NCBI RefSeq assembly: GCF_001542625.1
Contig: NZ_CP016279.1
Location: 4,526,001 to 4,590,000, forward strand
From: Streptomyces griseochromogenes
GTDB taxonomy: Bacteria; Actinomycetota; Actinomycetes; Streptomycetales; Streptomycetaceae
Length of the DNA: 64,000 nucleotides
Direction: 5' to 3'
Of this stretch, positions 1 to 64,000 are shown piece after piece (within the stretch, counting starts at the first letter, position 1; each line of letters opens with the position of its first letter). Made by a program: the position numbers and the translations under genes. The notes beneath the pieces are model-generated. The model was not told the DNA's origin. It saw only the letters and a list, made by a program, of their open reading frames with translations, and made no database searches.

Positions 1-612
1 GGCCCGCTGTCGCTGCTGATGCACTACCACAAGACGAAGGACCGCTCGTACCTGGAGAAGACCACCGAGCCGAGCCGCATGGGCGTGCTCGGCAGCCACC
101 TGCCGGGTGTCGTCGACATGGCGCGGGCCTCGCGCGCGGACATGGACGCCGCGATCGCGGGCCGGATCACCCACAAGGAGGCGAGCGAGCGCATCTTCGC
201 CCGGTTCCGAGCGACCGACTTCCTGCCGCCCTACATGGGCTTCGGCGATCCCAGGAAGACCGCCACGGCGACGTTCACGCTGATCCCCGGTGCCCGCCAC
301 GTCACGTGGTACCGGATGCACGGCGACCCGGTGTACCGGGACAACTGCACCTTCCCGCTGATGACGTACGCACGCGACGGTGCGACCTTCGTGCTGGGTG
401 AGGCGCGGGACGCGTGGCGGCGCAGCTTCTCCGCCCTGCGTGACGTCTTCTTCGCCCACAACAGCGACTGGCGCCACATCGCGCCGGCACTCGCTGAGCA
501 CGGAGAGCTCGTGACGCCGGTTCCGGCGTCCGCGCCCTCCGCGGAGGAACCGGCCGGACTCGACGGCGCCGAGGCCCCCCGGAGCGCGGCCTCGGCGACC
601 GGAGTCGGCTGA
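1..612 (+). CDS. Unidentified enediyne-locus protein, C-terminal part (cut by window edge)
   Basis: The reading frame is open from base 1 and stops at 612, so at least 203 C-terminal residues are present and the N-terminus lies outside the window. The visible part is soluble, with no membrane segment. It contains aromatic and charged stretches such as LLMHYHKTKDRSYLEK and a low-complexity Ala/Pro/Glu tail over about the last 30 residues. I do not recognise a family. In the usual enediyne order (E3/UnbL, E4/UnbV, E5/UnbU, PKSE, TE) the E3/UnbL gene sits here, but the sequence does not match the DUF1702-type protein I remember from these loci. The role is inferred from position only. A 156-base gap separates it from the next start. 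Confidence 0.55.
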   Translation, partial: GPLSLLMHYHKTKDRSYLEKTTEPSRMGVLGSHLPGVVDMARASRADMDAAIAGRITHKEASERIFARFRATDFLPPYMGFGDPRKTATATFTLIPGARHVTWYRMHGDPVYRDNCTFPLMTYARDGATFVLGEARDAWRRSFSALRDVFFAHNSDWRHIAPALAEHGELVTPVPASAPSAEEPAGLDGAEAPRSAASATGVG

Positions 613-768
613 GCGGGCCGCGCCGGGGCGTGGGGCCGCGTGCGACGGAGCACGCCCGCGGCCCCGCGCCCCGCCCTATCCGCCTCCCCGGTGCTCGGGC
701 CACGCCTCCGGCCGCCCGTCCGATGAGACGCCCGCACCTTCATGACGTTGTTTCGAGAGGAGATCGCA

Positions 769-2751
769 GTGAGGCTGAGCAAGCGTCTTCGTCGGCTGGT
801 GCCGGGAGTGCTGGCCGTCGTGGTCGGCGCATCGCTGTACGCCGTCGCGAACAACGCGGTCGCGGTGTCCGGCGGTCCGCAGACCGCCGCGCAGTACAAA
901 TTCCAGGAACTGCCCATCGCGCTGCCGCCCGGTTACGACAACCAGCACATGAACACGATCCGGGAGGTGAACCCGGCGTACAAGAAGATCCGCTCCTGGA
1001 TCTCCGCGGTCGGGGCCAGTGTCGCCATCAACGATGTCACCGGCCACGGCCGCGCGGACGGCATGTGCATCGTGGACACCCGGACGAACAAGGTGATCGT
1101 GACGCACACGCCCACCGCGCCGGCGGCCGACCGGTTCACGCCGTTCCTCCTGAACCCGGCGCCGCTGCCGTACGACGACACGATGGCGCCGACCGGCTGC
1201 GCGGCCGGCGACTTCACGGGCGACGGCCGCATGGGCTTCCTCGTGACGTACTGGGGACGGACGCCGATCCTCTTCCTGCCGAAGTCGACCGCCACGACGC
1301 CCTCGCCGAGTGCGTACGTGCCGCGGGAGCTCGTGCCCTCGCACTCGCCCGACGGCAAGTACCACGGCCCGCGCTGGAACACCGACGCCGCGTACGTCTC
1401 GGACCTCGACGGCAGCGGGCACCCCTCGATCATCATCGGCAACTACTTCCCCGACTCGGACGTCCTGGACCCGAAGGGCCTGAAGAACGTCACGATGACC
1501 AACAGCCTTTCGTCCGGGAACAACGCCGGCGGCGACCACGTACTGCGCTGGAACGGCGCGACCTCGGGCGCCCGTCCGAGCGCCGCCTACGTCGAGGAGG
1601 AGGGGGCGATCCCGTTCCAGATCTCGACCGGTTGGACGCTCGCGATCTCCGGGGCCGATCTCACCGGCGACGGCCTGCCGGAGCCCTACCTCGCCAACGA
1701 CTTCGGCCACGGCCACCTCCTGTACAACGAGTCGACCCCGGGCCACATCAGGTTCACCGAGGCCAAAGGCCGGCGCACGGGGACGACTCCCAAGTCGTTC
1801 GTGCTCGGAAACGGCTCCTTCAAGGGCATGGGCGTCGACTTCGCCGACCTGAACAGCAATGGCAAGTTCGACTTCTACGTCAGCAACATCAACGTCGCCT
1901 GGGGCCTGGAGGAGAGCAACCTGCTCTTCATCAACCATGCCGCGGACGACGCCGACATGACGAAGCAGCTCAGCAAAGGCGTCGCCCCCTTCACGCAGGA
2001 GGCGCAGCAGTACGGCCTGGCGTGGACCGGGTGGTGCTGGGACGTCAAGGCGGGGGACTTCCTCAACCACGGCGAACAGGACGTGATCCAGACCGACGGC
2101 TTCATCAAGGGCACCGTCAACCGGTGGAACTGGCTGCAGGAGGCGGCCACCGAGAACGACGACCTGCTGATCAACCCGGCGATGTGGCCCAACTTCCAGC
2201 CCGGCGACGACGTCTCGGGCCACGAGGCCCTCGCCTTCTACGCCAAGAATTCCAGCGGGAAATACGTGAACATCAGTTCCAGGCTGGGCCTCGCGGTGCC
2301 GACTCCGACCCGCGCCGTCGCCACCGGTGACACGACCGGCACCGGCACCCTGGACTTCGCCGTGGCCCGGCAGTGGGGACCGCCGGCGTTCTACGCCAAC
2401 CGGGCGCCGGACCGCGGCAAGTCGCTCGAACTCGAGCTCTACCGTCCGTCCACCGACCCGGCCCACGCCGGCAAGGGCCTGGAGGCGATCGGCACGCCCG
2501 CGTACGGCGCCACGGTCCGGATCACGACACCGCAGGGCACCCAGGTCTCACAGCTCGACGGCGGCGGCGGACACGCCGGTTTCCGCAGCTTCGACGTCCA
2601 CTTCGGGATCGGTTCGTACAGCGGCCCCGTGTCCGTCCACATCCAGTGGCGTGACGTCGACGGAGGCCTCCACCAGCAGACGCTGAAGCTCAAGCCCGGC
2701 GTCCACACCCTCATGCTCACCGGCACCGCCCAGGAGGTTTCGAGCCGATGA
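769..2751 (+). CDS. unbV: Enediyne biosynthesis protein UnbV (E4-type), secreted FG-GAP/ASPIC protein
   Basis: A GTG at 769 is preferred as start because AGAGGAGA lies 5-8 bases upstream; the in-frame ATG at 742 has no such site. The 660-residue protein begins with basic residues and a hydrophobic signal or anchor segment. At least five FG-GAP/calcium-type loops follow (GDFTGDGRMGF, SDLDGSGHPS, ADLTGDGLPE, ADLNSNGKFDF, GDTTGTGTLDF). The C-terminal 80 residues form an ASPIC/UnbV domain (YGATVRITTPQG, then FGIGSYSGPVSVHIQW). The family belongs to the conserved enediyne core cassette; its chemical role is not settled. Its stop overlaps the UnbU start (ATGA), so the two are probably translationally coupled. 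Confidence 0.9.
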   Translation: MRLSKRLRRLVPGVLAVVVGASLYAVANNAVAVSGGPQTAAQYKFQELPIALPPGYDNQHMNTIREVNPAYKKIRSWISAVGASVAINDVTGHGRADGMCIVDTRTNKVIVTHTPTAPAADRFTPFLLNPAPLPYDDTMAPTGCAAGDFTGDGRMGFLVTYWGRTPILFLPKSTATTPSPSAYVPRELVPSHSPDGKYHGPRWNTDAAYVSDLDGSGHPSIIIGNYFPDSDVLDPKGLKNVTMTNSLSSGNNAGGDHVLRWNGATSGARPSAAYVEEEGAIPFQISTGWTLAISGADLTGDGLPEPYLANDFGHGHLLYNESTPGHIRFTEAKGRRTGTTPKSFVLGNGSFKGMGVDFADLNSNGKFDFYVSNINVAWGLEESNLLFINHAADDADMTKQLSKGVAPFTQEAQQYGLAWTGWCWDVKAGDFLNHGEQDVIQTDGFIKGTVNRWNWLQEAATENDDLLINPAMWPNFQPGDDVSGHEALAFYAKNSSGKYVNISSRLGLAVPTPTRAVATGDTTGTGTLDFAVARQWGPPAFYANRAPDRGKSLELELYRPSTDPAHAGKGLEAIGTPAYGATVRITTPQGTQVSQLDGGGGHAGFRSFDVHFGIGSYSGPVSVHIQWRDVDGGLHQQTLKLKPGVHTLMLTGTAQEVSSR

Positions 2752-3773
2752 CCGCCGTCGCGCACCCCTCTCAGGCCGGCAGCGCTCAGCCGAGCGCGAC
2801 GGCCGAGCCCACGAAGCCGAAGCCCGATCCGCGGTATCTCGCGCTGCGCAACTTCGCCATGTCGATCACCGTCTTCAACGTGTTCGGCTACACCCTGCTC
2901 GGCTTCGAGCAGCCCTACCTGTGGCCGGTCTTCGCCCTGTTGACGGGGTACGCGACCGAGATCACCTTCGAATTGATCAGCGCGTGGGCGTACCAGCGGC
3001 GGCCGCGGTTCCTCGGCGGGGGAGTGCGCGGTCTGTACGAGTTCCTGCTGCCGGCGCACATCACCGCCCTCGCCGTGAACATGCTGCTCTACGCCAACAA
3101 CCAGATCCTGCCGGTCATCTTCGGCGTGTTCGTCGGTGTCGCCGGCAAGCACGCCTTCCAGGCGCCGATCAACGGGCGCATGCGGCACTTCATGAACCCG
3201 TCCAACTTCGGCATCACGTTGTCCCTGGTCTGCTTCGGCAGCTGGGTCAGCATCGCGCCGCCCTACGAGTTCACCGAGAACGCGAACACGTACTTCCGGG
3301 TGATGATCCCGATCATCATCGCCACGGCCGGCACCGTCCTCAACACCATGCTCACCCGCAAGGTGCCGCTGATCGTCGGCTGGATGGGCGGCTTCGCCAT
3401 CCAGGCCTTCGTACGGCACGGCATCTGGGACGTCGCACTGTTCTCCGCGCTGGGCTCGATGACCGGCGTCGCGTTCGTGCTCTTCACCAACTACATGATC
3501 ACCGACCCGGGTACGACGCCGATGAAGGGGCGCGCCCAGTTCATGTTCGGCGGCTCCGTCGCGTTCGTCTACGGGATCCTGATGCAACTGAACATCACCT
3601 ACACCCTCTTCTTCGCGCTCGTGATCGTCTGCGGCTTCCGCGGCCTCGGCTGGTGGGGCGCGTCCTTCGTCCAGCGCCTGCGGTCCGGGCGCACACCCGA
3701 CGCCACGGCGGGGAACGGAGAGGTCCCGGCCCGGGTGCCCGAGACGACGGATCTGGGGGCGATACGGGCATGA
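2748..3773 (+). CDS. unbU: Enediyne biosynthesis membrane protein UnbU (E5-type)
   Basis: 341-residue polytopic membrane protein of the RnfD-like UnbU family found in enediyne cassettes. After a hydrophilic N-terminus of about 30 residues there are roughly eight to ten hydrophobic segments, with the conserved NPSNFGI motif near residue 150 and TDPGTTP near 250. The ATG overlaps the UnbV stop and is preceded by CAGGAGG. Its own TGA overlaps the PKSE start, so UnbV-UnbU-PKSE are translated as a coupled block. By family it acts in the membrane and is linked to enediyne core formation or handling; the exact reaction is unknown. Confidence 0.9.
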   Translation: MTAVAHPSQAGSAQPSATAEPTKPKPDPRYLALRNFAMSITVFNVFGYTLLGFEQPYLWPVFALLTGYATEITFELISAWAYQRRPRFLGGGVRGLYEFLLPAHITALAVNMLLYANNQILPVIFGVFVGVAGKHAFQAPINGRMRHFMNPSNFGITLSLVCFGSWVSIAPPYEFTENANTYFRVMIPIIIATAGTVLNTMLTRKVPLIVGWMGGFAIQAFVRHGIWDVALFSALGSMTGVAFVLFTNYMITDPGTTPMKGRAQFMFGGSVAFVYGILMQLNITYTLFFALVIVCGFRGLGWWGASFVQRLRSGRTPDATAGNGEVPARVPETTDLGAIRA

Positions 3774-6700
3774 ACGGCCACCGGATCGCCGTGGTCGGCG
3801 TCGCCTGCCGCTATCCCGACGCGGACTCGACCGAGCAGCTCTGGCAGAACGTTCTCGCCGGCCGGCGGGCGTTCCGCCGGCTGCCGGACGAGCGCATGAA
3901 CCTCGACGACTACTACTCGCCCGATCCGGCGGCGCCCGACCGCTTCTACACGCGCAAGGCCGCCGTCCTGGAGGGTTTCGAGTTCGACCGCGTCCGGTAC
4001 CGGGTCGCGGGCAGCACCTTCCGGTCCACGGACATGACCCACTGGCTGGCACTGGACACCGCGGCGCGCGCTCTGCGGGACGCGGGCTTCCCCGGCGGCG
4101 AGGGGCTGCCGCGTCCGGCCACCGGCGTCGTCATCGGCAACACCCTGACCGGCGAGTTCAGCCGCGCCAACCTCATGCGGCTGCGCTGGCCGTACGTGCG
4201 CCGCACGGTCGGCGCCGCCCTGCGCGAACAGGGCTGGGACGACGCCGCGCTCGGCGCCTTCCTGGCCGGGCTCGAGACGCGCTACAAGAGCGCCTTCCCG
4301 CCGATCGACGAGGACACCCTGGCCGGCGGCCTCGCCAACACCATCGCGGGACGCGTCTGCAACCACTTCGACCTCCACGGTGGCGGCTTCACGGTCGACG
4401 GCGCCTGCTCGTCCTCGCTGCTCTCGGTGGCGACGGCGGCCAACGCCCTGGCGAACGGCCAGCTCGAGGTGGCCATCGCGGGCGGCGTGGACCTGAGCAT
4501 CGACCCGTTCGAAGTCATCGGCTTCGCCAAGACCGGCGCCCTCGCGACCGGCGAGATGCGCGTGTACGACCGCGGCTCCAACGGGTTCTGGCCCGGCGAG
4601 GGTTGCGGCATGCTCGTGCTCATGCGCGACGAGGACGCGGTCGCGCGCGGCTTGCGCCGGTACGCCGTACTCGCCGGCTGGGGCTACTCCTCCGACGGCA
4701 GGGGCGGCATCACCCGGCCCGAGGCCGCCGGGCACCGGCTCGCGCTGCGGCGCGCCTACGACCGCGCCGGGTACGGCATCGAGACCGTCGCCTACCTCGA
4801 AGGCCACGGCACCGGCACCGCCGTCGGCGACGCGACCGAACTGCGGGCGTTCGGCGAGGCGCGCCGCGCCGCCGACCCCGCGGCGCCCGCGGCGGCGATC
4901 AGCACCATCAAGGGCAACATCGGCCACACCAAGGCGGCCGCCGGCGTCGCCGGCCTCATCAAGGCGATCCTCGCCGTGTACCACGAGGTCATCCCGCCGG
5001 CCACCGGTCATGTAGACCCCCACCCCGAACTGACGGGGGACCGGCCCGCGTTGCGCGTGCCGCTCGAACCGGAGCCGTGGCCGGCCGGCCACCCCGTCCG
5101 CTCCGGCGTCTCGTCGATGGGGTTCGGAGGCATCAACGCACACGTCGTCGTGGAGCACGCCGACCGCGCTCCGGACGCGGGGCTCGGGCCGGAGGTCGAG
5201 GCACTGACGCGGTCACGGCAGGACGTCGAACTTCTCCTGGTGGACGCGGAGAACCTCTCGGCGCTGCGCGGACGGATCGCACAGCTGGCCGAGCTCTGCG
5301 GCAGACTCTCCTTCGCCGAACTCGGTGACCTCGCGGCCACACTCGAGCACGAGCTGGCCGACCGTCCGCTCCGCGCCGCGATCGTGACCGGTGATCCCGA
5401 GGAGGCGGGGCGGCGCTTCGCCACACTGCTGACGATGCTCGACAACGGGGCGCGATCCGTGGTCGACATCGCACACGGTGTCTTCCTCGGCACCTCCGCG
5501 CGGCCACCGCGGATCGGATTCCTCTTCCCCGGCCAGGGAGCGGGGCGGCGCGGAGACGGCGGAGCACTGCGACGGCGGTTCGCCGAGGTCGACGAGCTCT
5601 ACCGCACCCTGCCGATGCCCCCCGGCGCCGACCTGGTCGCGACCGAGATCGCCCAGCCGAGGATCGTCACCTCGTCCGTCGCGGGCCTGCGCGTGCTGGC
5701 CCTGCTCGGCATCGAGGCCGTCACGGCCGCGGGCCACAGCCTGGGCGAGCTGACCGCGCTGCACTGGGCGGGCGCGATGGACGAGGCCGGCCTGCTCCGC
5801 ACGGCCGCGGCGCGCGGCCGCGTCATGGCGCGGGCGAGCGACGGCGGCGGCACCATGGCGAGCGTCGTCGCGCCGCCGCAGGCGGTCGTCCCGCTTCTCG
5901 TCGGCGAGCCGGTGGTGATCGCCGGATACAACAGCCCTGAGCAGACGGTCGTCAGCGGACCGGCCGACGCTGTCAAGAGGGTCTGCGCACGGGCCGCCGC
6001 CCAGGGCTTCTCGGCGAACGAGATCCGGGTCTCGCACGCGTTCCACTCGCAGGCCGTCGCCCCGGCGGCCACCGCGTTCCGCGACCACCTGCGGGGCGAA
6101 CGCTTCGCTCCGCTCGCCCGGACCATGGTCTCCACCGTCACCGGCGGCACCCTGCCGGCCGAGACCGATGTGCCCGGCCTGCTGACCCGTCAGGTGCTCG
6201 ACCCGGTGCGATTCACCGAGGCGGTCCGGACGATGGCCGAAGAGGTCGACCTCTTCATCGAGGTCGGGCCCGGCAGGATCCTGCGTACTCTCGCCGGAGA
6301 GATCGCCCCCGGAGTGCCCGCGGTGTCGCTCGAGGCCGACAGCATGTCGCTCTCCGGCCTGCTGCACGCGGTGGCAGTCGCGTACACGCTCGGCGCGCCC
6401 GTCCGCCACGGTGAGCTCTTCCGCGACCGCTTCACGCGGCCGTTCCCGCTCGACAAGGAGCTGCGCTTCCTGACCAGCCCCTGCGAATCGGCACCGGTGC
6501 ACGATCTGCCGATTCTCCAGACGCCGGCAACTGTTCGGACTCCCGAAGCGCAGACTGCTGCGGCACCGGTGGCGGTGGACGGTGCCGACACGCTGGACGT
6601 GCTGCGGCGACTCGCCGCCGAGCGGGCCGAGCTGCCCCTGGAAGCGGTGAGCGCGCAGAGCAATCCCATCGACGAACTCCACCTCAGCTCGATCACGGTC

Positions 6701-9607
6701 GGCCAGATCGTCACCCAGGCCTCGCGGGAACTCGGACTGACGGCGCCGCTGGCGACCTCGGCGTTCGCGACGTCGACGCTGGCGCAGCTGGCCGAGATGC
6801 TCGACGAACTGGGCGAGACCGCGCGCTCCGGAGACGAGCGCGCCGCGGCCGACGTCGCCGGCGCGGGATCCTGGGTGCGCGCGTTCTCCGTCGAGCTCGT
6901 GCCGGCCGAACCCGGGCCGGCGGTCGCTCCGCCCGCCGACGGCGACTGGCAGCTGTTCGCCGCCGACCGGCACCCGCTCGCGGCCGCCCTCCACACCGCG
7001 CTGCGGCGGGCCGGACTAGGTGGCGGAGTGCTGCTCTGCCTGCCGCGCGGCTGCGACGAGAGCCACACACCGCTGATGCTCGCCGCCGCGCGCGCCGCCC
7101 TCTCGCCCGGCGCGCCGGGACGCTTCGTCGTCGTCGGCGACCGGCGCGGCGCGGCGGGTCTCGCCAAGACGCTGCACCTGGAGGCGCCCGCTGTCGTCAC
7201 CACCCTGGTCACCCTGCCCTTGGCGGAGTCGATGCCGGCCGAGCTCGTGGCGCGGACGGTGCCGCGGATCGTCGCCGACATCGCCGCGACCGCGGGCTTC
7301 AGCGAGAGCGTGTACGACGAGGCCGGAGTGCGCCGCGTCCCGTTGCTCCGGCCGCTGCCGGCGCGGCGCGGGCCCGGCGGGCCGTCCGCCCTCGGCGCGC
7401 AGGACGTGCTGCTGGTGACCGGCGGCGGCAAGGGCATCACCGCCGAATGCGCGCTCGACCTGGCGCGTACCACCGGCGCGGCGATCGCGCTCATGGGCCG
7501 CTCCGCCCCGGACTCCGACCAGGAACTCGCGGCGAACCTGGCGCGCATGGCCGCCGCGGGCGTGACCCACCGGTACGTGCGCGCCGACATCACCTCCGCG
7601 GACGAGGTCAAGGCGGCGGTCGAGGAGGTCCGCCGGACGCTGGGGCCGGTGACGGCGATTCTGCACGGCGCCGGCCGCAACGTGCCGCAGGTGCTCGCCA
7701 ACCTCGACGAGTCCTCCTTCCGCCGCACCCTCGCGACGAAGATCACGGGGCTGGAGACCGTGCTCGCCGCCGCGGACCCGGCCACGCTCCGGCTCCTCGT
7801 CACCTTCGGCAGCATCATCGGCCGGGCCGGCCTGCGCGGTGAGGCGGACTACGCCACGGCCAACGACTGGCTGACCGACCTCACGTACCGGATCCGGGAC
7901 GAGTACCCGAACTGCCGCTGCCTCGCGCTGGAGTGGTCGGTGTGGTCGGGCACCGGTATGGGCGAGCGACTCGGCGTGCTGGAGTCGCTGATACGAGAGG
8001 GCATCCGGCCGATCCCACCGGACGAGGGCGTCGCCGTCCTCCGGCGGCTGCTCACCGACCCCGATGCGCCCACCTCGGTCGTGGTCATGGGCCGCGCCGA
8101 GGGCCTGCCCACCATCATGCTCGAACCGCGCGAACTGCCGCTGTTGCGCTTCGTCGACCGGCCCCGCGTGCACTATCCCGGCGTCGAACTCGTCGTCGAC
8201 GCGGACCTCTCCGCCGACGACGACCTCTATCTCGCCGACCATCTGCTCGACGGCGACCTGCTCTTCCCGGCGGTGTTCGGCATGGAGGCGATGGCCGAGG
8301 CGGCCATGGCGCTGACCGGAAGGTCCGGCCCACCGGTGCTCGAGGATGTCGAGTTCCTCCGCCCCGTCGTCGTCCCCGTCGACGGGAAGACCACGATCCG
8401 GATCGCCGCACTCGTCACCGAGGAAGGCACCGTGCAAGCGGTGATCCGCAGCGACGAGACCGCTTTCCAGGCGGATCACTTCCGCGCCACGCTCCGCTTC
8501 GACGTGCCGCCGCCGGACGACAAGGCGCCCGCGGCGGCGGTCGAGGAGGTCCGGGTGCCGCTGGCGCCGATGGAGGATCTCTACGGCCCGGTGCTCTTCC
8601 AGGGTGACCGGTTCCAGCGCCTCCTGGGCTACCACGACCTGGCCGCCAAGGGCTGCGTGGCCGAGATCTCCACTGTGGCGGCCAAACCGTGGTTCGGCGG
8701 ATTCCTGCCGTCCGACCTCGTCCTCGCCGACCCGGGCACCCGCGACGCGCTCATGCACGCGATCCAGTGCTGCGTGCCCGACGCGACCCTGCTGCCCGCC
8801 GCGACAGAGCGCCTGTACCTCGCCGATCCGGCCCGCGTGCGTGCGCTCGACCGGGTCACGCTGCACGCCGCCGAACGCTCCCGCGACGGCGACACGTACG
8901 TGTACGACCTCGAGGTCCGCGATCCGGCGGGCGCGCTCGTCGAGCGCTGGGAGGGGCTGCGGCTCCGGGCCGTGCGCAAGCGGGACGGCGCGGGACCGTG
9001 GACGCCGGCGCTGCTCGGCCCGTACCTGGAGCGCCGGTCCGAGACGGTGCTGCCGACCGCGCTCCGCATGGCCGTCTGGCCGGACGGCCAAGAGTCCGCC
9101 GGCGACACGGCCGGCCGGCGCGAGCGGACCGCTCGGACGCTTGGCCTGGCGCTGGGCCGGAAGCCGAACCTCAGCTACCGGCCGGACGGCAGGCCCGAGG
9201 CCGACGGAGGGGTCGAGGTCTCCTCCTCGCACGGCGCGGGCGTGACGTTCGCGGTGGCCGCGGACCGGGCCGTCGGGTGCGACGTCGAGCAGGTCGTGGC
9301 GCGGTCGGCGCAGGAGTGGACCGACCTGCTCGGCACGGAGGGATTCGCTCTGGCCACGCTCGTCGCCGGCGAGCGCGACGAGGACCTGTCGGTCGCCGCC
9401 ACGCGCGTCTGGGGAGCACAGGAGTGCCTGCGCAAGACCGGCCACGCGCGCGCCGGGCTGGTCGAGATCTCCGGGCCGAGGGCGGACCGTTGGGTCGTCC
9501 TGCGCTCGGGGGCCGCGCAGATCGCGACGTTCCCCACGACGCTGCGCGGGCTCGCCGCACCTGTGGTCTTCACGATGCTGACGGAGTCGAGGGAGAACGG
9601 GACATGA
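3770..9607 (+). CDS. pksE: Enediyne iterative type I polyketide synthase PKSE (KS-AT-ACP-KR-DH-PPTase)
   Basis: 1945 residues, the normal size and architecture of the PKSE that builds the linear polyene precursor of the enediyne core. KS (about 1-450): Cys213 in DGACSSSL, His346 in EGHGTGT, His386 in GNIGHTKA. AT (about 580-840): GHSLGE with Ser657. ACP (about 930-1000): LHLSSITVGQ, where Ser973/974 is the phosphopantetheine site. KR: TGGGKGI near 1217 and Tyr1361 in EADYATANDW. DH: His1491 in LADHLLDGD. C-terminal PPTase (about 1740-1945): GCDVEQV with Asp1838 and Glu1840, and Glu1885 in WGAQECLRK, so it can activate its own ACP. All catalytic motifs look intact. The ATG overlaps the UnbU stop, and the TGA overlaps the thioesterase start. 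Confidence 0.97.
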   Translation: MNGHRIAVVGVACRYPDADSTEQLWQNVLAGRRAFRRLPDERMNLDDYYSPDPAAPDRFYTRKAAVLEGFEFDRVRYRVAGSTFRSTDMTHWLALDTAARALRDAGFPGGEGLPRPATGVVIGNTLTGEFSRANLMRLRWPYVRRTVGAALREQGWDDAALGAFLAGLETRYKSAFPPIDEDTLAGGLANTIAGRVCNHFDLHGGGFTVDGACSSSLLSVATAANALANGQLEVAIAGGVDLSIDPFEVIGFAKTGALATGEMRVYDRGSNGFWPGEGCGMLVLMRDEDAVARGLRRYAVLAGWGYSSDGRGGITRPEAAGHRLALRRAYDRAGYGIETVAYLEGHGTGTAVGDATELRAFGEARRAADPAAPAAAISTIKGNIGHTKAAAGVAGLIKAILAVYHEVIPPATGHVDPHPELTGDRPALRVPLEPEPWPAGHPVRSGVSSMGFGGINAHVVVEHADRAPDAGLGPEVEALTRSRQDVELLLVDAENLSALRGRIAQLAELCGRLSFAELGDLAATLEHELADRPLRAAIVTGDPEEAGRRFATLLTMLDNGARSVVDIAHGVFLGTSARPPRIGFLFPGQGAGRRGDGGALRRRFAEVDELYRTLPMPPGADLVATEIAQPRIVTSSVAGLRVLALLGIEAVTAAGHSLGELTALHWAGAMDEAGLLRTAAARGRVMARASDGGGTMASVVAPPQAVVPLLVGEPVVIAGYNSPEQTVVSGPADAVKRVCARAAAQGFSANEIRVSHAFHSQAVAPAATAFRDHLRGERFAPLARTMVSTVTGGTLPAETDVPGLLTRQVLDPVRFTEAVRTMAEEVDLFIEVGPGRILRTLAGEIAPGVPAVSLEADSMSLSGLLHAVAVAYTLGAPVRHGELFRDRFTRPFPLDKELRFLTSPCESAPVHDLPILQTPATVRTPEAQTAAAPVAVDGADTLDVLRRLAAERAELPLEAVSAQSNPIDELHLSSITVGQIVTQASRELGLTAPLATSAFATSTLAQLAEMLDELGETARSGDERAAADVAGAGSWVRAFSVELVPAEPGPAVAPPADGDWQLFAADRHPLAAALHTALRRAGLGGGVLLCLPRGCDESHTPLMLAAARAALSPGAPGRFVVVGDRRGAAGLAKTLHLEAPAVVTTLVTLPLAESMPAELVARTVPRIVADIAATAGFSESVYDEAGVRRVPLLRPLPARRGPGGPSALGAQDVLLVTGGGKGITAECALDLARTTGAAIALMGRSAPDSDQELAANLARMAAAGVTHRYVRADITSADEVKAAVEEVRRTLGPVTAILHGAGRNVPQVLANLDESSFRRTLATKITGLETVLAAADPATLRLLVTFGSIIGRAGLRGEADYATANDWLTDLTYRIRDEYPNCRCLALEWSVWSGTGMGERLGVLESLIREGIRPIPPDEGVAVLRRLLTDPDAPTSVVVMGRAEGLPTIMLEPRELPLLRFVDRPRVHYPGVELVVDADLSADDDLYLADHLLDGDLLFPAVFGMEAMAEAAMALTGRSGPPVLEDVEFLRPVVVPVDGKTTIRIAALVTEEGTVQAVIRSDETAFQADHFRATLRFDVPPPDDKAPAAAVEEVRVPLAPMEDLYGPVLFQGDRFQRLLGYHDLAAKGCVAEISTVAAKPWFGGFLPSDLVLADPGTRDALMHAIQCCVPDATLLPAATERLYLADPARVRALDRVTLHAAERSRDGDTYVYDLEVRDPAGALVERWEGLRLRAVRKRDGAGPWTPALLGPYLERRSETVLPTALRMAVWPDGQESAGDTAGRRERTARTLGLALGRKPNLSYRPDGRPEADGGVEVSSSHGAGVTFAVAADRAVGCDVEQVVARSAQEWTDLLGTEGFALATLVAGERDEDLSVAATRVWGAQECLRKTGHARAGLVEISGPRADRWVVLRSGAAQIATFPTTLRGLAAPVVFTMLTESRENGT

Positions 9608-10086
9608 CCGAGCGACCGTACTACGAGTACCTGCACCTCGTCGGGTTCGAGGAGACCAACCTCGTCGGCAACGTCTACTACGTCAACTATCTGCGCTGGC
9701 AAGGGCGGTGCCGCGAGATGTTCCTGCGGGAGCACGCCCCAGAGGTGCTCGACGAGATCCGCGACGATCTCAAGCTGTTCACGCTCAAGTGCGAGTGCGA
9801 GTACCTGGCGGAGATCACCGCGTTCGACGAACTGTCGATCCGGATGCGCCTTGAGGACCTGACGCAGACCCAGATCGGGTTCGCCTTCGACTATGTGCGG
9901 TTGCGCGACGGGCTCGAGGACCTGGTCGCACGGGGGCGGCAGCGGGTCGCGTGCATGCGCGGCCCCAACGCCGACACCCGTCCGGCCAAGGTGCCCGCCT
10001 CCCTGCGCAAGGCGCTGGAGCCCTACAGCGCGGCCGCTCCCGCGGCCCGGCCGCGGGTTCTCGCCGACGTCGTGAACGGTGACTGA
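9604..10086 (+). CDS. Enediyne thioesterase (TEBC/E10 type, hot-dog fold)
   Basis: 160-residue 4-hydroxybenzoyl-CoA-thioesterase-like protein, starting MTERPYYEYLHLVGFEETN. The conserved segment NLVGNVYYVNYLRWQGRCRE matches the enediyne TEBC family (SgcE10/CalE7), in which Asn, Tyr and Arg rather than an Asp/Glu nucleophile are implicated in catalysis. It releases the polyene product from PKSE. The start overlaps the PKSE stop (ATGA), and its end overlaps the possible GTG start of the flavin reductase, so the PKSE/TE pair is stoichiometrically coupled as in other enediyne loci. Confidence 0.95.
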   Translation: MTERPYYEYLHLVGFEETNLVGNVYYVNYLRWQGRCREMFLREHAPEVLDEIRDDLKLFTLKCECEYLAEITAFDELSIRMRLEDLTQTQIGFAFDYVRLRDGLEDLVARGRQRVACMRGPNADTRPAKVPASLRKALEPYSAAAPAARPRVLADVVNGD

Positions 10087-10669
10087 CGCCATGGCCCACT
10101 CCGATCAGGCGTCCGTCACGGGACTCGCGACACCGGCCGGACGAGTTCCGAGTGACGGGCTGGACCGGAACGCCGAGCTGGACCGAGACGGCATGCGCCG
10201 CGTCCTCGGCCGGTTCACGACCGGTGTCACCGTCGTGACGACCGGCGGTACCACGCCGCACGGCATGACCGCGAACTCGTTCACGTCGGTGTCGCTGAGC
10301 CCGCCGCTCGTGCTGATCTGTGTGCTCCGTGGAGCGGCCATGCACGAGGCCGTCCTCGATCGCAAGTCGTTCGCGGTGTCGGTGCTTTCAGCGCGCCAGG
10401 AGGACCTGGCGCGCTACTTCGCCGACCGCCGCCGCCCCCGCGGCATCGCGCAGTTCGCCCCCATCGAGTGGTCACCAGGCCGTTTCACCGGATCGCCCGT
10501 CGTGGCAGACGCTCTCGCCTGGCTGGAGTGCTCCCTCACAGCCACCCACGACGGCGGCGATCACTCCATCTTCGTCGGTGAAGTCCTCGACATGGGCTTC
10601 CGGGAGGATCACGACGCCCTGCTGTTCCACGACGGCGGCTTCCACAGTCTGCGTACCGACGAGGCGTGA
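10079..10669 (+). CDS. Flavin reductase of the enediyne cluster (E6-like)
   Basis: 196 residues from GTG 10079, or 192 from ATG 10091; both overlap or abut the thioesterase stop and neither has a clear ribosome binding site. Flavin-reductase-like domain: FTTGVTVVTTGG, HGMTANSFTSVSLSPPLVLICV, SVLSARQEDLARYF and C-terminal FHDGGFHSLR. It would reduce FMN/FAD with NAD(P)H and pass it to a partner flavin monooxygenase. In C-1027-type clusters such an enzyme (SgcE6) serves the tyrosine-derived unit's monooxygenase. That partner is not in this window, so the exact role is inferred. It is the last gene of the + block; the following gene faces it. Confidence 0.88.
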   Translation: MTDAMAHSDQASVTGLATPAGRVPSDGLDRNAELDRDGMRRVLGRFTTGVTVVTTGGTTPHGMTANSFTSVSLSPPLVLICVLRGAAMHEAVLDRKSFAVSVLSARQEDLARYFADRRRPRGIAQFAPIEWSPGRFTGSPVVADALAWLECSLTATHDGGDHSIFVGEVLDMGFREDHDALLFHDGGFHSLRTDEA

Positions 10670-10718
10670 GACCAGCGGCCTGCGGAAGACACCGCTCCGC
10701 CCGAGGCCTGGGGGCTGC

Positions 10719-11711
10719 TCAAGGCAGCAGGGCCAGCTTGCCGACGGTGGCCCGTGCTTCCAGTTCCGCCAGTGCCTTCGGCCCGTCGGCGAGATCGTAG
10801 ACAGTGGGGTGGCCGGGGGTGAGCACACCGGTGGCGATGAGCGCGAACAGTTCGCCCATCACCTCGCCGAAGATCTGCGGCGTGGATCGGATCAGCACCC
10901 CGATGTTCAGGCCGATGACGTGGACCTGATGCTGATAGACCAGATCCCAGTTGGTCACCTCGGCCTCGCCGGCGGGCAGGCCGGTCACCACGACCCGGCC
11001 GGTGACCCGCTTGGCCACGGCCAGGCTGGCGTCGAAGGCGGCGCCGCCGACCGACTCCAGCACCAGATCCACACCGTCGCCGCCGGTCAACTCCAGTACC
11101 TGGGCGGCGAGGTCGGGGCCGCGCGAGTCGAGGACGTGATCGGCGCCGAGGGCGCGCACCGTCTCGTGCTTGCCCGGCGAGGCGGTGGCGATCACCCTCG
11201 CGCCGTAGTGCTTGGCCATCTTCACCGCGGCCTGGCCGGTCCCGCCGGCGGCGGCGTGGATCAGCACGGTCTGCCCTTCGGCGATGCCGCCCAGCGGCTT
11301 GAGCGCGGCGAGGGCGGTGGGCCAGCTCACCACCATCCCCAGTGCCTGCTCGTCGGCCCAGCCTTCCGGCACCGGCACCGCCGCGGCCGCGGGCAGCACC
11401 ATGTATTCGGCGAAGGCGCCGTGTCCGACGCCGATGACGTGGGCGCCGGGCTCCAGCCCGGTCACCGCCTCGCCCACTGCGGTGATCTCGCCGGCGGCCT
11501 CGAAGCCCGCCAGGTACGGCGGCTGCGGGCCGTCGCGGAAGGTGCCGTGGGCCTGTGAGATGTCGGCGAAGTTGACGCCTGCGGCGGTGACGCGGATCAG
11601 GACCTCGCCCGGGCCGGGCGACGGCACCGATGCGTCGGTGATCAGGCGGAGGTCCTGCGGGCCGCTGAGCGACGTCTGCTGCAAGGCGCGCATGGTGGCG
11701 GGAACACTCAT
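10719..11711 (-). CDS. NADPH:quinone oxidoreductase-like MDR enzyme
   Basis: 330-residue medium-chain dehydrogenase/reductase without the catalytic zinc ligands, as in the quinone oxidoreductase subfamily. N-terminal GroES-like half with GEVLIRVTAAGVNFAD; Rossmann half with HAAAGGTGQAAVKMAKHYGA near residue 145-170 for NADPH. The ATG is preceded by CAAGGAAG. The substrate cannot be read from the sequence. It is transcribed toward the enediyne flavin reductase and is probably outside that cluster. The 550 bases upstream hold no gene. Confidence 0.85.
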   Translation of the reverse strand: MSVPATMRALQQTSLSGPQDLRLITDASVPSPGPGEVLIRVTAAGVNFADISQAHGTFRDGPQPPYLAGFEAAGEITAVGEAVTGLEPGAHVIGVGHGAFAEYMVLPAAAAVPVPEGWADEQALGMVVSWPTALAALKPLGGIAEGQTVLIHAAAGGTGQAAVKMAKHYGARVIATASPGKHETVRALGADHVLDSRGPDLAAQVLELTGGDGVDLVLESVGGAAFDASLAVAKRVTGRVVVTGLPAGEAEVTNWDLVYQHQVHVIGLNIGVLIRSTPQIFGEVMGELFALIATGVLTPGHPTVYDLADGPKALAELEARATVGKLALLP

Positions 11712-12262
11712 CGAAATCGGCTTCCTTGTTCAGCTTGCATCATCAAAGCCGGGAGATTTATTGGCGGATGGCCGAGGGATGATTGCACGACGTCCCGGAA
11801 ATGGTCAAGCTTGACTGGCCCAATGGGAAACCGGGTCGATAAATGACGTCTGGCGGCGCGATATATCAGATAGCCGATCGGCGGGTTTCGTTCACCGGGC
11901 AACTCTCACCATGCTTCGAAAATTGATTCGACAGGTGGAATCGGCGAGGAATTCCAGGAACTTTTCGAGGGCGCGTGGTAGGGCCCGACTCCCGGCTCCC
12001 GTGCGTGCGCTGGAGAGCGGGGTGTCAAACGGCGCTGCGTGCTGCTCGGATTGCTCGGATGAAGGTGGGCGCCGGTTTTCGAGTACGGCGCACATGGGCG
12101 TCGATGCGCAGGCTGCCCACCCCGATCAGGGCACAGATCAGGCGCAGCCGTGCGACGTGGCCTCGGGCGCGTCCGCAACCGCCGACAGCTCACCGGTTCG
12201 CACGGGGAACCCCTCTCCGCCAGCTTCGCTCTGACATCGCGTCAGGTCAGGCGGGTCGCGAT
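11712..12262. other. Gene-free stretch between oxidoreductase and antiporter genes
   Basis: No convincing gene on either strand. The part from about 11730 to 11960 is visibly richer in A/T than its surroundings and probably contains the promoter of the oxidoreductase. The rest, to 12235, carries only short frames with no recognisable family. I see no clear inverted repeat. Confidence 0.5.
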
Positions 12263-13600
12263 TCAGGCAGGTTCGGAGTCGGGGTCACGGCTCGGGAGCG
12301 GGCCGCGGAACGCGGCCATGGTTCGCCGCCGCTCCGTCTCCTCCTCGGTCAGCAGGATGTGCGGCATTGCCCGGCGCAGGATCGGCGGTGCCATCAGCGA
12401 CGTGGTGATCGCCACCAGGATCACGATGGTGTACGTGGTCGTGTCGAGGACCCCGACGTTGAGCCCGACCGTGGCCACGACGATCTGGATGACTCCGCGG
12501 GCGTTCATCCCGCCGGCCAGGGCCAGCGCCTCCCACCTGGTCAACTTGCTGGACAGCGCGCCGACGTACGCGCCGGCGAACTTGCCGGCCACCGCGATCA
12601 ACAGGGCGGCCACCGCGGTGAGCAGCGGGACCGGACGGGTGAGAACGGTCAGGTCCACCCGTAGTCCGGCGGTGGCGAAGAACAGGGGGGCGAACACCGA
12701 CACCACCACAGCCCGCAACGGCGCCAGTCGGCCGAGGTCCGCGGTGTTCGCCGAGCCGATCAACAGGCCGCCGAGGAAGGCGCCGAACGCCGCTTCGAAG
12801 CCCATGGCCTGGGTCGCGGCCGCGCTGAGCACGATGACCAGGACGGCGGTCGCGATCGTCGGCCCGTTCTCGGGCGACCGCCCGCACCGTGCGAAGGCAG
12901 CGCGGACGAGCGGGCGGGCGACGGTCGCGGTCACCAGAACGGCGATCGCGAGCAGGATCACCGACGACGCCACCGTCCTGCCGCGCACGCCTGCCGTGGC
13001 CATCGCGGAGACGATCGAGAGAAGCAGCCATCCGACCACGTCGTCGACCACGCCCGCGGCAATGGTCAGCTGCCCGATATTCCGGTGCAGCAGATTCATG
13101 TCCGAGAGGGTCTTCGCGATCACCGGCAGGGCGCTCACGCACATCGCCACACCGACGAAGAGTGCGAAGGCATCCCGATTCATCGAGCCGGCCAGCAGCG
13201 AGCGCGGGGCCGCCAGTCCCGCGATGACTCCGGCGGCCAGCGGGATCGCCAGACCGGCGACACCGACCCGGAGCGCGACGGTGCCCTTGCGCCGTACGAG
13301 CCCGAAATCGACCTCGATGCCGGTCACGCCGACGAAAAGCACCACGCCGATCTGACCGATCGCGTCCAGGAGGTGGAACTGCGGGGCGGTGCGGGGCAGC
13401 AGCCACTCGGACACGCGCGGCGCCAGATGGCCGAGCACCGTCGGTCCGAAGAGCACCCCGGCACACAGTTCGCCCACGACGGCCGGCGTACCGAGGCGGT
13501 TGGCCAGGCGGCCGAGCAGTAACGCGGCCGAGAGCAGCAGGCCGACCTGCAGGAGGAAGACGAGCAGCGCGTGCGCGGCGATCGGCGGGGGTGGGGCCAC
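12263..13600 (-). CDS. Cation/proton antiporter (CPA2 type)
   Basis: 445-residue integral membrane protein of the KefB/NapA-like monovalent cation:proton antiporter-2 family. About twelve hydrophobic segments; family motifs LGTPAVVGELCAGVLFGP near residue 40 and GFEAAFGAFLGGLLIG in the middle. It exchanges Na+ or K+ for protons across the plasma membrane. The GTG start is preceded by GTAGGGAGA. Leu27 is a TTA codon (13520-13522), so expression should depend on the bldA leucine tRNA. No nucleotide-binding RCK domain follows. It may stand alone in ion homeostasis or self-protection. Confidence 0.88.
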   Translation of the reverse strand: MAPPPPIAAHALLVFLLQVGLLLSAALLLGRLANRLGTPAVVGELCAGVLFGPTVLGHLAPRVSEWLLPRTAPQFHLLDAIGQIGVVLFVGVTGIEVDFGLVRRKGTVALRVGVAGLAIPLAAGVIAGLAAPRSLLAGSMNRDAFALFVGVAMCVSALPVIAKTLSDMNLLHRNIGQLTIAAGVVDDVVGWLLLSIVSAMATAGVRGRTVASSVILLAIAVLVTATVARPLVRAAFARCGRSPENGPTIATAVLVIVLSAAATQAMGFEAAFGAFLGGLLIGSANTADLGRLAPLRAVVVSVFAPLFFATAGLRVDLTVLTRPVPLLTAVAALLIAVAGKFAGAYVGALSSKLTRWEALALAGGMNARGVIQIVVATVGLNVGVLDTTTYTIVILVAITTSLMAPPILRRAMPHILLTEEETERRRTMAAFRGPLPSRDPDSEPA

Positions 13601-13840
13601 GGTGGTCTCCCTACGCGGCGGGGTTCGGACGAGTGGTCGATCCTGGTGCCGGGACCGTGGCCGCGCGCGGCTGCCGTATCGAGCGTCCCAACCCCCCAGC
13701 GTGCACTACGGCGTGCGGCCTCACTTCTCACTGTGTGCCCAACCGGAGCAGGGACGGTGGCGCCGCCGAGCCGCCGGTCCACCGCCGACCCTCACAGGCC
13801 CCGGGGTCCGGAGGGAGTCGTCCGGTCCGGTGGGCGCAAG

Positions 13841-14149
13841 ACGTGGTGGCGGGTGGCGACGCGGGCCTCCAGGATCCGCATCCTGTCGACGAGTTGTCTG
13901 GAAGCGGTGCTCGTGGCCGAAGGGTCGACGGACGCGTTCGCCGACGCCGGCTCCGACACGCACCGGATCGTCGACCTGGCGGCCGCGATGCTGACCGTCC
14001 CCGCGGCGGGCGGCGCGGTGATCGATGTGCACGGCCGCCCGCTGGAGATCGACCCCGACCTCACCCGCCGCTGGTCCGGAGTGGTCGCGGCGACCCCGGA
14101 GCTCGCGGAGGAACTGGCGGACGCCATCCGCGGAACGGAGCGGCGATGA
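13841..14149 (+). pseudogene. C-terminal remnant of an inositol-monophosphatase-family protein
   Basis: About 100 residues resemble only the C-terminal lobe of IMPase proteins: STSCLEAVLVAEGSTDAF, then the IVDLAAAML...AGGAVIDVHGRPL pattern that normally carries the late WDxAA/GG motif. The first 160 or so residues, including the metal motifs DPIDGT and GD(x)xDE, are missing; upstream DNA to the antiporter start does not encode them. Its stop overlaps the start of the next gene (ATGA), so this is the coupled tail of a former two-gene operon. It may still act as a leader for translation of the HD protein. Confidence 0.6.
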
Positions 14150-14700
14150 CCGCCCTGGCCCCGCTCACGGACGCGGAACTGACCGCGCTGATCGACGGGC
14201 TCGCGGGCCTGCCGTACGGCGGTGAGGCCGTCGACCAGCGCACCCACGCGCTCCAGACGGCGTGGCTGGCGACGGACGCGGGAGCGGACGACGAACTGGT
14301 GGTGGCCGCGGCGCTGCACGACATCGGCCGCGCCCGGCCGGTCCGGGCCGAGCACCCCGGCCTGCCGCACGAGCTGGCGGGCGCCGCGTTCGCCCGGCGC
14401 CGGCTGGGCGGGCGCGCGGCGTGGGTCATCGCTCAGCACGTACCGGCAAAGCGCTACCTGGTCGCGACCGACCCGGCGTACCACGCCCTGCTCAGCCCGG
14501 TGTCGGTCGCCTCCCTGAAGGCCCAGGGCGGCCCGATGGACGAGCACGAGGCGGCCCGGTTCGCCGCGCATCCGCTGGCCGCGGACGCGGTGGCGCTGCG
14601 CCGCTGGGACGACGCGGCGAAGGACCCGACCGGCCCGCTGCTCCCGATACCGGCCCTTCTGTCGGCCCACGCCCGCTGCGTCGCCGCGCGGATGGGCTGA
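14146..14700 (+). CDS. PhnZ-like HD-domain oxygenase (phosphonate-degradation type)
   Basis: 184 residues. The metal and active-site pattern matches PhnZ, a mixed-valent di-iron HD oxygenase that cleaves hydroxylated phosphonates: Tyr24 and Glu27 in LPYGGEAVDQ, His34, His58-Asp59 in LHDIGR, His75 in LPHELAG, His98 in AQHVPAKRYL and a late Asp155/156 in RRWDDAAKDP. The phrase HVPAKRYLVATDPAYH is typical of the phosphonate-operon HD family. No phosphonate transporter or PhnY partner is nearby, so the physiological substrate is uncertain; the upstream neighbour is an IMPase fragment. The start overlaps that fragment's stop. Confidence 0.7.
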   Translation: MTALAPLTDAELTALIDGLAGLPYGGEAVDQRTHALQTAWLATDAGADDELVVAAALHDIGRARPVRAEHPGLPHELAGAAFARRRLGGRAAWVIAQHVPAKRYLVATDPAYHALLSPVSVASLKAQGGPMDEHEAARFAAHPLAADAVALRRWDDAAKDPTGPLLPIPALLSAHARCVAARMG

Positions 14701-14789
14701 CAGGAGGGGGAGAGGGGTGCGGGTGCCGGCCGACCGCCGCGGCGATCGTCGTCCGGCTCCGCGAGATCGTCCAAGTACCGTCACCGGCG

Positions 14790-15016
14790 ACCTGGTTCAT
14801 GCCACATACGAGGTGCGGCCGCGTACCGGCGAGGACAAGCGGCTGTGGCACCGCGAGGTCGGTGAGATGTGCCTTCACCACGAGGCGTTCACGGCCACCG
14901 GCGCCCCCGGGCGGCAGCTGTCCGCCTGCTCCGCCGGACCGGGCACCTCAGCGCCGACGCACTGGTCCTGCCGCGCGCCCTGGCCGTCGAAGCACCTGCC
15001 CACCGTCCGTCCGTGA
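14790..15016 (+). pseudogene. Remnant of an MmyB-type XRE regulator (ligand-binding tail)
   Basis: One frame reads HATYEVRPRTGEDKRLWHRE and then VGEMCLHHEAFTATGAPGRQ, which fits the last part of the MmyB-like domain (VGEL..Y..L..PGDPGQ). After a frame change near 14948 the other frame continues with SADALVLPRALAV, matching the usual SADALRLLAxW ending. The helix-turn-helix and most of the sensor domain are absent. It is a short, frameshifted relic of a once longer regulator. Confidence 0.5.
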
Positions 15017-15123
15017 GGGCGTCCAGCGGTCCCGCCCGCTCGGTGGACGGCAAGGCACACGACTCGTCGTCGGCGCCGTGCCACCCAATCGGCTGCGCCC
15101 GAGGTGAAATTGGCCGCGACGGC

Positions 15124-15447
15124 ATGCACGGTGATCACATGAACACTGCACAGCTGAACGCCAGCAATCACCACGACCAGCCCAGGAAGTTCTCGCTCCG
15201 GATGCCGCGAATAGTCGCGGTGAGTGCCGCCCTCGGCCTCGCCTGTGCGGCAGGGGCGGCAACCGCGACATCCGCCGTGGCCGCGACGCCCGCCCCGCAC
15301 GGCGGCACAAAGGCCGCGGCTGCCCGGCCGATCCAGGCCCACCACCACGACGAACGTGGCCAGTTCGGTCGGCACGGCGGTCTTCGCGGCGGCGACTACG
15401 GCGACGATGACGACTGCGAAGGTCTCATCGTTCTCCTTTGCGTCTGA
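15124..15447 (+). CDS. Small secreted or exported His/Asp-rich protein, unknown function
   Basis: 107 residues from ATG 15124 (102 from ATG 15139). Codon use is consistent with coding. A hydrophobic signal segment (VAVSAALGLACAAGAATATS) follows basic residues, with a plausible AxA cleavage site near residue 50. The mature part is about 55 residues, rich in His, Gly and Asp (HHHDERGQFGRHG, then YGDDDDCEG), and ends in a hydrophobic LIVLLCV. Two Cys flank the end. No family recognised; a metal-binding or peptide-like role is possible but unproven. A strong hairpin follows 48 bases after the stop. Confidence 0.5.
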   Translation: MHGDHMNTAQLNASNHHDQPRKFSLRMPRIVAVSAALGLACAAGAATATSAVAATPAPHGGTKAAAARPIQAHHHDERGQFGRHGGLRGGDYGDDDDCEGLIVLLCV

Positions 15448-15495
15448 CGGGTAACCGTCGGCATTTCCTGTCCGCCGCCCGGCGCGATGGCAGGC

Positions 15496-15535
15496 ATGGG
15501 TCAGGGCAGGCCGGAGACGGCCTGCCCTGACCCAT
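15496..15535. terminator. Strong bidirectional hairpin terminator
   Basis: A perfect 18-bp inverted repeat (ATGGGTCAGGGCAGGCCG and its complement) around a GAGA loop lies between two convergent genes, the small secreted protein (+) and the metallo-hydrolase (-). There is no long T tract on either side, as is common in Streptomyces. Confidence 0.85.
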
Positions 15536-15582
15536 GTTGGGCCGCGTCCGGCGCCGGGTCGGCCCGAAATGGTCGGCCGGCC

Positions 15583-16527
15583 TCAGGCGAGGCAGGTAAG
15601 AGGGCGACCGCCGTTGTAGGTGACCATGTCGCCGAGGGCGGCCGCGGCGTCGATGCGGCGGCCGAGCGGGCCGCCCTCCAGGTCCGCGTAGGCCCTGTGC
15701 AGATTGCCGACGATGCGTTCGGAGTCCAGCAGGTCGGCGTAGGGGCCCAGATCCGTTTCGCGGGCCGTCTCCAGAGGGGTGAGCCCGGCGTCGCGGCCCG
15801 CTCGGGCGGTGGCCTGGACGAACCGCAGGTAGCCGAGCACGTCGTCGATGAGCTCGGGGCCGGCGACGGCACCGTGCCCGGGAACGATGGTCGTCGCCCC
15901 CAGCGGCTTGATCACTTCCTCCAGGACCTGGACGGCACCGGCTACGGACCCCTGGAGGAGGAAGGGCGTGCCGCCGTTGAACAGGACGTCGCCGCTGAAG
16001 AGGAGCCCCCGTTCGGGCAGCCAGACGATGGAGTCGTTGGTCGTGTGGGCGGGCGTGCCGACGTGGCGGACGTCGGCACGCAGGTCGTCGGACCATACGG
16101 TGACGCCGTCGGTGTAGGTGAGGAAGGGCGGTTCGATTTCGACGTCGCCCCACTCGACCTCGGTCCAGAACGCCGCCGCGGCCCCCGGCCCGCCCCACTC
16201 GATGATGCTCGACCGGGTGGCCTCGTGGCCGACGATGGTGGCGCCGCCGAAGAGGTGGTTGCCGAAGGTGTGGTCACCGTGGTGGTGAGTGTTGATCAGG
16301 GTCCGTACCGGCTGTGGAGTGACGGTGCCGATCGCGTCCAGGTACGCCTGCGTGCGCCGTACGGTCGAGCACGCGTCCACGCTGATCACGCCGCGCCGTC
16401 CGACGAGGAAGCCGGTGTTGTTGATCCACCAGCTGCCGTCGGGCTGTATGTAGGCGAAGACGTCCTCGCTGACCTCCTCGACCCGGGGCGGAGGAAGAAG
16501 GCCGACGTCGTGGTGGACACTGCTCAC
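15583..16527 (-). CDS. Metallo-beta-lactamase-fold hydrolase
   Basis: 314 residues from a GTG at 16527 that has CAGGAG seven bases upstream. The zinc signature THHHGDHTFGNH (about residues 80-95) is complete, followed by GTPAHTTND, LLFSGDVLFNGG and a late PGHG motif, giving the five-histidine/aspartate metal site of the MBL fold. These enzymes hydrolyse lactones, thioesters, glyoxalase-II-like substrates or quinolone-type compounds; the substrate here cannot be deduced. No signal peptide. It is flanked by a terminator downstream and by the tRNA-like gene upstream. Confidence 0.85.
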   Translation of the reverse strand: MSSVHHDVGLLPPPRVEEVSEDVFAYIQPDGSWWINNTGFLVGRRGVISVDACSTVRRTQAYLDAIGTVTPQPVRTLINTHHHGDHTFGNHLFGGATIVGHEATRSSIIEWGGPGAAAAFWTEVEWGDVEIEPPFLTYTDGVTVWSDDLRADVRHVGTPAHTTNDSIVWLPERGLLFSGDVLFNGGTPFLLQGSVAGAVQVLEEVIKPLGATTIVPGHGAVAGPELIDDVLGYLRFVQATARAGRDAGLTPLETARETDLGPYADLLDSERIVGNLHRAYADLEGGPLGRRIDAAAALGDMVTYNGGRPLTCLA

Positions 16528-16792
16528 CGCGAACTCCTGTCGTGACGAAGGGGATCTCTCGGAGGGACACCGCACTGCCGTGCCGCGGCGGGCTCGTCGA
16601 ACGCCGCCTGGATCATCGCACGGGCAATGCACCGGCCGGTGCCCCGGCACCCGGCCGCCGGGCACGGTGGGACGCCGTGCACCCTCGGCGCGGCGCGCGT
16701 CGGCCTGCACGCCGTAACGGGCCCATGTGCGTCCCCGGTTCGTCCGCCCGCCGGACACGAGGGGGAGGCGGCGGGCGACACGGCTGACGTAC

Positions 16793-16889
<97 letters not shown>

Positions 16890-16901
16890 TTGTGCCCGGC
16901 C

Positions 16902-16927
16902 CCGGTTTCCCGTGCCGTTCACATGCA
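16902..16927 (-). promoter_or_regulatory. Conserved leader/promoter element of tRNA-like copy 1
   Basis: These 26 bases, 13-38 bases upstream of the RNA, are identical to 57929-57954 upstream of copy 2; on the minus strand the core is TGCATGTGAACGGCACGG. A less exact match continues further upstream (GCTGA, GTCAGGCC blocks). Such conservation outside the mature RNA suggests a promoter or a processed leader. Confidence 0.6.
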
Positions 16928-16974
16928 TCAGAGTGGCAGCGCCCGCTGACACCGGCCTGACACAGCGCCGTCGC

Positions 16975-17952
16975 TCAGTCGGCCGTACGCAGCAGCAGCT
17001 TGCCCATCGATGTGCGACCGCCCATCAACCGGTGGGCCCCGGCCGCGTCCGACAGGGGGAACTCGGCGGTGACCGGAAGGCTCACGGTGCCGTCGGTGAC
17101 CGTGCGGAAGGCACGCTCGGAGAGCGCGCGCAGCGCCTCGGGCGCGGATTGCGCGAGGGCCAGGACGGAGAGGCCCGCGACGGAACGACCCTGCGTGTAG
17201 AGCTCGGGCTGGCCGACATGCCACGGCTCCGCCCCGCTCGCGTTGCCGAAGGACACCAGGCGTCCGAAGACGGCCAGCGCGTCGAGGCCGCGGCGAAGGG
17301 TGTCGCCGCCCACCGGGTCGAGCACCAGGTCGACGCCCCTGCCGTCGGTGGCACGGCGGACGTCATCGGAGAAGGTGTCGGCGGTGAACACCTCGTCGTA
17401 GCCGTGCTTGAGGGCGTGCCCGGCCTTGGCCGGGGAGGAGACCACGCCGTACACGGCACCGGCGCCCGCCGCCCGGGCCAGCTGTCCGGCCACCGTGCCG
17501 ACCCCTCCCGCCGCGCCGTGCACAAGGACGCTCTCTCCGGCGCGCAGCCGCCCCACCTCATGGATCAGGGCGTGCGCCGTCGGCAGCACGGTGGGCAGCG
17601 CGGCCGCGGTCCGCGGATCCAGGCCCTCGGGGAGCGGGAAGACGGTGGCGGCCTGGGCGACCACCACCTCCGCGTAGGCACCGTGGTTGACGAGCGCGAC
17701 GACGTCCTGCCCAGGACGCAGTCCCTCGACGCCGTGGCCGACGGCCCGGATCCGTCCGGAGACCTCCAGGCCCGGACGGAAGGGCAGCGACTCCACCCGG
17801 TATCCCGCGGCGCGGGCCTTGAGGTCCGCGAAGTTCACGCCCGCGTAGGCGGCGTCGACGGTGACCTCGCCGGGGCCGGGCTCGGGCGTCTCCACCTGCA
17901 CGACCTTCAGTACCTCGGGGTCGCCGTACTCCTGGAATTCGACTGCACGCAT
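16975..17952 (-). CDS. NADPH:quinone oxidoreductase-like MDR enzyme (second)
   Basis: 325 residues from ATG 17952 (MRAVEFQEYGDPEVL), the usual start of this family; a GTG 21 bases upstream is possible. GroES-like half with AYAGVNFADLKARAAGY; Rossmann half with HGAAGGVGTVAGQLARAAGA. No zinc site, as in quinone oxidoreductases. It is divergent from an ArsR-type regulator, with a GAACACT operator-like repeat between them. It is therefore likely repressed by that regulator and induced by its ligand, perhaps a quinone or electrophile (inference). Confidence 0.87.
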   Translation of the reverse strand: MRAVEFQEYGDPEVLKVVQVETPEPGPGEVTVDAAYAGVNFADLKARAAGYRVESLPFRPGLEVSGRIRAVGHGVEGLRPGQDVVALVNHGAYAEVVVAQAATVFPLPEGLDPRTAAALPTVLPTAHALIHEVGRLRAGESVLVHGAAGGVGTVAGQLARAAGAGAVYGVVSSPAKAGHALKHGYDEVFTADTFSDDVRRATDGRGVDLVLDPVGGDTLRRGLDALAVFGRLVSFGNASGAEPWHVGQPELYTQGRSVAGLSVLALAQSAPEALRALSERAFRTVTDGTVSLPVTAEFPLSDAAGAHRLMGGRTSMGKLLLRTAD

Positions 17953-17975
17953 CAGCGGAAGCACCCTTCGCACAA

Positions 17976-18026
17976 AGTGTTCAATGGAAAGCGAACACTG
18001 GCACTGTAAGATCTGGATCGAACACT
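17976..18026. promoter_or_regulatory. Repeated GAACACT operator between oxidoreductase and ArsR genes
   Basis: An exact inverted repeat AGTGTTC (17976-17982) / GAACACT (17993-17999) is followed by a third copy, GAACACT (18020-18026), 27 bases on. It sits in the 138-base divergent promoter region, only 24 bases from the oxidoreductase start. It is a strong candidate for the binding site of the adjacent ArsR-family protein. Confidence 0.65.
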
Positions 18027-18090
18027 AAGCAAGTGGCCGGGATGTTCGCCGGGGTGTCACGGCGAGGATGCACGGGGCGAGGAGAGGGTC

Positions 18091-18435
18091 ATGGCGAAGC
18101 ACGCCACCGGCGGCAGTCACCGTGCGGCGCCGGTGCACACGGATCCCGAAGAGGTCTCCGTCCTGGCCGCGCTGTCCGCCGTCGCCGATCCGGTGCGTAT
18201 CCGGCTGATCCGTGAGCTGGCGGGCTCAGCCGACTGGACGCGCAGCTGCGGCAGCTTCGACGTGCCCGTCGGCAAAGCCGCACTCAGCCACCACTTCGCG
18301 GTCCTGCGCGGCGCCGGCCTGGTCGAACAGCGCGACGAGGGGCCGAGGAGGGTCAACCGGTTGCGCCGGGAGGAGTTCGACGCGCGATTCCCCGGGCTGC
18401 TCGATCTGCTCCTGCGCGCGGACGGCACCGACTGA
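18091..18435 (+). CDS. ArsR-family transcriptional regulator
   Basis: 114 residues with a winged helix-turn-helix: ALSAVADPVRIRLIRELA, then FDVPVGKAALSHHFAVLRGA as recognition helix and LVEQRDEGPRRVNRLRREEF as wing. The classic CVC metal motif in the recognition region is absent, so it may sense something other than arsenic or heavy metals. GAGGAGAGGG precedes the ATG. It is divergent from the oxidoreductase at 16975-17952 and probably represses both genes through the repeat at 17976-18026. Confidence 0.87.
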   Translation: MAKHATGGSHRAAPVHTDPEEVSVLAALSAVADPVRIRLIRELAGSADWTRSCGSFDVPVGKAALSHHFAVLRGAGLVEQRDEGPRRVNRLRREEFDARFPGLLDLLLRADGTD

Positions 18436-18436
18436 G

Positions 18437-18640
18437 GACCCGCTCGGCCGGTTCGCCCAGGCGCAGTGGCTCGGTGATCTCGCGGCGTCCGCCGGCGAAC
18501 ATCCGCCGCCGCTCCGGGACGGGCGGCAGGAAGCGCGCGTCGCGCGGACGCCCGTCGGGACCGAGCTCCCGTTGGGCGGGCCAGTTCAGGAAGCAGAACC
18601 ACTGCCACAGCGGCGGCAGGGGATCCCCGGACCCGGATGC
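18437..18640 (-). pseudogene. Remnant of a MaoC-like (FAS1-type) dehydratase, N-terminal domain
   Basis: On the minus strand the frame reads GDPLPPLWQWFCFLNWPAQ, then ELGPDGRPRDARFLPPVPER, RRMFAGGRREITEPLRLGEP and AERV. This is the well-conserved N-terminal half of mesaconyl-CoA-hydratase-like MaoC proteins. The frame then runs into the end of the ArsR gene; the catalytic C-terminal hot-dog half is missing. Such genes are normally found with LysR regulators, CoA-transferases and acyl-CoA dehydrogenases, and a LysR gene and an acyl-CoA dehydrogenase lie 1-3 kb away. Confidence 0.65.
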
Positions 18641-18722
18641 AAGGCGTCCTCGTCCGTGACCGGTCCGGGGCGCCATGACGCGACGCGGGAGCCGAGCGGG
18701 AGGAAGGAAGGAGACCTGGTCG

Positions 18723-19529
18723 CTACACCTCACCACCGAGGAAGGCCACAGCCAACGCACTCGCCTCGGTGCGGCACTCCTCGAAATAGGCGTGCCGGGC
18801 GCCGGGGAAGAGATGCGTCCGGGTGTCGGGGATGCGGGAGACGAGCAGGGAGACGTTGTCCGGCGGAGCCATACGGTCCTGGTCGCCGTGGAGGATCAGC
18901 GTCGGCGCGGTGATCGCGGGCAGCGCGTCCCAGGCATCGTGCCGGTTGCTGGCGAGCAGGTGGCCGCGCCGGGCGTGCGGGGGCATGGCCGGGTCGCCGA
19001 GGGTGTTGTAGGGGCCCGGGTGGGCGGCGCGCCAGGCGGGGGAGTACATGAGGTCGATCAGGGCCCGCCGGGCGGCTTCCGGGTCGGGCTGGGCCAGGGC
19101 CCGCCGCACCGAGGCGTCCCGCTCGACGGCGTGCGGGCCGCCGGGCGTGGTGCAGCCGAGCACGAGACGGCGGACCCGCCGCGGATGCCGGGCGGCGACC
19201 AGTTGCGCGACCCGGCCGCCCATGGAGGTGCCGTAGACATCGGCACGCCCGATGCCGAGGTGGTCCAGGACGGTGATCACGTCCTCGGCGAACTGCCGGG
19301 TGGAGTAGCCGCCTTGGGGCTTGTCACTCGCTCCGGTGCCCCGGTGGTCCAGGGTGATGGTGCTGTGGGTGCCGTGGAAGTCCTCGCGTATGCCGTCCCA
19401 CCAATGGTGGTTGTTCGCCTGCCCGGCGAGGAGCACGAGCGGGAAGCCCGCTCCCCGGCGCTGGAACGCGAGGGCGGTGCCGTCCTCCGCGCGGGCGAAG
19501 GTGCGGGGCAGCGGCTCGGTGTCGGTCAT
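18723..19529 (-). CDS. Alpha/beta hydrolase
   Basis: 268 residues. Alpha/beta-hydrolase fold with oxyanion region LLAGQANNHHWWDG, DHRGTGASDKP, nucleophile elbow GTSMGGRVAQ (Ser about 101), late Asp in LILHGDQDRMAPPDN and His in FPGARHAYFEE, so the triad is complete. Similar to 3-oxoadipate enol-lactonase/BioH-like hydrolases; the substrate is unknown. GAAGGG lies before the ATG. It sits directly after the LysR gene on the same strand (31 bases), so the two may be co-transcribed. Confidence 0.85.
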   Translation of the reverse strand: MTDTEPLPRTFARAEDGTALAFQRRGAGFPLVLLAGQANNHHWWDGIREDFHGTHSTITLDHRGTGASDKPQGGYSTRQFAEDVITVLDHLGIGRADVYGTSMGGRVAQLVAARHPRRVRRLVLGCTTPGGPHAVERDASVRRALAQPDPEAARRALIDLMYSPAWRAAHPGPYNTLGDPAMPPHARRGHLLASNRHDAWDALPAITAPTLILHGDQDRMAPPDNVSLLVSRIPDTRTHLFPGARHAYFEECRTEASALAVAFLGGEV

Positions 19530-19560
19530 GACAGCCCTTCAGCGCGGGTGCGGGTGGGGG

Positions 19561-20511
19561 TCACTGGGCTTCGGCGGCGTCGGCTCCATCGAGCTGGGCG
19601 GAGAGCCAATGGCCGCCGGCCACCTCCACGCGGATCCGGCTCACCAGCTCGCCGGCGACGGCCTCCACGGCGGGCGGCGTCCGGCCCGGTCTCGGGGTGG
19701 CGAGGACGATCGAACGCCATACATCCGGCTCGGTGAGCGGCGCCGCGCTCAGCCTGCCCGCGGCGACGTCCTCGGCGATCCCGACGCCCGGCAGGACGGT
19801 CCAGCCGTGCCCCGCCAGGACGAGCCTCTTCTGCACGGGCATGGAATTGGTCTGGACGGCGACGCGCAGCTCGGCTCCGGCCCGCGCCGCGGCGGCGTCG
19901 ATCAGGGCGCGCAGCGCGTGACCGGGGGCGGGCATGACGAGCGGACGGACGGCGGCCTCGGCGAACGGGACCGGGCGGTCGGCGCGCAGGCCGGCCGCCG
20001 CGGGGGCGACCACCCACAGGTGTTCGCGCACCAGAGGACGGGTGCTGAGCGACGGCGTGCTGTCCAGGTTGTACAGCAGGCTCAGATCGAGGTCGCCGTC
20101 GTCGAGCCACTGCCGCAGATGTCCGGAGTAGGCGGTCATCACCCGCAGCTCGATGCCCGGGTGGGCACGGGCCACGGCGGTCACCAGCGGCTCGGCCAGC
20201 AGCTCTGCCGTGCTCTCCAGCAGACCGACCGTGACGATCCCGGTCACCACGCCGGGGGCGGGCCGTACCTCGGCGCGGGCCCGCTCCAGTTCGTTCAGGG
20301 CGCGCCGGGCACGGTCCGCCACGATCGCGCCGGCCTCGGTCGGCCGCATGCCCTGACGGGTGCGCTCGAAGAGCGGAACGCCCAGGTCCTCCTCCAGTGC
20401 GCGGATCTGCCGGGTGACCGCGGGCTGCACCAGGTGCAGCAGCTCGGCGGCCCGCGTGACACTGCCCACCTCGGCGACGGTGACGAGTGCCTTGAGCTGT
20501 TTGACGTCCAC
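19561..20511 (-). CDS. LysR-family transcriptional regulator
   Basis: 316 residues when started at GTG 20511 (VDVKQLKALVTVAEVGS), which aligns with the family start and has GGAGGAAG just upstream; upstream ATGs at 20532 and 20556 lack this. The N-terminal HTH is SVTRAAELLHLVQPAVTRQI; the C-terminal part is a two-lobe effector-binding domain. Divergent from the acyl-CoA dehydrogenase, with a 129-base A/T-richer intergenic region, so it probably controls that gene. Confidence 0.88.
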   Translation of the reverse strand: MDVKQLKALVTVAEVGSVTRAAELLHLVQPAVTRQIRALEEDLGVPLFERTRQGMRPTEAGAIVADRARRALNELERARAEVRPAPGVVTGIVTVGLLESTAELLAEPLVTAVARAHPGIELRVMTAYSGHLRQWLDDGDLDLSLLYNLDSTPSLSTRPLVREHLWVVAPAAAGLRADRPVPFAEAAVRPLVMPAPGHALRALIDAAAARAGAELRVAVQTNSMPVQKRLVLAGHGWTVLPGVGIAEDVAAGRLSAAPLTEPDVWRSIVLATPRPGRTPPAVEAVAGELVSRIRVEVAGGHWLSAQLDGADAAEAQ

Positions 20512-20640
20512 GGCCGCTTCCTCCGATGCCATCCGCGACACGCATGGCTCGATCACACTTTGCTATTTCACTCTGCCGGTCATGAATATCCATGATGGTA
20601 TCGGCCGGTTCGGGGCAGCGTCCTCAAGGAGCGTCATCAC

Positions 20641-21843
20641 ATGAGCACCCTCGACATCCTGTCCGGAGAGGAACGGTTCGTGGTCAGGACGGTGCGCGCT
20701 TTCGTCGACAAGGACGTCAAGCCGGTCGTCCGCGAACTGGAGCACACCGACACCTATCCCGAGGCCCTGATCGACCGGATGAAGGAACTCGGCGTCTTCG
20801 GCCTCGCCGTCCCTCAGGAGTACGGCGGCACCCCGGTCTCCACGCCCTGCTACGTCCTGATCACCGAGGAGCTGGCCCGTGGCTGGATGAGCCTGGCCGG
20901 CGCGATGGGCGGTCACACCGTGGTCGCCAAGCTGCTGCTGTGCTTCGGCACCGAGGAGCAGAAGCGCCGCTATCTGCCGAGGCTCGCCACCGGAGAGATC
21001 CGGGCGACGATGGCCCTGACCGAGCCGGGCGGCGGCTCCGACCTCCAGGCCATGCGCACGGTGGCCCGCAAGGACGATGGGGGCACCTCCCGTGCGAGCG
21101 GAGCCGAGCGCGCGGGAGGTTACGTGGTCAACGGCGCCAAGACGTGGATCACCAACTCCCGCCGCTCCCGGCTGATCGCTCTGCTGTGCAAAACGGACCC
21201 GGAGGCGAGCCCCGCGCACCGGGGCATGTCCATCCTGCTGGTGGAGCACGGTCCGGGCCTGACCGTCTCCCGTGATCTGCCCAAACTCGGCTACAAGGGC
21301 GTGGAGAGCTGCGAGCTGTTCTTCGAGGACTACCGGGCGCCGGCCGACGCCGTACTCGGCGGGATCGAGGGCAAGGGGTTCGCGCAGATGATGAAGGGCC
21401 TGGAGACCGGCCGGCTCCAGGTCGCCGCCCGCGCGCTCGGGGTGGGCCGGGCCGCGCTGGAGGACGCGCTTGCCCATGCCCAAAGGCGCGAGTCGTTCGG
21501 CAAGCCGATCTGGCAGCACCAGTCCATCGGCAACTACCTGGCCGACATGGCGACATCACTGACCGCCGCCCGTCAGCTGACGCTGTACGCGGCCCGGGAG
21601 GCGGACGCCGGCCGGCGGATCGACATGGAGGCGGGCATGGCGAAGCTGTTCGCGTCCGAGACCGCCATGCGGATCGCGCTCGACGCGGTGCGCATCCATG
21701 GCGGTTACGGCTACTCGACCGAGTTCGACGTGGAGCGCTACTTCCGCGACGCCCCGCTGATGATCGTCGGTGAAGGCACCAACGAGATCCAGCGCAATGT
21801 GATCGCGCGCCAGCTGGTCGAGCGAGGCGGCCTCGACGTATGA
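20641..21843 (+). CDS. Acyl-CoA dehydrogenase
   Basis: 400-residue flavoprotein of the acyl-CoA dehydrogenase family: TMALTEPGGGSDLQAMRT (FAD/substrate loop), YVVNGAKTWITN, the helical C-terminal domain with GRLQVAARALGVGRAALEDA, and the catalytic-Glu region IHGGYGYSTEFDVERYFRDA, GEGTNEIQRNVIARQL. It oxidises an acyl-CoA to the 2,3-enoyl-CoA; chain specificity cannot be read. Oddity: around residue 147-160 the sequence carries a 14-residue insert (DDGGTSRASGAERAGG) encoded by a palindromic mini-repeat. It lies in a surface loop, so the enzyme may remain active. AAGGAG precedes the ATG. Confidence 0.92.
   Translation: MSTLDILSGEERFVVRTVRAFVDKDVKPVVRELEHTDTYPEALIDRMKELGVFGLAVPQEYGGTPVSTPCYVLITEELARGWMSLAGAMGGHTVVAKLLLCFGTEEQKRRYLPRLATGEIRATMALTEPGGGSDLQAMRTVARKDDGGTSRASGAERAGGYVVNGAKTWITNSRRSRLIALLCKTDPEASPAHRGMSILLVEHGPGLTVSRDLPKLGYKGVESCELFFEDYRAPADAVLGGIEGKGFAQMMKGLETGRLQVAARALGVGRAALEDALAHAQRRESFGKPIWQHQSIGNYLADMATSLTAARQLTLYAAREADAGRRIDMEAGMAKLFASETAMRIALDAVRIHGGYGYSTEFDVERYFRDAPLMIVGEGTNEIQRNVIARQLVERGGLDV
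21077..21122. repeat. Palindromic mini-repeat inserted in frame in the acyl-CoA dehydrogenase gene
   Basis: ACCTCCCGTGCG at 21085-21096 pairs with CGCGCGGGAGGT at 21109-21120 (12 bp, one wobble) around AGCGGAGCCGAG. The GGGGGCACCTCCC...GGAGCCGAG pattern resembles a short dispersed repeat I remember from many Streptomyces intergenic regions. Here it lies inside a coding region, keeps the frame and adds residues absent from ordinary family members. Confidence 0.55.
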
Positions 21844-22104
21844 GAAGCGCATGAGCAGCGCGTGAGGAGCCCGTCGCCGCGCGGTGAGCGTGGCCGCACA
21901 CTCGGGGCACGCACCGTCCAGTGGCCGCTCTCGGCCCGATCCCTGTCGTCGGCCGGCACGTCGGCGCTGGTTTTCGCAGGCATGCCGGACAAGCTGAGCG
22001 GTTGCCCCTGCGTCAGGGCCGACCACTGTGGGACATGACCGCCCCGAGCACTCCGGGAACGCGGCCTCGCGCGCGCCCTGGGCGACCATCCCGGGATCAG
22101 GCCC

Positions 22105-22473
22105 TCAGCGGGCCGTCTCCGTGCAGGGCGGGGCGTCCGGCAGATGCCTCATCGCCCACTCGCCGAGTTCCTTGAGCGAGGGCTCCAGCGCGGCTCCCGA
22201 CTCGGTCAGCCGGTACGAGACGCGCAGCGGTGGTCCTTCGTCGACCTCGCGCACCACGAGTCCCGCGGCACCGAGCTCGGCGAGCCGGTCGGAGAGCATG
22301 CGCTCGCTGATGCCGGGGATGGCCCGGCGCAGGTCGGCGAAGTGGGTCGGCCGGCCCATCAGGACGGCCAGGATCGGGCCGTTCCAGCGTTTTCCGAGCA
22401 CCTGGAAGACGCGCGTGATGCCGTCGTCGACGCGCCTGCACTCTGCCGTGCCATGGGTCTGCTCCACCGCCAT
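22105..22473 (-). CDS. HxlR-family transcriptional regulator
   Basis: 122 residues with the HxlR winged-helix domain: ITRVFQVLGKRWNGPILAVL, THFADLRRAIPGISERMLSD, RLAELGAAGLVVREVDEGPP and YRLTESGAALEPSLKELGEW. An N-terminal Cys in TAECRRV could serve in redox or electrophile sensing, as in quinone-sensing members. Divergent from the azoreductase gene, which it most likely represses. Confidence 0.9.
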   Translation of the reverse strand: MAVEQTHGTAECRRVDDGITRVFQVLGKRWNGPILAVLMGRPTHFADLRRAIPGISERMLSDRLAELGAAGLVVREVDEGPPLRVSYRLTESGAALEPSLKELGEWAMRHLPDAPPCTETAR

Positions 22474-22517
22474 GGGATCAGGGTACTACTCCGCCGTATG
22501 GGGGTGAAAAAAAGTAA

Positions 22518-22544
22518 GTACCTATGCTAGAAGTAGTTGGGTAC
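22518..22544. promoter_or_regulatory. Candidate HxlR operator/promoter of the azoreductase gene
   Basis: The 120-base divergent region contains an unusually A/T-rich block, with GTACCTATGCTAG followed by AAGTAGTTGGGTAC; two GTAC half-sites are 23 bases apart and TATGCT could be a -10. The assignment rests on position and base composition only. Confidence 0.35.
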
Positions 22545-22593
22545 GAAACCTTAGCCCGCGTCTCGCTCCGGGCTCTTTCTTCTGGAGACATCC

Positions 22594-23244
22594 ATGGCCA
22601 CCTTGCTCCACATCGACTCCTCCCTCTTCCCGGGCGAGGCGTCCGCCTCCCGCGCCGTCACGGACGCCTTCCGCAAGGCCTGGCAGGAGCAGCACCCGAG
22701 CGGCACGGTGATCTACCGCGACCTGGCGGCGAACCCGGTGCCGCACATCACCGCGGCCGCCCACACCGCCGGTTTCGCCGATCCCGCCACGCACACCCCC
22801 GAGCAGGCGGCCGAGTTCGCCGGCCGTGTGCAGCTGATCGAGGAATTCGAGCAGGCGGACGCGGTTCTCATCGGCGCCCCGATGTACAACTACACGGTCC
22901 CGTCGACGCTCAAGGCATGGCTGGACAACGTGATCCTGTTCGGTCGTACGGCGGGCGAGACCCCCTCCGTCAAGGGCACTCCGGTCACCGTGGTGGCCAG
23001 CCGCGGTGGCTCCTACGCGCCGGGCACTCCGCGCGAGTCCTACGAGTACGTCCAGAACTACCTGACCGCGGTCCTCGCCGACGCCCTCGGCATGGAGCTC
23101 GACTTCATCGTGCCGGAGCTGACCATGGCCCCGCAGAACCCGGCCATGGCCGAGCTCGTGCCGCTCTTCGAGGCCTCCCGCGAGCGCGCCCTCCAGGAGG
23201 CGGCCACCAAGGCGAAGGCCCTGGCGGAACGACTCGCCGCGTAA
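22594..23244 (+). CDS. azoR: FMN-dependent NADH azoreductase / quinone reductase
   Basis: 216-residue flavodoxin-fold reductase of the AzoR family: N-terminal HIDSSLFPGEASASRAVTDA, APMYNYTVPSTLKAWLDNVI (FMN and substrate contact), VVASRGGSYAPGTPRESYEY. It reduces azo compounds and quinones with NADH in the cytoplasm. TCTGGAGACATCC precedes the ATG. Divergent from an HxlR regulator, a common pairing for electrophile-inducible quinone reductases. Confidence 0.92.
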   Translation: MATLLHIDSSLFPGEASASRAVTDAFRKAWQEQHPSGTVIYRDLAANPVPHITAAAHTAGFADPATHTPEQAAEFAGRVQLIEEFEQADAVLIGAPMYNYTVPSTLKAWLDNVILFGRTAGETPSVKGTPVTVVASRGGSYAPGTPRESYEYVQNYLTAVLADALGMELDFIVPELTMAPQNPAMAELVPLFEASRERALQEAATKAKALAERLAA

Positions 23245-23273
23245 GGAGAGCGGCGGGAGTCGGCGAGGCTTCT

Positions 23274-23300
23274 TGCCCTGCCCGACAGGTCCGCAGGGCA
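23274..23300 (+). terminator. Hairpin downstream of azoreductase
   Basis: TGCCCTGC (23274-23281) and GCAGGGCA (23293-23300) form an 8-bp stem with an 11-base loop, 30 bases after the stop. It could also end transcription from the minus strand. Confidence 0.6.
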
Positions 23301-23339
23301 GGGGAAAGACCGCTTCTGGACGCCGATTTGCCGGTGGCG

Positions 23340-23520
23340 GGGGCGGACGAGGATCTTGCGGGCCTCGCGTCGGTCCATCGCGGTAGCCGTCGGGGATCTC
23401 GGCGAGGCGGATGGCGCGAGTGACGAGGCGGCCCGGGTCGGCCGTTCCGCCCAGGACGCCGGGCAGGAGTTCCTCGATGCAGGCGCGGACCGGTGCGGGG
23501 GCGGGGGCGGAGCCCGACTT
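23340..23520 (-). pseudogene. C-terminal remnant of a zinc-dependent alcohol dehydrogenase
   Basis: Minus-strand frame: CIEELLPGVLGGTADPGRLV, TRAIRLAEIPDGYR, then a frame change near 23380 to AMDRREARKILVRP. Together they match the last 45 residues of zinc-type ADHs (LLPLVLDG...DPG..F......VPDGYRAM..REALKVLVRP). About two bases are lost at the junction and no upstream ADH sequence remains, so this is a relic. Confidence 0.6.
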
Positions 23521-23765
23521 CGGCCGTCCCGCCTGCTCAAGGAGTCGTCGAGGCGCTCGGCCGAGCGCCTCGACGGCGACCGTCCCGGCAGCCGGCGACC
23601 GTGCCGTGGCTGCCGGGACGCCCCGCGAACGCCCTCACCGAATTCCCGTCGCGCGCGGCGGAAGACCGCGGACGACAGGTGGCGCGGCGATGGCCTGGAC
23701 CTCCGCCGAGCCCGCACACGGGCCCGGAGCGCATCACTCCCGGCCCTGCGGCGGCCGAAGCACAC
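23521..23765. repeat. Gene-free stretch with two large inverted repeats
   Basis: GTCGAGGCGCTCGG and its perfect complement meet at 23547-23574 (a 28-base palindrome with no loop). Next, CGTCCCGGCAGCC (23581-23593) pairs with GGCTGCCGGGACG (23608-23620), a 13-bp stem with a 14-base loop. The second hairpin could terminate the long minus-strand operon that ends at 23766. No coding frame here resembles a known protein. Confidence 0.6.
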
Positions 23766-24791
23766 CTAGGATCTCGGCCGTCGCTCCGGTGCCGGTGACG
23801 CGGGCTTGGACCTGCGGGATGTGGTGCTCACCTGTTCGGAGTCGAGTATGTGATCTCCGTACAGATCCTGCAGCCAGTTGGTCTGGTAGATGGTGTCGAG
23901 GTAGCGCTCGCCGAGGTCCGGCGCGATGGCCACCGCGGTGGTGCCCCGCATGTTGTGCCGGGCCAGCCAGTCCGTCGCGCCGCTGACCACCGTCCCGGTG
24001 GAGCCGCCGAACAGGAAGCCGCGTCTGGCCATGCGGTGACAGGTGCGGATGGTGTCCGCCTCCTCCACCCGGATCACCTCGTCCACGAAGGACTCGTCGA
24101 GCAGCGGGGGAACCATGCTCATACCCAGGCCGGGGATCATCCGGCGGCCGGGCTTGCCGCCGAAGGCCACCGAACCCACGCTGTCCACGGCGACGATCCG
24201 CACCGGCCGGTGCCACTGCCGGAAGTAGCGCGCGCAGCCCATCAGGGTTCCGGCGGTGCCCGTCCCGATGAACAGCACGTCCAGCCGCGGGAAGTGGCGG
24301 GCGATCTCCGGCCCCGTCGTACGCTGGTGCGCCCGCCAGTTGCCGGCGTTGGTGTACTGACTGAGCCACACATAGCGCTCGTCGGACGCGCACAGCGCAC
24401 GGACGTACTCGATCCGCGTGCCCAGGAACCCGCCGTTCGAGTCCAGGTCGGCCACGACGTGCACCTGACTGCCGAGAGCCTCCATCAGCAGTCTGGTCGA
24501 CAGGTTGCAACGGGAGTCCGTCACACACAGGAACCGGTAGCCCTTGCTCGCGGCGATCATGCTGAGCGCCACGCCGAGGTTCCCGGAAGAGGACTCGACG
24601 AGGATGGAGTCCGGCGTCAGGACTCCGTCCCGCTCGGCGCTCTCCACCATCTCGTTCGCGGCCTTCATCTTGATGGAGCCGGCGAAGTTGAAACCCTCGC
24701 ACTTCAGGTAGAGCGGGCATCCGAAGATCGACTCCAGATCGACGAAGAGACCGCCTTCGTTGAAGTCATGAGGAGCGGATATGACGGGCAC
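23766..24791 (-). CDS. sbnA: SbnA-like PLP enzyme: N-(2-amino-2-carboxyethyl)-L-glutamate synthase
   Basis: 341 residues from a GTG with CCAGGAGG seven bases upstream. Cysteine-synthase fold: PLP lysine in FNFAGSIKMKAA (about residue 40), VESSSGNLGVALSMIAA, and the phosphate loop GTGTAGTLMGCARYF. These features and the partner SbnB identify the diaminopropionate branch, in which O-phospho-L-serine and L-glutamate are joined to N-(1-amino-1-carboxy-2-ethyl)glutamate. The last 20 or so residues are a basic, probably disordered tail. It is the last gene of the operon, 37 bases after sbnB. Confidence 0.9.
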   Translation of the reverse strand: MPVISAPHDFNEGGLFVDLESIFGCPLYLKCEGFNFAGSIKMKAANEMVESAERDGVLTPDSILVESSSGNLGVALSMIAASKGYRFLCVTDSRCNLSTRLLMEALGSQVHVVADLDSNGGFLGTRIEYVRALCASDERYVWLSQYTNAGNWRAHQRTTGPEIARHFPRLDVLFIGTGTAGTLMGCARYFRQWHRPVRIVAVDSVGSVAFGGKPGRRMIPGLGMSMVPPLLDESFVDEVIRVEEADTIRTCHRMARRGFLFGGSTGTVVSGATDWLARHNMRGTTAVAIAPDLGERYLDTIYQTNWLQDLYGDHILDSEQVSTTSRRSKPASPAPERRPRS

Positions 24792-24828
24792 GGTGAGCCT
24801 CCTGGTGCCAAGGCTGAGGACAACGGCC

Positions 24829-25899
24829 TCAGCCGTATCGGCGCAGGTCGTGGAAGAAGTCTTCGATGAGGCGGAGGTTGCCCGCCCCTGCTGCTTCGTC
24901 GTAGACGTACTTGCCGACGGCGAGATCGAGGACGCCGAGTCCGAAGGGCGAGAAGATCACGGGGCGGTCGGTCGGCGGGGCCGCCCGTCCGAGCATCACG
25001 TCGTTGAGGGTGCCGTTCAGGAAGTCACGGTTGCCGGTGCGCTGCTCGACCAGGTGCGGGGACGTGTCGGCCTTCAGACAGTGCTCGACGTCGTCGACGA
25101 AGTTTGCCGAGGCCAGCAGGATCTCGGGCGCGAGGTCGCGCAGCGAGATGTGCAGGACCAGGGGGTTGTGGGTGAACCACGCCGGGTCGGTGACATGGGG
25201 TTCCCCGGCCACGGTGGCGAAGACCACGAGGTCGCTGGAGCGGATGAGGTCCTCGGCGCTGTCGTGGACCGTGACCTGCGCGGTGGTGCCGGCCTGCTTC
25301 AGATAGCCGCTGAAGCCGGCGCTGCTGTCGGCGGACACGTCGTGCACGCCGATCGTGTCGAAGGACCAGCCGGTCCCGGCCAGGAAGGTGTGGATGTACC
25401 GGGCGATCAGCCCTGTGCCGAAGAATCCGACACTGGCGGGGCGGGGCCGGCCGCGGCTGAGCCAGTCGGCGGCCAGCGCGGCGGACGCCGCGGTTCTGGT
25501 CGCACTGATGATGGAGCTCTCCAGACAGGCGAACGGGTAGCCCGTGCCGGGGTCGTTGAGGATGAGCACCCCGGACGCCCGGGGCAGCCCGGTTCGCACG
25601 TTGTCCGGGAAGCTGGAGATCCACTTGACGCCGTCCACATGGACCGACCCGCCGATCGAGGCCGGCAGCGCGATGATCCGCGCACTGGGGCGGTCGGGGA
25701 AGCGCAGGAAGTAGGACGGCGGGTTGACCGAGTCCCCGGCGCCGTGCAGCCGGTAGGTGGCCTCGATCAGTTCCACGATCTGTTTCTCGCGCCCGCTGAG
25801 CGCGTGCTGCACCTGCGTTCCGGTGATCACCGCGAACGTCGGCGCCGAAGGCTCGTGCGGCACGGCCGGCTGGGTGTCGGTGGACAACATACGGTTCAT
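24829..25899 (-). CDS. sbnB: SbnB-like N-[(2S)-2-amino-2-carboxyethyl]-L-glutamate dehydrogenase
   Basis: 356 residues when started at ATG 25899, which overlaps the stop of the oxygenase gene (ATGA); an upstream start at 25929 would overlap that gene by 34 bases. Ornithine-cyclodeaminase/mu-crystallin fold: VHVDGVKWISSFPDNV, ILNDPGTGYPFACLESSIIS, Rossmann motif GFFGTGLIARYI. With SbnA it yields L-2,3-diaminopropionate and 2-oxoglutarate by NAD-dependent oxidative cleavage. The 2-oxoglutarate released is also the cosubstrate of the oxygenase next door. Confidence 0.92.
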   Translation of the reverse strand: MNRMLSTDTQPAVPHEPSAPTFAVITGTQVQHALSGREKQIVELIEATYRLHGAGDSVNPPSYFLRFPDRPSARIIALPASIGGSVHVDGVKWISSFPDNVRTGLPRASGVLILNDPGTGYPFACLESSIISATRTAASAALAADWLSRGRPRPASVGFFGTGLIARYIHTFLAGTGWSFDTIGVHDVSADSSAGFSGYLKQAGTTAQVTVHDSAEDLIRSSDLVVFATVAGEPHVTDPAWFTHNPLVLHISLRDLAPEILLASANFVDDVEHCLKADTSPHLVEQRTGNRDFLNGTLNDVMLGRAAPPTDRPVIFSPFGLGVLDLAVGKYVYDEAAGAGNLRLIEDFFHDLRRYG

Positions 25900-26900
25900 C
25901 GCTGACTTGCCTCCGGGGTCGGGCAGCAATCGGCCAGGCGGCGGGGCTCGGCCATGCCGACCAGTACCTGCCGCTCTCCGGTGAAGGCCTCTCTGCTGTG
26001 TGCGGTGCGGATGTTGTCGACGAGCATCAGGTCACCGGCCTGCCAGGGCTCGCGTCGGGTGTGCTCTTCGTAGGTGGCGTTGAGCAGCTGGACTACGTCC
26101 TCGCCGATCGGGCTGCCGTCCCCGTAGCGGGTGTTGAACGGCAGTCCGTCCTCGCCGTAGACGTCCAGCAGGTACTCGCGCACCTCCTCGGCCAGCGTCC
26201 ACTCGTTGAGGAAGGCGATCTGGTTGAACCAGCAGCGCCTGCCCGTGACCGGGTGCCGCACCACGGCGCTGCGGCGCTGCTCGGTGCGCAGCGAGCCGTC
26301 GGCCAGCCAGGTGAAGTCGATGGCGTTCGCCCGGCAGTAGTGTTCGATCTGGGTGCGGTCGGCGGTGCCGAACGACTCCGTCAGGGTGGCCCCGATCTCG
26401 TCGTTGTAGGTGCGGGTCAGCAGCCAGCCCTCGCGTTCGAACCGTTCCGTCAGCCCGGTGGGCAGCGCCTGGAGGACCTGTTCCGCGTCCGCCACCGCGG
26501 TCGCCCCGCCCTCGCCGGGCGCGGTCAGGCACGCGAACAGCATCAGGCCGGGCACCTCCAGCAGATAGCTGAGTTCGTGGTGCATGCACATCGGCTGGTT
26601 GGCCGGCCAGGTCGTGGAGGAGTACAGCCCGGGGCCGTACGCCTCACGCGGGGCGAACGCCTCTCGCTCCGGTATCAGAGGCCCGGCGAGCCCCGCGAAG
26701 ACGGCACCGGCCTGGGACGCCTCGCGCAGCTCCAGGCCGCGGACGAGCAGCGCCCCGTGCTCGGTGACCTGCGCGCGCAGCGACTCGCGGTACTGGGCCG
26801 CCCAGCTCGGCGCGTCACCGGGTGAGCCCACGTGCAGGACCGCGGGTCTGTCCGGCCGCAGCTCCACATCGAGAGGTGCTGCGAGGGGTGAGGACGACAT
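25896..26900 (-). CDS. Fe(II)/2-oxoglutarate-dependent oxygenase (TauD/SyrP-like)
   Basis: 334 residues. The TauD-type metal site is MHHELSY (HxE variant) in the middle and His in RTAHSREAF near the C-terminus, with Arg of the oxoglutarate site about ten residues later in GERQVLVG. HxE members (VioC, AsnO, SyrP relatives) hydroxylate the beta position of amino acids, free or carrier-bound. By context the substrate may be diaminopropionate or another residue on the NRPS; this is inference. It lies 42 bases after the NRPS gene and overlaps sbnB. Confidence 0.85.
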   Translation of the reverse strand: MSSSPLAAPLDVELRPDRPAVLHVGSPGDAPSWAAQYRESLRAQVTEHGALLVRGLELREASQAGAVFAGLAGPLIPEREAFAPREAYGPGLYSSTTWPANQPMCMHHELSYLLEVPGLMLFACLTAPGEGGATAVADAEQVLQALPTGLTERFEREGWLLTRTYNDEIGATLTESFGTADRTQIEHYCRANAIDFTWLADGSLRTEQRRSAVVRHPVTGRRCWFNQIAFLNEWTLAEEVREYLLDVYGEDGLPFNTRYGDGSPIGEDVVQLLNATYEEHTRREPWQAGDLMLVDNIRTAHSREAFTGERQVLVGMAEPRRLADCCPTPEASQR

Positions 26901-26942
26901 CTCGGTTTCCCTTCGGTTGCCCGTCTGGAGGCTCTACGGGGT

Positions 26943-29900
26943 TCAGGAGGAGGCCAGTGGTGCCACGACGCCCAGGACGGCCTGTGCCGCCGCGGCCGGA
27001 CGGGTGCGCGGGAAGTAGTGGCCGCCGTCGGTCAGCTCGTGCAGATCCACGTGCTCGGTCAGGAGCAGCCAGTCCCGGTGGTGTTGGGCGTGACCGGCCG
27101 TGTGGGGATCGTCGGCGGCGACGACCACCGAGACCGGCGCGGCCAGCTTCACCGGCGCCGGGTTCTCCAGGACGGCGCAGAAATAGCGGTGCGCGGACAC
27201 ACAGTCGTGCCGGTAGGCCGCCCCGATGTGCTCGGCGTGCCGCGCGTTCAGTTCCGCGAGTTCCGTGTAGCCGTTGTCCGCGGTCAGCCGCGCGGCGATC
27301 TCGGCGTTGCTCAGGCTCGTCAGTTCGCCGATGGCCGAGCGCCGGTCGGGGACGGTGCCGAGCAGCTGCGCGCCGAGGAAGACCCGTGGCACGTCCACAC
27401 CGTGTGCCTGGAGCCGTCTGGCCGTCTCGATGGCCGGCGCGGTGCCCGAGGAGTGGCCCCACAGCAGGACCCGGGTCAGGCCACGGGCGACGATCTCGGA
27501 AGCGACCTGCTCCGCCACCTGGGTGATCGAGGCGAACGGCTCCTGATGGGCGGCCAGGTCGTGACCGGGCAGGTCCACCGCGAGGACCGCCACGCCGCTG
27601 CCCGCCAACGCGCTCGCCATCGGCTGGTAGTTGACCGCGTTGCCGCCCGCGTAGGGGAAGCACACCAGCGCGCACTCCGGCGCACCATCCGCCTCCGACA
27701 GCGGCTGGAGCAGCTCCGTGCGCTGGCGTGCCGTGCCGTCCAGCAGGCCGGCCAGGTCGGCGAGCACCGGGTGCCGGGTGATGTCCTTGAGGGACACCGC
27801 GCGGTCGAGCGCTACGGTGAGTCTCACCGCCGTCAGCGAGGTGCCCCCGGAGTCGAAGAAGTGGTCCTTGCGGCCGATCTGCGGCTCGGGGACGCCCAGC
27901 AGATCGGCCCAGACGACGGCCAGCTTCCGCTCGGTCGGGGTGAGCGGAGCGTCGCCGTCCGCGCTGGGTACGGCGGGCTCCGTCGTCTCCGCGAGTGCGG
28001 TCAGCGCCTTCCTGTCGATCTTGCCGTTGGCGGTCAGCGGCAGGCCGGGCTGCCAGTGGAAGGCCGACGGGACCATGTAGGCGGGCAGCCCGGCACCCAG
28101 CGCCTCGCGCAGCTCGTGCGCCTCCAGGCACCGGCCCGTGTAGAAGGCGATCAGGTGCTTGTTCTGCCCGGGCCGGTCGGCGACGACCACCGCGCCGTCC
28201 CGCACCCCGGCCACTCGCAGCAGGGCGTTCTCGATCTCGCCGATCTCGATGCGGAAGCCGCGGATCTTGACCTGGTTGTCCCGGCGGCCGAGGAACTCCA
28301 GCTTCCCGCCGGGGTGCCAGCGCCCCCAGTCACCCCCGAGGTAGAGCCGCTGACCCGGACGGTACGGGTCCTTCCGGTAGGCCTCCCGGGTCCGCTCGGG
28401 ATCGTTGACGTACCCGCGGCCCACGCAGACGCCGGAGAACGCGATGAGTCCGGGGGCGCCCAGCGGCACCAGCGACAGCTGCTCGTCCACGACGTAGACG
28501 TGCACGTTGTTGACCGCACGCCCCAGCAGCACGCGCTCGGGCACCGCGTCCATGACCTCGTGGTTGGTGTCGTCCGACGTCTCGGTCAGTCCGTAGGCGT
28601 TGACCAGCTTGATCTCCGGCTGGATCGCGAACCAGCGCTGGACCAGCTCCCGTTTCAGCGCCTCACCGGTCACCGACACGCACCGCAGGTCCGGCAGCGC
28701 GCGGGGGCGCTGCTCCAGATACGAGACCACGACCTCCAGATAGGAGGGCACGACCTGCGCCACACCCACCCGGCCGTGCACCAGCGTGTCGACGAACCGC
28801 TCCACGTCCACGATCACGTCCTGCGCGACCAGCAGGGTCCGTCCGCCCGTCAGGAGCGAGGACACCAGCTGCCACAGCGAGATGTCGAAGCACTGCGGGG
28901 CGGTCTGCGCCACCACGCATCCTTCGTCGATCCCCAAGTCGTCGATCTTGGCGTAGAGATGGTTGAGCAGACCCGCGTGCTCGCACATCGCGCCCTTCGG
29001 TTCGCCGGTGGAGCCGGAGGTGAAGTAGATGTAGGCCAGCTGATCGGCGTCGACCCGCACCCCGAGATCGGCCTCGCTGTGCGGCTCGGCGTACGCCGTC
29101 TCGATCAGCAGCTTCTCGGTTCCCGGGACGGCGGCGAGCGCCCGGTCGAGGGTCCGGGTGCTGCCGGATGCGGTCAGGACCAGCCGGCATCCCGCACGTG
29201 ACAACGTTGCCGTGATGCGGTCCGCCGGGAAGTGCGGCTCGATCGGGAGGTAGGCGCCGCCCGCCTTGAACACCGCCAGCGTCGCGGCCAGCCAGTCCAG
29301 ATCGCGCTCGGTGACGACGGCTACCACGTCTTCCCGGCCCAGTCCCCGCTGCAGCAGCGCCCGCGCCAACCGGTTCGCGCGCGCGTTGAGCTCGCCGTAC
29401 GTCCACTCCCGCTCGCCCTGCACGGCCGCCACCGCGTCCGGATGCGCCCGTGCCCGCTGCTCGAACAGTTCGTGCGCCCGCGCGTCCGGCAGCGGACGGC
29501 GGGGCCCGGCCAGCCCTTCCAGCTGCTCGCGCACCTCGTCGGCCGACAGCAGACTCTGCCGGGTGTGCTCGGCGTCCAGATCCGCCGTCATCAGCCCGAG
29601 CGCCGCCACGTGGTAGTCGCCGATCCGGGCCGCGCCCGCGGCGTCCAGCACGTCCGTGCGGTACCGCAGCCGCAGCCGCAGCCGTCCGTCCCGGTCGGAC
29701 CAGCGCACATGCACAACGCCGTCATCGGCATGGGTGTCCTCGGCCCCTCTGGGACCGAACACGACCTCGTAGGAAGGCTCCGCCGCGCCCAGCTCCCGCC
29801 GCAGTTCGTCCACCGGGAACTCCCGGTGTGCCAGCACCTGCGCCTCGGCGTGCTGAGCGGCCGAGACCAGTGCGCGCCAGGAGCCCGGGGGCACGGCAAG

Positions 29901-30194
29901 GCGGCACGGCAGCGGTTCGCCGCGCACCCCGGCGGCGTAACCCGTCACCACCTCCGGTTCACCGGACAGCGTGGCCAGTACCTTGGCATGCGCCGCCAGC
30001 AGTAACGCGCTCACCGGTACGCCCAGCTCCCGCACCAGCCCACGCACCGTCTCGGCCACGTCGTCCGGCACCGCCGCCTCGTGCTCGGCCGCTCCGGGAA
30101 CCGGCTCCCGGACCCAGCGTGGCACCGTGGTGGTACCACCTTCGGCCAGCACACGGCTCCAGAACTCCCGGTCCGCTTCCACGCGCGCTCCCAT
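26943..30194 (-). CDS. NRPS: truncated C - A - PCP - TE
   Basis: 1083 residues. About residues 1-200 match only the C-lobe of a condensation domain (REFWSRVLAEGG, VVTGYAAGVRGE); the HHxxxDG lobe is absent. A domain (about 235-740): YIYFTSGSTGEPKGAM, NAYGLTETSDDTNHE, LGGDWGRWHPGGKLEF, NGKIDRKAL; the FDISLW start of the binding pocket keeps the Asp that contacts the alpha-amino group. PCP: FFDSGGTSLTAV. TE (about 845-1083): LVCFPYAGGNAVNYQPMASA, nucleophile GHSSG, late DGGHYFP. With SbnA/SbnB beside it, the likely monomer is L-2,3-diaminopropionate or a hydroxylated form. Leu64 is a TTA codon (30003-30005). GAGGAAGG precedes the ATG. Confidence 0.9.
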   Translation of the reverse strand: MGARVEADREFWSRVLAEGGTTTVPRWVREPVPGAAEHEAAVPDDVAETVRGLVRELGVPVSALLLAAHAKVLATLSGEPEVVTGYAAGVRGEPLPCRLAVPPGSWRALVSAAQHAEAQVLAHREFPVDELRRELGAAEPSYEVVFGPRGAEDTHADDGVVHVRWSDRDGRLRLRLRYRTDVLDAAGAARIGDYHVAALGLMTADLDAEHTRQSLLSADEVREQLEGLAGPRRPLPDARAHELFEQRARAHPDAVAAVQGEREWTYGELNARANRLARALLQRGLGREDVVAVVTERDLDWLAATLAVFKAGGAYLPIEPHFPADRITATLSRAGCRLVLTASGSTRTLDRALAAVPGTEKLLIETAYAEPHSEADLGVRVDADQLAYIYFTSGSTGEPKGAMCEHAGLLNHLYAKIDDLGIDEGCVVAQTAPQCFDISLWQLVSSLLTGGRTLLVAQDVIVDVERFVDTLVHGRVGVAQVVPSYLEVVVSYLEQRPRALPDLRCVSVTGEALKRELVQRWFAIQPEIKLVNAYGLTETSDDTNHEVMDAVPERVLLGRAVNNVHVYVVDEQLSLVPLGAPGLIAFSGVCVGRGYVNDPERTREAYRKDPYRPGQRLYLGGDWGRWHPGGKLEFLGRRDNQVKIRGFRIEIGEIENALLRVAGVRDGAVVVADRPGQNKHLIAFYTGRCLEAHELREALGAGLPAYMVPSAFHWQPGLPLTANGKIDRKALTALAETTEPAVPSADGDAPLTPTERKLAVVWADLLGVPEPQIGRKDHFFDSGGTSLTAVRLTVALDRAVSLKDITRHPVLADLAGLLDGTARQRTELLQPLSEADGAPECALVCFPYAGGNAVNYQPMASALAGSGVAVLAVDLPGHDLAAHQEPFASITQVAEQVASEIVARGLTRVLLWGHSSGTAPAIETARRLQAHGVDVPRVFLGAQLLGTVPDRRSAIGELTSLSNAEIAARLTADNGYTELAELNARHAEHIGAAYRHDCVSAHRYFCAVLENPAPVKLAAPVSVVVAADDPHTAGHAQHHRDWLLLTEHVDLHELTDGGHYFPRTRPAAAAQAVLGVVAPLASS

Positions 30195-30207
30195 CGAATG
30201 GCCTTCC

Positions 30208-32802
30208 TCAACTCACGGTCGCCGCAGTGGCGTCGGCCGAAGACGGTGACGTCTCGGGGCCGCAGCCGCGGGGTTGTTCGGCGGCATCCGGCAGGTCCAC
30301 GGCGGGGTTGCCGCCCCACCGTGCGTACGCGGGGACTTCCTCGCCCTTCATGAGGAAGGAATCGGGTGCGAGCACCGCGCCGTCGCCCAGCGTCACGCCG
30401 TAATGCACATGGGCGGCGACGCCCAGCGTGCAGCCGGTACCGAGGGTGGTGCCGTCGGACTTGAAGGTGCCGTCCTCCTGCGAGTGGCACTGGATCTTGC
30501 TTCCGGCGTTGAGGGTGCAGTCGTCACCGATGGTGGTCAGCGACCGCTCCGTCAGATAGCAGCCGTCGTCGAAGACCCTGCCGCCGATGCGCACGCCCAG
30601 CAGCCGCCATACCAGGGCCTTGAAGGGCGTTCCGTTGAAGATGTTGAGGTAGTGGTCCGGCACCTTCCACAGGCGCTCGTGCCACCAGAAGTAGGGGTCG
30701 TAGATGGAGCACAGCCGGGGCCGCAGCGCGCGGAACGAGGCGATGCACCGCTCCAGCAGGATGAAGTAGAGGGTGCTGAACGCGAGCGTGATGGCCAGGT
30801 ATCCGCCGATCACCAGGTGTCCGAGCACTCCGTACAGATCCACGGACGCGAGCCCGAACAGCGTGAGCGCGAAGGTGTGCAGCCACCGCACGCACAGCAT
30901 GAGGGCCATCGAGCGAATGTTGTAGCGGTTCTTCGCGGCGAGATGTCGGTGGAGTGCGTCACCGGTCCTGAGACCGTCGAACCGTGAGTCACGCTCCACC
31001 GACCGGGGTATCTCGAAGCACGGCGAACCGAGGAGCCCTACGTTCTCCCGGACCTCGCCGTCCAGGGGAACCATCACCTTCGTCGCGAGCAGACAGTTGG
31101 CACCCGTTCTGCCGTCCGCGGGATAGGCGATGTTGTTGCCGAGGAAGTTGTGCGGCCCGATCGACGTCCGGGACAGCCGGAAGGACGTGCTCGAATAGTC
31201 CGCGTTGATGACGGAGAGCCCGTCGGCGACCATCGTCCCGCTGCCGACGGAGACCAGGAAGGGAGTCTCGTGCTGCACTTCGGTGCCGAAGTTCGACCCG
31301 GTCTGCTCGACCCGTGACAAGTCGTATCCGAGTCCCTGGAGATAGTGCACGATGTAGGAGCTGTCACCGAACAGCCAGGCGAAGAACTTGATGTTCGTCA
31401 TGCGCGCCGTCGCCCGGTGGACCGCGTAGTGGAATCCGTAGAGCGGATAGACCCGGTCCGGCTTGACGGCCAGCCTCAGCAGACGCGGGACGGTGCACAG
31501 GGCGACGAGGCCCAGGACGACGAAGCCGAAGAACAGCACGAGCGAGATCTGCAGCGCGTCGGGGATCAGTTCCGACCGCTTCACTGCGGCCATCTGCGGG
31601 TCCAGGCGCTTGCCGATCGCCGGTAGTTCGGTGAACAGCATGTACACCCCGCCGACGGCCAGCGGTATGTACAGGAAGAACAGCTGAAGGAGCGTGACGA
31701 GGCCGAACCAGGCCCGCCGCGGGGTGCCGCAGGCGGCCGGTGCGACCCGCAGGTAGTCGATCTCGGTGGGCTGTGCCGGGGACCCGTGCCAGTGCTCACC
31801 GTCCGGGACCGCCTGGCCGCGGTACAGGGCCGAGGAGTGGCCGAGCTGGGCACCGTCGCCCATCGTCGTGTCGATGTCCAGGACGGTCTTCTCGCCGATG
31901 TACACGTCACGGCCGAGGGTGATCCGGCCGGTCTGGATCCGTCCGGCGTGGGCCCGGTAGCCGAGGAAGAACGAGTCCTTGCGGATGACGGTGCCGGAGC
32001 CGATGGTGAGCAGGTCCGTGCAGACCGGGACGGAGGGGGAGAGGATCGTGACTCCCTTGCCGATCCGCGCGCCGAGCGCCCGGAGATACAGCACGAACAG
32101 CGGATTTCCGACGAAGAGAATCATCGGATTCGCGTGGAGCAGTACCTTGACGAGCCAGAAGCGCAGATACGTCAGGCCCCAGACGGGGAACTCACGAGGT
32201 TTCCAGCGGCCGACGAGAAGCCATTTGGCGACGACCGGGAAAAGGCACAGAGCCACGAACCCGATGCCACCGAACAAAAGCGACCGCAGATAGATGTCGG
32301 CCAGCCCGGAACCGGTGGCTATCCAGCCGTATCCACTGTCCGCGACAAATCCCGCGACCAGCGAGTATCCCAGGAATACCAGCAACTGGAGTGTTCCGCA
32401 GAGGACGTGGTTCAGCTTGCCCGGGGGCCTGAGCGGAGCGGCCGTATTCACGGGTACCGGTGGGGGGACGGCGGTCGGCGCATCCACGGGACCGGGAGCG
32501 GGCTGCGGGAAAGCCGCTGCCAGACTTTGGACCGTGGGGTGCCGGTATATGTCCTTCATGGACGGGGACGGCAGGTCCGCCCGCTTTCTCAGGCGCGCAC
32601 AGAACTGGGCCATGACCAGGGAGTTTGCGCCGAGGTCGGTGAAGAAATGGCCGTCGACCGGAACGCGTTCCGCGCCCATGACGTCTGCCAGCGCATCCGC
32701 GAGTTTCCTCTCGGTATCCGCCGTGGGGCCGGAGCCGCTCAGTCTGGTGACGGCGCCTTTGTCCCGCCCGGATAGAGGGACCTCGGAGGACTGCTCCACC
32801 AT
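30208..32802 (-). CDS. Stand-alone PCP plus Pls/PosA-type NRPS terminal domain (membrane, left-handed beta-helix)
   Basis: 864 residues from ATG 32802 (CCAGGAG upstream). An N-terminal carrier domain has the Ser in FTDLGANSLVMAQF (about residue 60), then a Pro-rich linker, then the NRPS terminal domain known from poly-lysine synthetase (Pls)-like enzymes. Three pairs of membrane segments (about 135-205, 365-455, 620-690) alternate with hexapeptide-repeat beta-helix parts (IGKGVTILSPSVPVCTDLLT; RTSIGPHNFLGNNIAYPADG; ERSLTTIGDDCTLNAGSKIQ). Pls proteins carry an A domain before this PCP; here it is missing and may be supplied by the next gene, 13 bases away. The protein would sit in the plasma membrane and extend, hold or export the product. 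Confidence 0.85.
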   Translation of the reverse strand: MVEQSSEVPLSGRDKGAVTRLSGSGPTADTERKLADALADVMGAERVPVDGHFFTDLGANSLVMAQFCARLRKRADLPSPSMKDIYRHPTVQSLAAAFPQPAPGPVDAPTAVPPPVPVNTAAPLRPPGKLNHVLCGTLQLLVFLGYSLVAGFVADSGYGWIATGSGLADIYLRSLLFGGIGFVALCLFPVVAKWLLVGRWKPREFPVWGLTYLRFWLVKVLLHANPMILFVGNPLFVLYLRALGARIGKGVTILSPSVPVCTDLLTIGSGTVIRKDSFFLGYRAHAGRIQTGRITLGRDVYIGEKTVLDIDTTMGDGAQLGHSSALYRGQAVPDGEHWHGSPAQPTEIDYLRVAPAACGTPRRAWFGLVTLLQLFFLYIPLAVGGVYMLFTELPAIGKRLDPQMAAVKRSELIPDALQISLVLFFGFVVLGLVALCTVPRLLRLAVKPDRVYPLYGFHYAVHRATARMTNIKFFAWLFGDSSYIVHYLQGLGYDLSRVEQTGSNFGTEVQHETPFLVSVGSGTMVADGLSVINADYSSTSFRLSRTSIGPHNFLGNNIAYPADGRTGANCLLATKVMVPLDGEVRENVGLLGSPCFEIPRSVERDSRFDGLRTGDALHRHLAAKNRYNIRSMALMLCVRWLHTFALTLFGLASVDLYGVLGHLVIGGYLAITLAFSTLYFILLERCIASFRALRPRLCSIYDPYFWWHERLWKVPDHYLNIFNGTPFKALVWRLLGVRIGGRVFDDGCYLTERSLTTIGDDCTLNAGSKIQCHSQEDGTFKSDGTTLGTGCTLGVAAHVHYGVTLGDGAVLAPDSFLMKGEEVPAYARWGGNPAVDLPDAAEQPRGCGPETSPSSADATAATVS

Positions 32803-33113
32803 TCGATCTCCTGGAGGACGTCTGGATCGCCGACTGCCGCCGATGGCGGGTTGGGGCCCTCGGACTTCGAAGAAAAGGCCCGCCGAACCATCGGAAGCTC
32901 AAGGCGCGTGCTCTTTCCTGATCACGAACTGACGGCTTCAGTTTCGGCCCGCCACCGGCAGGCTGCCACTTCGAATCGACGGCGGCGCGCGCGAGGAATG
33001 CTCGCAGGGCCCGTGTTCCTTGGAACTCCGCAGAACTGGGGCGCGTCACTGATCACCCGAATGGCCGCCCCTCCGGCAGGCCGCTGTGACTTCCCCCACC
33101 TGCTCTTGCCTCG

Positions 33114-33132
33114 GCGGGTAAGGCTTACCTAC
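33114..33132. promoter_or_regulatory. Candidate iron box (DmdR1/IdeR type)
   Basis: GGTAAGGCTTACC is a near-perfect palindrome, and the surrounding 19 bases match 13 of 19 positions of the TTAGGTTAGGCTAACCTAA consensus, including AGGCT and ACCTA. It lies 10 bases before the DUF6400-like gene start and 312 bases from the divergent diaminopropionate operon, so it could control either. Confidence 0.45.
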
Positions 33133-33142
33133 GTTCGGTGCC

Positions 33143-33433
33143 ATGTCCCCCCATGACCCCACCCTTCCTGGCGAACCGGATGAAACCCCCGCTTCGGGCG
33201 GTTCCGTGCCGGTCGACTTCTCCTTCGACCTGAGCTCGCACGAAATGCTCCGGCGGACGCACACCCTTGCCGCTCTGGGACCCGACTGGGACCCCGTCGC
33301 GGCGCTGCGTGGCGAGGAGGAGGCGTACGACCTGCTGTACTCCGGCCTGAGCGAGGAGCAGCAGCGCGTCTACGAGGAGCTGGTCGAGGCCGGAGTGCTC
33401 CCGGCGCGTGGGGGCGGCGATGCTGCCGCTTGA
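33143..33433 (+). CDS. Small protein, DUF6400-like
   Basis: 96 residues. After a disordered Pro/Ser-rich start of about 25 residues comes a compact alpha-helical region: FSFDLSSHEMLRRTHTLAAL, GPDWDPVAALRGEEEAYDLL and YSGLSEEQQRVYEELVEAGV. I recall this pattern from the actinobacterial DUF6400 family; function unknown. No signal peptide or membrane segment. The ATG lies right after the candidate iron box and no ribosome binding site is obvious, so the mRNA may be leaderless. The end overlaps the zinc-ribbon gene by 14 bases. Confidence 0.65.
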   Translation: MSPHDPTLPGEPDETPASGGSVPVDFSFDLSSHEMLRRTHTLAALGPDWDPVAALRGEEEAYDLLYSGLSEEQQRVYEELVEAGVLPARGGGDAAA

Positions 33434-33653
33434 CCCGCAGGCCGACATCGGCCGCCGGGCCTGGGTGGCGTGTCCGAACTGCGACGACCGCACCGCGTGC
33501 GCCACGTGCCGACAGGGGCTCACGTGCCACGGACACTGGCGCTATCTGCTGTCCAACACCGGCAGCCTGCTCCACCTGCAGTGCCCGTCCTGCACCCACG
33601 TCTGGACCCACGAGACCGATTTCGGCGCCACCCGCTCCGGCCCGGAGGCGTGA
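33420..33653 (+). CDS. Small zinc-ribbon protein
   Basis: 77 residues from ATG 33420; a GTG at 33408 is also possible. Cysteines are arranged as CPNCDDRTACATCRQGLTCH and then CPSC, enough for a zinc-ribbon or two metal sites. The rest is hydrophilic apart from WRYLLSNTGSLLHLQ. No named family recognised. The overlap with the upstream small gene implies one operon and possibly a joint role. Confidence 0.6.
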   Translation: MLPLDPQADIGRRAWVACPNCDDRTACATCRQGLTCHGHWRYLLSNTGSLLHLQCPSCTHVWTHETDFGATRSGPEA

Positions 33654-33671
33654 CGCGTCCGCCGAGCCGCC

Positions 33672-34523
33672 TCAGGGCGCGGTGAACAGGGTGGGGAAGC
33701 GGGGCGCCAGCCACGGTTTGGGGCCCCAGGCGAGGATCTGGCCCTGAGCCATGGCACGCCAGGGGTTGCGCCGGCCCAGCGCGATGAGCAGGAAGGCGGT
33801 GGGCTCGATGAGGATGGTGCAGTCGGCACGGTCCGGCGGCTCCGGCGTCACCCGCATGTCACCGTCGGTCAGGGACACGCCGAATGCCTCGCCGCCCCGC
33901 AGCCGGATCCGGTAGCGGGCCGTGAGTCCGGCCGTGGCCGCGGTGTCGGTGCAGCGCGCCATGACCCTGTACATGAACGGCATGCAGAGGCTCGTCCGGG
34001 CGCCGTCGACCATGTGCGGGCGCTTCAGGGCGCGAGCGAGGTCGTATCCGTGGCCCAGCATGTGCGTGAGCAGGTACGACGCGAGATCGGACAGGTACAT
34101 GGGGCCCAGGGGTGTGAACGGTGCCGGGCCGTCGGTCGCGCTCCGCGTCATGGCCTCCAGGAACGCCTCGGCCTGGTCCCTGATCATGGCCGCCAGCGGT
34201 TCCGCCCGCCGCTCCCCGAAGCCGGCGAGGGACTGTGCGTTGGCCTCGGCCAGACTCTGGGGGGTGCCGTCCCCGTAAGGACGCTCACGCCCGGACGCGA
34301 GGTCGGCCATCAGCTGATTGGCCAGCGCCAGATGGGCCGCCGCCTCGCCGAGGGTCCACTCCGACCCGGGCAGGGCGAGCGTTGCGTCGGGTGCGCCGCG
34401 CAGGAGCGTGGCGATCTCCTCGGCGGTCTCTCGTATCGCCTGGTCCAGCCCTGCGGGCAGCGGCCCTGAGCCGTCCCGTCGTTCCGTCGAGTGCACGCCG
34501 CCCGCTTCCCTTCCGTCCGGCAC
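33672..34523 (-). CDS. DinB/maleylpyruvate-isomerase-type (mycothiol-linked) family protein
   Basis: 283 residues from a GTG; a second GTG at 34496 with GGAAG upstream is also possible. N-terminal four-helix DinB/MDMPI domain (PGSEWTLGEAAAHLALANQL, then DLASYLLTHMLGHGYDLARA with metal-type histidines); C-terminal SCP2-like domain ending ILIEPTAFLLIALGRRNPWR. Members use mycothiol or bind lipid-like ligands; the substrate is unknown. Confidence 0.78.
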   Translation of the reverse strand: MPDGREAGGVHSTERRDGSGPLPAGLDQAIRETAEEIATLLRGAPDATLALPGSEWTLGEAAAHLALANQLMADLASGRERPYGDGTPQSLAEANAQSLAGFGERRAEPLAAMIRDQAEAFLEAMTRSATDGPAPFTPLGPMYLSDLASYLLTHMLGHGYDLARALKRPHMVDGARTSLCMPFMYRVMARCTDTAATAGLTARYRIRLRGGEAFGVSLTDGDMRVTPEPPDRADCTILIEPTAFLLIALGRRNPWRAMAQGQILAWGPKPWLAPRFPTLFTAP

Positions 34524-34564
34524 GCCCTACGCGCCGGTGGCGCCGGTACCCAACCAGACTCGGA

Positions 34565-34589
34565 GGCGCGCGGCAAGTCCCCGCGCGCC
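34565..34589 (-). terminator. Hairpin downstream of AMIN-like gene
   Basis: GGCGCGCGG and CCGCGCGCC form a perfect 9-bp stem around CAAGTCC, 14 bases after the end of the minus-strand AMIN-like gene. Confidence 0.65.
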
Positions 34590-34602
34590 CCGGTCCTCGG
34601 GC

Positions 34603-35181
34603 TCAGCGGCTGCCCGTCCAGTTGTGGGCCACGTCGACCACCAGACGGCCGGGCAGCTGGACCACCCGGAACGGCAGCCGGGCGCGGACGCCGAGTCCGA
34701 TCTGTGTCTCTCCCTCGAAGCTGCCGGCGAACCGGGTGTCCTTGAAGGTCCGGTAGCCGGCGAGGTTCACGCCCGGAAGGGGTCGTCCCGCCCGTCCCGG
34801 GTACGTGGCAGCGCCGCTCGCCGGGTCGTAACTCGGCGCGCCGATGTGGACGTCGAGTACGGCCCCGCCACCGACCGGTATGTACTGGCCCGTCGCGGTC
34901 TGGCGCAGACGGTCGACGTATCCGACGTAGAAGCCGATGCCGCTGCCGCCGCCGGGGACGTCGAACACCATGCGGTCGAAGCAGTCGTGCCGACCGGTCC
35001 TGATGTCCTCCAACGGCACGGCACCGCTGGCCGCGCCTCCCTTGGTGCCGCTGCCCCAGCCGGTCGGGCAGGCCGTGGCATGCGTCGCGGCCGCCGGCGC
35101 GGCGCCCGCGGCGGTCGTCGCCGCGCCCCAGCCGGCCCCCGCGAGAACGAGCGCCGCCACCGATGCACCGATTCGTCGCAT
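34603..35181 (-). CDS. Secreted AMIN-like domain protein
   Basis: 192 residues. Signal peptide MRRIGASVAALVLAGAG... ending in AxA-type residues near 30. The mature part carries the actinobacterial AMIN-like domain: FDRMVFDVPGGGSGIGFYVG, YVDRLRQTATGQYIPVGGGA, GYRTFKDTRFAGSFEGETQI, RLPFRVVQLPGRLVVDVAHN. A Cys pair (CPTG, HDCFDR) may form a disulfide. Related domains bind peptidoglycan or sit in cell-wall proteins; the specific function is unknown. CAAGGGGGAC precedes the ATG. Confidence 0.8.
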   Translation of the reverse strand: MRRIGASVAALVLAGAGWGAATTAAGAAPAAATHATACPTGWGSGTKGGAASGAVPLEDIRTGRHDCFDRMVFDVPGGGSGIGFYVGYVDRLRQTATGQYIPVGGGAVLDVHIGAPSYDPASGAATYPGRAGRPLPGVNLAGYRTFKDTRFAGSFEGETQIGLGVRARLPFRVVQLPGRLVVDVAHNWTGSR

Positions 35182-35343
35182 GATGTCCCCCTTGTTCGAG
35201 TCATCCTGTTATGGGATTAGACATCCGGGTGCGGCGAAGGGTTGCATGCCGGGGCGGGGGAGTTCCGGGAATTCCGGCCGTCCTGGCGCAGATCCCTCTC
35301 ACATGACGGTGACGATGGCCTTCCGCGGGGTGACCGTCAGGGG

Positions 35344-36417
35344 TCAGGGCAGCCGAGGCGGCTCGTGGGGAGCGGGAGGCAGCGCGAGGTGCGCGAGATC
35401 GCTCGGCGGCGGAGAGGTGATGGGCCACAGCGGGGCGGCGGTCCCGTCGGCGAGCGCGGCCGGAGCGTCGGTGAGGTTCATGCGCTCCCGCAGACGGCCG
35501 TAGAAGTCCATGGGGCCCAGCCGGACGGCCTTGAGCCGTCGGGGAGCGGCATAGACGCCGATCCAGTCCCCGGGATTGAGTACACCCCGCAGCTGGCCGT
35601 CGATGCTGACGGCGGCCTGGCCCGACCGTTCGAGGATGCGGAGCGCGATGGGCTCGTCGGGGGCGGCCACGACCGACCGGTTGAACGTCATGTGCGGGGC
35701 GACCGGCGTGAAGACGAGACCTTCGGCACGGGGCGAGACGACCGGACCGCCGGCGGCGAAGCTGTACGCGGTCGAGCCCGTGGGCGTGGCCACCAGCAGC
35801 GCGTCCGCGGAGTAGGACGCGAGGAGCCGGCCGGCCAGATAGACGCCGACCGACACCTGCCTGTCCCGGGCCAGCTTCTCGACGACGATGTCGTTCAGCG
35901 CGGTGACGTTCAGGGCGACACCCCAGTCATCACCGGTCTGGCACTCCGGGCGTACCCGGGGCGGGGGCAGGAGGGGCCCGCGGCCGTAGCGCACCAGCGC
36001 CTCCATGCCCTGCGGCACCTCCAGCCGGCACGACGCGCGCATGGTCAGCAGCATCCGGTTCTCGACGGTGATCCGGTCCTCCCGTACCGCGTCCAGTGCC
36101 GTGCGCACCCCCGCGGCGGGTACTTCCGTCAGGAACCCGACCCGTCCGATGTCGACACCTAGGACCATGACGTCGTTCTCGGCCGCCAGCCGAGCGCCCC
36201 GCAGGAAAGTCCCGTCGCCGCCCAGCGTGACGATGAGGTCCGGATCGCCCGCGGCATCGATCTCCTCCCGGGCGCTGTGCCGCTCGCCGGCCTGCCACAC
36301 GTCGATGTCGGCGCACTCCACGCCGTGCTCGGCGCACCACTCGCGGACGACCCTCGCCGCGGCCACGGCCTCCGCCCGTCCGCTGTGCACGACCAGGCCG
36401 ACACGGTTCACCGTCAT
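35344..36417 (-). CDS. nadK: NAD kinase
   Basis: 357 residues, somewhat longer than the usual 300 because of a Pro-rich loop around 140-155 and a tail. ATP/polyphosphate site DLIVTLGGDGTFLRGARLAA (GGDGT), central VDIGRVGFLTEV, NDIVVEKLARD, and the glycine-rich TPTGSTAYSFAAGGPVVSP. It makes NADP from NAD in the cytosol. Streptomyces usually have more than one such gene, so this may be the accessory copy. GGGAGGCGG precedes the ATG. Confidence 0.92.
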   Translation of the reverse strand: MTVNRVGLVVHSGRAEAVAAARVVREWCAEHGVECADIDVWQAGERHSAREEIDAAGDPDLIVTLGGDGTFLRGARLAAENDVMVLGVDIGRVGFLTEVPAAGVRTALDAVREDRITVENRMLLTMRASCRLEVPQGMEALVRYGRGPLLPPPRVRPECQTGDDWGVALNVTALNDIVVEKLARDRQVSVGVYLAGRLLASYSADALLVATPTGSTAYSFAAGGPVVSPRAEGLVFTPVAPHMTFNRSVVAAPDEPIALRILERSGQAAVSIDGQLRGVLNPGDWIGVYAAPRRLKAVRLGPMDFYGRLRERMNLTDAPAALADGTAAPLWPITSPPPSDLAHLALPPAPHEPPRLP

Positions 36418-36664
36418 ACCCGCCTCCCAGCCCGCTCGCCCGGACAGCCATCTTCGCCGTGAACCGATCCGGCACCTCGCGCGCCACGCCGCCGGGCCCG
36501 GACCCCGCCCCCGCCCGGTCGTGCGTGTCGATCCGGCCAGGTTTCCGTCACCGGAGTGTCACAGGTGATCAACAGCGGAACCCCTGGTCCGGCGGCTCTG
36601 TCTCCGTCGATGAACACCGGCCCGGAGCAGGCCGGCCCTTACCTTTCGGACATCGGGGGATCCC

Positions 36665-37372
36665 ATGCAGTACGGAAGCACCATCCGCGTCACCGCGTCG
36701 GCGATGGCCGTGATCGCGGGCGCACTGTCGCTGTCGGCGTGCCAGTCGGGCGGCGGCGATTCCGCGGCGGACAATCCCTCACCCGCTCCCACCGCCGCGT
36801 CGGCTTCCCCCACGGCCTCCTCCGCGTCGAGCGGCCCGGGCACCGCGACCTCGCGGCCCTCCGGCGGATCCACGTCGACCGGCTCCGGCACCCCTGCCTC
36901 CACCGCGTCGGCCACTTCGGGCGGCTCGGCGTCGGCGTGTACGGCGACGGGCCTCAGGGTGAGCGCGTACCAGGCCGCCGACCGTCCGCAGGGCACGGGC
37001 ACCGGAGCCGCCGTCGTGGAGTTCACCAACGCCGCCGCGCAGCCGTGCGTCCTGAGCGGTTACCCGTCGGTGGCCGGAGCGGGCAACGGCTCGCCCGACC
37101 ACAACAGCCCGCTGTCGGTGACCCGGACGGGCGCGGCGTCGGCGGTACGGGTCGCGCCGGGCGGCAAGGCATGGGTGAAGCTGACCTTCGTCCAGGTGCA
37201 GGGAGAGGGCGACGGCTACTGTGCCTCCGGCGCCAAGCCCGTCGTGTACCCGACGCTGGTGGTCGGCCTGCCCGGCGCCGGGTCCCATCAAGTCGCCCTG
37301 TCCGACGGCGAGTTCGCGGAGTGCGACAACAAGGTCACGGCGACCGCCGTCTCGGCGGTGAAGCCTTCCTGA
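36665..37372 (+). CDS. Lipoprotein with DUF4232 domain
   Basis: 235 residues. Lipoprotein signal with lipobox LSACQ (Cys about 24), a Ser/Thr/Pro/Ala-rich spacer of about 60 residues, then a DUF4232 domain: CTATGLRVSAYQAADRPQGT, AAVVEFTNAAAQPCVLSGYP, APGGKAWVKLTFVQVQGEGD. Cys residues are paired as in the family. Expected on the outer face of the membrane; function unknown. GGGGGATC precedes the ATG. Confidence 0.87.
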   Translation: MQYGSTIRVTASAMAVIAGALSLSACQSGGGDSAADNPSPAPTAASASPTASSASSGPGTATSRPSGGSTSTGSGTPASTASATSGGSASACTATGLRVSAYQAADRPQGTGTGAAVVEFTNAAAQPCVLSGYPSVAGAGNGSPDHNSPLSVTRTGAASAVRVAPGGKAWVKLTFVQVQGEGDGYCASGAKPVVYPTLVVGLPGAGSHQVALSDGEFAECDNKVTATAVSAVKPS

Positions 37373-37381
37373 CCCCGTGAC

Positions 37382-37414
37382 GCGCCGCCCCCGGCCGCAT
37401 TCCGGGGGCGGCGC
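37382..37414. terminator. Bidirectional hairpin terminator
   Basis: GCGCCGCCCCCGG pairs perfectly with CCGGGGGCGGCGC (13 bp) around CCGCATT, between the convergent lipoprotein (+) and serine hydrolase (-) genes. Confidence 0.85.
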
Positions 37415-37418
37415 GAGG

Positions 37419-38306
37419 TCAGCGGACGGCCGTGCTGGAGACGGCGGACCGGGCCGCCCGTTCCACCAGCGCGACGCCGTCCTTCATCGACTTGTTGCCG
37501 TCCGAGAGCACCGCGACGAGGTAGTGGTGACCGCCGGTCGTGATCCGGCCGACGCTGTTGATGTCCCACAGTCCCGTCGTGTTGCGCTGCAGCCAGCCGT
37601 TCTTCAGGGCCCAGCCGGACCCCGCGGCCGCGGAGACGCCCCAGGACTGGTCGTCGGCGACACCGCTCATCAGGGTGCGGATGTAGGCGCGGGACGTGTC
37701 GTCGAGCGCCGGCTTCGCGCCGGCCCCGGTGGCCGCGCCGGTGTCGAAGACCGCGCGCAGCAGTCGTATCTGGTCGCTCGCCGTGGTCCGGGTCAGCCCC
37801 CACCTGACGTCAGGGCCGCCCGTGGTGGAGGTCAGCCCCAGCCGCTTGTTCGCCGCCTGAAGGCCCGGTGCGAGTCCGATCCGCCGCCACAGGGCGTTCG
37901 CCGCCGTGTTGTCGCTGTGCTGGATCATCTTCTCCGCCTGGGCGCGCTCCTGCGCGGGCAGGCCGTGCCCCGAGTCGTGCGCCTGGAGCAGCCTCGTCGC
38001 GAGGATGTCGACCTTGATGATGCTCGCGGTGTCGTAGGCGGTGTCGGCGCCGTACAGCGCGGGCTCCCGGCCCGTGCCGTCCAGGTCGAGCACCGCGGCC
38101 GTCACCCGCGCCTTCCCCCCTGCCCGCACCGAAGCGGGGAAGTCCGTCGAGGCGGAACCGGACGGCCCCGACGCCGCGGCCGCCGGTACCGGATCGAGCG
38201 CACCGGCCGCGAGCAGCGCCGCCAGTGCGGTCGCGAGCACGCCGGGGACCGCCGCGCGCCTTCCAGGGATCCACGGGCGCGACAGGAGACGGGTTCGGTA
38301 CGGCAT
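37419..38306 (-). CDS. Secreted class A beta-lactamase-like serine hydrolase
   Basis: 295 residues from ATG 38306 (MPYRTRLLSRPW). N-terminal signal peptide (AAVPGVLATALAALLAAG). SxxK motif in DTASIIKVDILATRL, SDN in QHSDNTAANALWRRIG and a KxG-type motif in LKNGWLQRNTTGLWDINSVG. These are the three active-site motifs of penicillin-interacting enzymes; KNG instead of KTG, and the absence of the class A ExxLN box, suggest a non-lactamase hydrolase or peptidase. Located outside the membrane. Confidence 0.82.
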   Translation of the reverse strand: MPYRTRLLSRPWIPGRRAAVPGVLATALAALLAAGALDPVPAAAASGPSGSASTDFPASVRAGGKARVTAAVLDLDGTGREPALYGADTAYDTASIIKVDILATRLLQAHDSGHGLPAQERAQAEKMIQHSDNTAANALWRRIGLAPGLQAANKRLGLTSTTGGPDVRWGLTRTTASDQIRLLRAVFDTGAATGAGAKPALDDTSRAYIRTLMSGVADDQSWGVSAAAGSGWALKNGWLQRNTTGLWDINSVGRITTGGHHYLVAVLSDGNKSMKDGVALVERAARSAVSSTAVR

Positions 38307-38561
38307 GGTGAGCGGCCTCAGCAGGTCGAAGGGCGAGAACACAGCACAGCGAACGTAAGCAAAACGCCCGCTCGGCGAAGTGACGGCTGCCACGACAAGG
38401 GCCCTTGTGCGCCTTTTGTGAGGAGCGCAACACAGTGACCGGCCCTCGCGCTGCGTGGCCCCCCGGCCGCTGATTCCGTCGGCCGGCGCCGCTCTGGTGT
38501 CCAGCGCATCGACGCGGGGGAACAATGTGACCGGAGGGGCGGACCGGTCTCGGGAGGCGTC

Positions 38562-40013
38562 ATGAGCACATCAGCTGAGCCAAGAGTGTCCGGCCTCGAG
38601 GTTCGGTCGATCGACTACGTCCCCCTCGACGAGCGCCACGGCAAGCTCTGGCATCTGGGCCCCCTGTGGTTCATGTCCAACGCCCAGATCGCGACCCTGG
38701 CGGTCGGGCTGATCAGCATCACCGAGGGCGGCAACCTCATCTGGTCACTGCTGGCCATCGTCGCCGGAACCGTCATCGGCACCTTCTTCATGGCCTTCCA
38801 CTCGGCCCAGGGCCCCCAGTTGGGGCTGCCGCAGATGATCCAGTCGCGGCCCCAGTTCGGCTACGTCGGCGCCCTTCTGGTGTGGTTCTTCGCCTATGTG
38901 CAGTACGCGGGATTCAACGTCTTCAACAGCATCCTCGCCGCCGACGCCCTCCACACCACCCTGCACGGCAGCGTCAAGCTCTGGGTGGTCGTGGTCACCG
39001 CGGTAGCGCTGGTCGTCGCGCTGGTGGGCTACGACATCATCCACAAGGCCGAGCGGTTCCTGACGTACACCTTCCTCGTCGTCTTCGGGATCTTCACCGT
39101 CGGCGTCCTGGTCACCCTGCACTACCCGGCGGGCTCCTTCGACCTCGGTGCCTTCAAGTGGACGCCGTTCCTCGCCCAGTTCGGCGTGGTCGCCGGCTAC
39201 CAGATCAGCTGGGCCATCTACGTCTCGGACTACTCGCGCTACCTCCCGCCGGACGTCACGGTCAGGAAGACCTTCTACTGGACGTACTTCGGCTCCGCCC
39301 TCGGCGGCATCTGGCTGATGGCGCTCGGATCGATGCTCGCGGCGTGGGCCGGCAAGGACTTCGAGACGATCGCGTCGATCAACGCCGCGGGCGACAAGGT
39401 CTTCGACGGGTTCGGCGCGATCGTGCTGCTCTTCGCCACCCTGGGCCTGGTGTCCGTCACCGCGCTGAACATGTACGGCGGTTCACTGACCCTCATCGGC
39501 GCCATCGACTCCTTCAAGCGGGTCCGGCCGACGCTGGGCGTACGGCTGCTGACCCTCGGGCTGACCGCGGCGCTCTCTCTGGTCGGCGCGCTGGCCGCGA
39601 CCTCCAACTTCCTTGAGAACTTCAACAACTTCCTGCTGCTGGTGCTCTACCTGTTCATCCCGTGGACCGCGGTGAACCTGATGGACTACTACGTCGTGCG
39701 CCGCGGGCACTACGCCGTCGCCGAGATCTTCAACCCGCACGGCATCTACGGGCGCTGGGGCTGGCACGGCATCATCTCGTACCTGGTCGGCTTCGCCGTC
39801 ATGGTCCCGTTCTTCTCCGTCGGGACCCTGTACGTCGGCCCCGTCGCCAAGGCGCTCGACGGAGCCGACATCTCGCTGTTCATCGGGCTGCCGGTCTCGG
39901 CGCTGCTGTACTGGTGGCTGACGCGCTCGATCGACGTGGCGGCCGAGACCCGTGTCGCCGAGGCGGAGGCGGCGGCCCTGGAGCAGGCGGCGCACGAACA
40001 CCGCGAGCCCTGA
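38562..40013 (+). CDS. NCS1 purine/cytosine permease family transporter
   Basis: 483 residues with about twelve membrane segments. Family motifs: GKLWHLGPLWFMSNAQIATL near the start, HSAQGPQLGLPQMIQSRPQF, and GVVAGYQISWAIYVSDYSRY in segment six. It takes up a nucleobase or related compound by cation symport. GGGAGGCG precedes the ATG. No catabolic genes are adjacent. Confidence 0.9.
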   Translation: MSTSAEPRVSGLEVRSIDYVPLDERHGKLWHLGPLWFMSNAQIATLAVGLISITEGGNLIWSLLAIVAGTVIGTFFMAFHSAQGPQLGLPQMIQSRPQFGYVGALLVWFFAYVQYAGFNVFNSILAADALHTTLHGSVKLWVVVVTAVALVVALVGYDIIHKAERFLTYTFLVVFGIFTVGVLVTLHYPAGSFDLGAFKWTPFLAQFGVVAGYQISWAIYVSDYSRYLPPDVTVRKTFYWTYFGSALGGIWLMALGSMLAAWAGKDFETIASINAAGDKVFDGFGAIVLLFATLGLVSVTALNMYGGSLTLIGAIDSFKRVRPTLGVRLLTLGLTAALSLVGALAATSNFLENFNNFLLLVLYLFIPWTAVNLMDYYVVRRGHYAVAEIFNPHGIYGRWGWHGIISYLVGFAVMVPFFSVGTLYVGPVAKALDGADISLFIGLPVSALLYWWLTRSIDVAAETRVAEAEAAALEQAAHEHREP

Positions 40014-40139
40014 CCGGGCCCGGGGCCGCGCCCTCGCACGGTCCGCCGGATACCGTGCCGGGCGATCCGTGCACGGTGGGTACACCGGCGGACGCGCAGG
40101 GGCCGCTTGCCTCCGCCCGTCGGACCTACGGCGGCGACG

Positions 40140-40567
40140 CCGGAGCACCCGGCAGAGGGCCAGGGCCGGCAACGCCCACGCCCACGAGCGCCTGGTGCGC
40201 GAAATGGCGCCTCCGAGGACCGAGACGGGACAGGGCCGGCCGTGGCCGGTCATCCCGTCGGCGGCAACACGCGACCGACGAGGCAGACCGCGCCCGGATC
40301 GCCGCCTCGCCGCCGAGCGCCACCACCGAGCAGCCCAAGGATCTGTCGCCGGCGCTCGTCGTCACCGGTGCGGCCGACGTCCGGCGCGACGAGGGCGAGA
40401 CGTACGCGAACAAGCCGGGCGAGGCCGGCGTGCCCGTCACCTCGGCGCGCTTCCGGGGGATCGTCCACGACTTCGTGATGCTCGACGCCCTGCGTGACAC
40501 CCACGCCGCCCTGGCCGCGATCGCCCTGGCCGCCGGCACCCTGCGGGCGGCCCCGCACCCCGCCTGA
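40140..40567 (+). pseudogene. Degenerate HSL-type alpha/beta hydrolase (esterase) fragment
   Basis: The C-terminal 80 residues are clear in one frame: RIAASPPSATTEQPKDLSPA, LVVTGAADVRRDEGETYANK, FRGIVHDFVMLDALRDTHAA, as at the end of hormone-sensitive-lipase-like esterases (late Asp and His present). Upstream, another frame gives ARNGASEDRDGTGPAVAGHP-VGGN, a corrupted nucleophile elbow (normally GDSVGGN), and the N-terminal half with HGGG is missing. Frameshifts and deletions make it non-functional. Confidence 0.6.
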
Positions 40568-40900
40568 GGACGGGGCGGGCCGCCGACCGGATCCGGGCCG
40601 ACGCGCCTGCCGGCCGCCACTCGCCGAGCACGGCGGCAACAAGGCTCGGCGGTGCACCCGTCGTCCGTGGCGGAGTCCAGGGGCCGGGTCGACCGCACGT
40701 GACTGTGCGTCGTCCCCCCCCGCCGCAGCGTTTTGCTCATACGGCCACGCCGGGCGATCGAGGGGTGATCCACCTCACGCCCTAATTAACTGTGCGGCGC
40801 AGGGGAAAGTAGGGCTATTCTTCTTCGTGACGCAGTCAATGCGTGACGCAGGTGCAGTGCATCCGCGTGCCATACCGAAACTCTCCCTTCAGGAGGTCCC
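40568..40900. promoter_or_regulatory. Intergenic promoter region of the NmrA/MarR pair, with a direct repeat
   Basis: No gene is seen in these 333 bases. CGTGACGCA occurs at 40826-40834 and again at 40842-40850 (16-base spacing), the intervening ATGCG making an imperfect inverted repeat with the first copy. It lies 50-75 bases upstream of the NmrA start and may be the operator of the MarR-type regulator encoded next. Confidence 0.4.
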
Positions 40901-41791
40901 ATGCTCACCGTCGCCGTCACCGGCGCGACCGGCGCCCAGGGCGGTGCCACGGCCCGTGCCCTGCTGGCCGCGGGCCACCGGGTCCGCGCCCTCACCCGCA
41001 CCCCCGACGCGCCGGCGGCCGAGGCTCTGCGCCGGCTCGGTGCCGACGTCCGACACGCCGACTTCGACGACAGCCTCTCCCTCGACGCCGCCCTCGCGGG
41101 CGCCGACTCCCTCTTCGCGGTGACGACCCCGTTCGGCACGGACATCGCGACCGAGATCCGCCAGGGCAAGGCCCTGCTCGACGCGGCGGCGGCCGAGGCG
41201 CTCGGCCACGTCGTGTTCACCTCGGCCGCACACGCCGACCGGGACACGGGCATCCCGCACTACGACAGCAAGGAGGAGATCGAGCGGCACCTCCGGGAGA
41301 CGGGCATCCCCTGGACGGTCATCGCCCCGGCGGCCTTCATGGACAACTTCGCCTCCGGCTGGACCCTGGAGGGCCTGCGCGAGAACACCTTCGCCTGGCC
41401 CATGCCGGCCGACCGCCCCCTGACCCTCATCCCCGCCGAAGACATCGGCGCCTTCGCGGCCCTGGCCCTGGGGCGCCGGGCCGACTTCGCCGGCCGCCGG
41501 ATCGACATCGCCTCCGACGAACTCACCGCCGACGGAATCGCCGCGGTTCTCTCGCTCGCCACCGGCCGTCCCGTCACGCATCGCGAGGTGCCCCTGTCCT
41601 ACGTCCGCACCCACTCGGACGACCTCGCCGCGATGTTCGACTACTTCACCACCAGCGGCCTCGACGTCGACGTCACCGGCCTGCGCCGCGCCCACCCCGA
41701 GGTGGGCTGGCACACCTTCGACGACTGGGCAGCCGCCCAGGACTGGCCCGCCCTGCTCGACCCGACCCCGAAGGAACCCGCACTGTCATGA
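40901..41791 (+). CDS. NmrA-like NAD(P)-binding oxidoreductase (quinone reductase QOR2-like)
   Basis: 296 residues. Rossmann start VAVTGATGAQGGATARALLA, RALTRTPDAPAAEALRRLGA, catalytic-region VFTSAAHADRDTGIPHYDSK, then GIPWTVIAPAAFMDNF. Atypical short-chain dehydrogenases of the NmrA/HSCARG/QOR2 type either reduce quinones or act as NADP sensors. CAGGAGGTCCC precedes the ATG. The stop overlaps the MarR start (ATGA), so redox control of this pair is likely. Confidence 0.85.
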   Translation: MLTVAVTGATGAQGGATARALLAAGHRVRALTRTPDAPAAEALRRLGADVRHADFDDSLSLDAALAGADSLFAVTTPFGTDIATEIRQGKALLDAAAAEALGHVVFTSAAHADRDTGIPHYDSKEEIERHLRETGIPWTVIAPAAFMDNFASGWTLEGLRENTFAWPMPADRPLTLIPAEDIGAFAALALGRRADFAGRRIDIASDELTADGIAAVLSLATGRPVTHREVPLSYVRTHSDDLAAMFDYFTTSGLDVDVTGLRRAHPEVGWHTFDDWAAAQDWPALLDPTPKEPALS

Positions 41792-42214
41792 AACCCATCG
41801 GATACTGGCTCAACCGCACCGACCAGGCCCTCACCCGGCACATGGACGCCATGCTGGCGGAGCACGGCCTCACCCGACTGACCTGGCAGGTTCTCAACGT
41901 CCGTACGCTCCGCGCCCGCAGTCGTCGACGCCGAGGTCCACACGGCCCTGGGCGCCAACGCCAATGCCACAGCCCTGGCCGCCGCCGTCCTCGCCGTCCT
42001 CGACGACGGCTGGGCGACGCGGCCGGCCCCAGGGCTTCTCGCCCTCACCCCCGACGGCCATGCCCGTCTGGGGGCCGTCGCCGAACGCGTCGCCGCCTTC
42101 CGGGAGTCGGTCACCGCCGGCATCTCGCCGCAGGAATACCACACCGCCATACACGTCCTGGAACGCATGACGCGCAACCTCGAAGGGACGCCGAGCGCGG
42201 CCGTATCCGGCTGA
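41788..42214 (+). pseudogene. MarR-family regulator with a single-base frameshift
   Basis: The first frame reads MKPIGYWLNRTDQALTRHMD, AMLAEHGLTRLTWQVLNV; one extra C near 41901-41902 then shifts the frame. Removing it continues as VVRSAPAVVDAEVHTALGAN, ANATALAAAVLAVLDDGWAT, LALTPDGHARLGAVAERVAA, to a stop at 42214, a normal MarR of about 141 residues. Either a recent mutation or a sequencing error; the rest of the gene shows no decay. Confidence 0.7.
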
Positions 42215-42222
42215 CGGGACGC

Positions 42223-43014
42223 TCATTCCTTGTGGGACGGCGTCCAGTGGTGTTCGCAGAACCAGCGCCCGAACAGCGCGCCCCCGTACACCACGAACCC
42301 GACGCCGATCAGCCACGACTCCACCACCAGTACGGTCCCGACCGCGCCGTAGTTCAGTGCGTTGGTGACGATCAGCGGGGCGAAGACGAGAGAGGAGAAG
42401 GCTCTCAGGCCGGCCAGGCCGCCGACGGTGGCGAGCGCGCCGGGCAGCAGGGTGCGCCAGTGGACCTGACCCCCCAGCAGGAAGCGCTGGCCCCACCAGA
42501 AGAACAGCACCGCGCTCACCACGGACACCGCGGCCCGCTCCGTCCCCTGCAACGTCGTCCGGGTCTGCACCTCCTGGTAGAGATAGGCGGTCAGCGCCGC
42601 AAGCCAGGTCACCTGCCGCCAGACCCGGTGCCAGGGGCCGGCCGCGAGGCCCCAGACCCGCTCGTAGCCGTTCTGCACGCTGCCCGCGAAGGACACGCCG
42701 AACACCGCGAGCAGGATCAGGCTCAGCACGCTCGTGGTGCCCACGACCTCACGCGGCGGGCTGATGATGCCGGTGAGCGCTTGGGCGGGCCGCCCGGACA
42801 GTCCCATGCCGTCGGCGAGCCACGAAGCGAAGCCGCCCCGCACCAGCGGGTCGGCCGCGGCGACCACGATCAGCAGCGGAGCCAGCGTCACCAGGGCCAG
42901 CGTGGCGAACCCCATGGCCCGGTGCATCAGCTCCAGCTCGCGGCCGCGCCGGAACAGGACGCGCACACCGAGCCACTCCCAAGCGCGGTGGAGGCCGCGC
43001 CGCCACTGCCTCAC
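42223..43014 (-). CDS. YihY/BrkB-family inner membrane protein
   Basis: 263 residues from a GTG at 43014 with GGGAGGGA seven bases upstream. Five to six membrane segments; family features ALVTLAPLLIVVAAADPLVR, VLSLILLAVFGVSFAGSVQN, GYERVWGL, and FFWWGQRFLLGGQVHWRTLLPGA split around a helix. Formerly called ribonuclease BN-like; no nuclease motif is present. Transporter-like or structural role unknown. Convergent with the MarR gene, 8 bases apart. Confidence 0.82.
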   Translation of the reverse strand: MRQWRRGLHRAWEWLGVRVLFRRGRELELMHRAMGFATLALVTLAPLLIVVAAADPLVRGGFASWLADGMGLSGRPAQALTGIISPPREVVGTTSVLSLILLAVFGVSFAGSVQNGYERVWGLAAGPWHRVWRQVTWLAALTAYLYQEVQTRTTLQGTERAAVSVVSAVLFFWWGQRFLLGGQVHWRTLLPGALATVGGLAGLRAFSSLVFAPLIVTNALNYGAVGTVLVVESWLIGVGFVVYGGALFGRWFCEHHWTPSHKE

Positions 43015-43180
43015 GGGTCCCTCCCGTGCTCGCCACGCCGTGCTCGTCGCCGGCCGTCGCACACCGCCGACCTCGCGCGGGCGGTCGTCGACGAGTCTCT
43101 GCTGACATGATCGGACGAAAGACGCCCGTTCGCCCGGCCGGACATGCCGCAGCACAGGCCGGTCCGGCACATGACCGGAC

Positions 43181-43639
43181 TCAGGGACCCGGCTTGATCG
43201 TCTTCATGGTCAGGTGGGAGTCGATGCGCAGGACGCAGGGCAGGCCGCTGAGCTTGTGGGTGAGGAAGGACTCGTAGGCGGCGTGGTCGGCGACGGCGAC
43301 CCGGACGAAATAGTCGGGGCGGCCGTACATACGGCGGAACTCGATCACCTCGTCGTAGGAGGCCACGATGTCCTCGAACTCCAGGAAGGTCGTACGGTCG
43401 TTGGCGCTGACCTCGACGTCGATCAGGACCTCCAGCCCGCGGCCCAGGGCCCCGGGATCGACGACGGCCCGGTAGCCGGCGATGACGCCTGCCTCTTCCA
43501 GTCGCTTGACCCGGCGCAGGCACGGCGGCGGCGTCAGCCCCACCCGCTGGGCCAGCTCGACGTTGGTCAGCCGCCCGTCCTGACGCAGGTGAAACAGAAT
43601 GTCCCGATCGATGGCGTCGAGTTTCACTTCATTGCGCAC
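43181..43639 (-). CDS. Lrp/AsnC-family transcriptional regulator
   Basis: 152 residues from GTG 43639 (TTG 43642 also possible). N-terminal HTH: LDAIDRDILFHLRQDGRLTN, VELAQRVGLTPPPCLRRVKR; C-terminal RAM domain with FRRMYGRPDYFVRVAVADHA. Divergent from azlCD, with only 62 bases between starts, so it very probably controls branched-chain amino-acid export, as Lrp-type AzlB does in Bacillus. Confidence 0.9.
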   Translation of the reverse strand: MRNEVKLDAIDRDILFHLRQDGRLTNVELAQRVGLTPPPCLRRVKRLEEAGVIAGYRAVVDPGALGRGLEVLIDVEVSANDRTTFLEFEDIVASYDEVIEFRRMYGRPDYFVRVAVADHAAYESFLTHKLSGLPCVLRIDSHLTMKTIKPGP

Positions 43640-43701
43640 CAAGCCATCGTACGGACATTATCGGCAACCATATGACATGACATTCTTCCTAAAATGTCTC
43701 C

Positions 43702-44451
43702 ATGCGAACATCCCTCGCCGTCGCCGACAACCCGGTCCGGACCGAGCCCACCCCTCCACATGGAAGACTCTCCGAGGCGCGGGCCGCGTTCAGGGACTCG
43801 GCCTCCGTGGGGCTCGGCTTCGTCCCGCTCGGCATCGCCTTCGGGGTGCTCGTCACCCACTCCGGTGTCGACTGGTGGTGGGCGAGTCTGTCCAGCGCGC
43901 TGGTCTACGGCGGGTCGTTCGAGTTCCTGCTGATAGGCCTGGTCACGGCGGCCACGCCGCTGGTCTTCGTCGCCGTCTCCGCGCTCCTGGTGAACCTGCG
44001 GCACGTCTTCTACGCCCTGTCCTTCCCGCTCGACCGGGTGAAGGGGCGGCTCGGGAAGACGTACAGCACGTTCGCGCTGTGCGACGAGGCGTACGCCCTG
44101 ACTGTCGGGCACCGGGCCCGTTCCTGGTCCGGTGCGCGCATCCTCTGGCTGCAGCTCTTCATGCAGCTGTACTGGGCCGGGGGAGCCACCGCGGGAGCGC
44201 TGCTCGGGTCCGTCGTCCCCCGGAGCGTCACCGGGCTGGATTTCGCGCTGACCGCTCTGTTCACGGTGCTGGCCCTCGACGCCGTCCGTGACCGGCGGGG
44301 CGATCTGCCCACACCGCTGCTCGCGCTGCTGAGCGCCCTCGCCGCCCGGCTGCTGTTCCCGAGTCAGCTGCTGCCGGTCGCTTTCGCCCTGTTCACCGCC
44401 GGGCTCCTGGCCCGGTACCGCACCGCCCGCAGGAGGCCGAGCCATGTCTGA
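43702..44451 (+). CDS. azlC: Branched-chain amino acid exporter large subunit AzlC
   Basis: 249 residues, seven to eight membrane segments. Family motif ARAAFRDSASVGLGFVPLGI AFG at the start (split here), then GGSFEFLLIGLVTAATPLVF, and LLVNLRHVFYALSFPLD. Together with AzlD it forms a branched-chain amino-acid (or methionine) exporter. The 3' end overlaps azlD by 8 bases. Confidence 0.93.
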   Translation: MRTSLAVADNPVRTEPTPPHGRLSEARAAFRDSASVGLGFVPLGIAFGVLVTHSGVDWWWASLSSALVYGGSFEFLLIGLVTAATPLVFVAVSALLVNLRHVFYALSFPLDRVKGRLGKTYSTFALCDEAYALTVGHRARSWSGARILWLQLFMQLYWAGGATAGALLGSVVPRSVTGLDFALTALFTVLALDAVRDRRGDLPTPLLALLSALAARLLFPSQLLPVAFALFTAGLLARYRTARRRPSHV

Positions 44452-44773
44452 GACGACCTACCTCGTCGCCGCGATCCTCGTCTCCGCCGCGGTGACCTGG
44501 GCCCTGCGCGCCCTGCCGTTCGCGGCTCTCGCCCCGCTGCGCGCGAGCGGGACCGTCCAGTACCTCAGCACACGCATGCCCGCCGGGATCATGGTGATCC
44601 TGGTCGTCTACTGCCTGCGTGACGTGCCGCCGGACCACGCGCGCGCCCTGGCCCCGTTCGCGGCCCTGACCGTCACCGTCGGGCTGCACCTGTGGCGCCG
44701 CAACGCCCTGCTGAGCATCCTCGGCGGCACAGCGGTCCACGTGGCCCTGGCCAGCACGGTCTTCGCCCACTGA
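44444..44773 (+). CDS. azlD: Branched-chain amino acid exporter small subunit AzlD
   Basis: 109 residues with four membrane segments; RALPFAALAPLRASGTVQYL and MPAGIMVILVVYCLRDVPPD are typical of AzlD. AGGAGGCCGAGCC lies before the ATG inside the azlC end, so translation is coupled. Confidence 0.92.
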   Translation: MSETTYLVAAILVSAAVTWALRALPFAALAPLRASGTVQYLSTRMPAGIMVILVVYCLRDVPPDHARALAPFAALTVTVGLHLWRRNALLSILGGTAVHVALASTVFAH

Positions 44774-44780
44774 AGAGTCG

Positions 44781-44835
44781 ACGCCCGGTGACACAGCCGG
44801 TCAGGAGTGGACCGACCGGTGTCGTCACCGGGCGT
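44781..44835. terminator. Long hairpin between azlD and the cyclophilin gene
   Basis: ACGCCCGGTGAC (44781-44792) pairs perfectly with GTCACCGGGCGT (44824-44835); inner CCGGTC/GACCGG bases can extend the fold. It separates two convergent genes. Confidence 0.8.
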
Positions 44836-44868
44836 TGTCGTCACCCGCTGTGCGCGGGCGAGCGTCGG

Positions 44869-45360
44869 TCAGACGGTGCCGCTCTTGGCGATCGAGACCT
44901 TCGCGCTGGTCTTGCCGCTCTGGCTGCCCAGCTTCTCGATGGCGTCGACGACGTCCTGGCCCTCGACGACCTCACCGAAGACGACGTGCTTGCCGTCCAG
45001 CCAGTTGGTGACGATCGTGGTGATGAAGAACTGCGAGCCGTTGGTGTTCTTGCCCGCGTTCGCCATGCTCAGCAGGTACGGGCGGGTGTGCTTGAGCTCG
45101 AAGTTCTCGTCGGCGAACTTCTCGCCGTAGATGCTCTTGCCGCCGGTGCCGTCGCCCCGGGTGAAGTCACCGCCCTGCAGCATGAACTGCGGGATGACGC
45201 GGTGGAAGGAGGAACCCTCGTATCCGAAGCCGTGCTTGCCGGTGGCCAGCTCACGGAAGTTCTTCGCGGTCTTGGGGACCACGTCGTCGTACAGCTTGAA
45301 GACGATCCGGCCGGCCGGCTGGTCGTTGATGGTGATGTCGAAGTACACGTTGTCACTCAT
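44869..45360 (-). CDS. Cyclophilin-type peptidyl-prolyl cis-trans isomerase
   Basis: 163 residues from ATG 45360 ([18 protein letters not shown]). Complete cyclophilin domain: [20 protein letters not shown] (catalytic Arg), [34 protein letters not shown]. Cytosolic single-domain enzyme that assists protein folding. Confidence 0.96.
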
Positions 45361-45461
45361 GGCGATCAACTTACCGTTGACCAGTGCCGCGATGTACAGA
45401 AGGGTCGGTTTGGACGTCTGTGTCGTGCGGTGGGCCCGGGAACGAAGAGGAGGAGCCCGGC

Positions 45462-46331
45462 GTGATCGAGGGCTGGGAGTGGGACGAGACCCTGTTCGAG
45501 GGGACGGCCGCCCACTACGCGAGAAGCCGGCTGCCGTACGCTCCCGGCCTGGTGCCCAAGCTCGCCGACGTGCTCGGCCCGGACGGGACCGGGCGCCTCA
45601 TCGACGTGGGCTGCGGCCCCGGCACCCTGACCCTGCCCCTCTCCCGTCTGTTCGACGAGGTCGTCGGTGTGGATCCCGACCCCGGGATGCTGGAAGAGGC
45701 CGCACGCCGGGCCGCCGCGACAGGGGCGGGGAAGACGCGCTGGGTGGGGATCCGTGCCGAGGATCTCCCCGCGGACCTGGGCACCTTCACCGCGGCCGTC
45801 TTCGCCCAGTCCTTCCACTGGACGGACCGCGACCTCGTGGCGGCCACCGTGTACGACATGCTCCGGCCGGGTGGCGCGCTGGTGCACGTCTCCGACCTGA
45901 AGGGTGAACGGCTCGACACCGAGGGCCTGTCGTGTCCGGTCGCGCCGTACCCGGCCATCCGTGAACTGATCCGGAAGTACCTGGGGCCGGTGCGCCGCGC
46001 CGGGCGCGGAGTGCTGGTGAACGGGACGCCCGGCGGCGAGGCGGCGGTGTTCCTCCGGGCCGGATTCCTGGGTCCCGAGCGGTATGTGGTCCCCGGCGGG
46101 CAGGCGCTGGAACGCGGTGAGGACGATGTCGTCGCCTGGGTCTTCTCGATGTCGTCCTCGGCTCCCGGCCTGTTCGGGCCGCGCCTCGCGGCCTTCGAGG
46201 CCGACCTGCGCGGGCTGCTGCGCGCGGCGTCCCCTACGGGCCGGTTCAGCGAACGCGGGCCCAGCACCGAGGTGTTCGTGTGGCGCAAGCCGTCCGCGTC
46301 CATCCCGGCCGACCTGCCGGACAGGCTCTGA
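45462..46331 (+). CDS. Class I SAM-dependent methyltransferase
   Basis: 289 residues from GTG 45462 with AGAGGAGGAG upstream. Rossmann methyltransferase: motif [20 protein letters not shown], motif [53 protein letters not shown]. The WxD ending of the N-terminus and the FHW motif place it among the UbiE/YdaC-like small-molecule methyltransferases; the acceptor is unknown. Divergent from the cyclophilin gene. Confidence 0.87.
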
Positions 46332-46455
46332 CCGGACCGGGCCGCGATTCCCCCCCCAGCGGGCAATCGGGCCCGGTTCGACCTGTGTTCCCGTCGAGCG
46401 GCGCCGCTTCGGCCGACAGGAGACAGGGAGTGCTGGACGATGGACGGCGTCGCCG

Positions 46456-47253
46456 TCAGGTGGTCTTGCGGGCCACGCCTCCGTAGAAGCCGATCTCGTG
46501 CGACCTCGGCGGTGGCGTGGTGTCCGGGCGCCAGAACGGGACCTGGGCCAGGCCGGGTTCGATGAGTTCGAATCCGTCGAAGAAGCGCTCGACCTCGGCG
46601 CGGGAACGCAGGTTCAGGGTGGCGGTGGCCTTGTTGTAGACCGCCTGGGCCGCGCTGCGGTCGGCGAAGTCGCCGGTGGCGTGGGAGAGCACCAGGAAGC
46701 TGCCGGCCGGCAGCGCGTCGCGCAGCGCGGCGACGGCCTGCGCGGGCTGTTCCGCGTCGGTGAGGAAGTGCAGCACGGCGACGAGGAGCAGGGCGACCGG
46801 CTCGTCGAAGTCGATGGTGCGACGGACATCGGGGTGGTCCACGACGGCCCGCGGGTCACGCAGGTCGCCGAGCACGACACTGGTCGCCCCGGAGCTGCTG
46901 AGCAGCGCGTTGGCGTGAGCGGCCACGATCGGATCGTTGTCGACGTACGCGACACGCACGTCCGGCGCCGTCTCGTGGGCGATCTCGTGCACGTTCGGAG
47001 AGGTGGGCAGCCCGGTGCCGATGTCGAGGATCTGGCGTACGCCGCCGGCGACGACGTCGCGGACGGCACGTTGCAGGAAGGCGCGGTTGGCCCGCACGCC
47101 GATGCGCACCTCGGGTGCGGCGGCGGCGAGTTCGTCACCGGCCAGCTGGTCCACCTCGTAGTTGTCCTTGCCGCCCAGCAGGTAGTCGTAGATGCGCGCG
47201 GGGTGCGGCCTGCTGGTGTCGATCTCCGCGGCCCGGAAGCCGTCCTGTGCCAC
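46456..47253 (-). CDS. SAM-dependent methyltransferase, DUF574 family
   Basis: 265 residues from a GTG with GAGAGGAG upstream. Hallmarks of this actinobacterial family: SRPHPARIYDYLLGGKDNYE, LDIGTGLPTSPNVHEIAHET, VAYVDNDPIVAAHANALL. The family is greatly expanded in Streptomyces and usually of unknown substrate. Soluble, cytosolic. Confidence 0.93.
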   Translation of the reverse strand: MAQDGFRAAEIDTSRPHPARIYDYLLGGKDNYEVDQLAGDELAAAAPEVRIGVRANRAFLQRAVRDVVAGGVRQILDIGTGLPTSPNVHEIAHETAPDVRVAYVDNDPIVAAHANALLSSSGATSVVLGDLRDPRAVVDHPDVRRTIDFDEPVALLLVAVLHFLTDAEQPAQAVAALRDALPAGSFLVLSHATGDFADRSAAQAVYNKATATLNLRSRAEVERFFDGFELIEPGLAQVPFWRPDTTPPPRSHEIGFYGGVARKTT

Positions 47254-47479
47254 GCTCTGCTCCTCTCGGCGGCCGTGACGGACCCATCCGAGACCGGCCG
47301 ACGACAGCTTCTCACATCAACTTCCATGCTTTGGCCAGAAGTTGCCGATGCCGGGGCGGCGTCGGCGCCTGCGATGCCTCCACTCCGTGACCGCCCATGC
47401 GCCGAGTGTCGTGTCGCGTTGCGTCACCGGTCCGCGCTGACCCGCCCGGACGCAAGGGACTGCCTTGGCAATGATCCAC

Positions 47480-47499
47480 ATCGGGCATATCGTCCCGAT
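47480..47499. promoter_or_regulatory. Inverted repeat touching the start codon of the SpoIIE gene
   Basis: ATCGGG (47480-47485) and CCCGAT (47494-47499) flank CATATCGT and end right at the ATG at 47500. There is no Shine-Dalgarno sequence, so it could be an operator at a leaderless start or a structure that blocks initiation. Confidence 0.4.
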
Positions 47500-49632
47500 A
47501 TGGGCATCTCTGAGTCGCCCGGTCGGCTCTCTGGCGACGGTGGGTCACTGGACGACGCCCTGGGGGCGGGCCTGACGGACGTCGTGCGCTGTACCGGGGC
47601 GTCGATCGGCGGCCTGTACCTGATCGAGGAGCGGAGACCGGTGCTGCGCCTGGTGGCTCTGTGCGGTCTGCCGGTCGAATTCTCCGCGCCGTGGCAGCGG
47701 CTGCCGCTCACCGCTCCCGTTCCGGTCGCCGACGCGATCCGGCAGGACCGCCTGGTATGGATCGGAAGCCATGACGAAATGGCGCGCCGCTACCCGCGCA
47801 CCGCGGCCGTCCTGCCCTACCGGTTCGCTCTCGCCGCGATCGCGTTGACCGGCGTGAGCCGGTGCTGGGGAGGCATCGTACTGATGTGGCCCGCCGGCCA
47901 TCCGCGGGAGGCGTCCTCGCGTGAACGCGGGAACCTCACCGCCAGCGCACATCGCCTGGCGCGGCTGCTGGACGAATCGCCCCGGCCGCTCAGCCTGCCC
48001 GAACAGCCCCGCCTCTTCGCCGTCGGCAGGCCAAGCCATCCCGTCCAGACCGGTATGGCCGCCGCCGACTACCTCGAACGCCTGCCCGAGGGTGCCGTCG
48101 CCCTTGATCTGGAAGGCAGGATCACCTTCGTCAGCACCGCCGCCGCGCGGATGCTCGGGCGTGAACCGGAAGGGCTGCTCGGTACGCGGCCCTGGCAGGC
48201 GCTGCCGTGGCTGGACGATCCCGTGTACGAGGACCAGTACCGCACGGCGGTCATCAGCCGGGCGCCCGCCGCCTTCGACGTCCTCCGACCCCCCGACCAG
48301 TGGCTGACCTTCCGGATCCACCCGGACAGCAGCGGCATCAGCGTCCGCATCACCTCACGGGGAGAGCAGGCCGCTCCCTCGGCGGCGCCCGCCGGACCGC
48401 GAGCCTCGCAGGCCCCGACAGGGCGCCTTTACCAGTTGGTCCACCTCGCGGCCGCGCTCACCGAAACGGTCACCGTACGTGACCTCGTCGCGCTCGTGGC
48501 CGACCAGGTTCTGCCCGCCTTCGGCGCCCAGGGTCTGGTCCTCTCGGCCGTCGACGCCGGCCGGCTGATGATCACCGGGCACCACGGCTATCCCGCCGAC
48601 GTCATGGAACGCCTGGACGCGCTGCCGTTCGACACCTCCCTCACCCCTGCCGGAGACGTCCTGGCCAGGGGCACCCCCGCCTTCTTCGCCAGCCGGGCCC
48701 AACTCGCGGACGCCTACCCCGAAGCGCCCCGGATGAGCGACAAGCAGGCCTGGGCCTTCCTGCCGCTGCTCATCACCGGCCGCCCCGTCGGCTGCTGCAT
48801 CCTCTCCTACGACCGCCCGCACGCCTTCACCGCCGACGAGCGCGCGATCATGACCTCGCTGGCCGGCCTCTTGGCCCAGGCGCTGGACCGCGCCCGCCTG
48901 TACGACACCCAGCACCGCCTCGTCCACGAACTGCAACGGGCACTCCTGCCGCGCACCTTGCGCACCGTGCCGGGTCTGGACGTCACCGCGCTGAGTCTGC
49001 CGGCCGGGCACGGCGTCGAGGTGGGCGGAGACTTCTACGACCTGCTGAGACTGGACGACAGCACCGCCGCCGCCGTCATCGGCGACGTGGAGGGCCACAG
49101 CGTCGCCTCGGCGGCACTCATGGGACAGGTCCGCACCGCCATCCACGCCCACGCGAGCGCCGGGGCGACACCGGATCTGGTCCTGGCCCGCACCAATCAG
49201 CTCCTGGTGGACCTGGACTGCGAACTGCTCGTCGCCTGCCTCTACGCACAAGTCGACCTGATCGGGCACCGGGTGACGCTCGCCAGCGCCGGTCATGTAC
49301 CGCCGTTGCTCCGGGTGGCTCCGCACCACGCGCACGTCCTGGACGTCGAACCGGGGCCGCTGCTGGGCATCGGGGCGGCCGTCCGCTACCCCGTCACCGC
49401 CGCCACACTCCCGGACCAGGCCATCCTCGCCCTCCACACCGACGGGCTGGTGGAACTGCCCGGATCCGATGTCGCCCGAGCCACGTCCGCACTGGTCGGA
49501 CACCTCGCGGACGCGGACGACCGCGACCTCCGGCGCCTCGCCGACAGCCTCGTCCGGCACGCCTGGCCCACCGGCCAGCACACCGACGACATCACCGTCC
49601 TGCTGCTGCGCGCCATGCGGGAGCGGACCTAG
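47500..49632 (+). CDS. PP2C/SpoIIE-type phosphatase with GAF and PAS sensor domains
   Basis: 710 residues from ATG 47500. N-terminal GAF-like domain (about 15-150; VRCTGASIGGLYLIEERRPV), PAS-like domain (about 190-285; LPEGAVALDLEGRITFVSTA), second GAF (about 310-470; VADQVLPAFGAQGLVLSAVD), then the phosphatase from about 475: LQRALLPRTL, GVEVGGDFYDLLRLDDS, VIGDVEGHSVASAALMGQVR, SAGHVPPLL, HTDDITVLLLR. The metal aspartates in GGDFYD and IGDVEG are present. Such proteins dephosphorylate anti-sigma-factor antagonists in stress and development; there is no linked RsbW/RsbV pair. No transmembrane segment. Confidence 0.92.
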   Translation: MGISESPGRLSGDGGSLDDALGAGLTDVVRCTGASIGGLYLIEERRPVLRLVALCGLPVEFSAPWQRLPLTAPVPVADAIRQDRLVWIGSHDEMARRYPRTAAVLPYRFALAAIALTGVSRCWGGIVLMWPAGHPREASSRERGNLTASAHRLARLLDESPRPLSLPEQPRLFAVGRPSHPVQTGMAAADYLERLPEGAVALDLEGRITFVSTAAARMLGREPEGLLGTRPWQALPWLDDPVYEDQYRTAVISRAPAAFDVLRPPDQWLTFRIHPDSSGISVRITSRGEQAAPSAAPAGPRASQAPTGRLYQLVHLAAALTETVTVRDLVALVADQVLPAFGAQGLVLSAVDAGRLMITGHHGYPADVMERLDALPFDTSLTPAGDVLARGTPAFFASRAQLADAYPEAPRMSDKQAWAFLPLLITGRPVGCCILSYDRPHAFTADERAIMTSLAGLLAQALDRARLYDTQHRLVHELQRALLPRTLRTVPGLDVTALSLPAGHGVEVGGDFYDLLRLDDSTAAAVIGDVEGHSVASAALMGQVRTAIHAHASAGATPDLVLARTNQLLVDLDCELLVACLYAQVDLIGHRVTLASAGHVPPLLRVAPHHAHVLDVEPGPLLGIGAAVRYPVTAATLPDQAILALHTDGLVELPGSDVARATSALVGHLADADDRDLRRLADSLVRHAWPTGQHTDDITVLLLRAMRERT

Positions 49633-49657
49633 GGACGCCCGAGTCCCTTCCCCGCCC

Positions 49658-51577
49658 TCAGGGCAGTGTGCGGCACAGCAGTGCGTCGGGCCCCGGACGG
49701 CTGCCCACCCGGGTGGTGAAGGCGATCCCGGCGGCGTACTCGTTCGCCGCGCACTGGCCCTTGTAGTCGCCGTAGGCGAAGTCCCCGCCCGCCGCGTCGA
49801 CGGGACGGTTGTCGGACCGGTCGAACCACACGGTGCGCCCGGCCCCGGACAACGGGACGCGACCCGGCACGCACAAGGCCGCCGACAGCCGCTCCCCGCG
49901 TACGCTGTAGCCGATGAGGAAACCTCCTGGCGGACACTGGAGTTTGGTGTAGCCGGACGCCCAGTCGCCCCCTGCCGGGACATGGCGCTCGTCGACGACT
50001 ACCGTCTGATCCGCACCCGAGGTCCGCAGGTCCGGCGCGCCGCCGTCGGTGCACAGACCCCGACCGGCGGTGTGGCTCAGGCCGGCCAGACGCAATCCGT
50101 CGGGGCAGACGGCCTTGTGGGCCCCGGGATCCCAGTCTCCCGTCTCTCGTACGCGCAGCGACTCCACCGCGTCGCCGTGGTCGGTGCTGAGCATGCGCCA
50201 AGTGGCAACGTCCGGCACGGGACCGGCGGCGCTCGGTGCGGTCATGAGGTGCTGCCATGCCGCGGCGCGCCAGTCGCCGGAGTCGAGGATGCCGGTGCGG
50301 TGCCCTGCGCTGTCATAGCGCAGCAGAGCCCAGTCGTCGTGGCCCTCGAAGCCGACGAGCGGCCAGTAGGCGAAGTCGGCGTCATGGCCGGCGAAATAGT
50401 CGGTGATGTCGCCGAACCAGGCACGGGCGGCCGCGTTCGTCTCAGCGGCCCCGATACCGAACTCGCTGACCCAGACGGGTGCGGTGAAGTGCCGACCGCT
50501 CTCCTCGACGAAGAACGCCTCGTCGTCCAGAGCCGTGGCCAACTGGTCGCGGGTCAGGTCCTGGTAGCGCGGATCGTGGGTCTCGCCGATACCGGTGGCG
50601 CCGCTGTGGTGCGGGCCGGTGTAGCCGTAGAAGTGGGCGGAGTACACCAGTTTGTGGGCATCGACGATGGTGTGCGAGAGGGTGCGTACGGGCGTGAGCA
50701 TCGGCCGGCCGTGCGGAAGCCCGTCCACCGGCACGCCAGTCCAGTTGATGCCCTCGACGACGATGAGCAGACGGGGGTTGGCCTCGGTGAGGATGCGGTC
50801 GGCGGCGAGCTGGGCCGCGGCGTACCAGTCGTGGTCGTCTCCGAGGCCCCAGTTGGGGTCGTCCAGGACGTCGCGCCGTACCTCGTTGTACAGGTCGGCC
50901 CCGACCACACGGGGGACAGCGGCATAGCGGCGGGCCATGAAGACCCAGTCGTCGGCCCACTGCCGCGTGGACATGCCGCTGTTCCAGCGCTCGTTGCCGT
51001 CGATGCCGCAGCACCATCGGGAGGTATGGGTGTGGTTGTTGAGGATGACGGCGAAACCGCTCCGGCTGAGCGCGTCGACCACGGCGTCGAAGATCTGCAG
51101 GGGTGTGTGGCCCCGCAGCTGGCGGTTGGCCCCCACCGCGATGTCGGGGACGGGGGTCGTGCTGTGGATCATGTCGTTGGAGAACGGCAGCCGGACGGTG
51201 TTGATGCCCAGTCGGTGGAAGTCGGCGAGCAGCCCGTCCAGTGGGACGCGGTCCAGACCGAGGGGTATGCCGTAGGAGTTCTGACCGGCGTGATGGTCGG
51301 CGGGGTCGGTGACGCTGCCGCTGCCCGTCCACGATCCTTGTGCTCCGTCCCAGTTGGCCGCCTTCAACCGGAAGCGGTCGCCGTGGGCGTCGACGATGTA
51401 GCGGCCTCGCGTCGACAGGGGCGCGGACCAGGTGTCCGCGGCCGGGACCGGGTCCGTGGTTGCGACGGCTCGCGACGGGAGGGGAGGAGCGGCGGACGCC
51501 GTTGTGGTCTGTGCGGCCAGGAGCAGGAGACACACGGCCGTTCCGGTCAGACGCAGCGCGGCTGGTGCGATCGACAT
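49658..51577 (-). CDS. Secreted glycoside hydrolase family 5 enzyme (cellulase-like)
   Basis: 639 residues from ATG 51577 (MSIAPAALRLTGTAVCLLLL, a signal peptide ending ASAAP). Catalytic TIM barrel about 55-460: TVRLPFSNDMI, ILNNHTHTSRWCCG, acid/base Glu in VGADLYNEVRRDV, HFYGYTGPHH, nucleophile Glu in VWVSEFGIG. The C-terminal 150 residues (WRMLSTDHGDAVESLRVRET on) form a Cys-containing extra domain that does not look like a standard CBM. Likely hydrolyses beta-linked glucan or related glycans outside the cell. No CebR-type operator was recognised upstream. Confidence 0.85.
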   Translation of the reverse strand: MSIAPAALRLTGTAVCLLLLAAQTTTASAAPPLPSRAVATTDPVPAADTWSAPLSTRGRYIVDAHGDRFRLKAANWDGAQGSWTGSGSVTDPADHHAGQNSYGIPLGLDRVPLDGLLADFHRLGINTVRLPFSNDMIHSTTPVPDIAVGANRQLRGHTPLQIFDAVVDALSRSGFAVILNNHTHTSRWCCGIDGNERWNSGMSTRQWADDWVFMARRYAAVPRVVGADLYNEVRRDVLDDPNWGLGDDHDWYAAAQLAADRILTEANPRLLIVVEGINWTGVPVDGLPHGRPMLTPVRTLSHTIVDAHKLVYSAHFYGYTGPHHSGATGIGETHDPRYQDLTRDQLATALDDEAFFVEESGRHFTAPVWVSEFGIGAAETNAAARAWFGDITDYFAGHDADFAYWPLVGFEGHDDWALLRYDSAGHRTGILDSGDWRAAAWQHLMTAPSAAGPVPDVATWRMLSTDHGDAVESLRVRETGDWDPGAHKAVCPDGLRLAGLSHTAGRGLCTDGGAPDLRTSGADQTVVVDERHVPAGGDWASGYTKLQCPPGGFLIGYSVRGERLSAALCVPGRVPLSGAGRTVWFDRSDNRPVDAAGGDFAYGDYKGQCAANEYAAGIAFTTRVGSRPGPDALLCRTLP

Positions 51578-51924
51578 GGGGGAGCCCTCGGTTGTCGGGG
51601 GAGTTCGGGTGACGGTGGAGATGAGCCGCGCTGGGCGGGCGGTGTGTCTCCGGATCAGTACCGTGCACGGTGGGGCTGAGAAGATCCAGCCTTTCGGCAA
51701 GAATCGGTAGAACAGGAGCTGACGGCCGAACAGGCGGGCTGACGGCCACCGTTCGATTTCCAACGAGTCGCATTGTCCATGTCCTCCGCGCCCTCGGCAC
51801 GCCCTCTCGTCGCCCTCTGCTCACCGGAAGCGCCGACTTGGCGCCGGCGGCATCCGCCGGGGCATGGGCTTCCGCGTCCCCGGCGGTCGCTGCCGGCAGG
51901 CGACCGCCTCTTCAGGAGGACACG
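51578..51924. other. Divergent intergenic region, no gene seen
   Basis: 347 bases between the GH5 gene (-) and the next gene (+). It should contain both promoters. I see no repeat or coding similarity. Confidence 0.5.
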
Positions 51925-52497
51925 ATGGGTGGGCCCGCAGCAGGGTTGTGGCTACCGCGGGAGCAAAGCGCGCTCGATGCCCTGCCCTGGCTGGAGAGCT
52001 TCTGCGAGGTGCGGATCGAGAGCGGCGATTCCCTGGAATTCCACGTGCGCGACCCCGCGGTGCTGGGCCTTCCTCGCCCGCGACGGGACCGATCCTGCGC
52101 GTTCAGTCTCGGACCGGAGTCCCTGGAGGACTACCGAGAACTGGGTTTCCCGGGACTCGGCCGGTGGCCGGCCGCCGAGCTGTGTCTGCTGGCCCATTGT
52201 TCGGGGAAGGACGATCACCTGCTGTTGGGCCGTCTCGCCCTGTCGCTTGCCGAGCGTTTCGGTGCACTGATCGATTTCGGCGGCCTGCTCGGGTATCGAT
52301 ACTCGCTGTACGGGGTCACCGATGAGGAGCGGGCCGTCTGCCTTGCCCGGTCGCGCGGTCTGGTCGCCTCGCTGCCGGGCCGCGTCTGGGAGATGCCCTA
52401 TGCCACCGGTGACGGAGTCTGCGGCTACAGCCACGTCGCTGATCGCGAGTTCCTTGCCGCCTGGCTGGGCCACCGGGAGTTCCGGATGATCAAATAG
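51925..52497 (+). CDS. Conserved actinobacterial protein (DUF6368-like)
   Basis: 190 residues from ATG 51925 with TCAGGAGGA upstream. Soluble, mixed alpha/beta; WLESFCEVRIESGDSLEFHV near the start, LCLLAHCSGKDDHLLLGRLA and LAERFGALIDFGGLLGYRYS in the middle, and YSHVADREFLAAWLGHREFR at the end. It resembles proteins I remember as DUF6368; this family may act as toxin-immunity type proteins, but nothing adjacent supports that. Function unknown. Confidence 0.65.
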   Translation: MGGPAAGLWLPREQSALDALPWLESFCEVRIESGDSLEFHVRDPAVLGLPRPRRDRSCAFSLGPESLEDYRELGFPGLGRWPAAELCLLAHCSGKDDHLLLGRLALSLAERFGALIDFGGLLGYRYSLYGVTDEERAVCLARSRGLVASLPGRVWEMPYATGDGVCGYSHVADREFLAAWLGHREFRMIK

Positions 52498-52555
52498 GGG
52501 TGGCTGACAGGTGGTGGCATGATCCGAGGGTCTGTCAGCGCCTCCGTCAGTGCCT

Positions 52556-52569
52556 GTCCCCTAGGGGAC
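52556..52569. promoter_or_regulatory. Perfect 14-bp palindrome upstream of the lipase gene
   Basis: GTCCCCTAGGGGAC, 66 bases before the lipase ATG, is a perfect palindrome with a rare CTAG centre; likely an operator or response-regulator site. Downstream there is no obvious ribosome binding site. Confidence 0.5.
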
Positions 52570-52635
52570 GACTCAGGTCTGAACGAGGGATGATCCCGAT
52601 GGTGCGGGCGCGAGCTCGGCTTGCAGCATGGGGCT

Positions 52636-53904
52636 ATGACAAAGGCACAGCCGATCGAGCACCGAGTCGGGCGGAAACGCGGCCTGCGGGCCGTGGCCGT
52701 CGGCGCGGCCCTGCTCATGAACTTCCTGATCGCCGCTCTTCCCGCTCAAGCCGCACCGTCCGGGTTACCGGCCGCACATCCGGCCCGGATGCGGCTGCCG
52801 GTCCCGACGGGCAGGTTCCCTGTCGGAGAGGTGACGCTGCACCTCGCCGACACCTCCCGCCACGACCCGTGGCACCCCGCCCAGGACGACCGCGAGTTGA
52901 TGGTCAGCGTGTACTACCCCACGACACGCGCGGCCGGCCGCCCCACCGCGCCCTACATGCTGCCCCGAGCCGCGGCGCACTTCGACTCGGTGACCGCCAA
53001 CGACTACCTCGGCATGGACGTGCCGAGGGGGCGGGCCGACTGGGCGGCCACCGTCACGCACGCCGCGCAGGGTGCCCCGGTCGCCCACGGACACCGGAAG
53101 CGGCCGGTGCTGCTCTACGCCCCGGGGCTGGGCGAACCCCGGACCTGGGGCACCACACTGGTGTCGGACCTGGCGAGCCGAGGCTACGTCGTGGTCACCG
53201 TCGACAACACCTACGAATCCCCGGAAGTGGAGTTCCCCGACGGTTCGCTGGCCACCATGGTCACTCCCGGCGGTCCCGATGCCTTCATCAGGAAGGCCCT
53301 CACGATCCGGGACGCCGACACCAGCTTCGTGCTGGACCAGTTGGGCTCGGTCGACTCCGGACGGAATCCGGACGTGGACGGCCGCCCCCTGCCCCGCGGC
53401 CTCGTCGGCACGCTCGATCTGTCCAGGGTCGGCATGTTCGGCCACTCGCTCGGCGGCACGGCCACCGCCACGGCCATGGACGCCGACCCACGGATCAGCG
53501 CCGGCATCAACATGGACGGCAACCTCACCAACTACGACGGCACACCGATGCCCGTGGCCGAGCACGGGCTCACCCGCCCGTTTCTGCTGATGGGGAAAGA
53601 CGGACAGACGGACACGGGCCCCGGCTGGGCCGCGTTCCGGGCCCACACGCCCGGCTGGAACCGCCAGCTCAGACTGCGCGGCTCCGAGCACGCGTCCTTC
53701 ACGGACGCGGAGTCCCTGCTGCCGCAGCTGGGCCTGGCGCCGGTCACCCTGAAGCACGACATCGGCACGATCGCTCCGGCCGCCGCCGTTCGCACCAACG
53801 AGGCCTATGTGTCGGCGTTCTTCGACCACTGGTTGCGCGGTACCCGCGGCCACTTGCTGGACGGCCCTTCGCCCAGGTACCCGGACATGGAGTTCGTCGA
53901 CTGA
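52636..53904 (+). CDS. Secreted lipase / PAF-acetylhydrolase-like alpha/beta hydrolase
   Basis: 422 residues. Signal peptide about 1-41 (LRAVAVGAALLMNFLIAALPAQA). Alpha/beta hydrolase of the platelet-activating-factor acetylhydrolase type: ELMVSVYYPTTRAAGRP, VLLYAPGLGEPRTWGTTLVS, nucleophile GHSLGGTATATAMDADPR, GINMDGNL, then GSEHASFTD with the His. Leu44 is a TTA codon (52765-52767), implying bldA-dependent, late expression, consistent with an exoenzyme of the sporulation phase. Confidence 0.85.
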   Translation: MTKAQPIEHRVGRKRGLRAVAVGAALLMNFLIAALPAQAAPSGLPAAHPARMRLPVPTGRFPVGEVTLHLADTSRHDPWHPAQDDRELMVSVYYPTTRAAGRPTAPYMLPRAAAHFDSVTANDYLGMDVPRGRADWAATVTHAAQGAPVAHGHRKRPVLLYAPGLGEPRTWGTTLVSDLASRGYVVVTVDNTYESPEVEFPDGSLATMVTPGGPDAFIRKALTIRDADTSFVLDQLGSVDSGRNPDVDGRPLPRGLVGTLDLSRVGMFGHSLGGTATATAMDADPRISAGINMDGNLTNYDGTPMPVAEHGLTRPFLLMGKDGQTDTGPGWAAFRAHTPGWNRQLRLRGSEHASFTDAESLLPQLGLAPVTLKHDIGTIAPAAAVRTNEAYVSAFFDHWLRGTRGHLLDGPSPRYPDMEFVD

Positions 53905-53932
53905 TCCACCGGGTGGCTCATCCCGACGGGGC

Positions 53933-54178
53933 TCACTTGAAGTAGACGAGGATGCGCCCGGTGTTGCCGGAGTCGACCTCCCGGCGGACGTACAGCTTCC
54001 GGATGTGCTTCTGGTCGAGGAACGCGAGGACACGAGCCTTGAGCCGCCCGGACCCCTTGCCCGGAATGATCTCCGCGACGGACTCGCCCGAGTTGTTGGC
54101 CCGGAAGAGGAACTGACGCAGCGCCAGTTCGATGTCGCGGTTGTTGCGGAAGATCGGGTGGAGGTCGAGCGACATCAT
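53933..54178 (-). CDS. Small Smr-domain protein
   Basis: 81 residues, essentially one Smr (MutS2 C-terminal-like) domain: LDLHPIFRNNRDIELALRQF, VAEIIPGKGSGRLKARVLAF, LDQKHIRKLYVRREVDSGNT. The LDLHx start and GxGSG loop are the nicking-nuclease/RNA-binding signature. The ATG overlaps the stop of the CGNR pseudogene, so its translation may once have been, or still be, coupled to it. Confidence 0.85.
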   Translation of the reverse strand: MMSLDLHPIFRNNRDIELALRQFLFRANNSGESVAEIIPGKGSGRLKARVLAFLDQKHIRKLYVRREVDSGNTGRILVYFK

Positions 54179-54555
54179 GCGGCGCCTCCGATCGGCGCGG
54201 CCTGCGCCCGCTCTCTGCGGGCGCGGCAGGCGGCCGCCTTGATCCTTTGCCCGCAGGACTCCATGTCGCACCACTGTAGGCGCATGCCGCGGGAGCGGTC
54301 GATGCCGATCCGGGTGCATTCGGGGTTGCCGCACGCCTTGAGCGGTCACGCGTCCGGCCCGCTCGGCGGTGCCAGGGCTTCGTCGTCGCACGGCCCGCCG
54401 AGGCGGCGGGCGGTGATCAGCCGGTGCGGGGCCTCGCGCACGGCGATGGCCTGCCGGACGTCGCTGTCCTGGCTGAGGGGGACGGCGTCGACGATGCCGG
54501 ACTCCACGTACCACGCGTCCAGACGCTCGGGCGAGATGAACATCTCGAAGCCCAC
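54175..54555 (-). pseudogene. CGNR zinc-finger (ABATE) protein, interrupted by a stop and an internal deletion
   Basis: N-terminal part: PERLDAWYVESGIVDAVPLS, SDVRQAIAVREAPHRLITAR, as in the ABATE domain. After GPDA an in-frame TGA (54346-54348) occurs, then the same frame continues directly with PLKACGNPECTRIGIDRSRG, MRLQWCDMESCGQRIKAAAC, the complete CGNR zinc finger (CxxxC..CxxxC). About 50-70 residues that normally join the two parts are missing. As a full protein it would be a DNA-binding stress regulator. Confidence 0.7.
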
Positions 54556-54672
54556 GGTGCGATGTGCACGGAGGGGCGCGGCGAAGGTCAGGGCCGGAGT
54601 CCCGCGGACGAAGACATGCCCCGGGTTCGCGTCACCACCTTGACGGCTGACGATTGGGGCTCGCGAGAACCG

Positions 54673-55734
54673 TCAGAGGCGGTCGGCGTCGACCACGGCC
54701 TGTGCGAAGGCCGCGGGTGCCTCCTGAGGCAGGTTGTGGCCGATGCTTGTGAGAGTGCGATGGTCGTACGCGCCCGTGAACCTGTCCCGGTACGCCGCAC
54801 CGTTTCCCGGAGCCGTGAACGGATCACGGTCGGCGTCGAGGGTGATGGTCGGCACCTCGATGACCGGCTGTGCGGCAAGCCGCTTATCGATGCCGTCGTA
54901 GCGTCGCTCGCCCTCGGCGAGGCTCAGCCGCCACCGGTAGTTGTGGATGACGATGTCGGCGTAGTCGGGGTTCTCGAAGGCCGCTGCCGTGCGCTCGAAC
55001 GTGGCATCGTCGAAGGGCCAGGTCGGGGAGACGGTGTCCCAGACGAGCCTGGTCAGCTCGTGGCGCTTGGTCCTGTCCTGCATGGCGAGCCGGCCCCGCT
55101 CCGTGGCGAAGTAGTACTGGTACCACCAGGCGTACTCGACCTTGGGTGCCAGCGGCCGCAGATTCGCCTCCCGGTCGGTGATGAGGTATCCGCCCACCGA
55201 GACCAGGGCGTTGCAGCGCCGGGGCCAGAGAACCGCGACGATGGCGGCGGTCCGTGCGCCCCAGTCGAAGCCCGCCAGAACGGCCTTCTCGATCTTCAGG
55301 GCATCCATCAGGGCGACGATGTCGAGCGCGAACACCGCCTGCTGGGCGTTCCGGAACGTCCGGGCGGACACGAACCGCGTCGAGCCGTGCCCCCTCAGAT
55401 AAGGCACGATCACCCGATAGCCCTCGGACCCCAGCAGGGGAGCCACGTCCACGAAGCTGTGGATGTCGTACGGCCAGCCGTGCAGGCAGATCACCACGGG
55501 GCCGTGCGCGGGGCCCGCCTCGGCGTAACCGACGTCCAGCAGCCCGGCCCTGACCTGCTTCAGCGAGTCGAACGACGTGTGTGTGCCCGGGGCGACCGTG
55601 GGCATCGTCGGTGTCGCGGATCCGTCGTGCGCGGCGGCGGAGGCGGCGGGGAGTCCCTGCCGGCCGCCCAGTGAGGCGGCGGTCGCGCTCGTCCCCACGC
55701 CGAGGAGCTTGCTGAAAGTACGCCTGTTGATCAT
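54673..55734 (-). CDS. Tat-exported alpha/beta hydrolase (epoxide hydrolase/haloalkane dehalogenase-like)
   Basis: 353 residues from ATG 55734 with CGGGAGGG upstream. Twin-arginine signal NRRTFSKLLGVGTSATAASL. Alpha/beta fold: VVICLHGWPYDIHSFVDVAP, nucleophile Asp in AGFDWGARTAAIVAVLWP (an Asp elbow, as in epoxide hydrolases and dehalogenases), late Asp in TLDADRDPFT and His in SIGHNLPQEAP. Exported in folded form; the substrate is unknown. Confidence 0.87.
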   Translation of the reverse strand: MINRRTFSKLLGVGTSATAASLGGRQGLPAASAAAHDGSATPTMPTVAPGTHTSFDSLKQVRAGLLDVGYAEAGPAHGPVVICLHGWPYDIHSFVDVAPLLGSEGYRVIVPYLRGHGSTRFVSARTFRNAQQAVFALDIVALMDALKIEKAVLAGFDWGARTAAIVAVLWPRRCNALVSVGGYLITDREANLRPLAPKVEYAWWYQYYFATERGRLAMQDRTKRHELTRLVWDTVSPTWPFDDATFERTAAAFENPDYADIVIHNYRWRLSLAEGERRYDGIDKRLAAQPVIEVPTITLDADRDPFTAPGNGAAYRDRFTGAYDHRTLTSIGHNLPQEAPAAFAQAVVDADRL

Positions 55735-55992
55735 GCGAAGCCCTCCCGTGTCTCCGTTCACCAGCCTGCGCGCAGCAGGGCATGCCGGCCATTCGACGGT
55801 GCGCGTGCTTGTCATGGTGTGCGTGCGTGACGACTGCGCCACATGAGTCGTTGCTGGTCAAACGGGCGATTCTGGCCGGCTGACGGCTGCGGCTGGTCGT
55901 CGCCGCCCCGCATTCTGTGTGTCCTGGGGTCAAGTCGCCGGTCAGCGCCCTGTCCTCAGGCACCGGGGGATGTCCGGTGCCTATGGTGAAGT

Positions 55993-57210
55993 GTGATCAA
56001 CAGCGACAGGGAGCCTCGGCTGGAGCGCCGGCGGCGGCCGGGATACAAGGCCGCAGCGGGCGTGTTCGCCGTCGGGATGATGGGGACCACCCTGCCCACA
56101 CCGCTGTACGGGCTGTACCGGCAGCAGCTCGGGTTCTCCGAACTGATCGTGACGGTCGTGTTCGCCGTCTACGCGGTGGGTGTCATCGCCGCCCTCCTGG
56201 TCGCCGGCGGGTTCTCGGACGTGCTGGGGCGGCGACCGGTGCTGCTGGCGGCGCTCGGCCTGGCCGCGCTCAGTGCGGTCTGTTTCCTGGCCGAGGGCGG
56301 CCTGCCGCTGCTGTACACGGGCCGGGTGCTCTCGGGCTTCTCGGCCGGCCTGCTGAGCGGCACGGGCACCGCAGCCGTCCTCGAGCTCGCGCCGCCCGAA
56401 AGGCGAGGCCGTGCCGGACTGGCGGCGACCGCGGCCAACATGGGCGGGCTGGGCCTCGGCCCGCTCGTCTCCGGCCTTCTGGCCGAGTACGCGCCCTGGC
56501 CGCTCGAACTGCCCTTCGTCGTCCATCTGGTGCTCTTGGCGGCCGCCGTGTCGGTCGTCTGCCTGCTGTCCGAGACGGTGCCCCGCTCCGACCCGCGACC
56601 GCCGCTGCGGCCGCAGGGCATGAGGATTCCGCCGCAGGTGCGTGGAGTGTTCGGGCCCTGCGCCCTCGCCGCCTTCGCGGGCTTCTCCATGCTCGGCCTG
56701 TTCACGGCCGTGGCCCCCGCCTTCCTCACGCAGACACTCGGGGAGCGCAACCTGGCGGTCGCCGGTGCCGTCGTCTTCTGCGTGTTCTGTGCCTCGACCT
56801 GCGGGCAGGTGCTCATGGGACGGATCGGCCCGCGCCGAGCCCTGCTCCTCGGATGTGCGGTGCTCGTCGCCGGACTTCTCCTCATCGGGGCCTCGTTGCT
56901 CCTGAAGGCCTTTCCCGTCCTGCTGGCCGGTGCGCTGACCGGTGGAGCCGGCCAGGGGATGGCGCTTCGCGCGGGGCTGACCGAAGTGAGCGACGCGGCG
57001 CCCGGGGCGCACCGGGGCGCCACCATCTCGGCGTTCTTCGTCGTCGCGTATGTCGGGATCTCCCTGCCGGTCGTCGGGGTGGGCGCCCTGACGGTGGCAC
57101 TGGGGCTGCGCACCGCCGGTGTGGTGTTCACGGCGTGTGCGGTCCTGCTCGTGACGGCGGTGGGCGTGCGCGTGAGACGGAACCTCTCCGAGGCAGCTGC
57201 CCGTTCGTGA
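55993..57210 (+). CDS. MFS transporter (drug/metabolite exporter type)
   Basis: 405 residues from GTG 55993, twelve hydrophobic segments. MFS signatures: GGFSDVLGRRPVLLAALGLA between segments 2 and 3, GRVLSGFSAGLLSGTGTAAV, GLGLGPLVSGLLAEY in segment 5 (motif C-like). Likely an efflux pump; the substrate is not predictable. Divergent from the hydrolase gene across 258 bases with no other feature. Confidence 0.88.
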   Translation: MINSDREPRLERRRRPGYKAAAGVFAVGMMGTTLPTPLYGLYRQQLGFSELIVTVVFAVYAVGVIAALLVAGGFSDVLGRRPVLLAALGLAALSAVCFLAEGGLPLLYTGRVLSGFSAGLLSGTGTAAVLELAPPERRGRAGLAATAANMGGLGLGPLVSGLLAEYAPWPLELPFVVHLVLLAAAVSVVCLLSETVPRSDPRPPLRPQGMRIPPQVRGVFGPCALAAFAGFSMLGLFTAVAPAFLTQTLGERNLAVAGAVVFCVFCASTCGQVLMGRIGPRRALLLGCAVLVAGLLLIGASLLLKAFPVLLAGALTGGAGQGMALRAGLTEVSDAAPGAHRGATISAFFVVAYVGISLPVVGVGALTVALGLRTAGVVFTACAVLLVTAVGVRVRRNLSEAAARS

Positions 57211-57302
57211 GCGACGAAGACCGTCCTCGTCCGGCTCCCTGAACGTCCGGCCGCACTCCGGCGTCGAAGGACTGACAGCCGGCGAAGGCGAAAGGTCCGC
57301 AC

Positions 57303-57782
57303 ATGACATCCGTACGATCCGTTCCGCGTCCGCGCTCCCCGCTGCCGCGCATCGCACTGCTGGCAGGGCTGGTGTGGGCTGTCGCGGCCTGCGGAGACGA
57401 GTCCTGGTCGGGCAGAGCCGCGCAGTCGAGCAGCACCGCTTGGAAGGAGCCGTCCGCATACACGTACACCCTGGACTCGACCGGGGGAGAGCGGCTCTTG
57501 ACCGGTACGTTCCGGGTGAGCGTACGGGACGGGAAGGTGACCCACGCGGTGGGGCTGGACGAGGAGAGCCGCAGGGTGGTCCAGCGGTCACCCGGAGCCG
57601 TGCCGACCATCGGCCGGCTGGTGAAAGAGCTGGAGCAGGCGCGACATGACGGCGCGGACACGGCCGAGGCGGAGTACTCGACCGTCGGCCACCCGCTGCG
57701 GATCACCCTGGATCCGGATGCCAACGCCGTTGACGAAGAAGCCCGTTACGTGATCCGCGACTACACGCCCGGACCTGCCTAG
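57303..57782 (+). CDS. Small lipoprotein, DUF6174-like
   Basis: 159 residues. Lipoprotein signal ending LVWAVAACG (Cys about 30). The mature part has the pattern SAYTYTLDSTGGERLLTGTF, RVSVRDGKVTHAVGLDEESR, TIGRLVKELEQARHDGADTA, and VGHPLRITLDPDANAVDEEA, which I recall from DUF6174 lipoproteins. Anchored on the outer membrane leaflet side of the plasma membrane; function unknown. AAAGGTCC precedes the ATG. Confidence 0.75.
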   Translation: MTSVRSVPRPRSPLPRIALLAGLVWAVAACGDESWSGRAAQSSSTAWKEPSAYTYTLDSTGGERLLTGTFRVSVRDGKVTHAVGLDEESRRVVQRSPGAVPTIGRLVKELEQARHDGADTAEAEYSTVGHPLRITLDPDANAVDEEARYVIRDYTPGPA

Positions 57783-57787
57783 CACCG

Positions 57788-57812
57788 CAGGTGCCGACCC
57801 GGTCGGTGCCTG
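57788..57812. terminator. Hairpin between lipoprotein and tRNA-like gene
   Basis: CAGGTGCCGAC pairs with GTCGGTGCCTG over 11 positions (two G-U) around CCG, right after the lipoprotein stop and just beyond the 3' end of the tRNA-like RNA. Confidence 0.55.
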
Positions 57813-57819
57813 ACGCTGA

Positions 57820-57915
<96 letters not shown>

Positions 57916-57928
57916 CAGCTCCCGGCTT

Positions 57929-57954
57929 CCGGTTTCCCGTGCCGTTCACATGCA
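57929..57954 (-). promoter_or_regulatory. Conserved leader/promoter element of tRNA-like copy 2
   Basis: 26 of 26 bases identical to 16902-16927, at the same distance (14 versus 13 bases) from the RNA 5' end. Upstream of it GCTGA and GTCAGGCC-like blocks are also shared. Confidence 0.6.
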
Positions 57955-58085
57955 CAACAGTGACAGCCGCTGCTGATACGGGCCTGACGCGCCGCTGACA
58001 CGCCGTCGGGCGGGGCCGCCCCGAGGGCACGCCCGTGCGCCTTCCGCGCGCGGGCGAAGTGATGTGAGCCGGGACAATCATCGCC

Positions 58086-58820
58086 ATGAGCGATGACATG
58101 GACGACGCCGAGAGCCGCTTGGTCAGGATCGAGCGGCTGCTGCAGAGCAGGGAGCATGAACTCGTCCCGGCGTGGCGGCGGGCGACGCACGGCGAGCCGC
58201 GCTGGGCGGTGACCGCCGTGATCCTGGTGGCGGTGGCCCTCCAGCTGACGCTGCCGCACCGGCTCTCGCTCCTGCCGTACTGGGCGCTTCCGGCACTGGA
58301 GTTGGTGTTGCTGGCCGGCCTGACCGCCGCGAACCCGCGCCGGGTCGAGCCCCGGACACGTCGGCTGAGGTTGCTGGGGCTGGGCCTGATCTTCGTCATC
58401 AGCGTGGCCAACGGCCTGGCGGCCATCCGGCTGGTGGCGGACCTGGTGAACGGCAGCGCGGGGTCCGACGCGGTCCCGTTGCTGCTGGCCGGCGGAGGCG
58501 TCTGGCTGACGAACGTCATCGTGTTCGCCCTGTGGTACTGGGAGTGGGATCGTGGCGGCCCGATGGCGCGGGCCCTGGGCGAGAGGCAGTTCGCCGACTT
58601 CCTCTTCATGCAGATGCAGAGCCCGGAGGTCGCCCCGCCGGACTGGGAACCGTCGTTCCTGGACTACTTGTACCTGTCGTTCACCAACTCCACGGCCTTC
58701 AGCCCGACCGACGTGATGCCACTGTCGCGGTGGGCCAAAATGCTGATGATGCTGCAGTCCTCGGTGTCCTTGGTGACCGTTGTCCTGGTGGTCGCCCGGG
58801 CCGTCAACATCCTGAAGTAG
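58086..58820 (+). CDS. Integral membrane protein, ion-channel/DUF1345-like
   Basis: 244 residues. Soluble N-terminal 45 residues, then segments around 40-60, 63-80, 97-120, 133-152 and 215-240 that are hydrophobic. Near the C-terminus FLDYLYLSFTNSTAFSPTDV followed by MPLSRWAKMLMMLQSSVSLV resembles the pore-helix and selectivity region of small potassium-channel-like DUF1345 proteins. Ion specificity and role unknown. Confidence 0.72.
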   Translation: MSDDMDDAESRLVRIERLLQSREHELVPAWRRATHGEPRWAVTAVILVAVALQLTLPHRLSLLPYWALPALELVLLAGLTAANPRRVEPRTRRLRLLGLGLIFVISVANGLAAIRLVADLVNGSAGSDAVPLLLAGGGVWLTNVIVFALWYWEWDRGGPMARALGERQFADFLFMQMQSPEVAPPDWEPSFLDYLYLSFTNSTAFSPTDVMPLSRWAKMLMMLQSSVSLVTVVLVVARAVNILK

Positions 58821-58953
58821 CGGGGCGAGCCGGGGGAGTTGCGGCCGGTCCTGATCCCAGTGCCCCTGCAAATGACATGTCTTCACTTCTCATGATGCCC
58901 TGTGGAATGATGAGTGGTATGGAGATGGACGGGCAATCGTACCCCGGGACAGG

Positions 58954-60156
58954 ATGGAAATGACCGTAGTTTTCGATCCGCGAGATCCATCAGTACGCAC
59001 CGACCCCTACCCGATCTATCGACGCCTGCGTGAGGCGGATCCCATCCACCGATCGAACTTCGGTTACTGGGTTCTTTCGCGTTACGCAGATGTGGATGCC
59101 GTACTGCGCGCCCCCGAAGCGTCGAGCGAGTTCTATCGGAACACCACCTGGGCCAACCGCCGTGGCGGCCCCGAGAGTCCGCTCGTCCAGAGCGTGCAGA
59201 ATTGGATGCTGATGCTCGACGGGCCCGCCCATCGGCGGATCCGCAGCGTGATCAGCAAGGTTTTCACCCGTGCCTCGGTCGAACGATTGAGGCCGCGCAT
59301 CGCCGCGGAGACCGAGCGGCTGCTCGACGCCGTGGGTGAGGGTGACACCGACCTGATCCAGAGTCTCGCTCTCCCCCTCCCCGTGACCGTGACCTGCGAA
59401 CTTCTCGGCCTGCCCACGCGTGACCGGGACCAGTGCCGACGCTGGACGGAGCACATCAGCCGTGTCATCGACCCCTCGATAACCGACGAGGACGCGGCCG
59501 ACATGAATGCTGCGGAAGTGGAGTTCAGGGAATACGTATCCGGTCACATCAAAGAGCGCAGGGCCACGCCACGCGAAGACATCCTGTCGCTCCTGGTGCA
59601 CGCCGACGTCGACGGGGAGCGGCTGACCGACGCGGAGATCATCGCCAATATTCAATTCCTGTTCGTCGCCGGACACGAGACAACGGTCAACCTGATCGGA
59701 AACGGCCTCCTGGCCTTGCTCCGGCACCCCGAACAGCTGCGGATCCTGCGCGAGAATCCGGAATTGATCGCCAACTCCGTCGATGAGATATCCCGCTACG
59801 ACACTCCGGTGCAGATCGTCTCAAGAATTCTGGGCGGAAGCGTCGAACTCGGTGACGTCACGCTCCCCGAGGGAGCCAAGGTAATGCTCCTCTTCGGGGC
59901 GGCCGGCCGTGACCCGGAGCGTTATCCCGATCCCGACCGAATCGATGTGACGCGCACCGGAACGAAAACGCTGGCTTTCAGCGGTGGCCCCCACTATTGC
60001 CTGGGCGCCGGGCTCGGAAAGATGGAAACCGCCATCGTGCTGACCGAACTGCTGCGCCGGTACTCGAAGATCGAACTCACCGGCGAGGACCTGGTCTGGC
60101 GACCCAACGTCAGCTTCCGGGGGCTGCGGGAACTGCCCCTCAGACTCATCCGCTGA
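58954..60156 (+). CDS. Cytochrome P450
   Basis: 400 residues from ATG 58954; ATG 58960 is also possible. Heme motif FSGGPHYCLGAGLGKME with Cys349, I-helix FVAGHETTVNLIGNG with the acid-alcohol pair, K-helix ExxR in DEISRYD. Class I bacterial P450 needing ferredoxin; none is adjacent. It faces the last module of the modular PKS at the right edge and is the best candidate for an oxidative tailoring enzyme of that polyketide (context inference). Confidence 0.94.
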   Translation: MEMTVVFDPRDPSVRTDPYPIYRRLREADPIHRSNFGYWVLSRYADVDAVLRAPEASSEFYRNTTWANRRGGPESPLVQSVQNWMLMLDGPAHRRIRSVISKVFTRASVERLRPRIAAETERLLDAVGEGDTDLIQSLALPLPVTVTCELLGLPTRDRDQCRRWTEHISRVIDPSITDEDAADMNAAEVEFREYVSGHIKERRATPREDILSLLVHADVDGERLTDAEIIANIQFLFVAGHETTVNLIGNGLLALLRHPEQLRILRENPELIANSVDEISRYDTPVQIVSRILGGSVELGDVTLPEGAKVMLLFGAAGRDPERYPDPDRIDVTRTGTKTLAFSGGPHYCLGAGLGKMETAIVLTELLRRYSKIELTGEDLVWRPNVSFRGLRELPLRLIR

Positions 60157-60177
60157 CCTGCGCCGGCGAACGAGGAC

Positions 60178-60209
60178 CGGCCGGGGGACGGTGCACCGGA
60201 CCCCGGCCG
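60178..60209. terminator. Hairpin between P450 and PKS genes
   Basis: CGGCCGGGG and CCCCGGCCG pair perfectly (9 bp) around a 14-base loop, between the convergent P450 (+) and PKS (-) genes. Confidence 0.65.
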
Positions 60210-60216
60210 ACCGGCA

Positions 60217-63200
60217 TCAGTCGAAGGTCCCCCGCAACCAGTCGCGCATCAGGCCCGCCGTGTACGGGGCCTCGTCCTCCATCATGGTGAAGTGGTTGCC
60301 GCGAGTGACCACGGCGGAGTGGTCGAACGGCCAGACGGGTGCCCAGTCGGCGGGCCAGCCCTCCAACGGGGAACCCGCGCGCACGAACAGCACCGGGACC
60401 GGCACGTCGTGGAACGGCCAGTCGAACGTGGCGTAGTGCAGCATCGCCGTGATCCAGGCGTCGTCGGCGGGTATCGCCACGTTCGGGTCGTCGGCCCGAT
60501 CCTGCAACTCGCCCCGCAGGCCGGGGGCCAGAAAGGCGAGCCGCTCGTCATCACCGGGGGAGTAGCTGTCCAGCAGGACGACACCGGCGGGCGGAGAGCC
60601 CTGGTCGTACAGGTATCGGGCGAGCATATGAGCGATCAGCCCGCCGGAGGACAGGCCGGCGAGGACGAAGGGGCGCTCGCCCAGCTCAGCCCGCAGAACG
60701 GCGGCGTGCGTCTCCAGCAGCACTGCCGGGTCCTTCGGGAGCGCATCGCCGCCGCGGAAGCCCACTTGGCGCAGCGCCCAGACGTCCCGCTCACCCTGGA
60801 ACGCCTTCGCCACACGCGCGTACTGCACCGGATCCGAGGTGCCCACGGCCGACGTGACACACACCAGGGCCGGCCCGTCCGGGCCGCCGGCGAGTCGGGC
60901 CAGCCGTGGGAGGTCCGGCAGCTCGTCCAGCGAGGTGTAGTAGGTGCGCCGGCGTGCCCAGTCGGTGGCGGCGATCCGGACGAGCATCTGGCTGATGGTC
61001 TCGCGCGCCTCCTCCTCCGCGGCGTCGTCCTGCGGCCGGGCCAGCGCCTCCGTCAGATGCCTGACCAGCGACACCGGATTCTGATGGTCGAAGACGACGG
61101 TCGGCCGCAGCCGCACATCGAGTGCCTCGCTCAGATGGTTGCGGATACGGACGGCGGCCAGTGAGTCCACGCCCATCTCCAGGAACCCGGCGTGCGCGCC
61201 GAGTTCGTCCGTGCCGTCGTGTCCGAGGGCCAGCGCGGTCTTGCTCAGTACCAGGTCGAGCAGTGCCTGGTGCCGCTCCGGTTCGCCGAGGCGGCCGAGC
61301 AGTTGACGCAGACCGGTGTCCGGGGTTTCCGGCCGGGTCACCAACTCCCGCAGCAGTGGCCTGTCCTGGGCGTGCAGGTCGAGCCGGGCCGGAACCAGCA
61401 CCGGATCGCCGAGCGCGAGCGCGGCGTCGAAGAGCGCCAGCGCCTCCTGCGTGGACAGGGAGTGCGCCGTCGTGTCGAGATGACGGGTCATGTCACTGCG
61501 TTCCGCCCACAGCCCCCAGGCGAGCGAGAGCGCGGGCAGCCCCCGCGCGCGCCGGTGGTGTGCCAGCGCGTCGAGTACGGCGTTGGCGGCGGCGTAGTTC
61601 GACTGGCCCGCGCTGCCCGCGGTGGCGGCAGCCGAGGAGAACAGCACGAACGCCTTCAGCCGCAGGTCCTCGGTCAGCTCGTGCAGGGCAAGCGCGGCCT
61701 CCGCCTTCGGGCGCAGGACAGCGTCGATACGGTCCTGCGTCATGGTCGTCACCACGCCGTCGTCGAGCACCCCAGCGGCATGGACGACAACCGTCGGCCG
61801 GTGCGCGGCGAGGAGTCCGGCCAGCTCGGTCCGGTCCGCGATGTCGCAGGCGGCCACCGTGACGGCGGCGCCCAGCGAGGCGAGTTCGTCCGGCAGCCCG
61901 GACGCCTGTCCGCGGCGGCTCACCAGGACCAGGCGCCGCACCCCGTGTGCGGTGACCAGATGGCGCGCCAGCAGCCGGCCGAGCGTGCCGGTGCCGCCGG
62001 TGATCAGCACGGTGTCCTCGGGCCCGCCGATCGTCCTGGCGCTCCGCGGGGTGGCCCGAACCAGCCTGCGGGCCAGCACTTGACCGCCCCGCAGCGCGAC
62101 CTCCGGTTCGTCCGCCGCCAGGGCGGCGGCCACCGTCTGCGGGGTGATCTCGTCGGCGTCCAGCAGGACGAACCGCCCCGGTTCCTCGGTCTGCGCGGAC
62201 CGGACCAGACCGATGACGGCCGCACCGGCCAGGTCGGGCACGTCCTCGCCGGACCTGGCGGCCACGGCGCCCGAGGTGAGGAACACCAGCCTGGAATCGG
62301 CGAACTCCGGGCTCGCGATCCATCCCTGGACCAGACTCAGCGCGCGGTGCGCGGATTCCCGTACCGTACCGGCGGAGCCGGCCACGAGCACCGCGCCAGG
62401 CGCCGGCAGACCCGAGGACATGGCCTTCTCCAGGGCGCGCAGATCCGGGAAGGCGGGGAACCGGTCGGTCTCGAATCCCACGGCCGCGACGCTCTCCGAC
62501 GCGACACCGCTCGCGGGGTGCACCTCGACCCACTTGTTCCGGAAGAGCGCGTCCTTCGGGGCGTCCATCCGAACCGATGCCGGACGCAGCACCAGTGAGT
62601 CCGCCGACAGCACCGGCACACCCTCGCCGTCGGTGACGGTCAGTCGTACGCCGTCGTCGAATGATCCCCTCAACCGCACCCGCAGCAGGGACGGCTCCGC
62701 CGCCCGCGCGCTCACACCGGTCCACGCGAACGGGAGCAACGGGCCGTCGGAGGCCGGGGTCCCGGCACCGAATCCCAGAGCGTGCAGAGCGGAGTCCAGC
62801 AGCGCCGGATGGACCACGAAACCGCGGGTGTCCACCGGGCAGGCCACCTCGGCGAAGACCGTGTCGCCGCGCCGCCACACCGCCCGCAGCCCCTGGAACG
62901 CCGGGCCGTAACGCAATCCGCGGTCCACGAGCGAGGAATAGAGACCGGCGTGCGCGACCGGCTCCGCACCGGCAGGCGGCCACTCCTCGAGAACCTCCGG
63001 CGCCGCGGACGCCGGGCTCAGCACCCCTTGACCATGACGCACCCAGTCCGCGCCGTCCACGCGCGCATGGAGGTCCAGGCGGCGCCGCCCGGTGCGATCC
63101 GGTGCGCCGACGCGCAGCTGTACCGTCGCGGAGCCGTCGTCGTCGGGCAGGACCAGCGGCCGTTCCAGGGTCAGTTCCTCGACCGTGGCACAGTTCGCCG

Positions 63201-64000
63201 CCGCCCCCGCGTGCAGCGCGAAGTCGAGCCAGGCGGTACCGGGCAGGATCACCTCGTCCAGCACCCGGTGGTCGGCCAGCCACGGGGACGCGGCCACCGA
63301 CAGACGGCCGGTCAGCACGAACTCGTCGCTCTCCGCCAGCTCGACGGCCGTTCCCAGGACGGGATGACCGGCACTCCTGGCCTCACCCGGCATCAGCCAG
63401 TACCGCTTGCGCTCGAACGGATACGTCGGCAGCTCGGCGAACATCGGTGTGCCCGGCGCGGCCCATGCCGTCCAGCGCGGGCCGAGACCGCGGACGTACA
63501 GCTCGGCCAGGGACGCGAGCAGCGCCCTGCGACCGTCCTCCTGGCGACGCAGCGATCCGACGGCCAGGGCCTTGTCGCCGACGGCCTCCAGCACGGCCGG
63601 GACCAGCACGGGATGCGGGCCGACCTCCACGAAGAACGAGTGCTCGGGCACCGCCAGCCCCGCGACGGCGTCGTAGAACCGTACGGGCAGACGCAGGTTC
63701 CGGTACCAGTACCCGGCGTCCAGCTCCGTCCCGGCGAGCACACCGCCGGTCACCGCGGAGTGGAAGGGGATGTCCGTGGCCTTCGGCGACACCGGCGCCA
63801 GCTCGGCGAGGACACGCTCGCGGACGAGCTCCACCTCCGGCGAATGGGACGCGTAGTCCACCGCCAGCCTGCGCACCCGCACACCCGCCTCGGCCAGGTC
63901 GGCGAGCAGCGCGTCGAGCGCGTCGACGGCTCCGGCGACCACCGTCGATCCCGGCCCGTTGACCGTCGCGACCGACAGCCGCTCGTCCAGCCGGGACCGC
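60217..64000 (-). CDS. Modular type I PKS, terminal module AT(part)-DH-KR-ACP-TE (cut by window edge)
   Basis: The frame is open to base 64000, so the N-terminus lies outside; 1260 residues are visible. AT end: the YASH motif (63844-63855) is the methylmalonyl-CoA signature. [15 protein letters not shown] and [13 protein letters not shown], both catalytic motifs present. [19 protein letters not shown] (61759-61767) and [17 protein letters not shown] predicts B-type stereochemistry. No [52 protein letters not shown]. The module adds a propionate unit, reduces and dehydrates it to an alkene, and releases the chain by hydrolysis or cyclisation. The stop is followed by a hairpin. Confidence 0.95.

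Follow-up and report, generated by a model that had tools for sequence, protein, structure and literature searches.

The window, a 64,000-nt stretch of the Streptomyces griseochromogenes genome, contains a tight five-gene operon (positions 23766–32802, minus strand; open reading frames and profile searches) that may encode a trans-acting polymerase of the poly-diaminopropionate type, fed with 2,3-diaminopropionate (Dap) oxidised on its carrier. We place the probability of this reading at roughly one half. In the proposed pathway, SbnA and SbnB homologues would make L-2,3-diaminopropionate, and a nonribosomal peptide synthetase (NRPS) with A and PCP domains and a half condensation (C) domain would activate it on its own carrier. 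A TauD-type oxygenase would then oxidise the carrier-bound Dap, and the terminal domain (TD) of a separate protein, PlsT, which has its own PCP, would join the Dap units in trans by isopeptide bonds. In the window's lineage, a type-II-like thioesterase (TE) might clear or release carrier-bound units.

The gene order is PlsT, NRPS, TauD, SbnB and SbnA, all on the minus strand, and all five genes of the operon proposed in the sequence-only reading were found at its coordinates. PlsT (30208..32802, 864 aa) comprises a stand-alone PCP (PF00550, residues 33–97) and a Pls/PosA-type membrane TD that matches TIGR02353 over the full length of the model (residues 134–834, 837.8 bits versus a cut-off of 423.1), with the A domain on another gene, as had been described. 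The NRPS (26943..30194, 1083 aa) is followed by a TauD-family Fe(II)/2-oxoglutarate oxygenase (25896..26900, 334 aa; PF02668, 149.9 bits). The adjacent genes for the SbnB homologue (24829..25899) and the SbnA homologue (23766..24791, GTG start) both exceeded curated cut-offs (TIGR03944, 417.9 bits versus 326.9, and TIGR03945, 385.7 bits versus 349.95, respectively), and each was the sole over-cut-off match in a profile search of the host genome, in agreement with the Dap supply assigned to the pair. The SbnB reading frame is open to 25929 with an upstream TTG; the most likely start is the ATG at 25899, which overlaps the TauD stop (ATGA).

We assessed the conservation of the cassette in 81 loci (the window and the top 80 of 234 related loci). 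In 76 of these, the set of five genes was complete and shared a single order and strand, the other five being cut by contig ends; as only the best 80 relatives were kept, this count describes close relatives. The search for the same gene set in other genomes, suggested earlier, thus confirmed that the set exceeds chance. The A domain was encoded on a gene apart from the TD in 76/76 five-gene loci. Pairwise distances of the five proteins correlated across these loci (r 0.74–0.93), a pattern that shared ancestry alone also yields. No ORF family was detected in the flanks of more than 11 of the 76 loci (~10 kb before PlsT and ~3.5 kb after SbnA, own-genome pieces L001–L003 excluded). In the 77 upstream regions scanned (four of the 81 loci were skipped), no shared regulator site was found, with 8–12 of 19 bases matching the iron-box consensus and 6–10 of 15 matching the Zur-box consensus.

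More distant variants were also informative. All five functions were present in 16 of 20 distant variant regions. One locus (L138) encodes a 2323-aa ORF with the order PCP-TD-halfC-A-PCP-TauD, followed by SbnB and SbnA; here A, PCP and TD share one polypeptide, but the domains are arranged in a new order and TauD is included. Another (L150) encodes a 1188-aa NRPS–TauD fusion. TauD is joined to the NRPS PCP in both, and these natural fusions tie the parts of the cassette together and support the oxygenase as a member of the gene set. In L130, PlsT and TauD are paired with a different A protein. Orphan PCP-TD genes were found in six genomes, which were picked for their PlsT matches and are not an unbiased sample; in five of the six, an NRPS of the cassette type and a TauD were encoded at another place in the genome, consistent with a TD that acts in trans, and the sixth (G864) carried neither. 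In the proposed model, the NRPS A domain would also charge the PlsT carrier in trans.

The PlsT TD has hydropathy peaks at residues ~133–151, 174–192, 220–245, 368–386, 419–437 and 633–687 and contains hexapeptide repeats resembling those of acyltransferases. The PCP serine (Ser61) was invariant in 40 aligned rows. An alignment of 17 fused synthetases has 70 invariant TD columns, of which 56 were kept in ≥94% of 35 cassette TDs. The window TD was 51–53% identical to those of five fused synthetases with the A code DFETLSVVTK or DFWTLSVVTK, versus 22–26% for 12 lysine-type fused TDs, including the host's own. On a phylogenetic tree of 60 hand-picked TDs (11 from the 81 loci, 24 from cassette variants, four from the 26 fused lysine-type loci described below, eight further lysine-type, five DFE/DFW-type, six orphans and two others; fragments L135–L137 were left out), split and DFE/DFW-type TDs grouped together apart from the 12 lysine-type TDs with support of 100/100. 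Split and fused DFE/DFW-type TDs were set apart weakly (80/49 and 83/77), and the cassette TDs did not form one clade (four changes), with orphan TDs nested among them. The relevant part of PMC10522769 gives Phe at A-code position 2 for synthetases of poly-Dap and poly-2,4-diaminobutyrate (Dab) and Ala for those of polylysine, which is the basis for typing the DFE/DFW references as poly-Dap/poly-Dab enzymes. The PlsT TD is thus probably a relative of the poly-Dap/poly-Dab type, the reference TDs being typed by A code rather than by assay.

The A domain tells a different story of origin from that of a split Pls. Its code, DIWSSTADDK, was identical in 78/78 close NRPS orthologues (a closed NRPS frame was missing from three of the 81 loci). 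Of the 19 A-domain ORFs in the distant variants, 18 also carried it, the exception being the unrelated A protein of L130; one A-domain copy in L136 was cut after nine of the 10 code positions. Among nine further cassette-type NRPSs, eight carried the code and one (L148) differed at a single position. The identity of the cassette A domain to those of 26 fused lysine-type Pls, picked by length among the matches listed, was 32–34%, and the same extraction yielded DAETIGTVVK in 26/26 of them. The cassette code may resemble a published Dab code; literature searches for Dab/Dap code strings of this kind returned no match. Position 3 of the code is Trp, and the Asp1/Glu3 pattern of homopolymer synthetases, in which PMC10522769 describes a conserved Glu at this position in the part available, is therefore not seen. 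Glu3 is not an absolute feature, since the fused synthetase with the code DFWTLSVVTK (L166) also lacks it. Plain fission of a Pls into two proteins, as the sequence-only reading had it, was rejected because of the different A-domain type and the low identity of the TD to lysine-type TDs, including the host's own. Dap is the putative substrate of this A domain.

The Pfam domains of the window NRPS are, in order, half C, AMP-binding, AMP-binding_C, PCP and Thioesterase. The C domain is represented by its C-terminal half (PF00668 positions 189–284 of 456), with a match of 25.2 bits that lies under the cut-off of 30.6, and the PCP serine is Ser786. The TE is type-II-like, with the triad Ser915, Asp1028/1029 and His1059; these residues were present in 76 of 78 orthologues, and the other two had no TE region. 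A TE together with a half C domain is out of the ordinary for a homopolymer synthetase. In a scan of 26 variant NRPSs, which did not include the truncated copy in L136, Pfam detected a TE in only two (L133 and L134), and a TE as an essential step was rejected on this count. Thus, the A-PCP-TE architecture proposed earlier holds for the window, with a half C domain in addition, but the TE is not constant in the system. BLAST matches in L127 and L140 also extended across the TE region, so degenerate TEs may persist there.

These features raise the possibility of a small-molecule product, in which the TD would couple a single oxidised Dap to another amine (e.g., Dap), with release by the TE or TD as a dipeptide or after cyclisation. 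A product of two units would be in keeping with the presence of two carriers but one A domain, and with the half C domain and the window's TE; fusion of the oxygenase to the NRPS carrier suggests that the unit is tailored ahead of condensation. We nevertheless regard such a product as rather unlikely, given that the TD has its nearest relatives in fused synthetases with a poly-Dap/poly-Dab code and retains the 56 conserved columns, and that 24 of the 26 variant NRPSs lack a Pfam TE. In the preferred reading, the putative product would instead be an oligomer or polymer.

It is also conceivable, at clearly lower probability, that the TD is a membrane aminoacyl transferase that hands activated, possibly oxidised, Dap to an acceptor in the envelope, such as a lipid or wall polymer. 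The several hydrophobic stretches and acyltransferase-like repeats would fit this, and the flanks contained no recurrent exporter or self-resistance gene; however, the cassette has no acceptor gene, and the TDs of the Pls/PosA family whose assays are covered in the portions of PMC4668381 and PMC10522769 at hand yield free homopolymers. A monobactam-like route, with the TE closing Dap to a β-lactam and the TauD enzyme in the role of SulO, is very improbable: a pair of Dap supply enzymes, a TE at the terminus and a non-haem iron oxygenase are likewise employed for sulfazecin (PMC11298585, in part), but the nucleophile here is Ser in 76/78 orthologues rather than the Cys of Gln-Cys-Asn, the flanks covered contain no conserved sulfotransferase or methyltransferase, as no family recurs in more than 11/76 loci, and Pfam detects no TE in 24 of the 26 variant NRPSs.

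The oxygenase residues H107, E109, H301 and R310 were invariant in a 30-row alignment. We take the first three to be the iron ligands and R310 to be the 2-oxoglutarate-binding Arg from knowledge of the family, and this HxE...H pattern upholds the earlier assignment to the HxE type. The best match among solved structures was 1y0z (At3g21360), a protein not known to have an assigned function. SyrP-type oxygenases share the TauD-family fold and an NRPS partner and act on carrier-bound amino acids, their substrate being Asp rather than the Dap proposed here. The idea of an added hydroxylase stands insofar as the oxygenase belongs to the set, but the hydroxy-Dap proposed as its product is chemically awkward. 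If Dap carries a C3 hydroxyl while its beta-amine is free, it is a hemiaminal and would shed ammonia; on chemical reasoning, an equivalent at the level of an aldehyde, imine or enamine, or a hydroxylated N-acyl Dap, is therefore as likely as hydroxy-Dap.

No published description of the cassette appeared among the papers listed by keyword searches of the open-licence full-text literature; the streptomycete 'Pls-like' system in PMC11061393 is, in the part that we could consult, an ordinary Pls. One of the closest counterparts by description is PDAPs of Streptomyces albulus PD-1 (PMC4668381), also from a streptomycete, which shares a membrane TD of the Pls/PosA kind and a Dap supply by an SbnA/SbnB-like pair (NjxA/NjxB). 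According to the portions of that source describing the system, A, PCP and TD are fused in PDAPs and no TE is present, whereas the A domain of the cassette belongs to another type and lies on a separate protein; the Dap genes of PD-1 lie away from the PDAPs gene, unlike those of the cassette, and no oxygenase is named. Pls and PosA have a TIGR02353-kind TD and a PCP, like the cassette, but are fused and have the A code Asp1/Glu3 (PMC10522769, in part). In streptothricin biosynthesis, separate proteins also build a cationic oligomer, of beta-lysine, with a primer on the carrier ORF18; amide bonds are formed by the stand-alone adenylation domain ORF19, and the relevant part of the description (PMC9606270) names no Pls-type membrane domain. 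Sulfazecin biosynthesis (SulM, SulG, SulH and SulO; PMC11298585) resembles the cassette in its Dap pair, TE-ended NRPS module and iron oxygenase, but its TE has a catalytic Cys, a sulfotransferase and a methyltransferase take part, and the sections covering it mention no Pls-type TD.

Homopolymer synthetases of the Pls/PosA type are presented as single fused enzymes in the portions of PMC4668381 and PMC10522769 available to us, which name polymerisation by the TD, length control and chain release as open questions. In the cassette, the activating module, carrier and TD are separate proteins, so that each step could be tested in vitro. To our knowledge, tailoring is without precedent in this family, and the in-line oxygenase would provide the first example.

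Finally, we estimated the spread of PlsT from 197 genomes drawn evenly across the order. Close relatives (E 1e-100 or better) were detected in 58 genomes, all of them Streptomyces; this number includes at least one genome with a fused DFE-type synthetase (G807) and one with an orphan only (G864). We tentatively suggest, with somewhat less confidence than we have in the polymerase itself, an undescribed and widespread class of homopolyamino-acid pathway, present in roughly three in 10 Streptomyces species, in which the TD acts in trans with an unrelated A domain, every monomer is oxidised while carrier-bound and only then linked, and the product is an oxidised poly- or oligo-diaminopropionate. 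Given the 58 of 197 genomes with a close PlsT relative, all within the one genus, this product may matter in Streptomyces biology.

We assessed the conservation of the five-gene cassette (window 23766-32802, minus strand) in the window and the best 80 of 234 related loci, 79 of these 80 being from Streptomyces and one from Kutzneria. The genes for PlsT (a PCP with a Pls/PosA-type terminal domain, TD), the NRPS, the TauD-type oxygenase, SbnB and SbnA were found in the same order and on one strand in 76 of the 81 loci, which bears out the operon proposed in the sequence-only reading. The remaining five loci (L045, L055, L074, L078, and L082) stop inside the cassette at a contig end. Flanking ORFs were compared over ~10 kb upstream of PlsT and only ~3.5 kb downstream of SbnA, with a family requiring >40% identity, coverage of 60% of the shorter sequence and GC3 >0.8. 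The most frequent family recurred in at most 11 of the 76 five-gene loci, and thus, no conserved regulator, exporter or resistance gene was found within this range. Pairwise distances among the five proteins were correlated (r = 0.74 to 0.93), as expected if the block was inherited and moved together; shared species history alone could suffice. In the window, the divergent intergenic region upstream of position 32802 contains GGTAAG-C-CTTACC, a perfect inverted repeat. Upstream sequences of the other loci shared no conserved site resembling an iron box or a Zur box. The window also contains long ORFs of 1241 aa (60217-63942) and 2228 aa (2921-9607).

The ten-position code of the A domain, DIWSSTADDK, was present in all 78 close orthologues. 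It was also found in 18 of 19 A-domain ORFs from a first set of divergent regions (the exception being L130; one copy in L136 was complete at nine of ten positions) and in eight of nine cassette-type NRPSs from a second set. As a control of code extraction, fused Pls proteins gave DAETIGTVVK in 26 of 26 cases, matching the Asp1/Ala2/Glu3 code of lysine synthetases in the excerpted text of PMC10522769. Glu3 is absent from the cassette code, in which positions 8 and 9 are both Asp; these two residues could accommodate an amine on a short side chain. A published Dab code is reportedly very similar to DIWSSTADDK, but no match for such code strings was found in the literature searched. For this reason, we infer Dap (L-2,3-diaminopropionate) as the substrate mainly from the dedicated supply pair SbnA/SbnB, each the sole match over the cut-off in the window's genome.

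All five functions were present in 16 of 20 regions of the first divergent set (L130, L135, L136, and L137 fell short, L136 and L137 being short contigs) and in eight of 16 of the second. Pfam detected a TE in only two of 26 variant NRPSs (L133 and L134). In L138, a 2323-aa fusion ORF (L138:4161-11132) with the domain-scan order PCP-TD-half C-A-PCP-TauD, the half C being supported by BLAST match only, precedes SbnB and SbnA. In L150, NRPS and TauD form one 1188-aa protein. These two fusions are the strongest evidence that one intermediate would be shared by the TD, A-PCP and oxygenase, with the oxygenase acting at the NRPS carrier. The single-gene protein of L138 is also an attractive construct for biochemistry. 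SbnA was divergent in L142 and L151. L148 possessed PlsT and an NRPS only, the latter with one code letter changed (DIWSSTTDDK). L130, which starts at the contig start, lacks the usual NRPS; its PlsT and TauD genes are followed by one for an unrelated 585-aa A-type protein with the code DASLATMRSK (L130:1-5772). A genome from another family (G399) carries PlsT pieces on both L135 and L136; SbnA lies on the former, and TauD and two copies of the NRPS on the latter. Some residues of these two loci were unreadable; they may represent a two-module version of the cassette.

Fused synthetases formed two sets by code and by TD identity to the window's TD: 22-26% for those with the lysine code (n = 12), and 51-53% for those with DFETLSVVTK (four) or DFWTLSVVTK (one). 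The latter set has Phe at code position 2, as do the PDAP/PDAB synthetases in the excerpted PMC10522769. On a tree of 60 TDs, cassette, orphan, variant and DFE/DFW-type TDs were grouped against the lysine type (support 100/100). DFE/DFW-type and split TDs were parted weakly (80/49; 83/77), and orphan TDs were placed among cassette TDs. Based on the TD identities, tree and codes, the split system combines a TD of the poly-Dap/poly-Dab type with an A domain from another NRPS line. The earlier proposal of a split Pls-like system was supported for the TD and not for the A domain. The DFWTLSVVTK synthetase (L166:4349-8527) has Trp for Glu at position 3, departing from the conserved Glu reported for the Pls/PosA-type family. 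The window's own genome encodes a fused Pls with the lysine code DAETIGTVVK (G000:C1:8094161-8096191, L001), and the host may thus also make epsilon-poly-lysine.

Six loci (L149, L152, L153, L154, L155, and L156) encode an orphan PCP-TD protein, without other cassette genes beside it; three (L149, L152, and L155) showed a second PCP match. Five of the six orphan-bearing genomes contain a cassette-type NRPS and TauD elsewhere; neither was found in the genome of G864.

Among 197 genomes from the order, 58 had a PlsT match (E <= 1e-100); every one of these belongs to the window's genus, and they include at least one with a fused DFE-type protein (G807, L141) and one with an orphan only (G864). 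Across the phylum, six of 396 genomes and three of 236 genera were positive. Of 199 genomes from the genus, 110 had a TIGR02353 match (E <= 1e-50). The 150 matches listed comprised 77 in frames <1160 aa, which are stand-alone or partial, and 73 in longer frames, among them the L138 fusion. TauD relatives (E <= 1e-60), a count that includes more distant oxygenases, were present in 218 of 392 genomes of the genus.

By homology, SbnA and SbnB would synthesize Dap, which the A domain would load onto the NRPS PCP and probably also, in trans, onto the PlsT PCP. TauD would oxidize the carrier-bound unit. At the membrane, the TD would link units via the beta-amine, and a TE, in lineages that have one, would hydrolyze carrier-bound material. 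As hydroxylation at C3 gives a hemiaminal when the beta-amine of Dap is free, the oxidized unit may take an aldehyde, imine or enamine form, or become an N-acyl hemiaminal after linkage, rather than persist as a stable hydroxy-Dap.

A comb-like Dap polymer was reportedly described by Takehara in 2021, and Yamanaka is said to have worked on epsilon-poly-beta-lysine in 2022. In streptothricin biosynthesis, as described in the excerpted PMC9606270, separate proteins build a cationic oligomer whose bonds are formed by a stand-alone adenylation domain, a different mechanism. Keyword searches of open-licence literature found no published description of the five-gene cassette. Our results confirm the sequence-only observation and partly support its interpretation: the cassette is best read as a new and common form of the poly-Dap-type system, in which the TD would act in trans and an oxygenase is built in.
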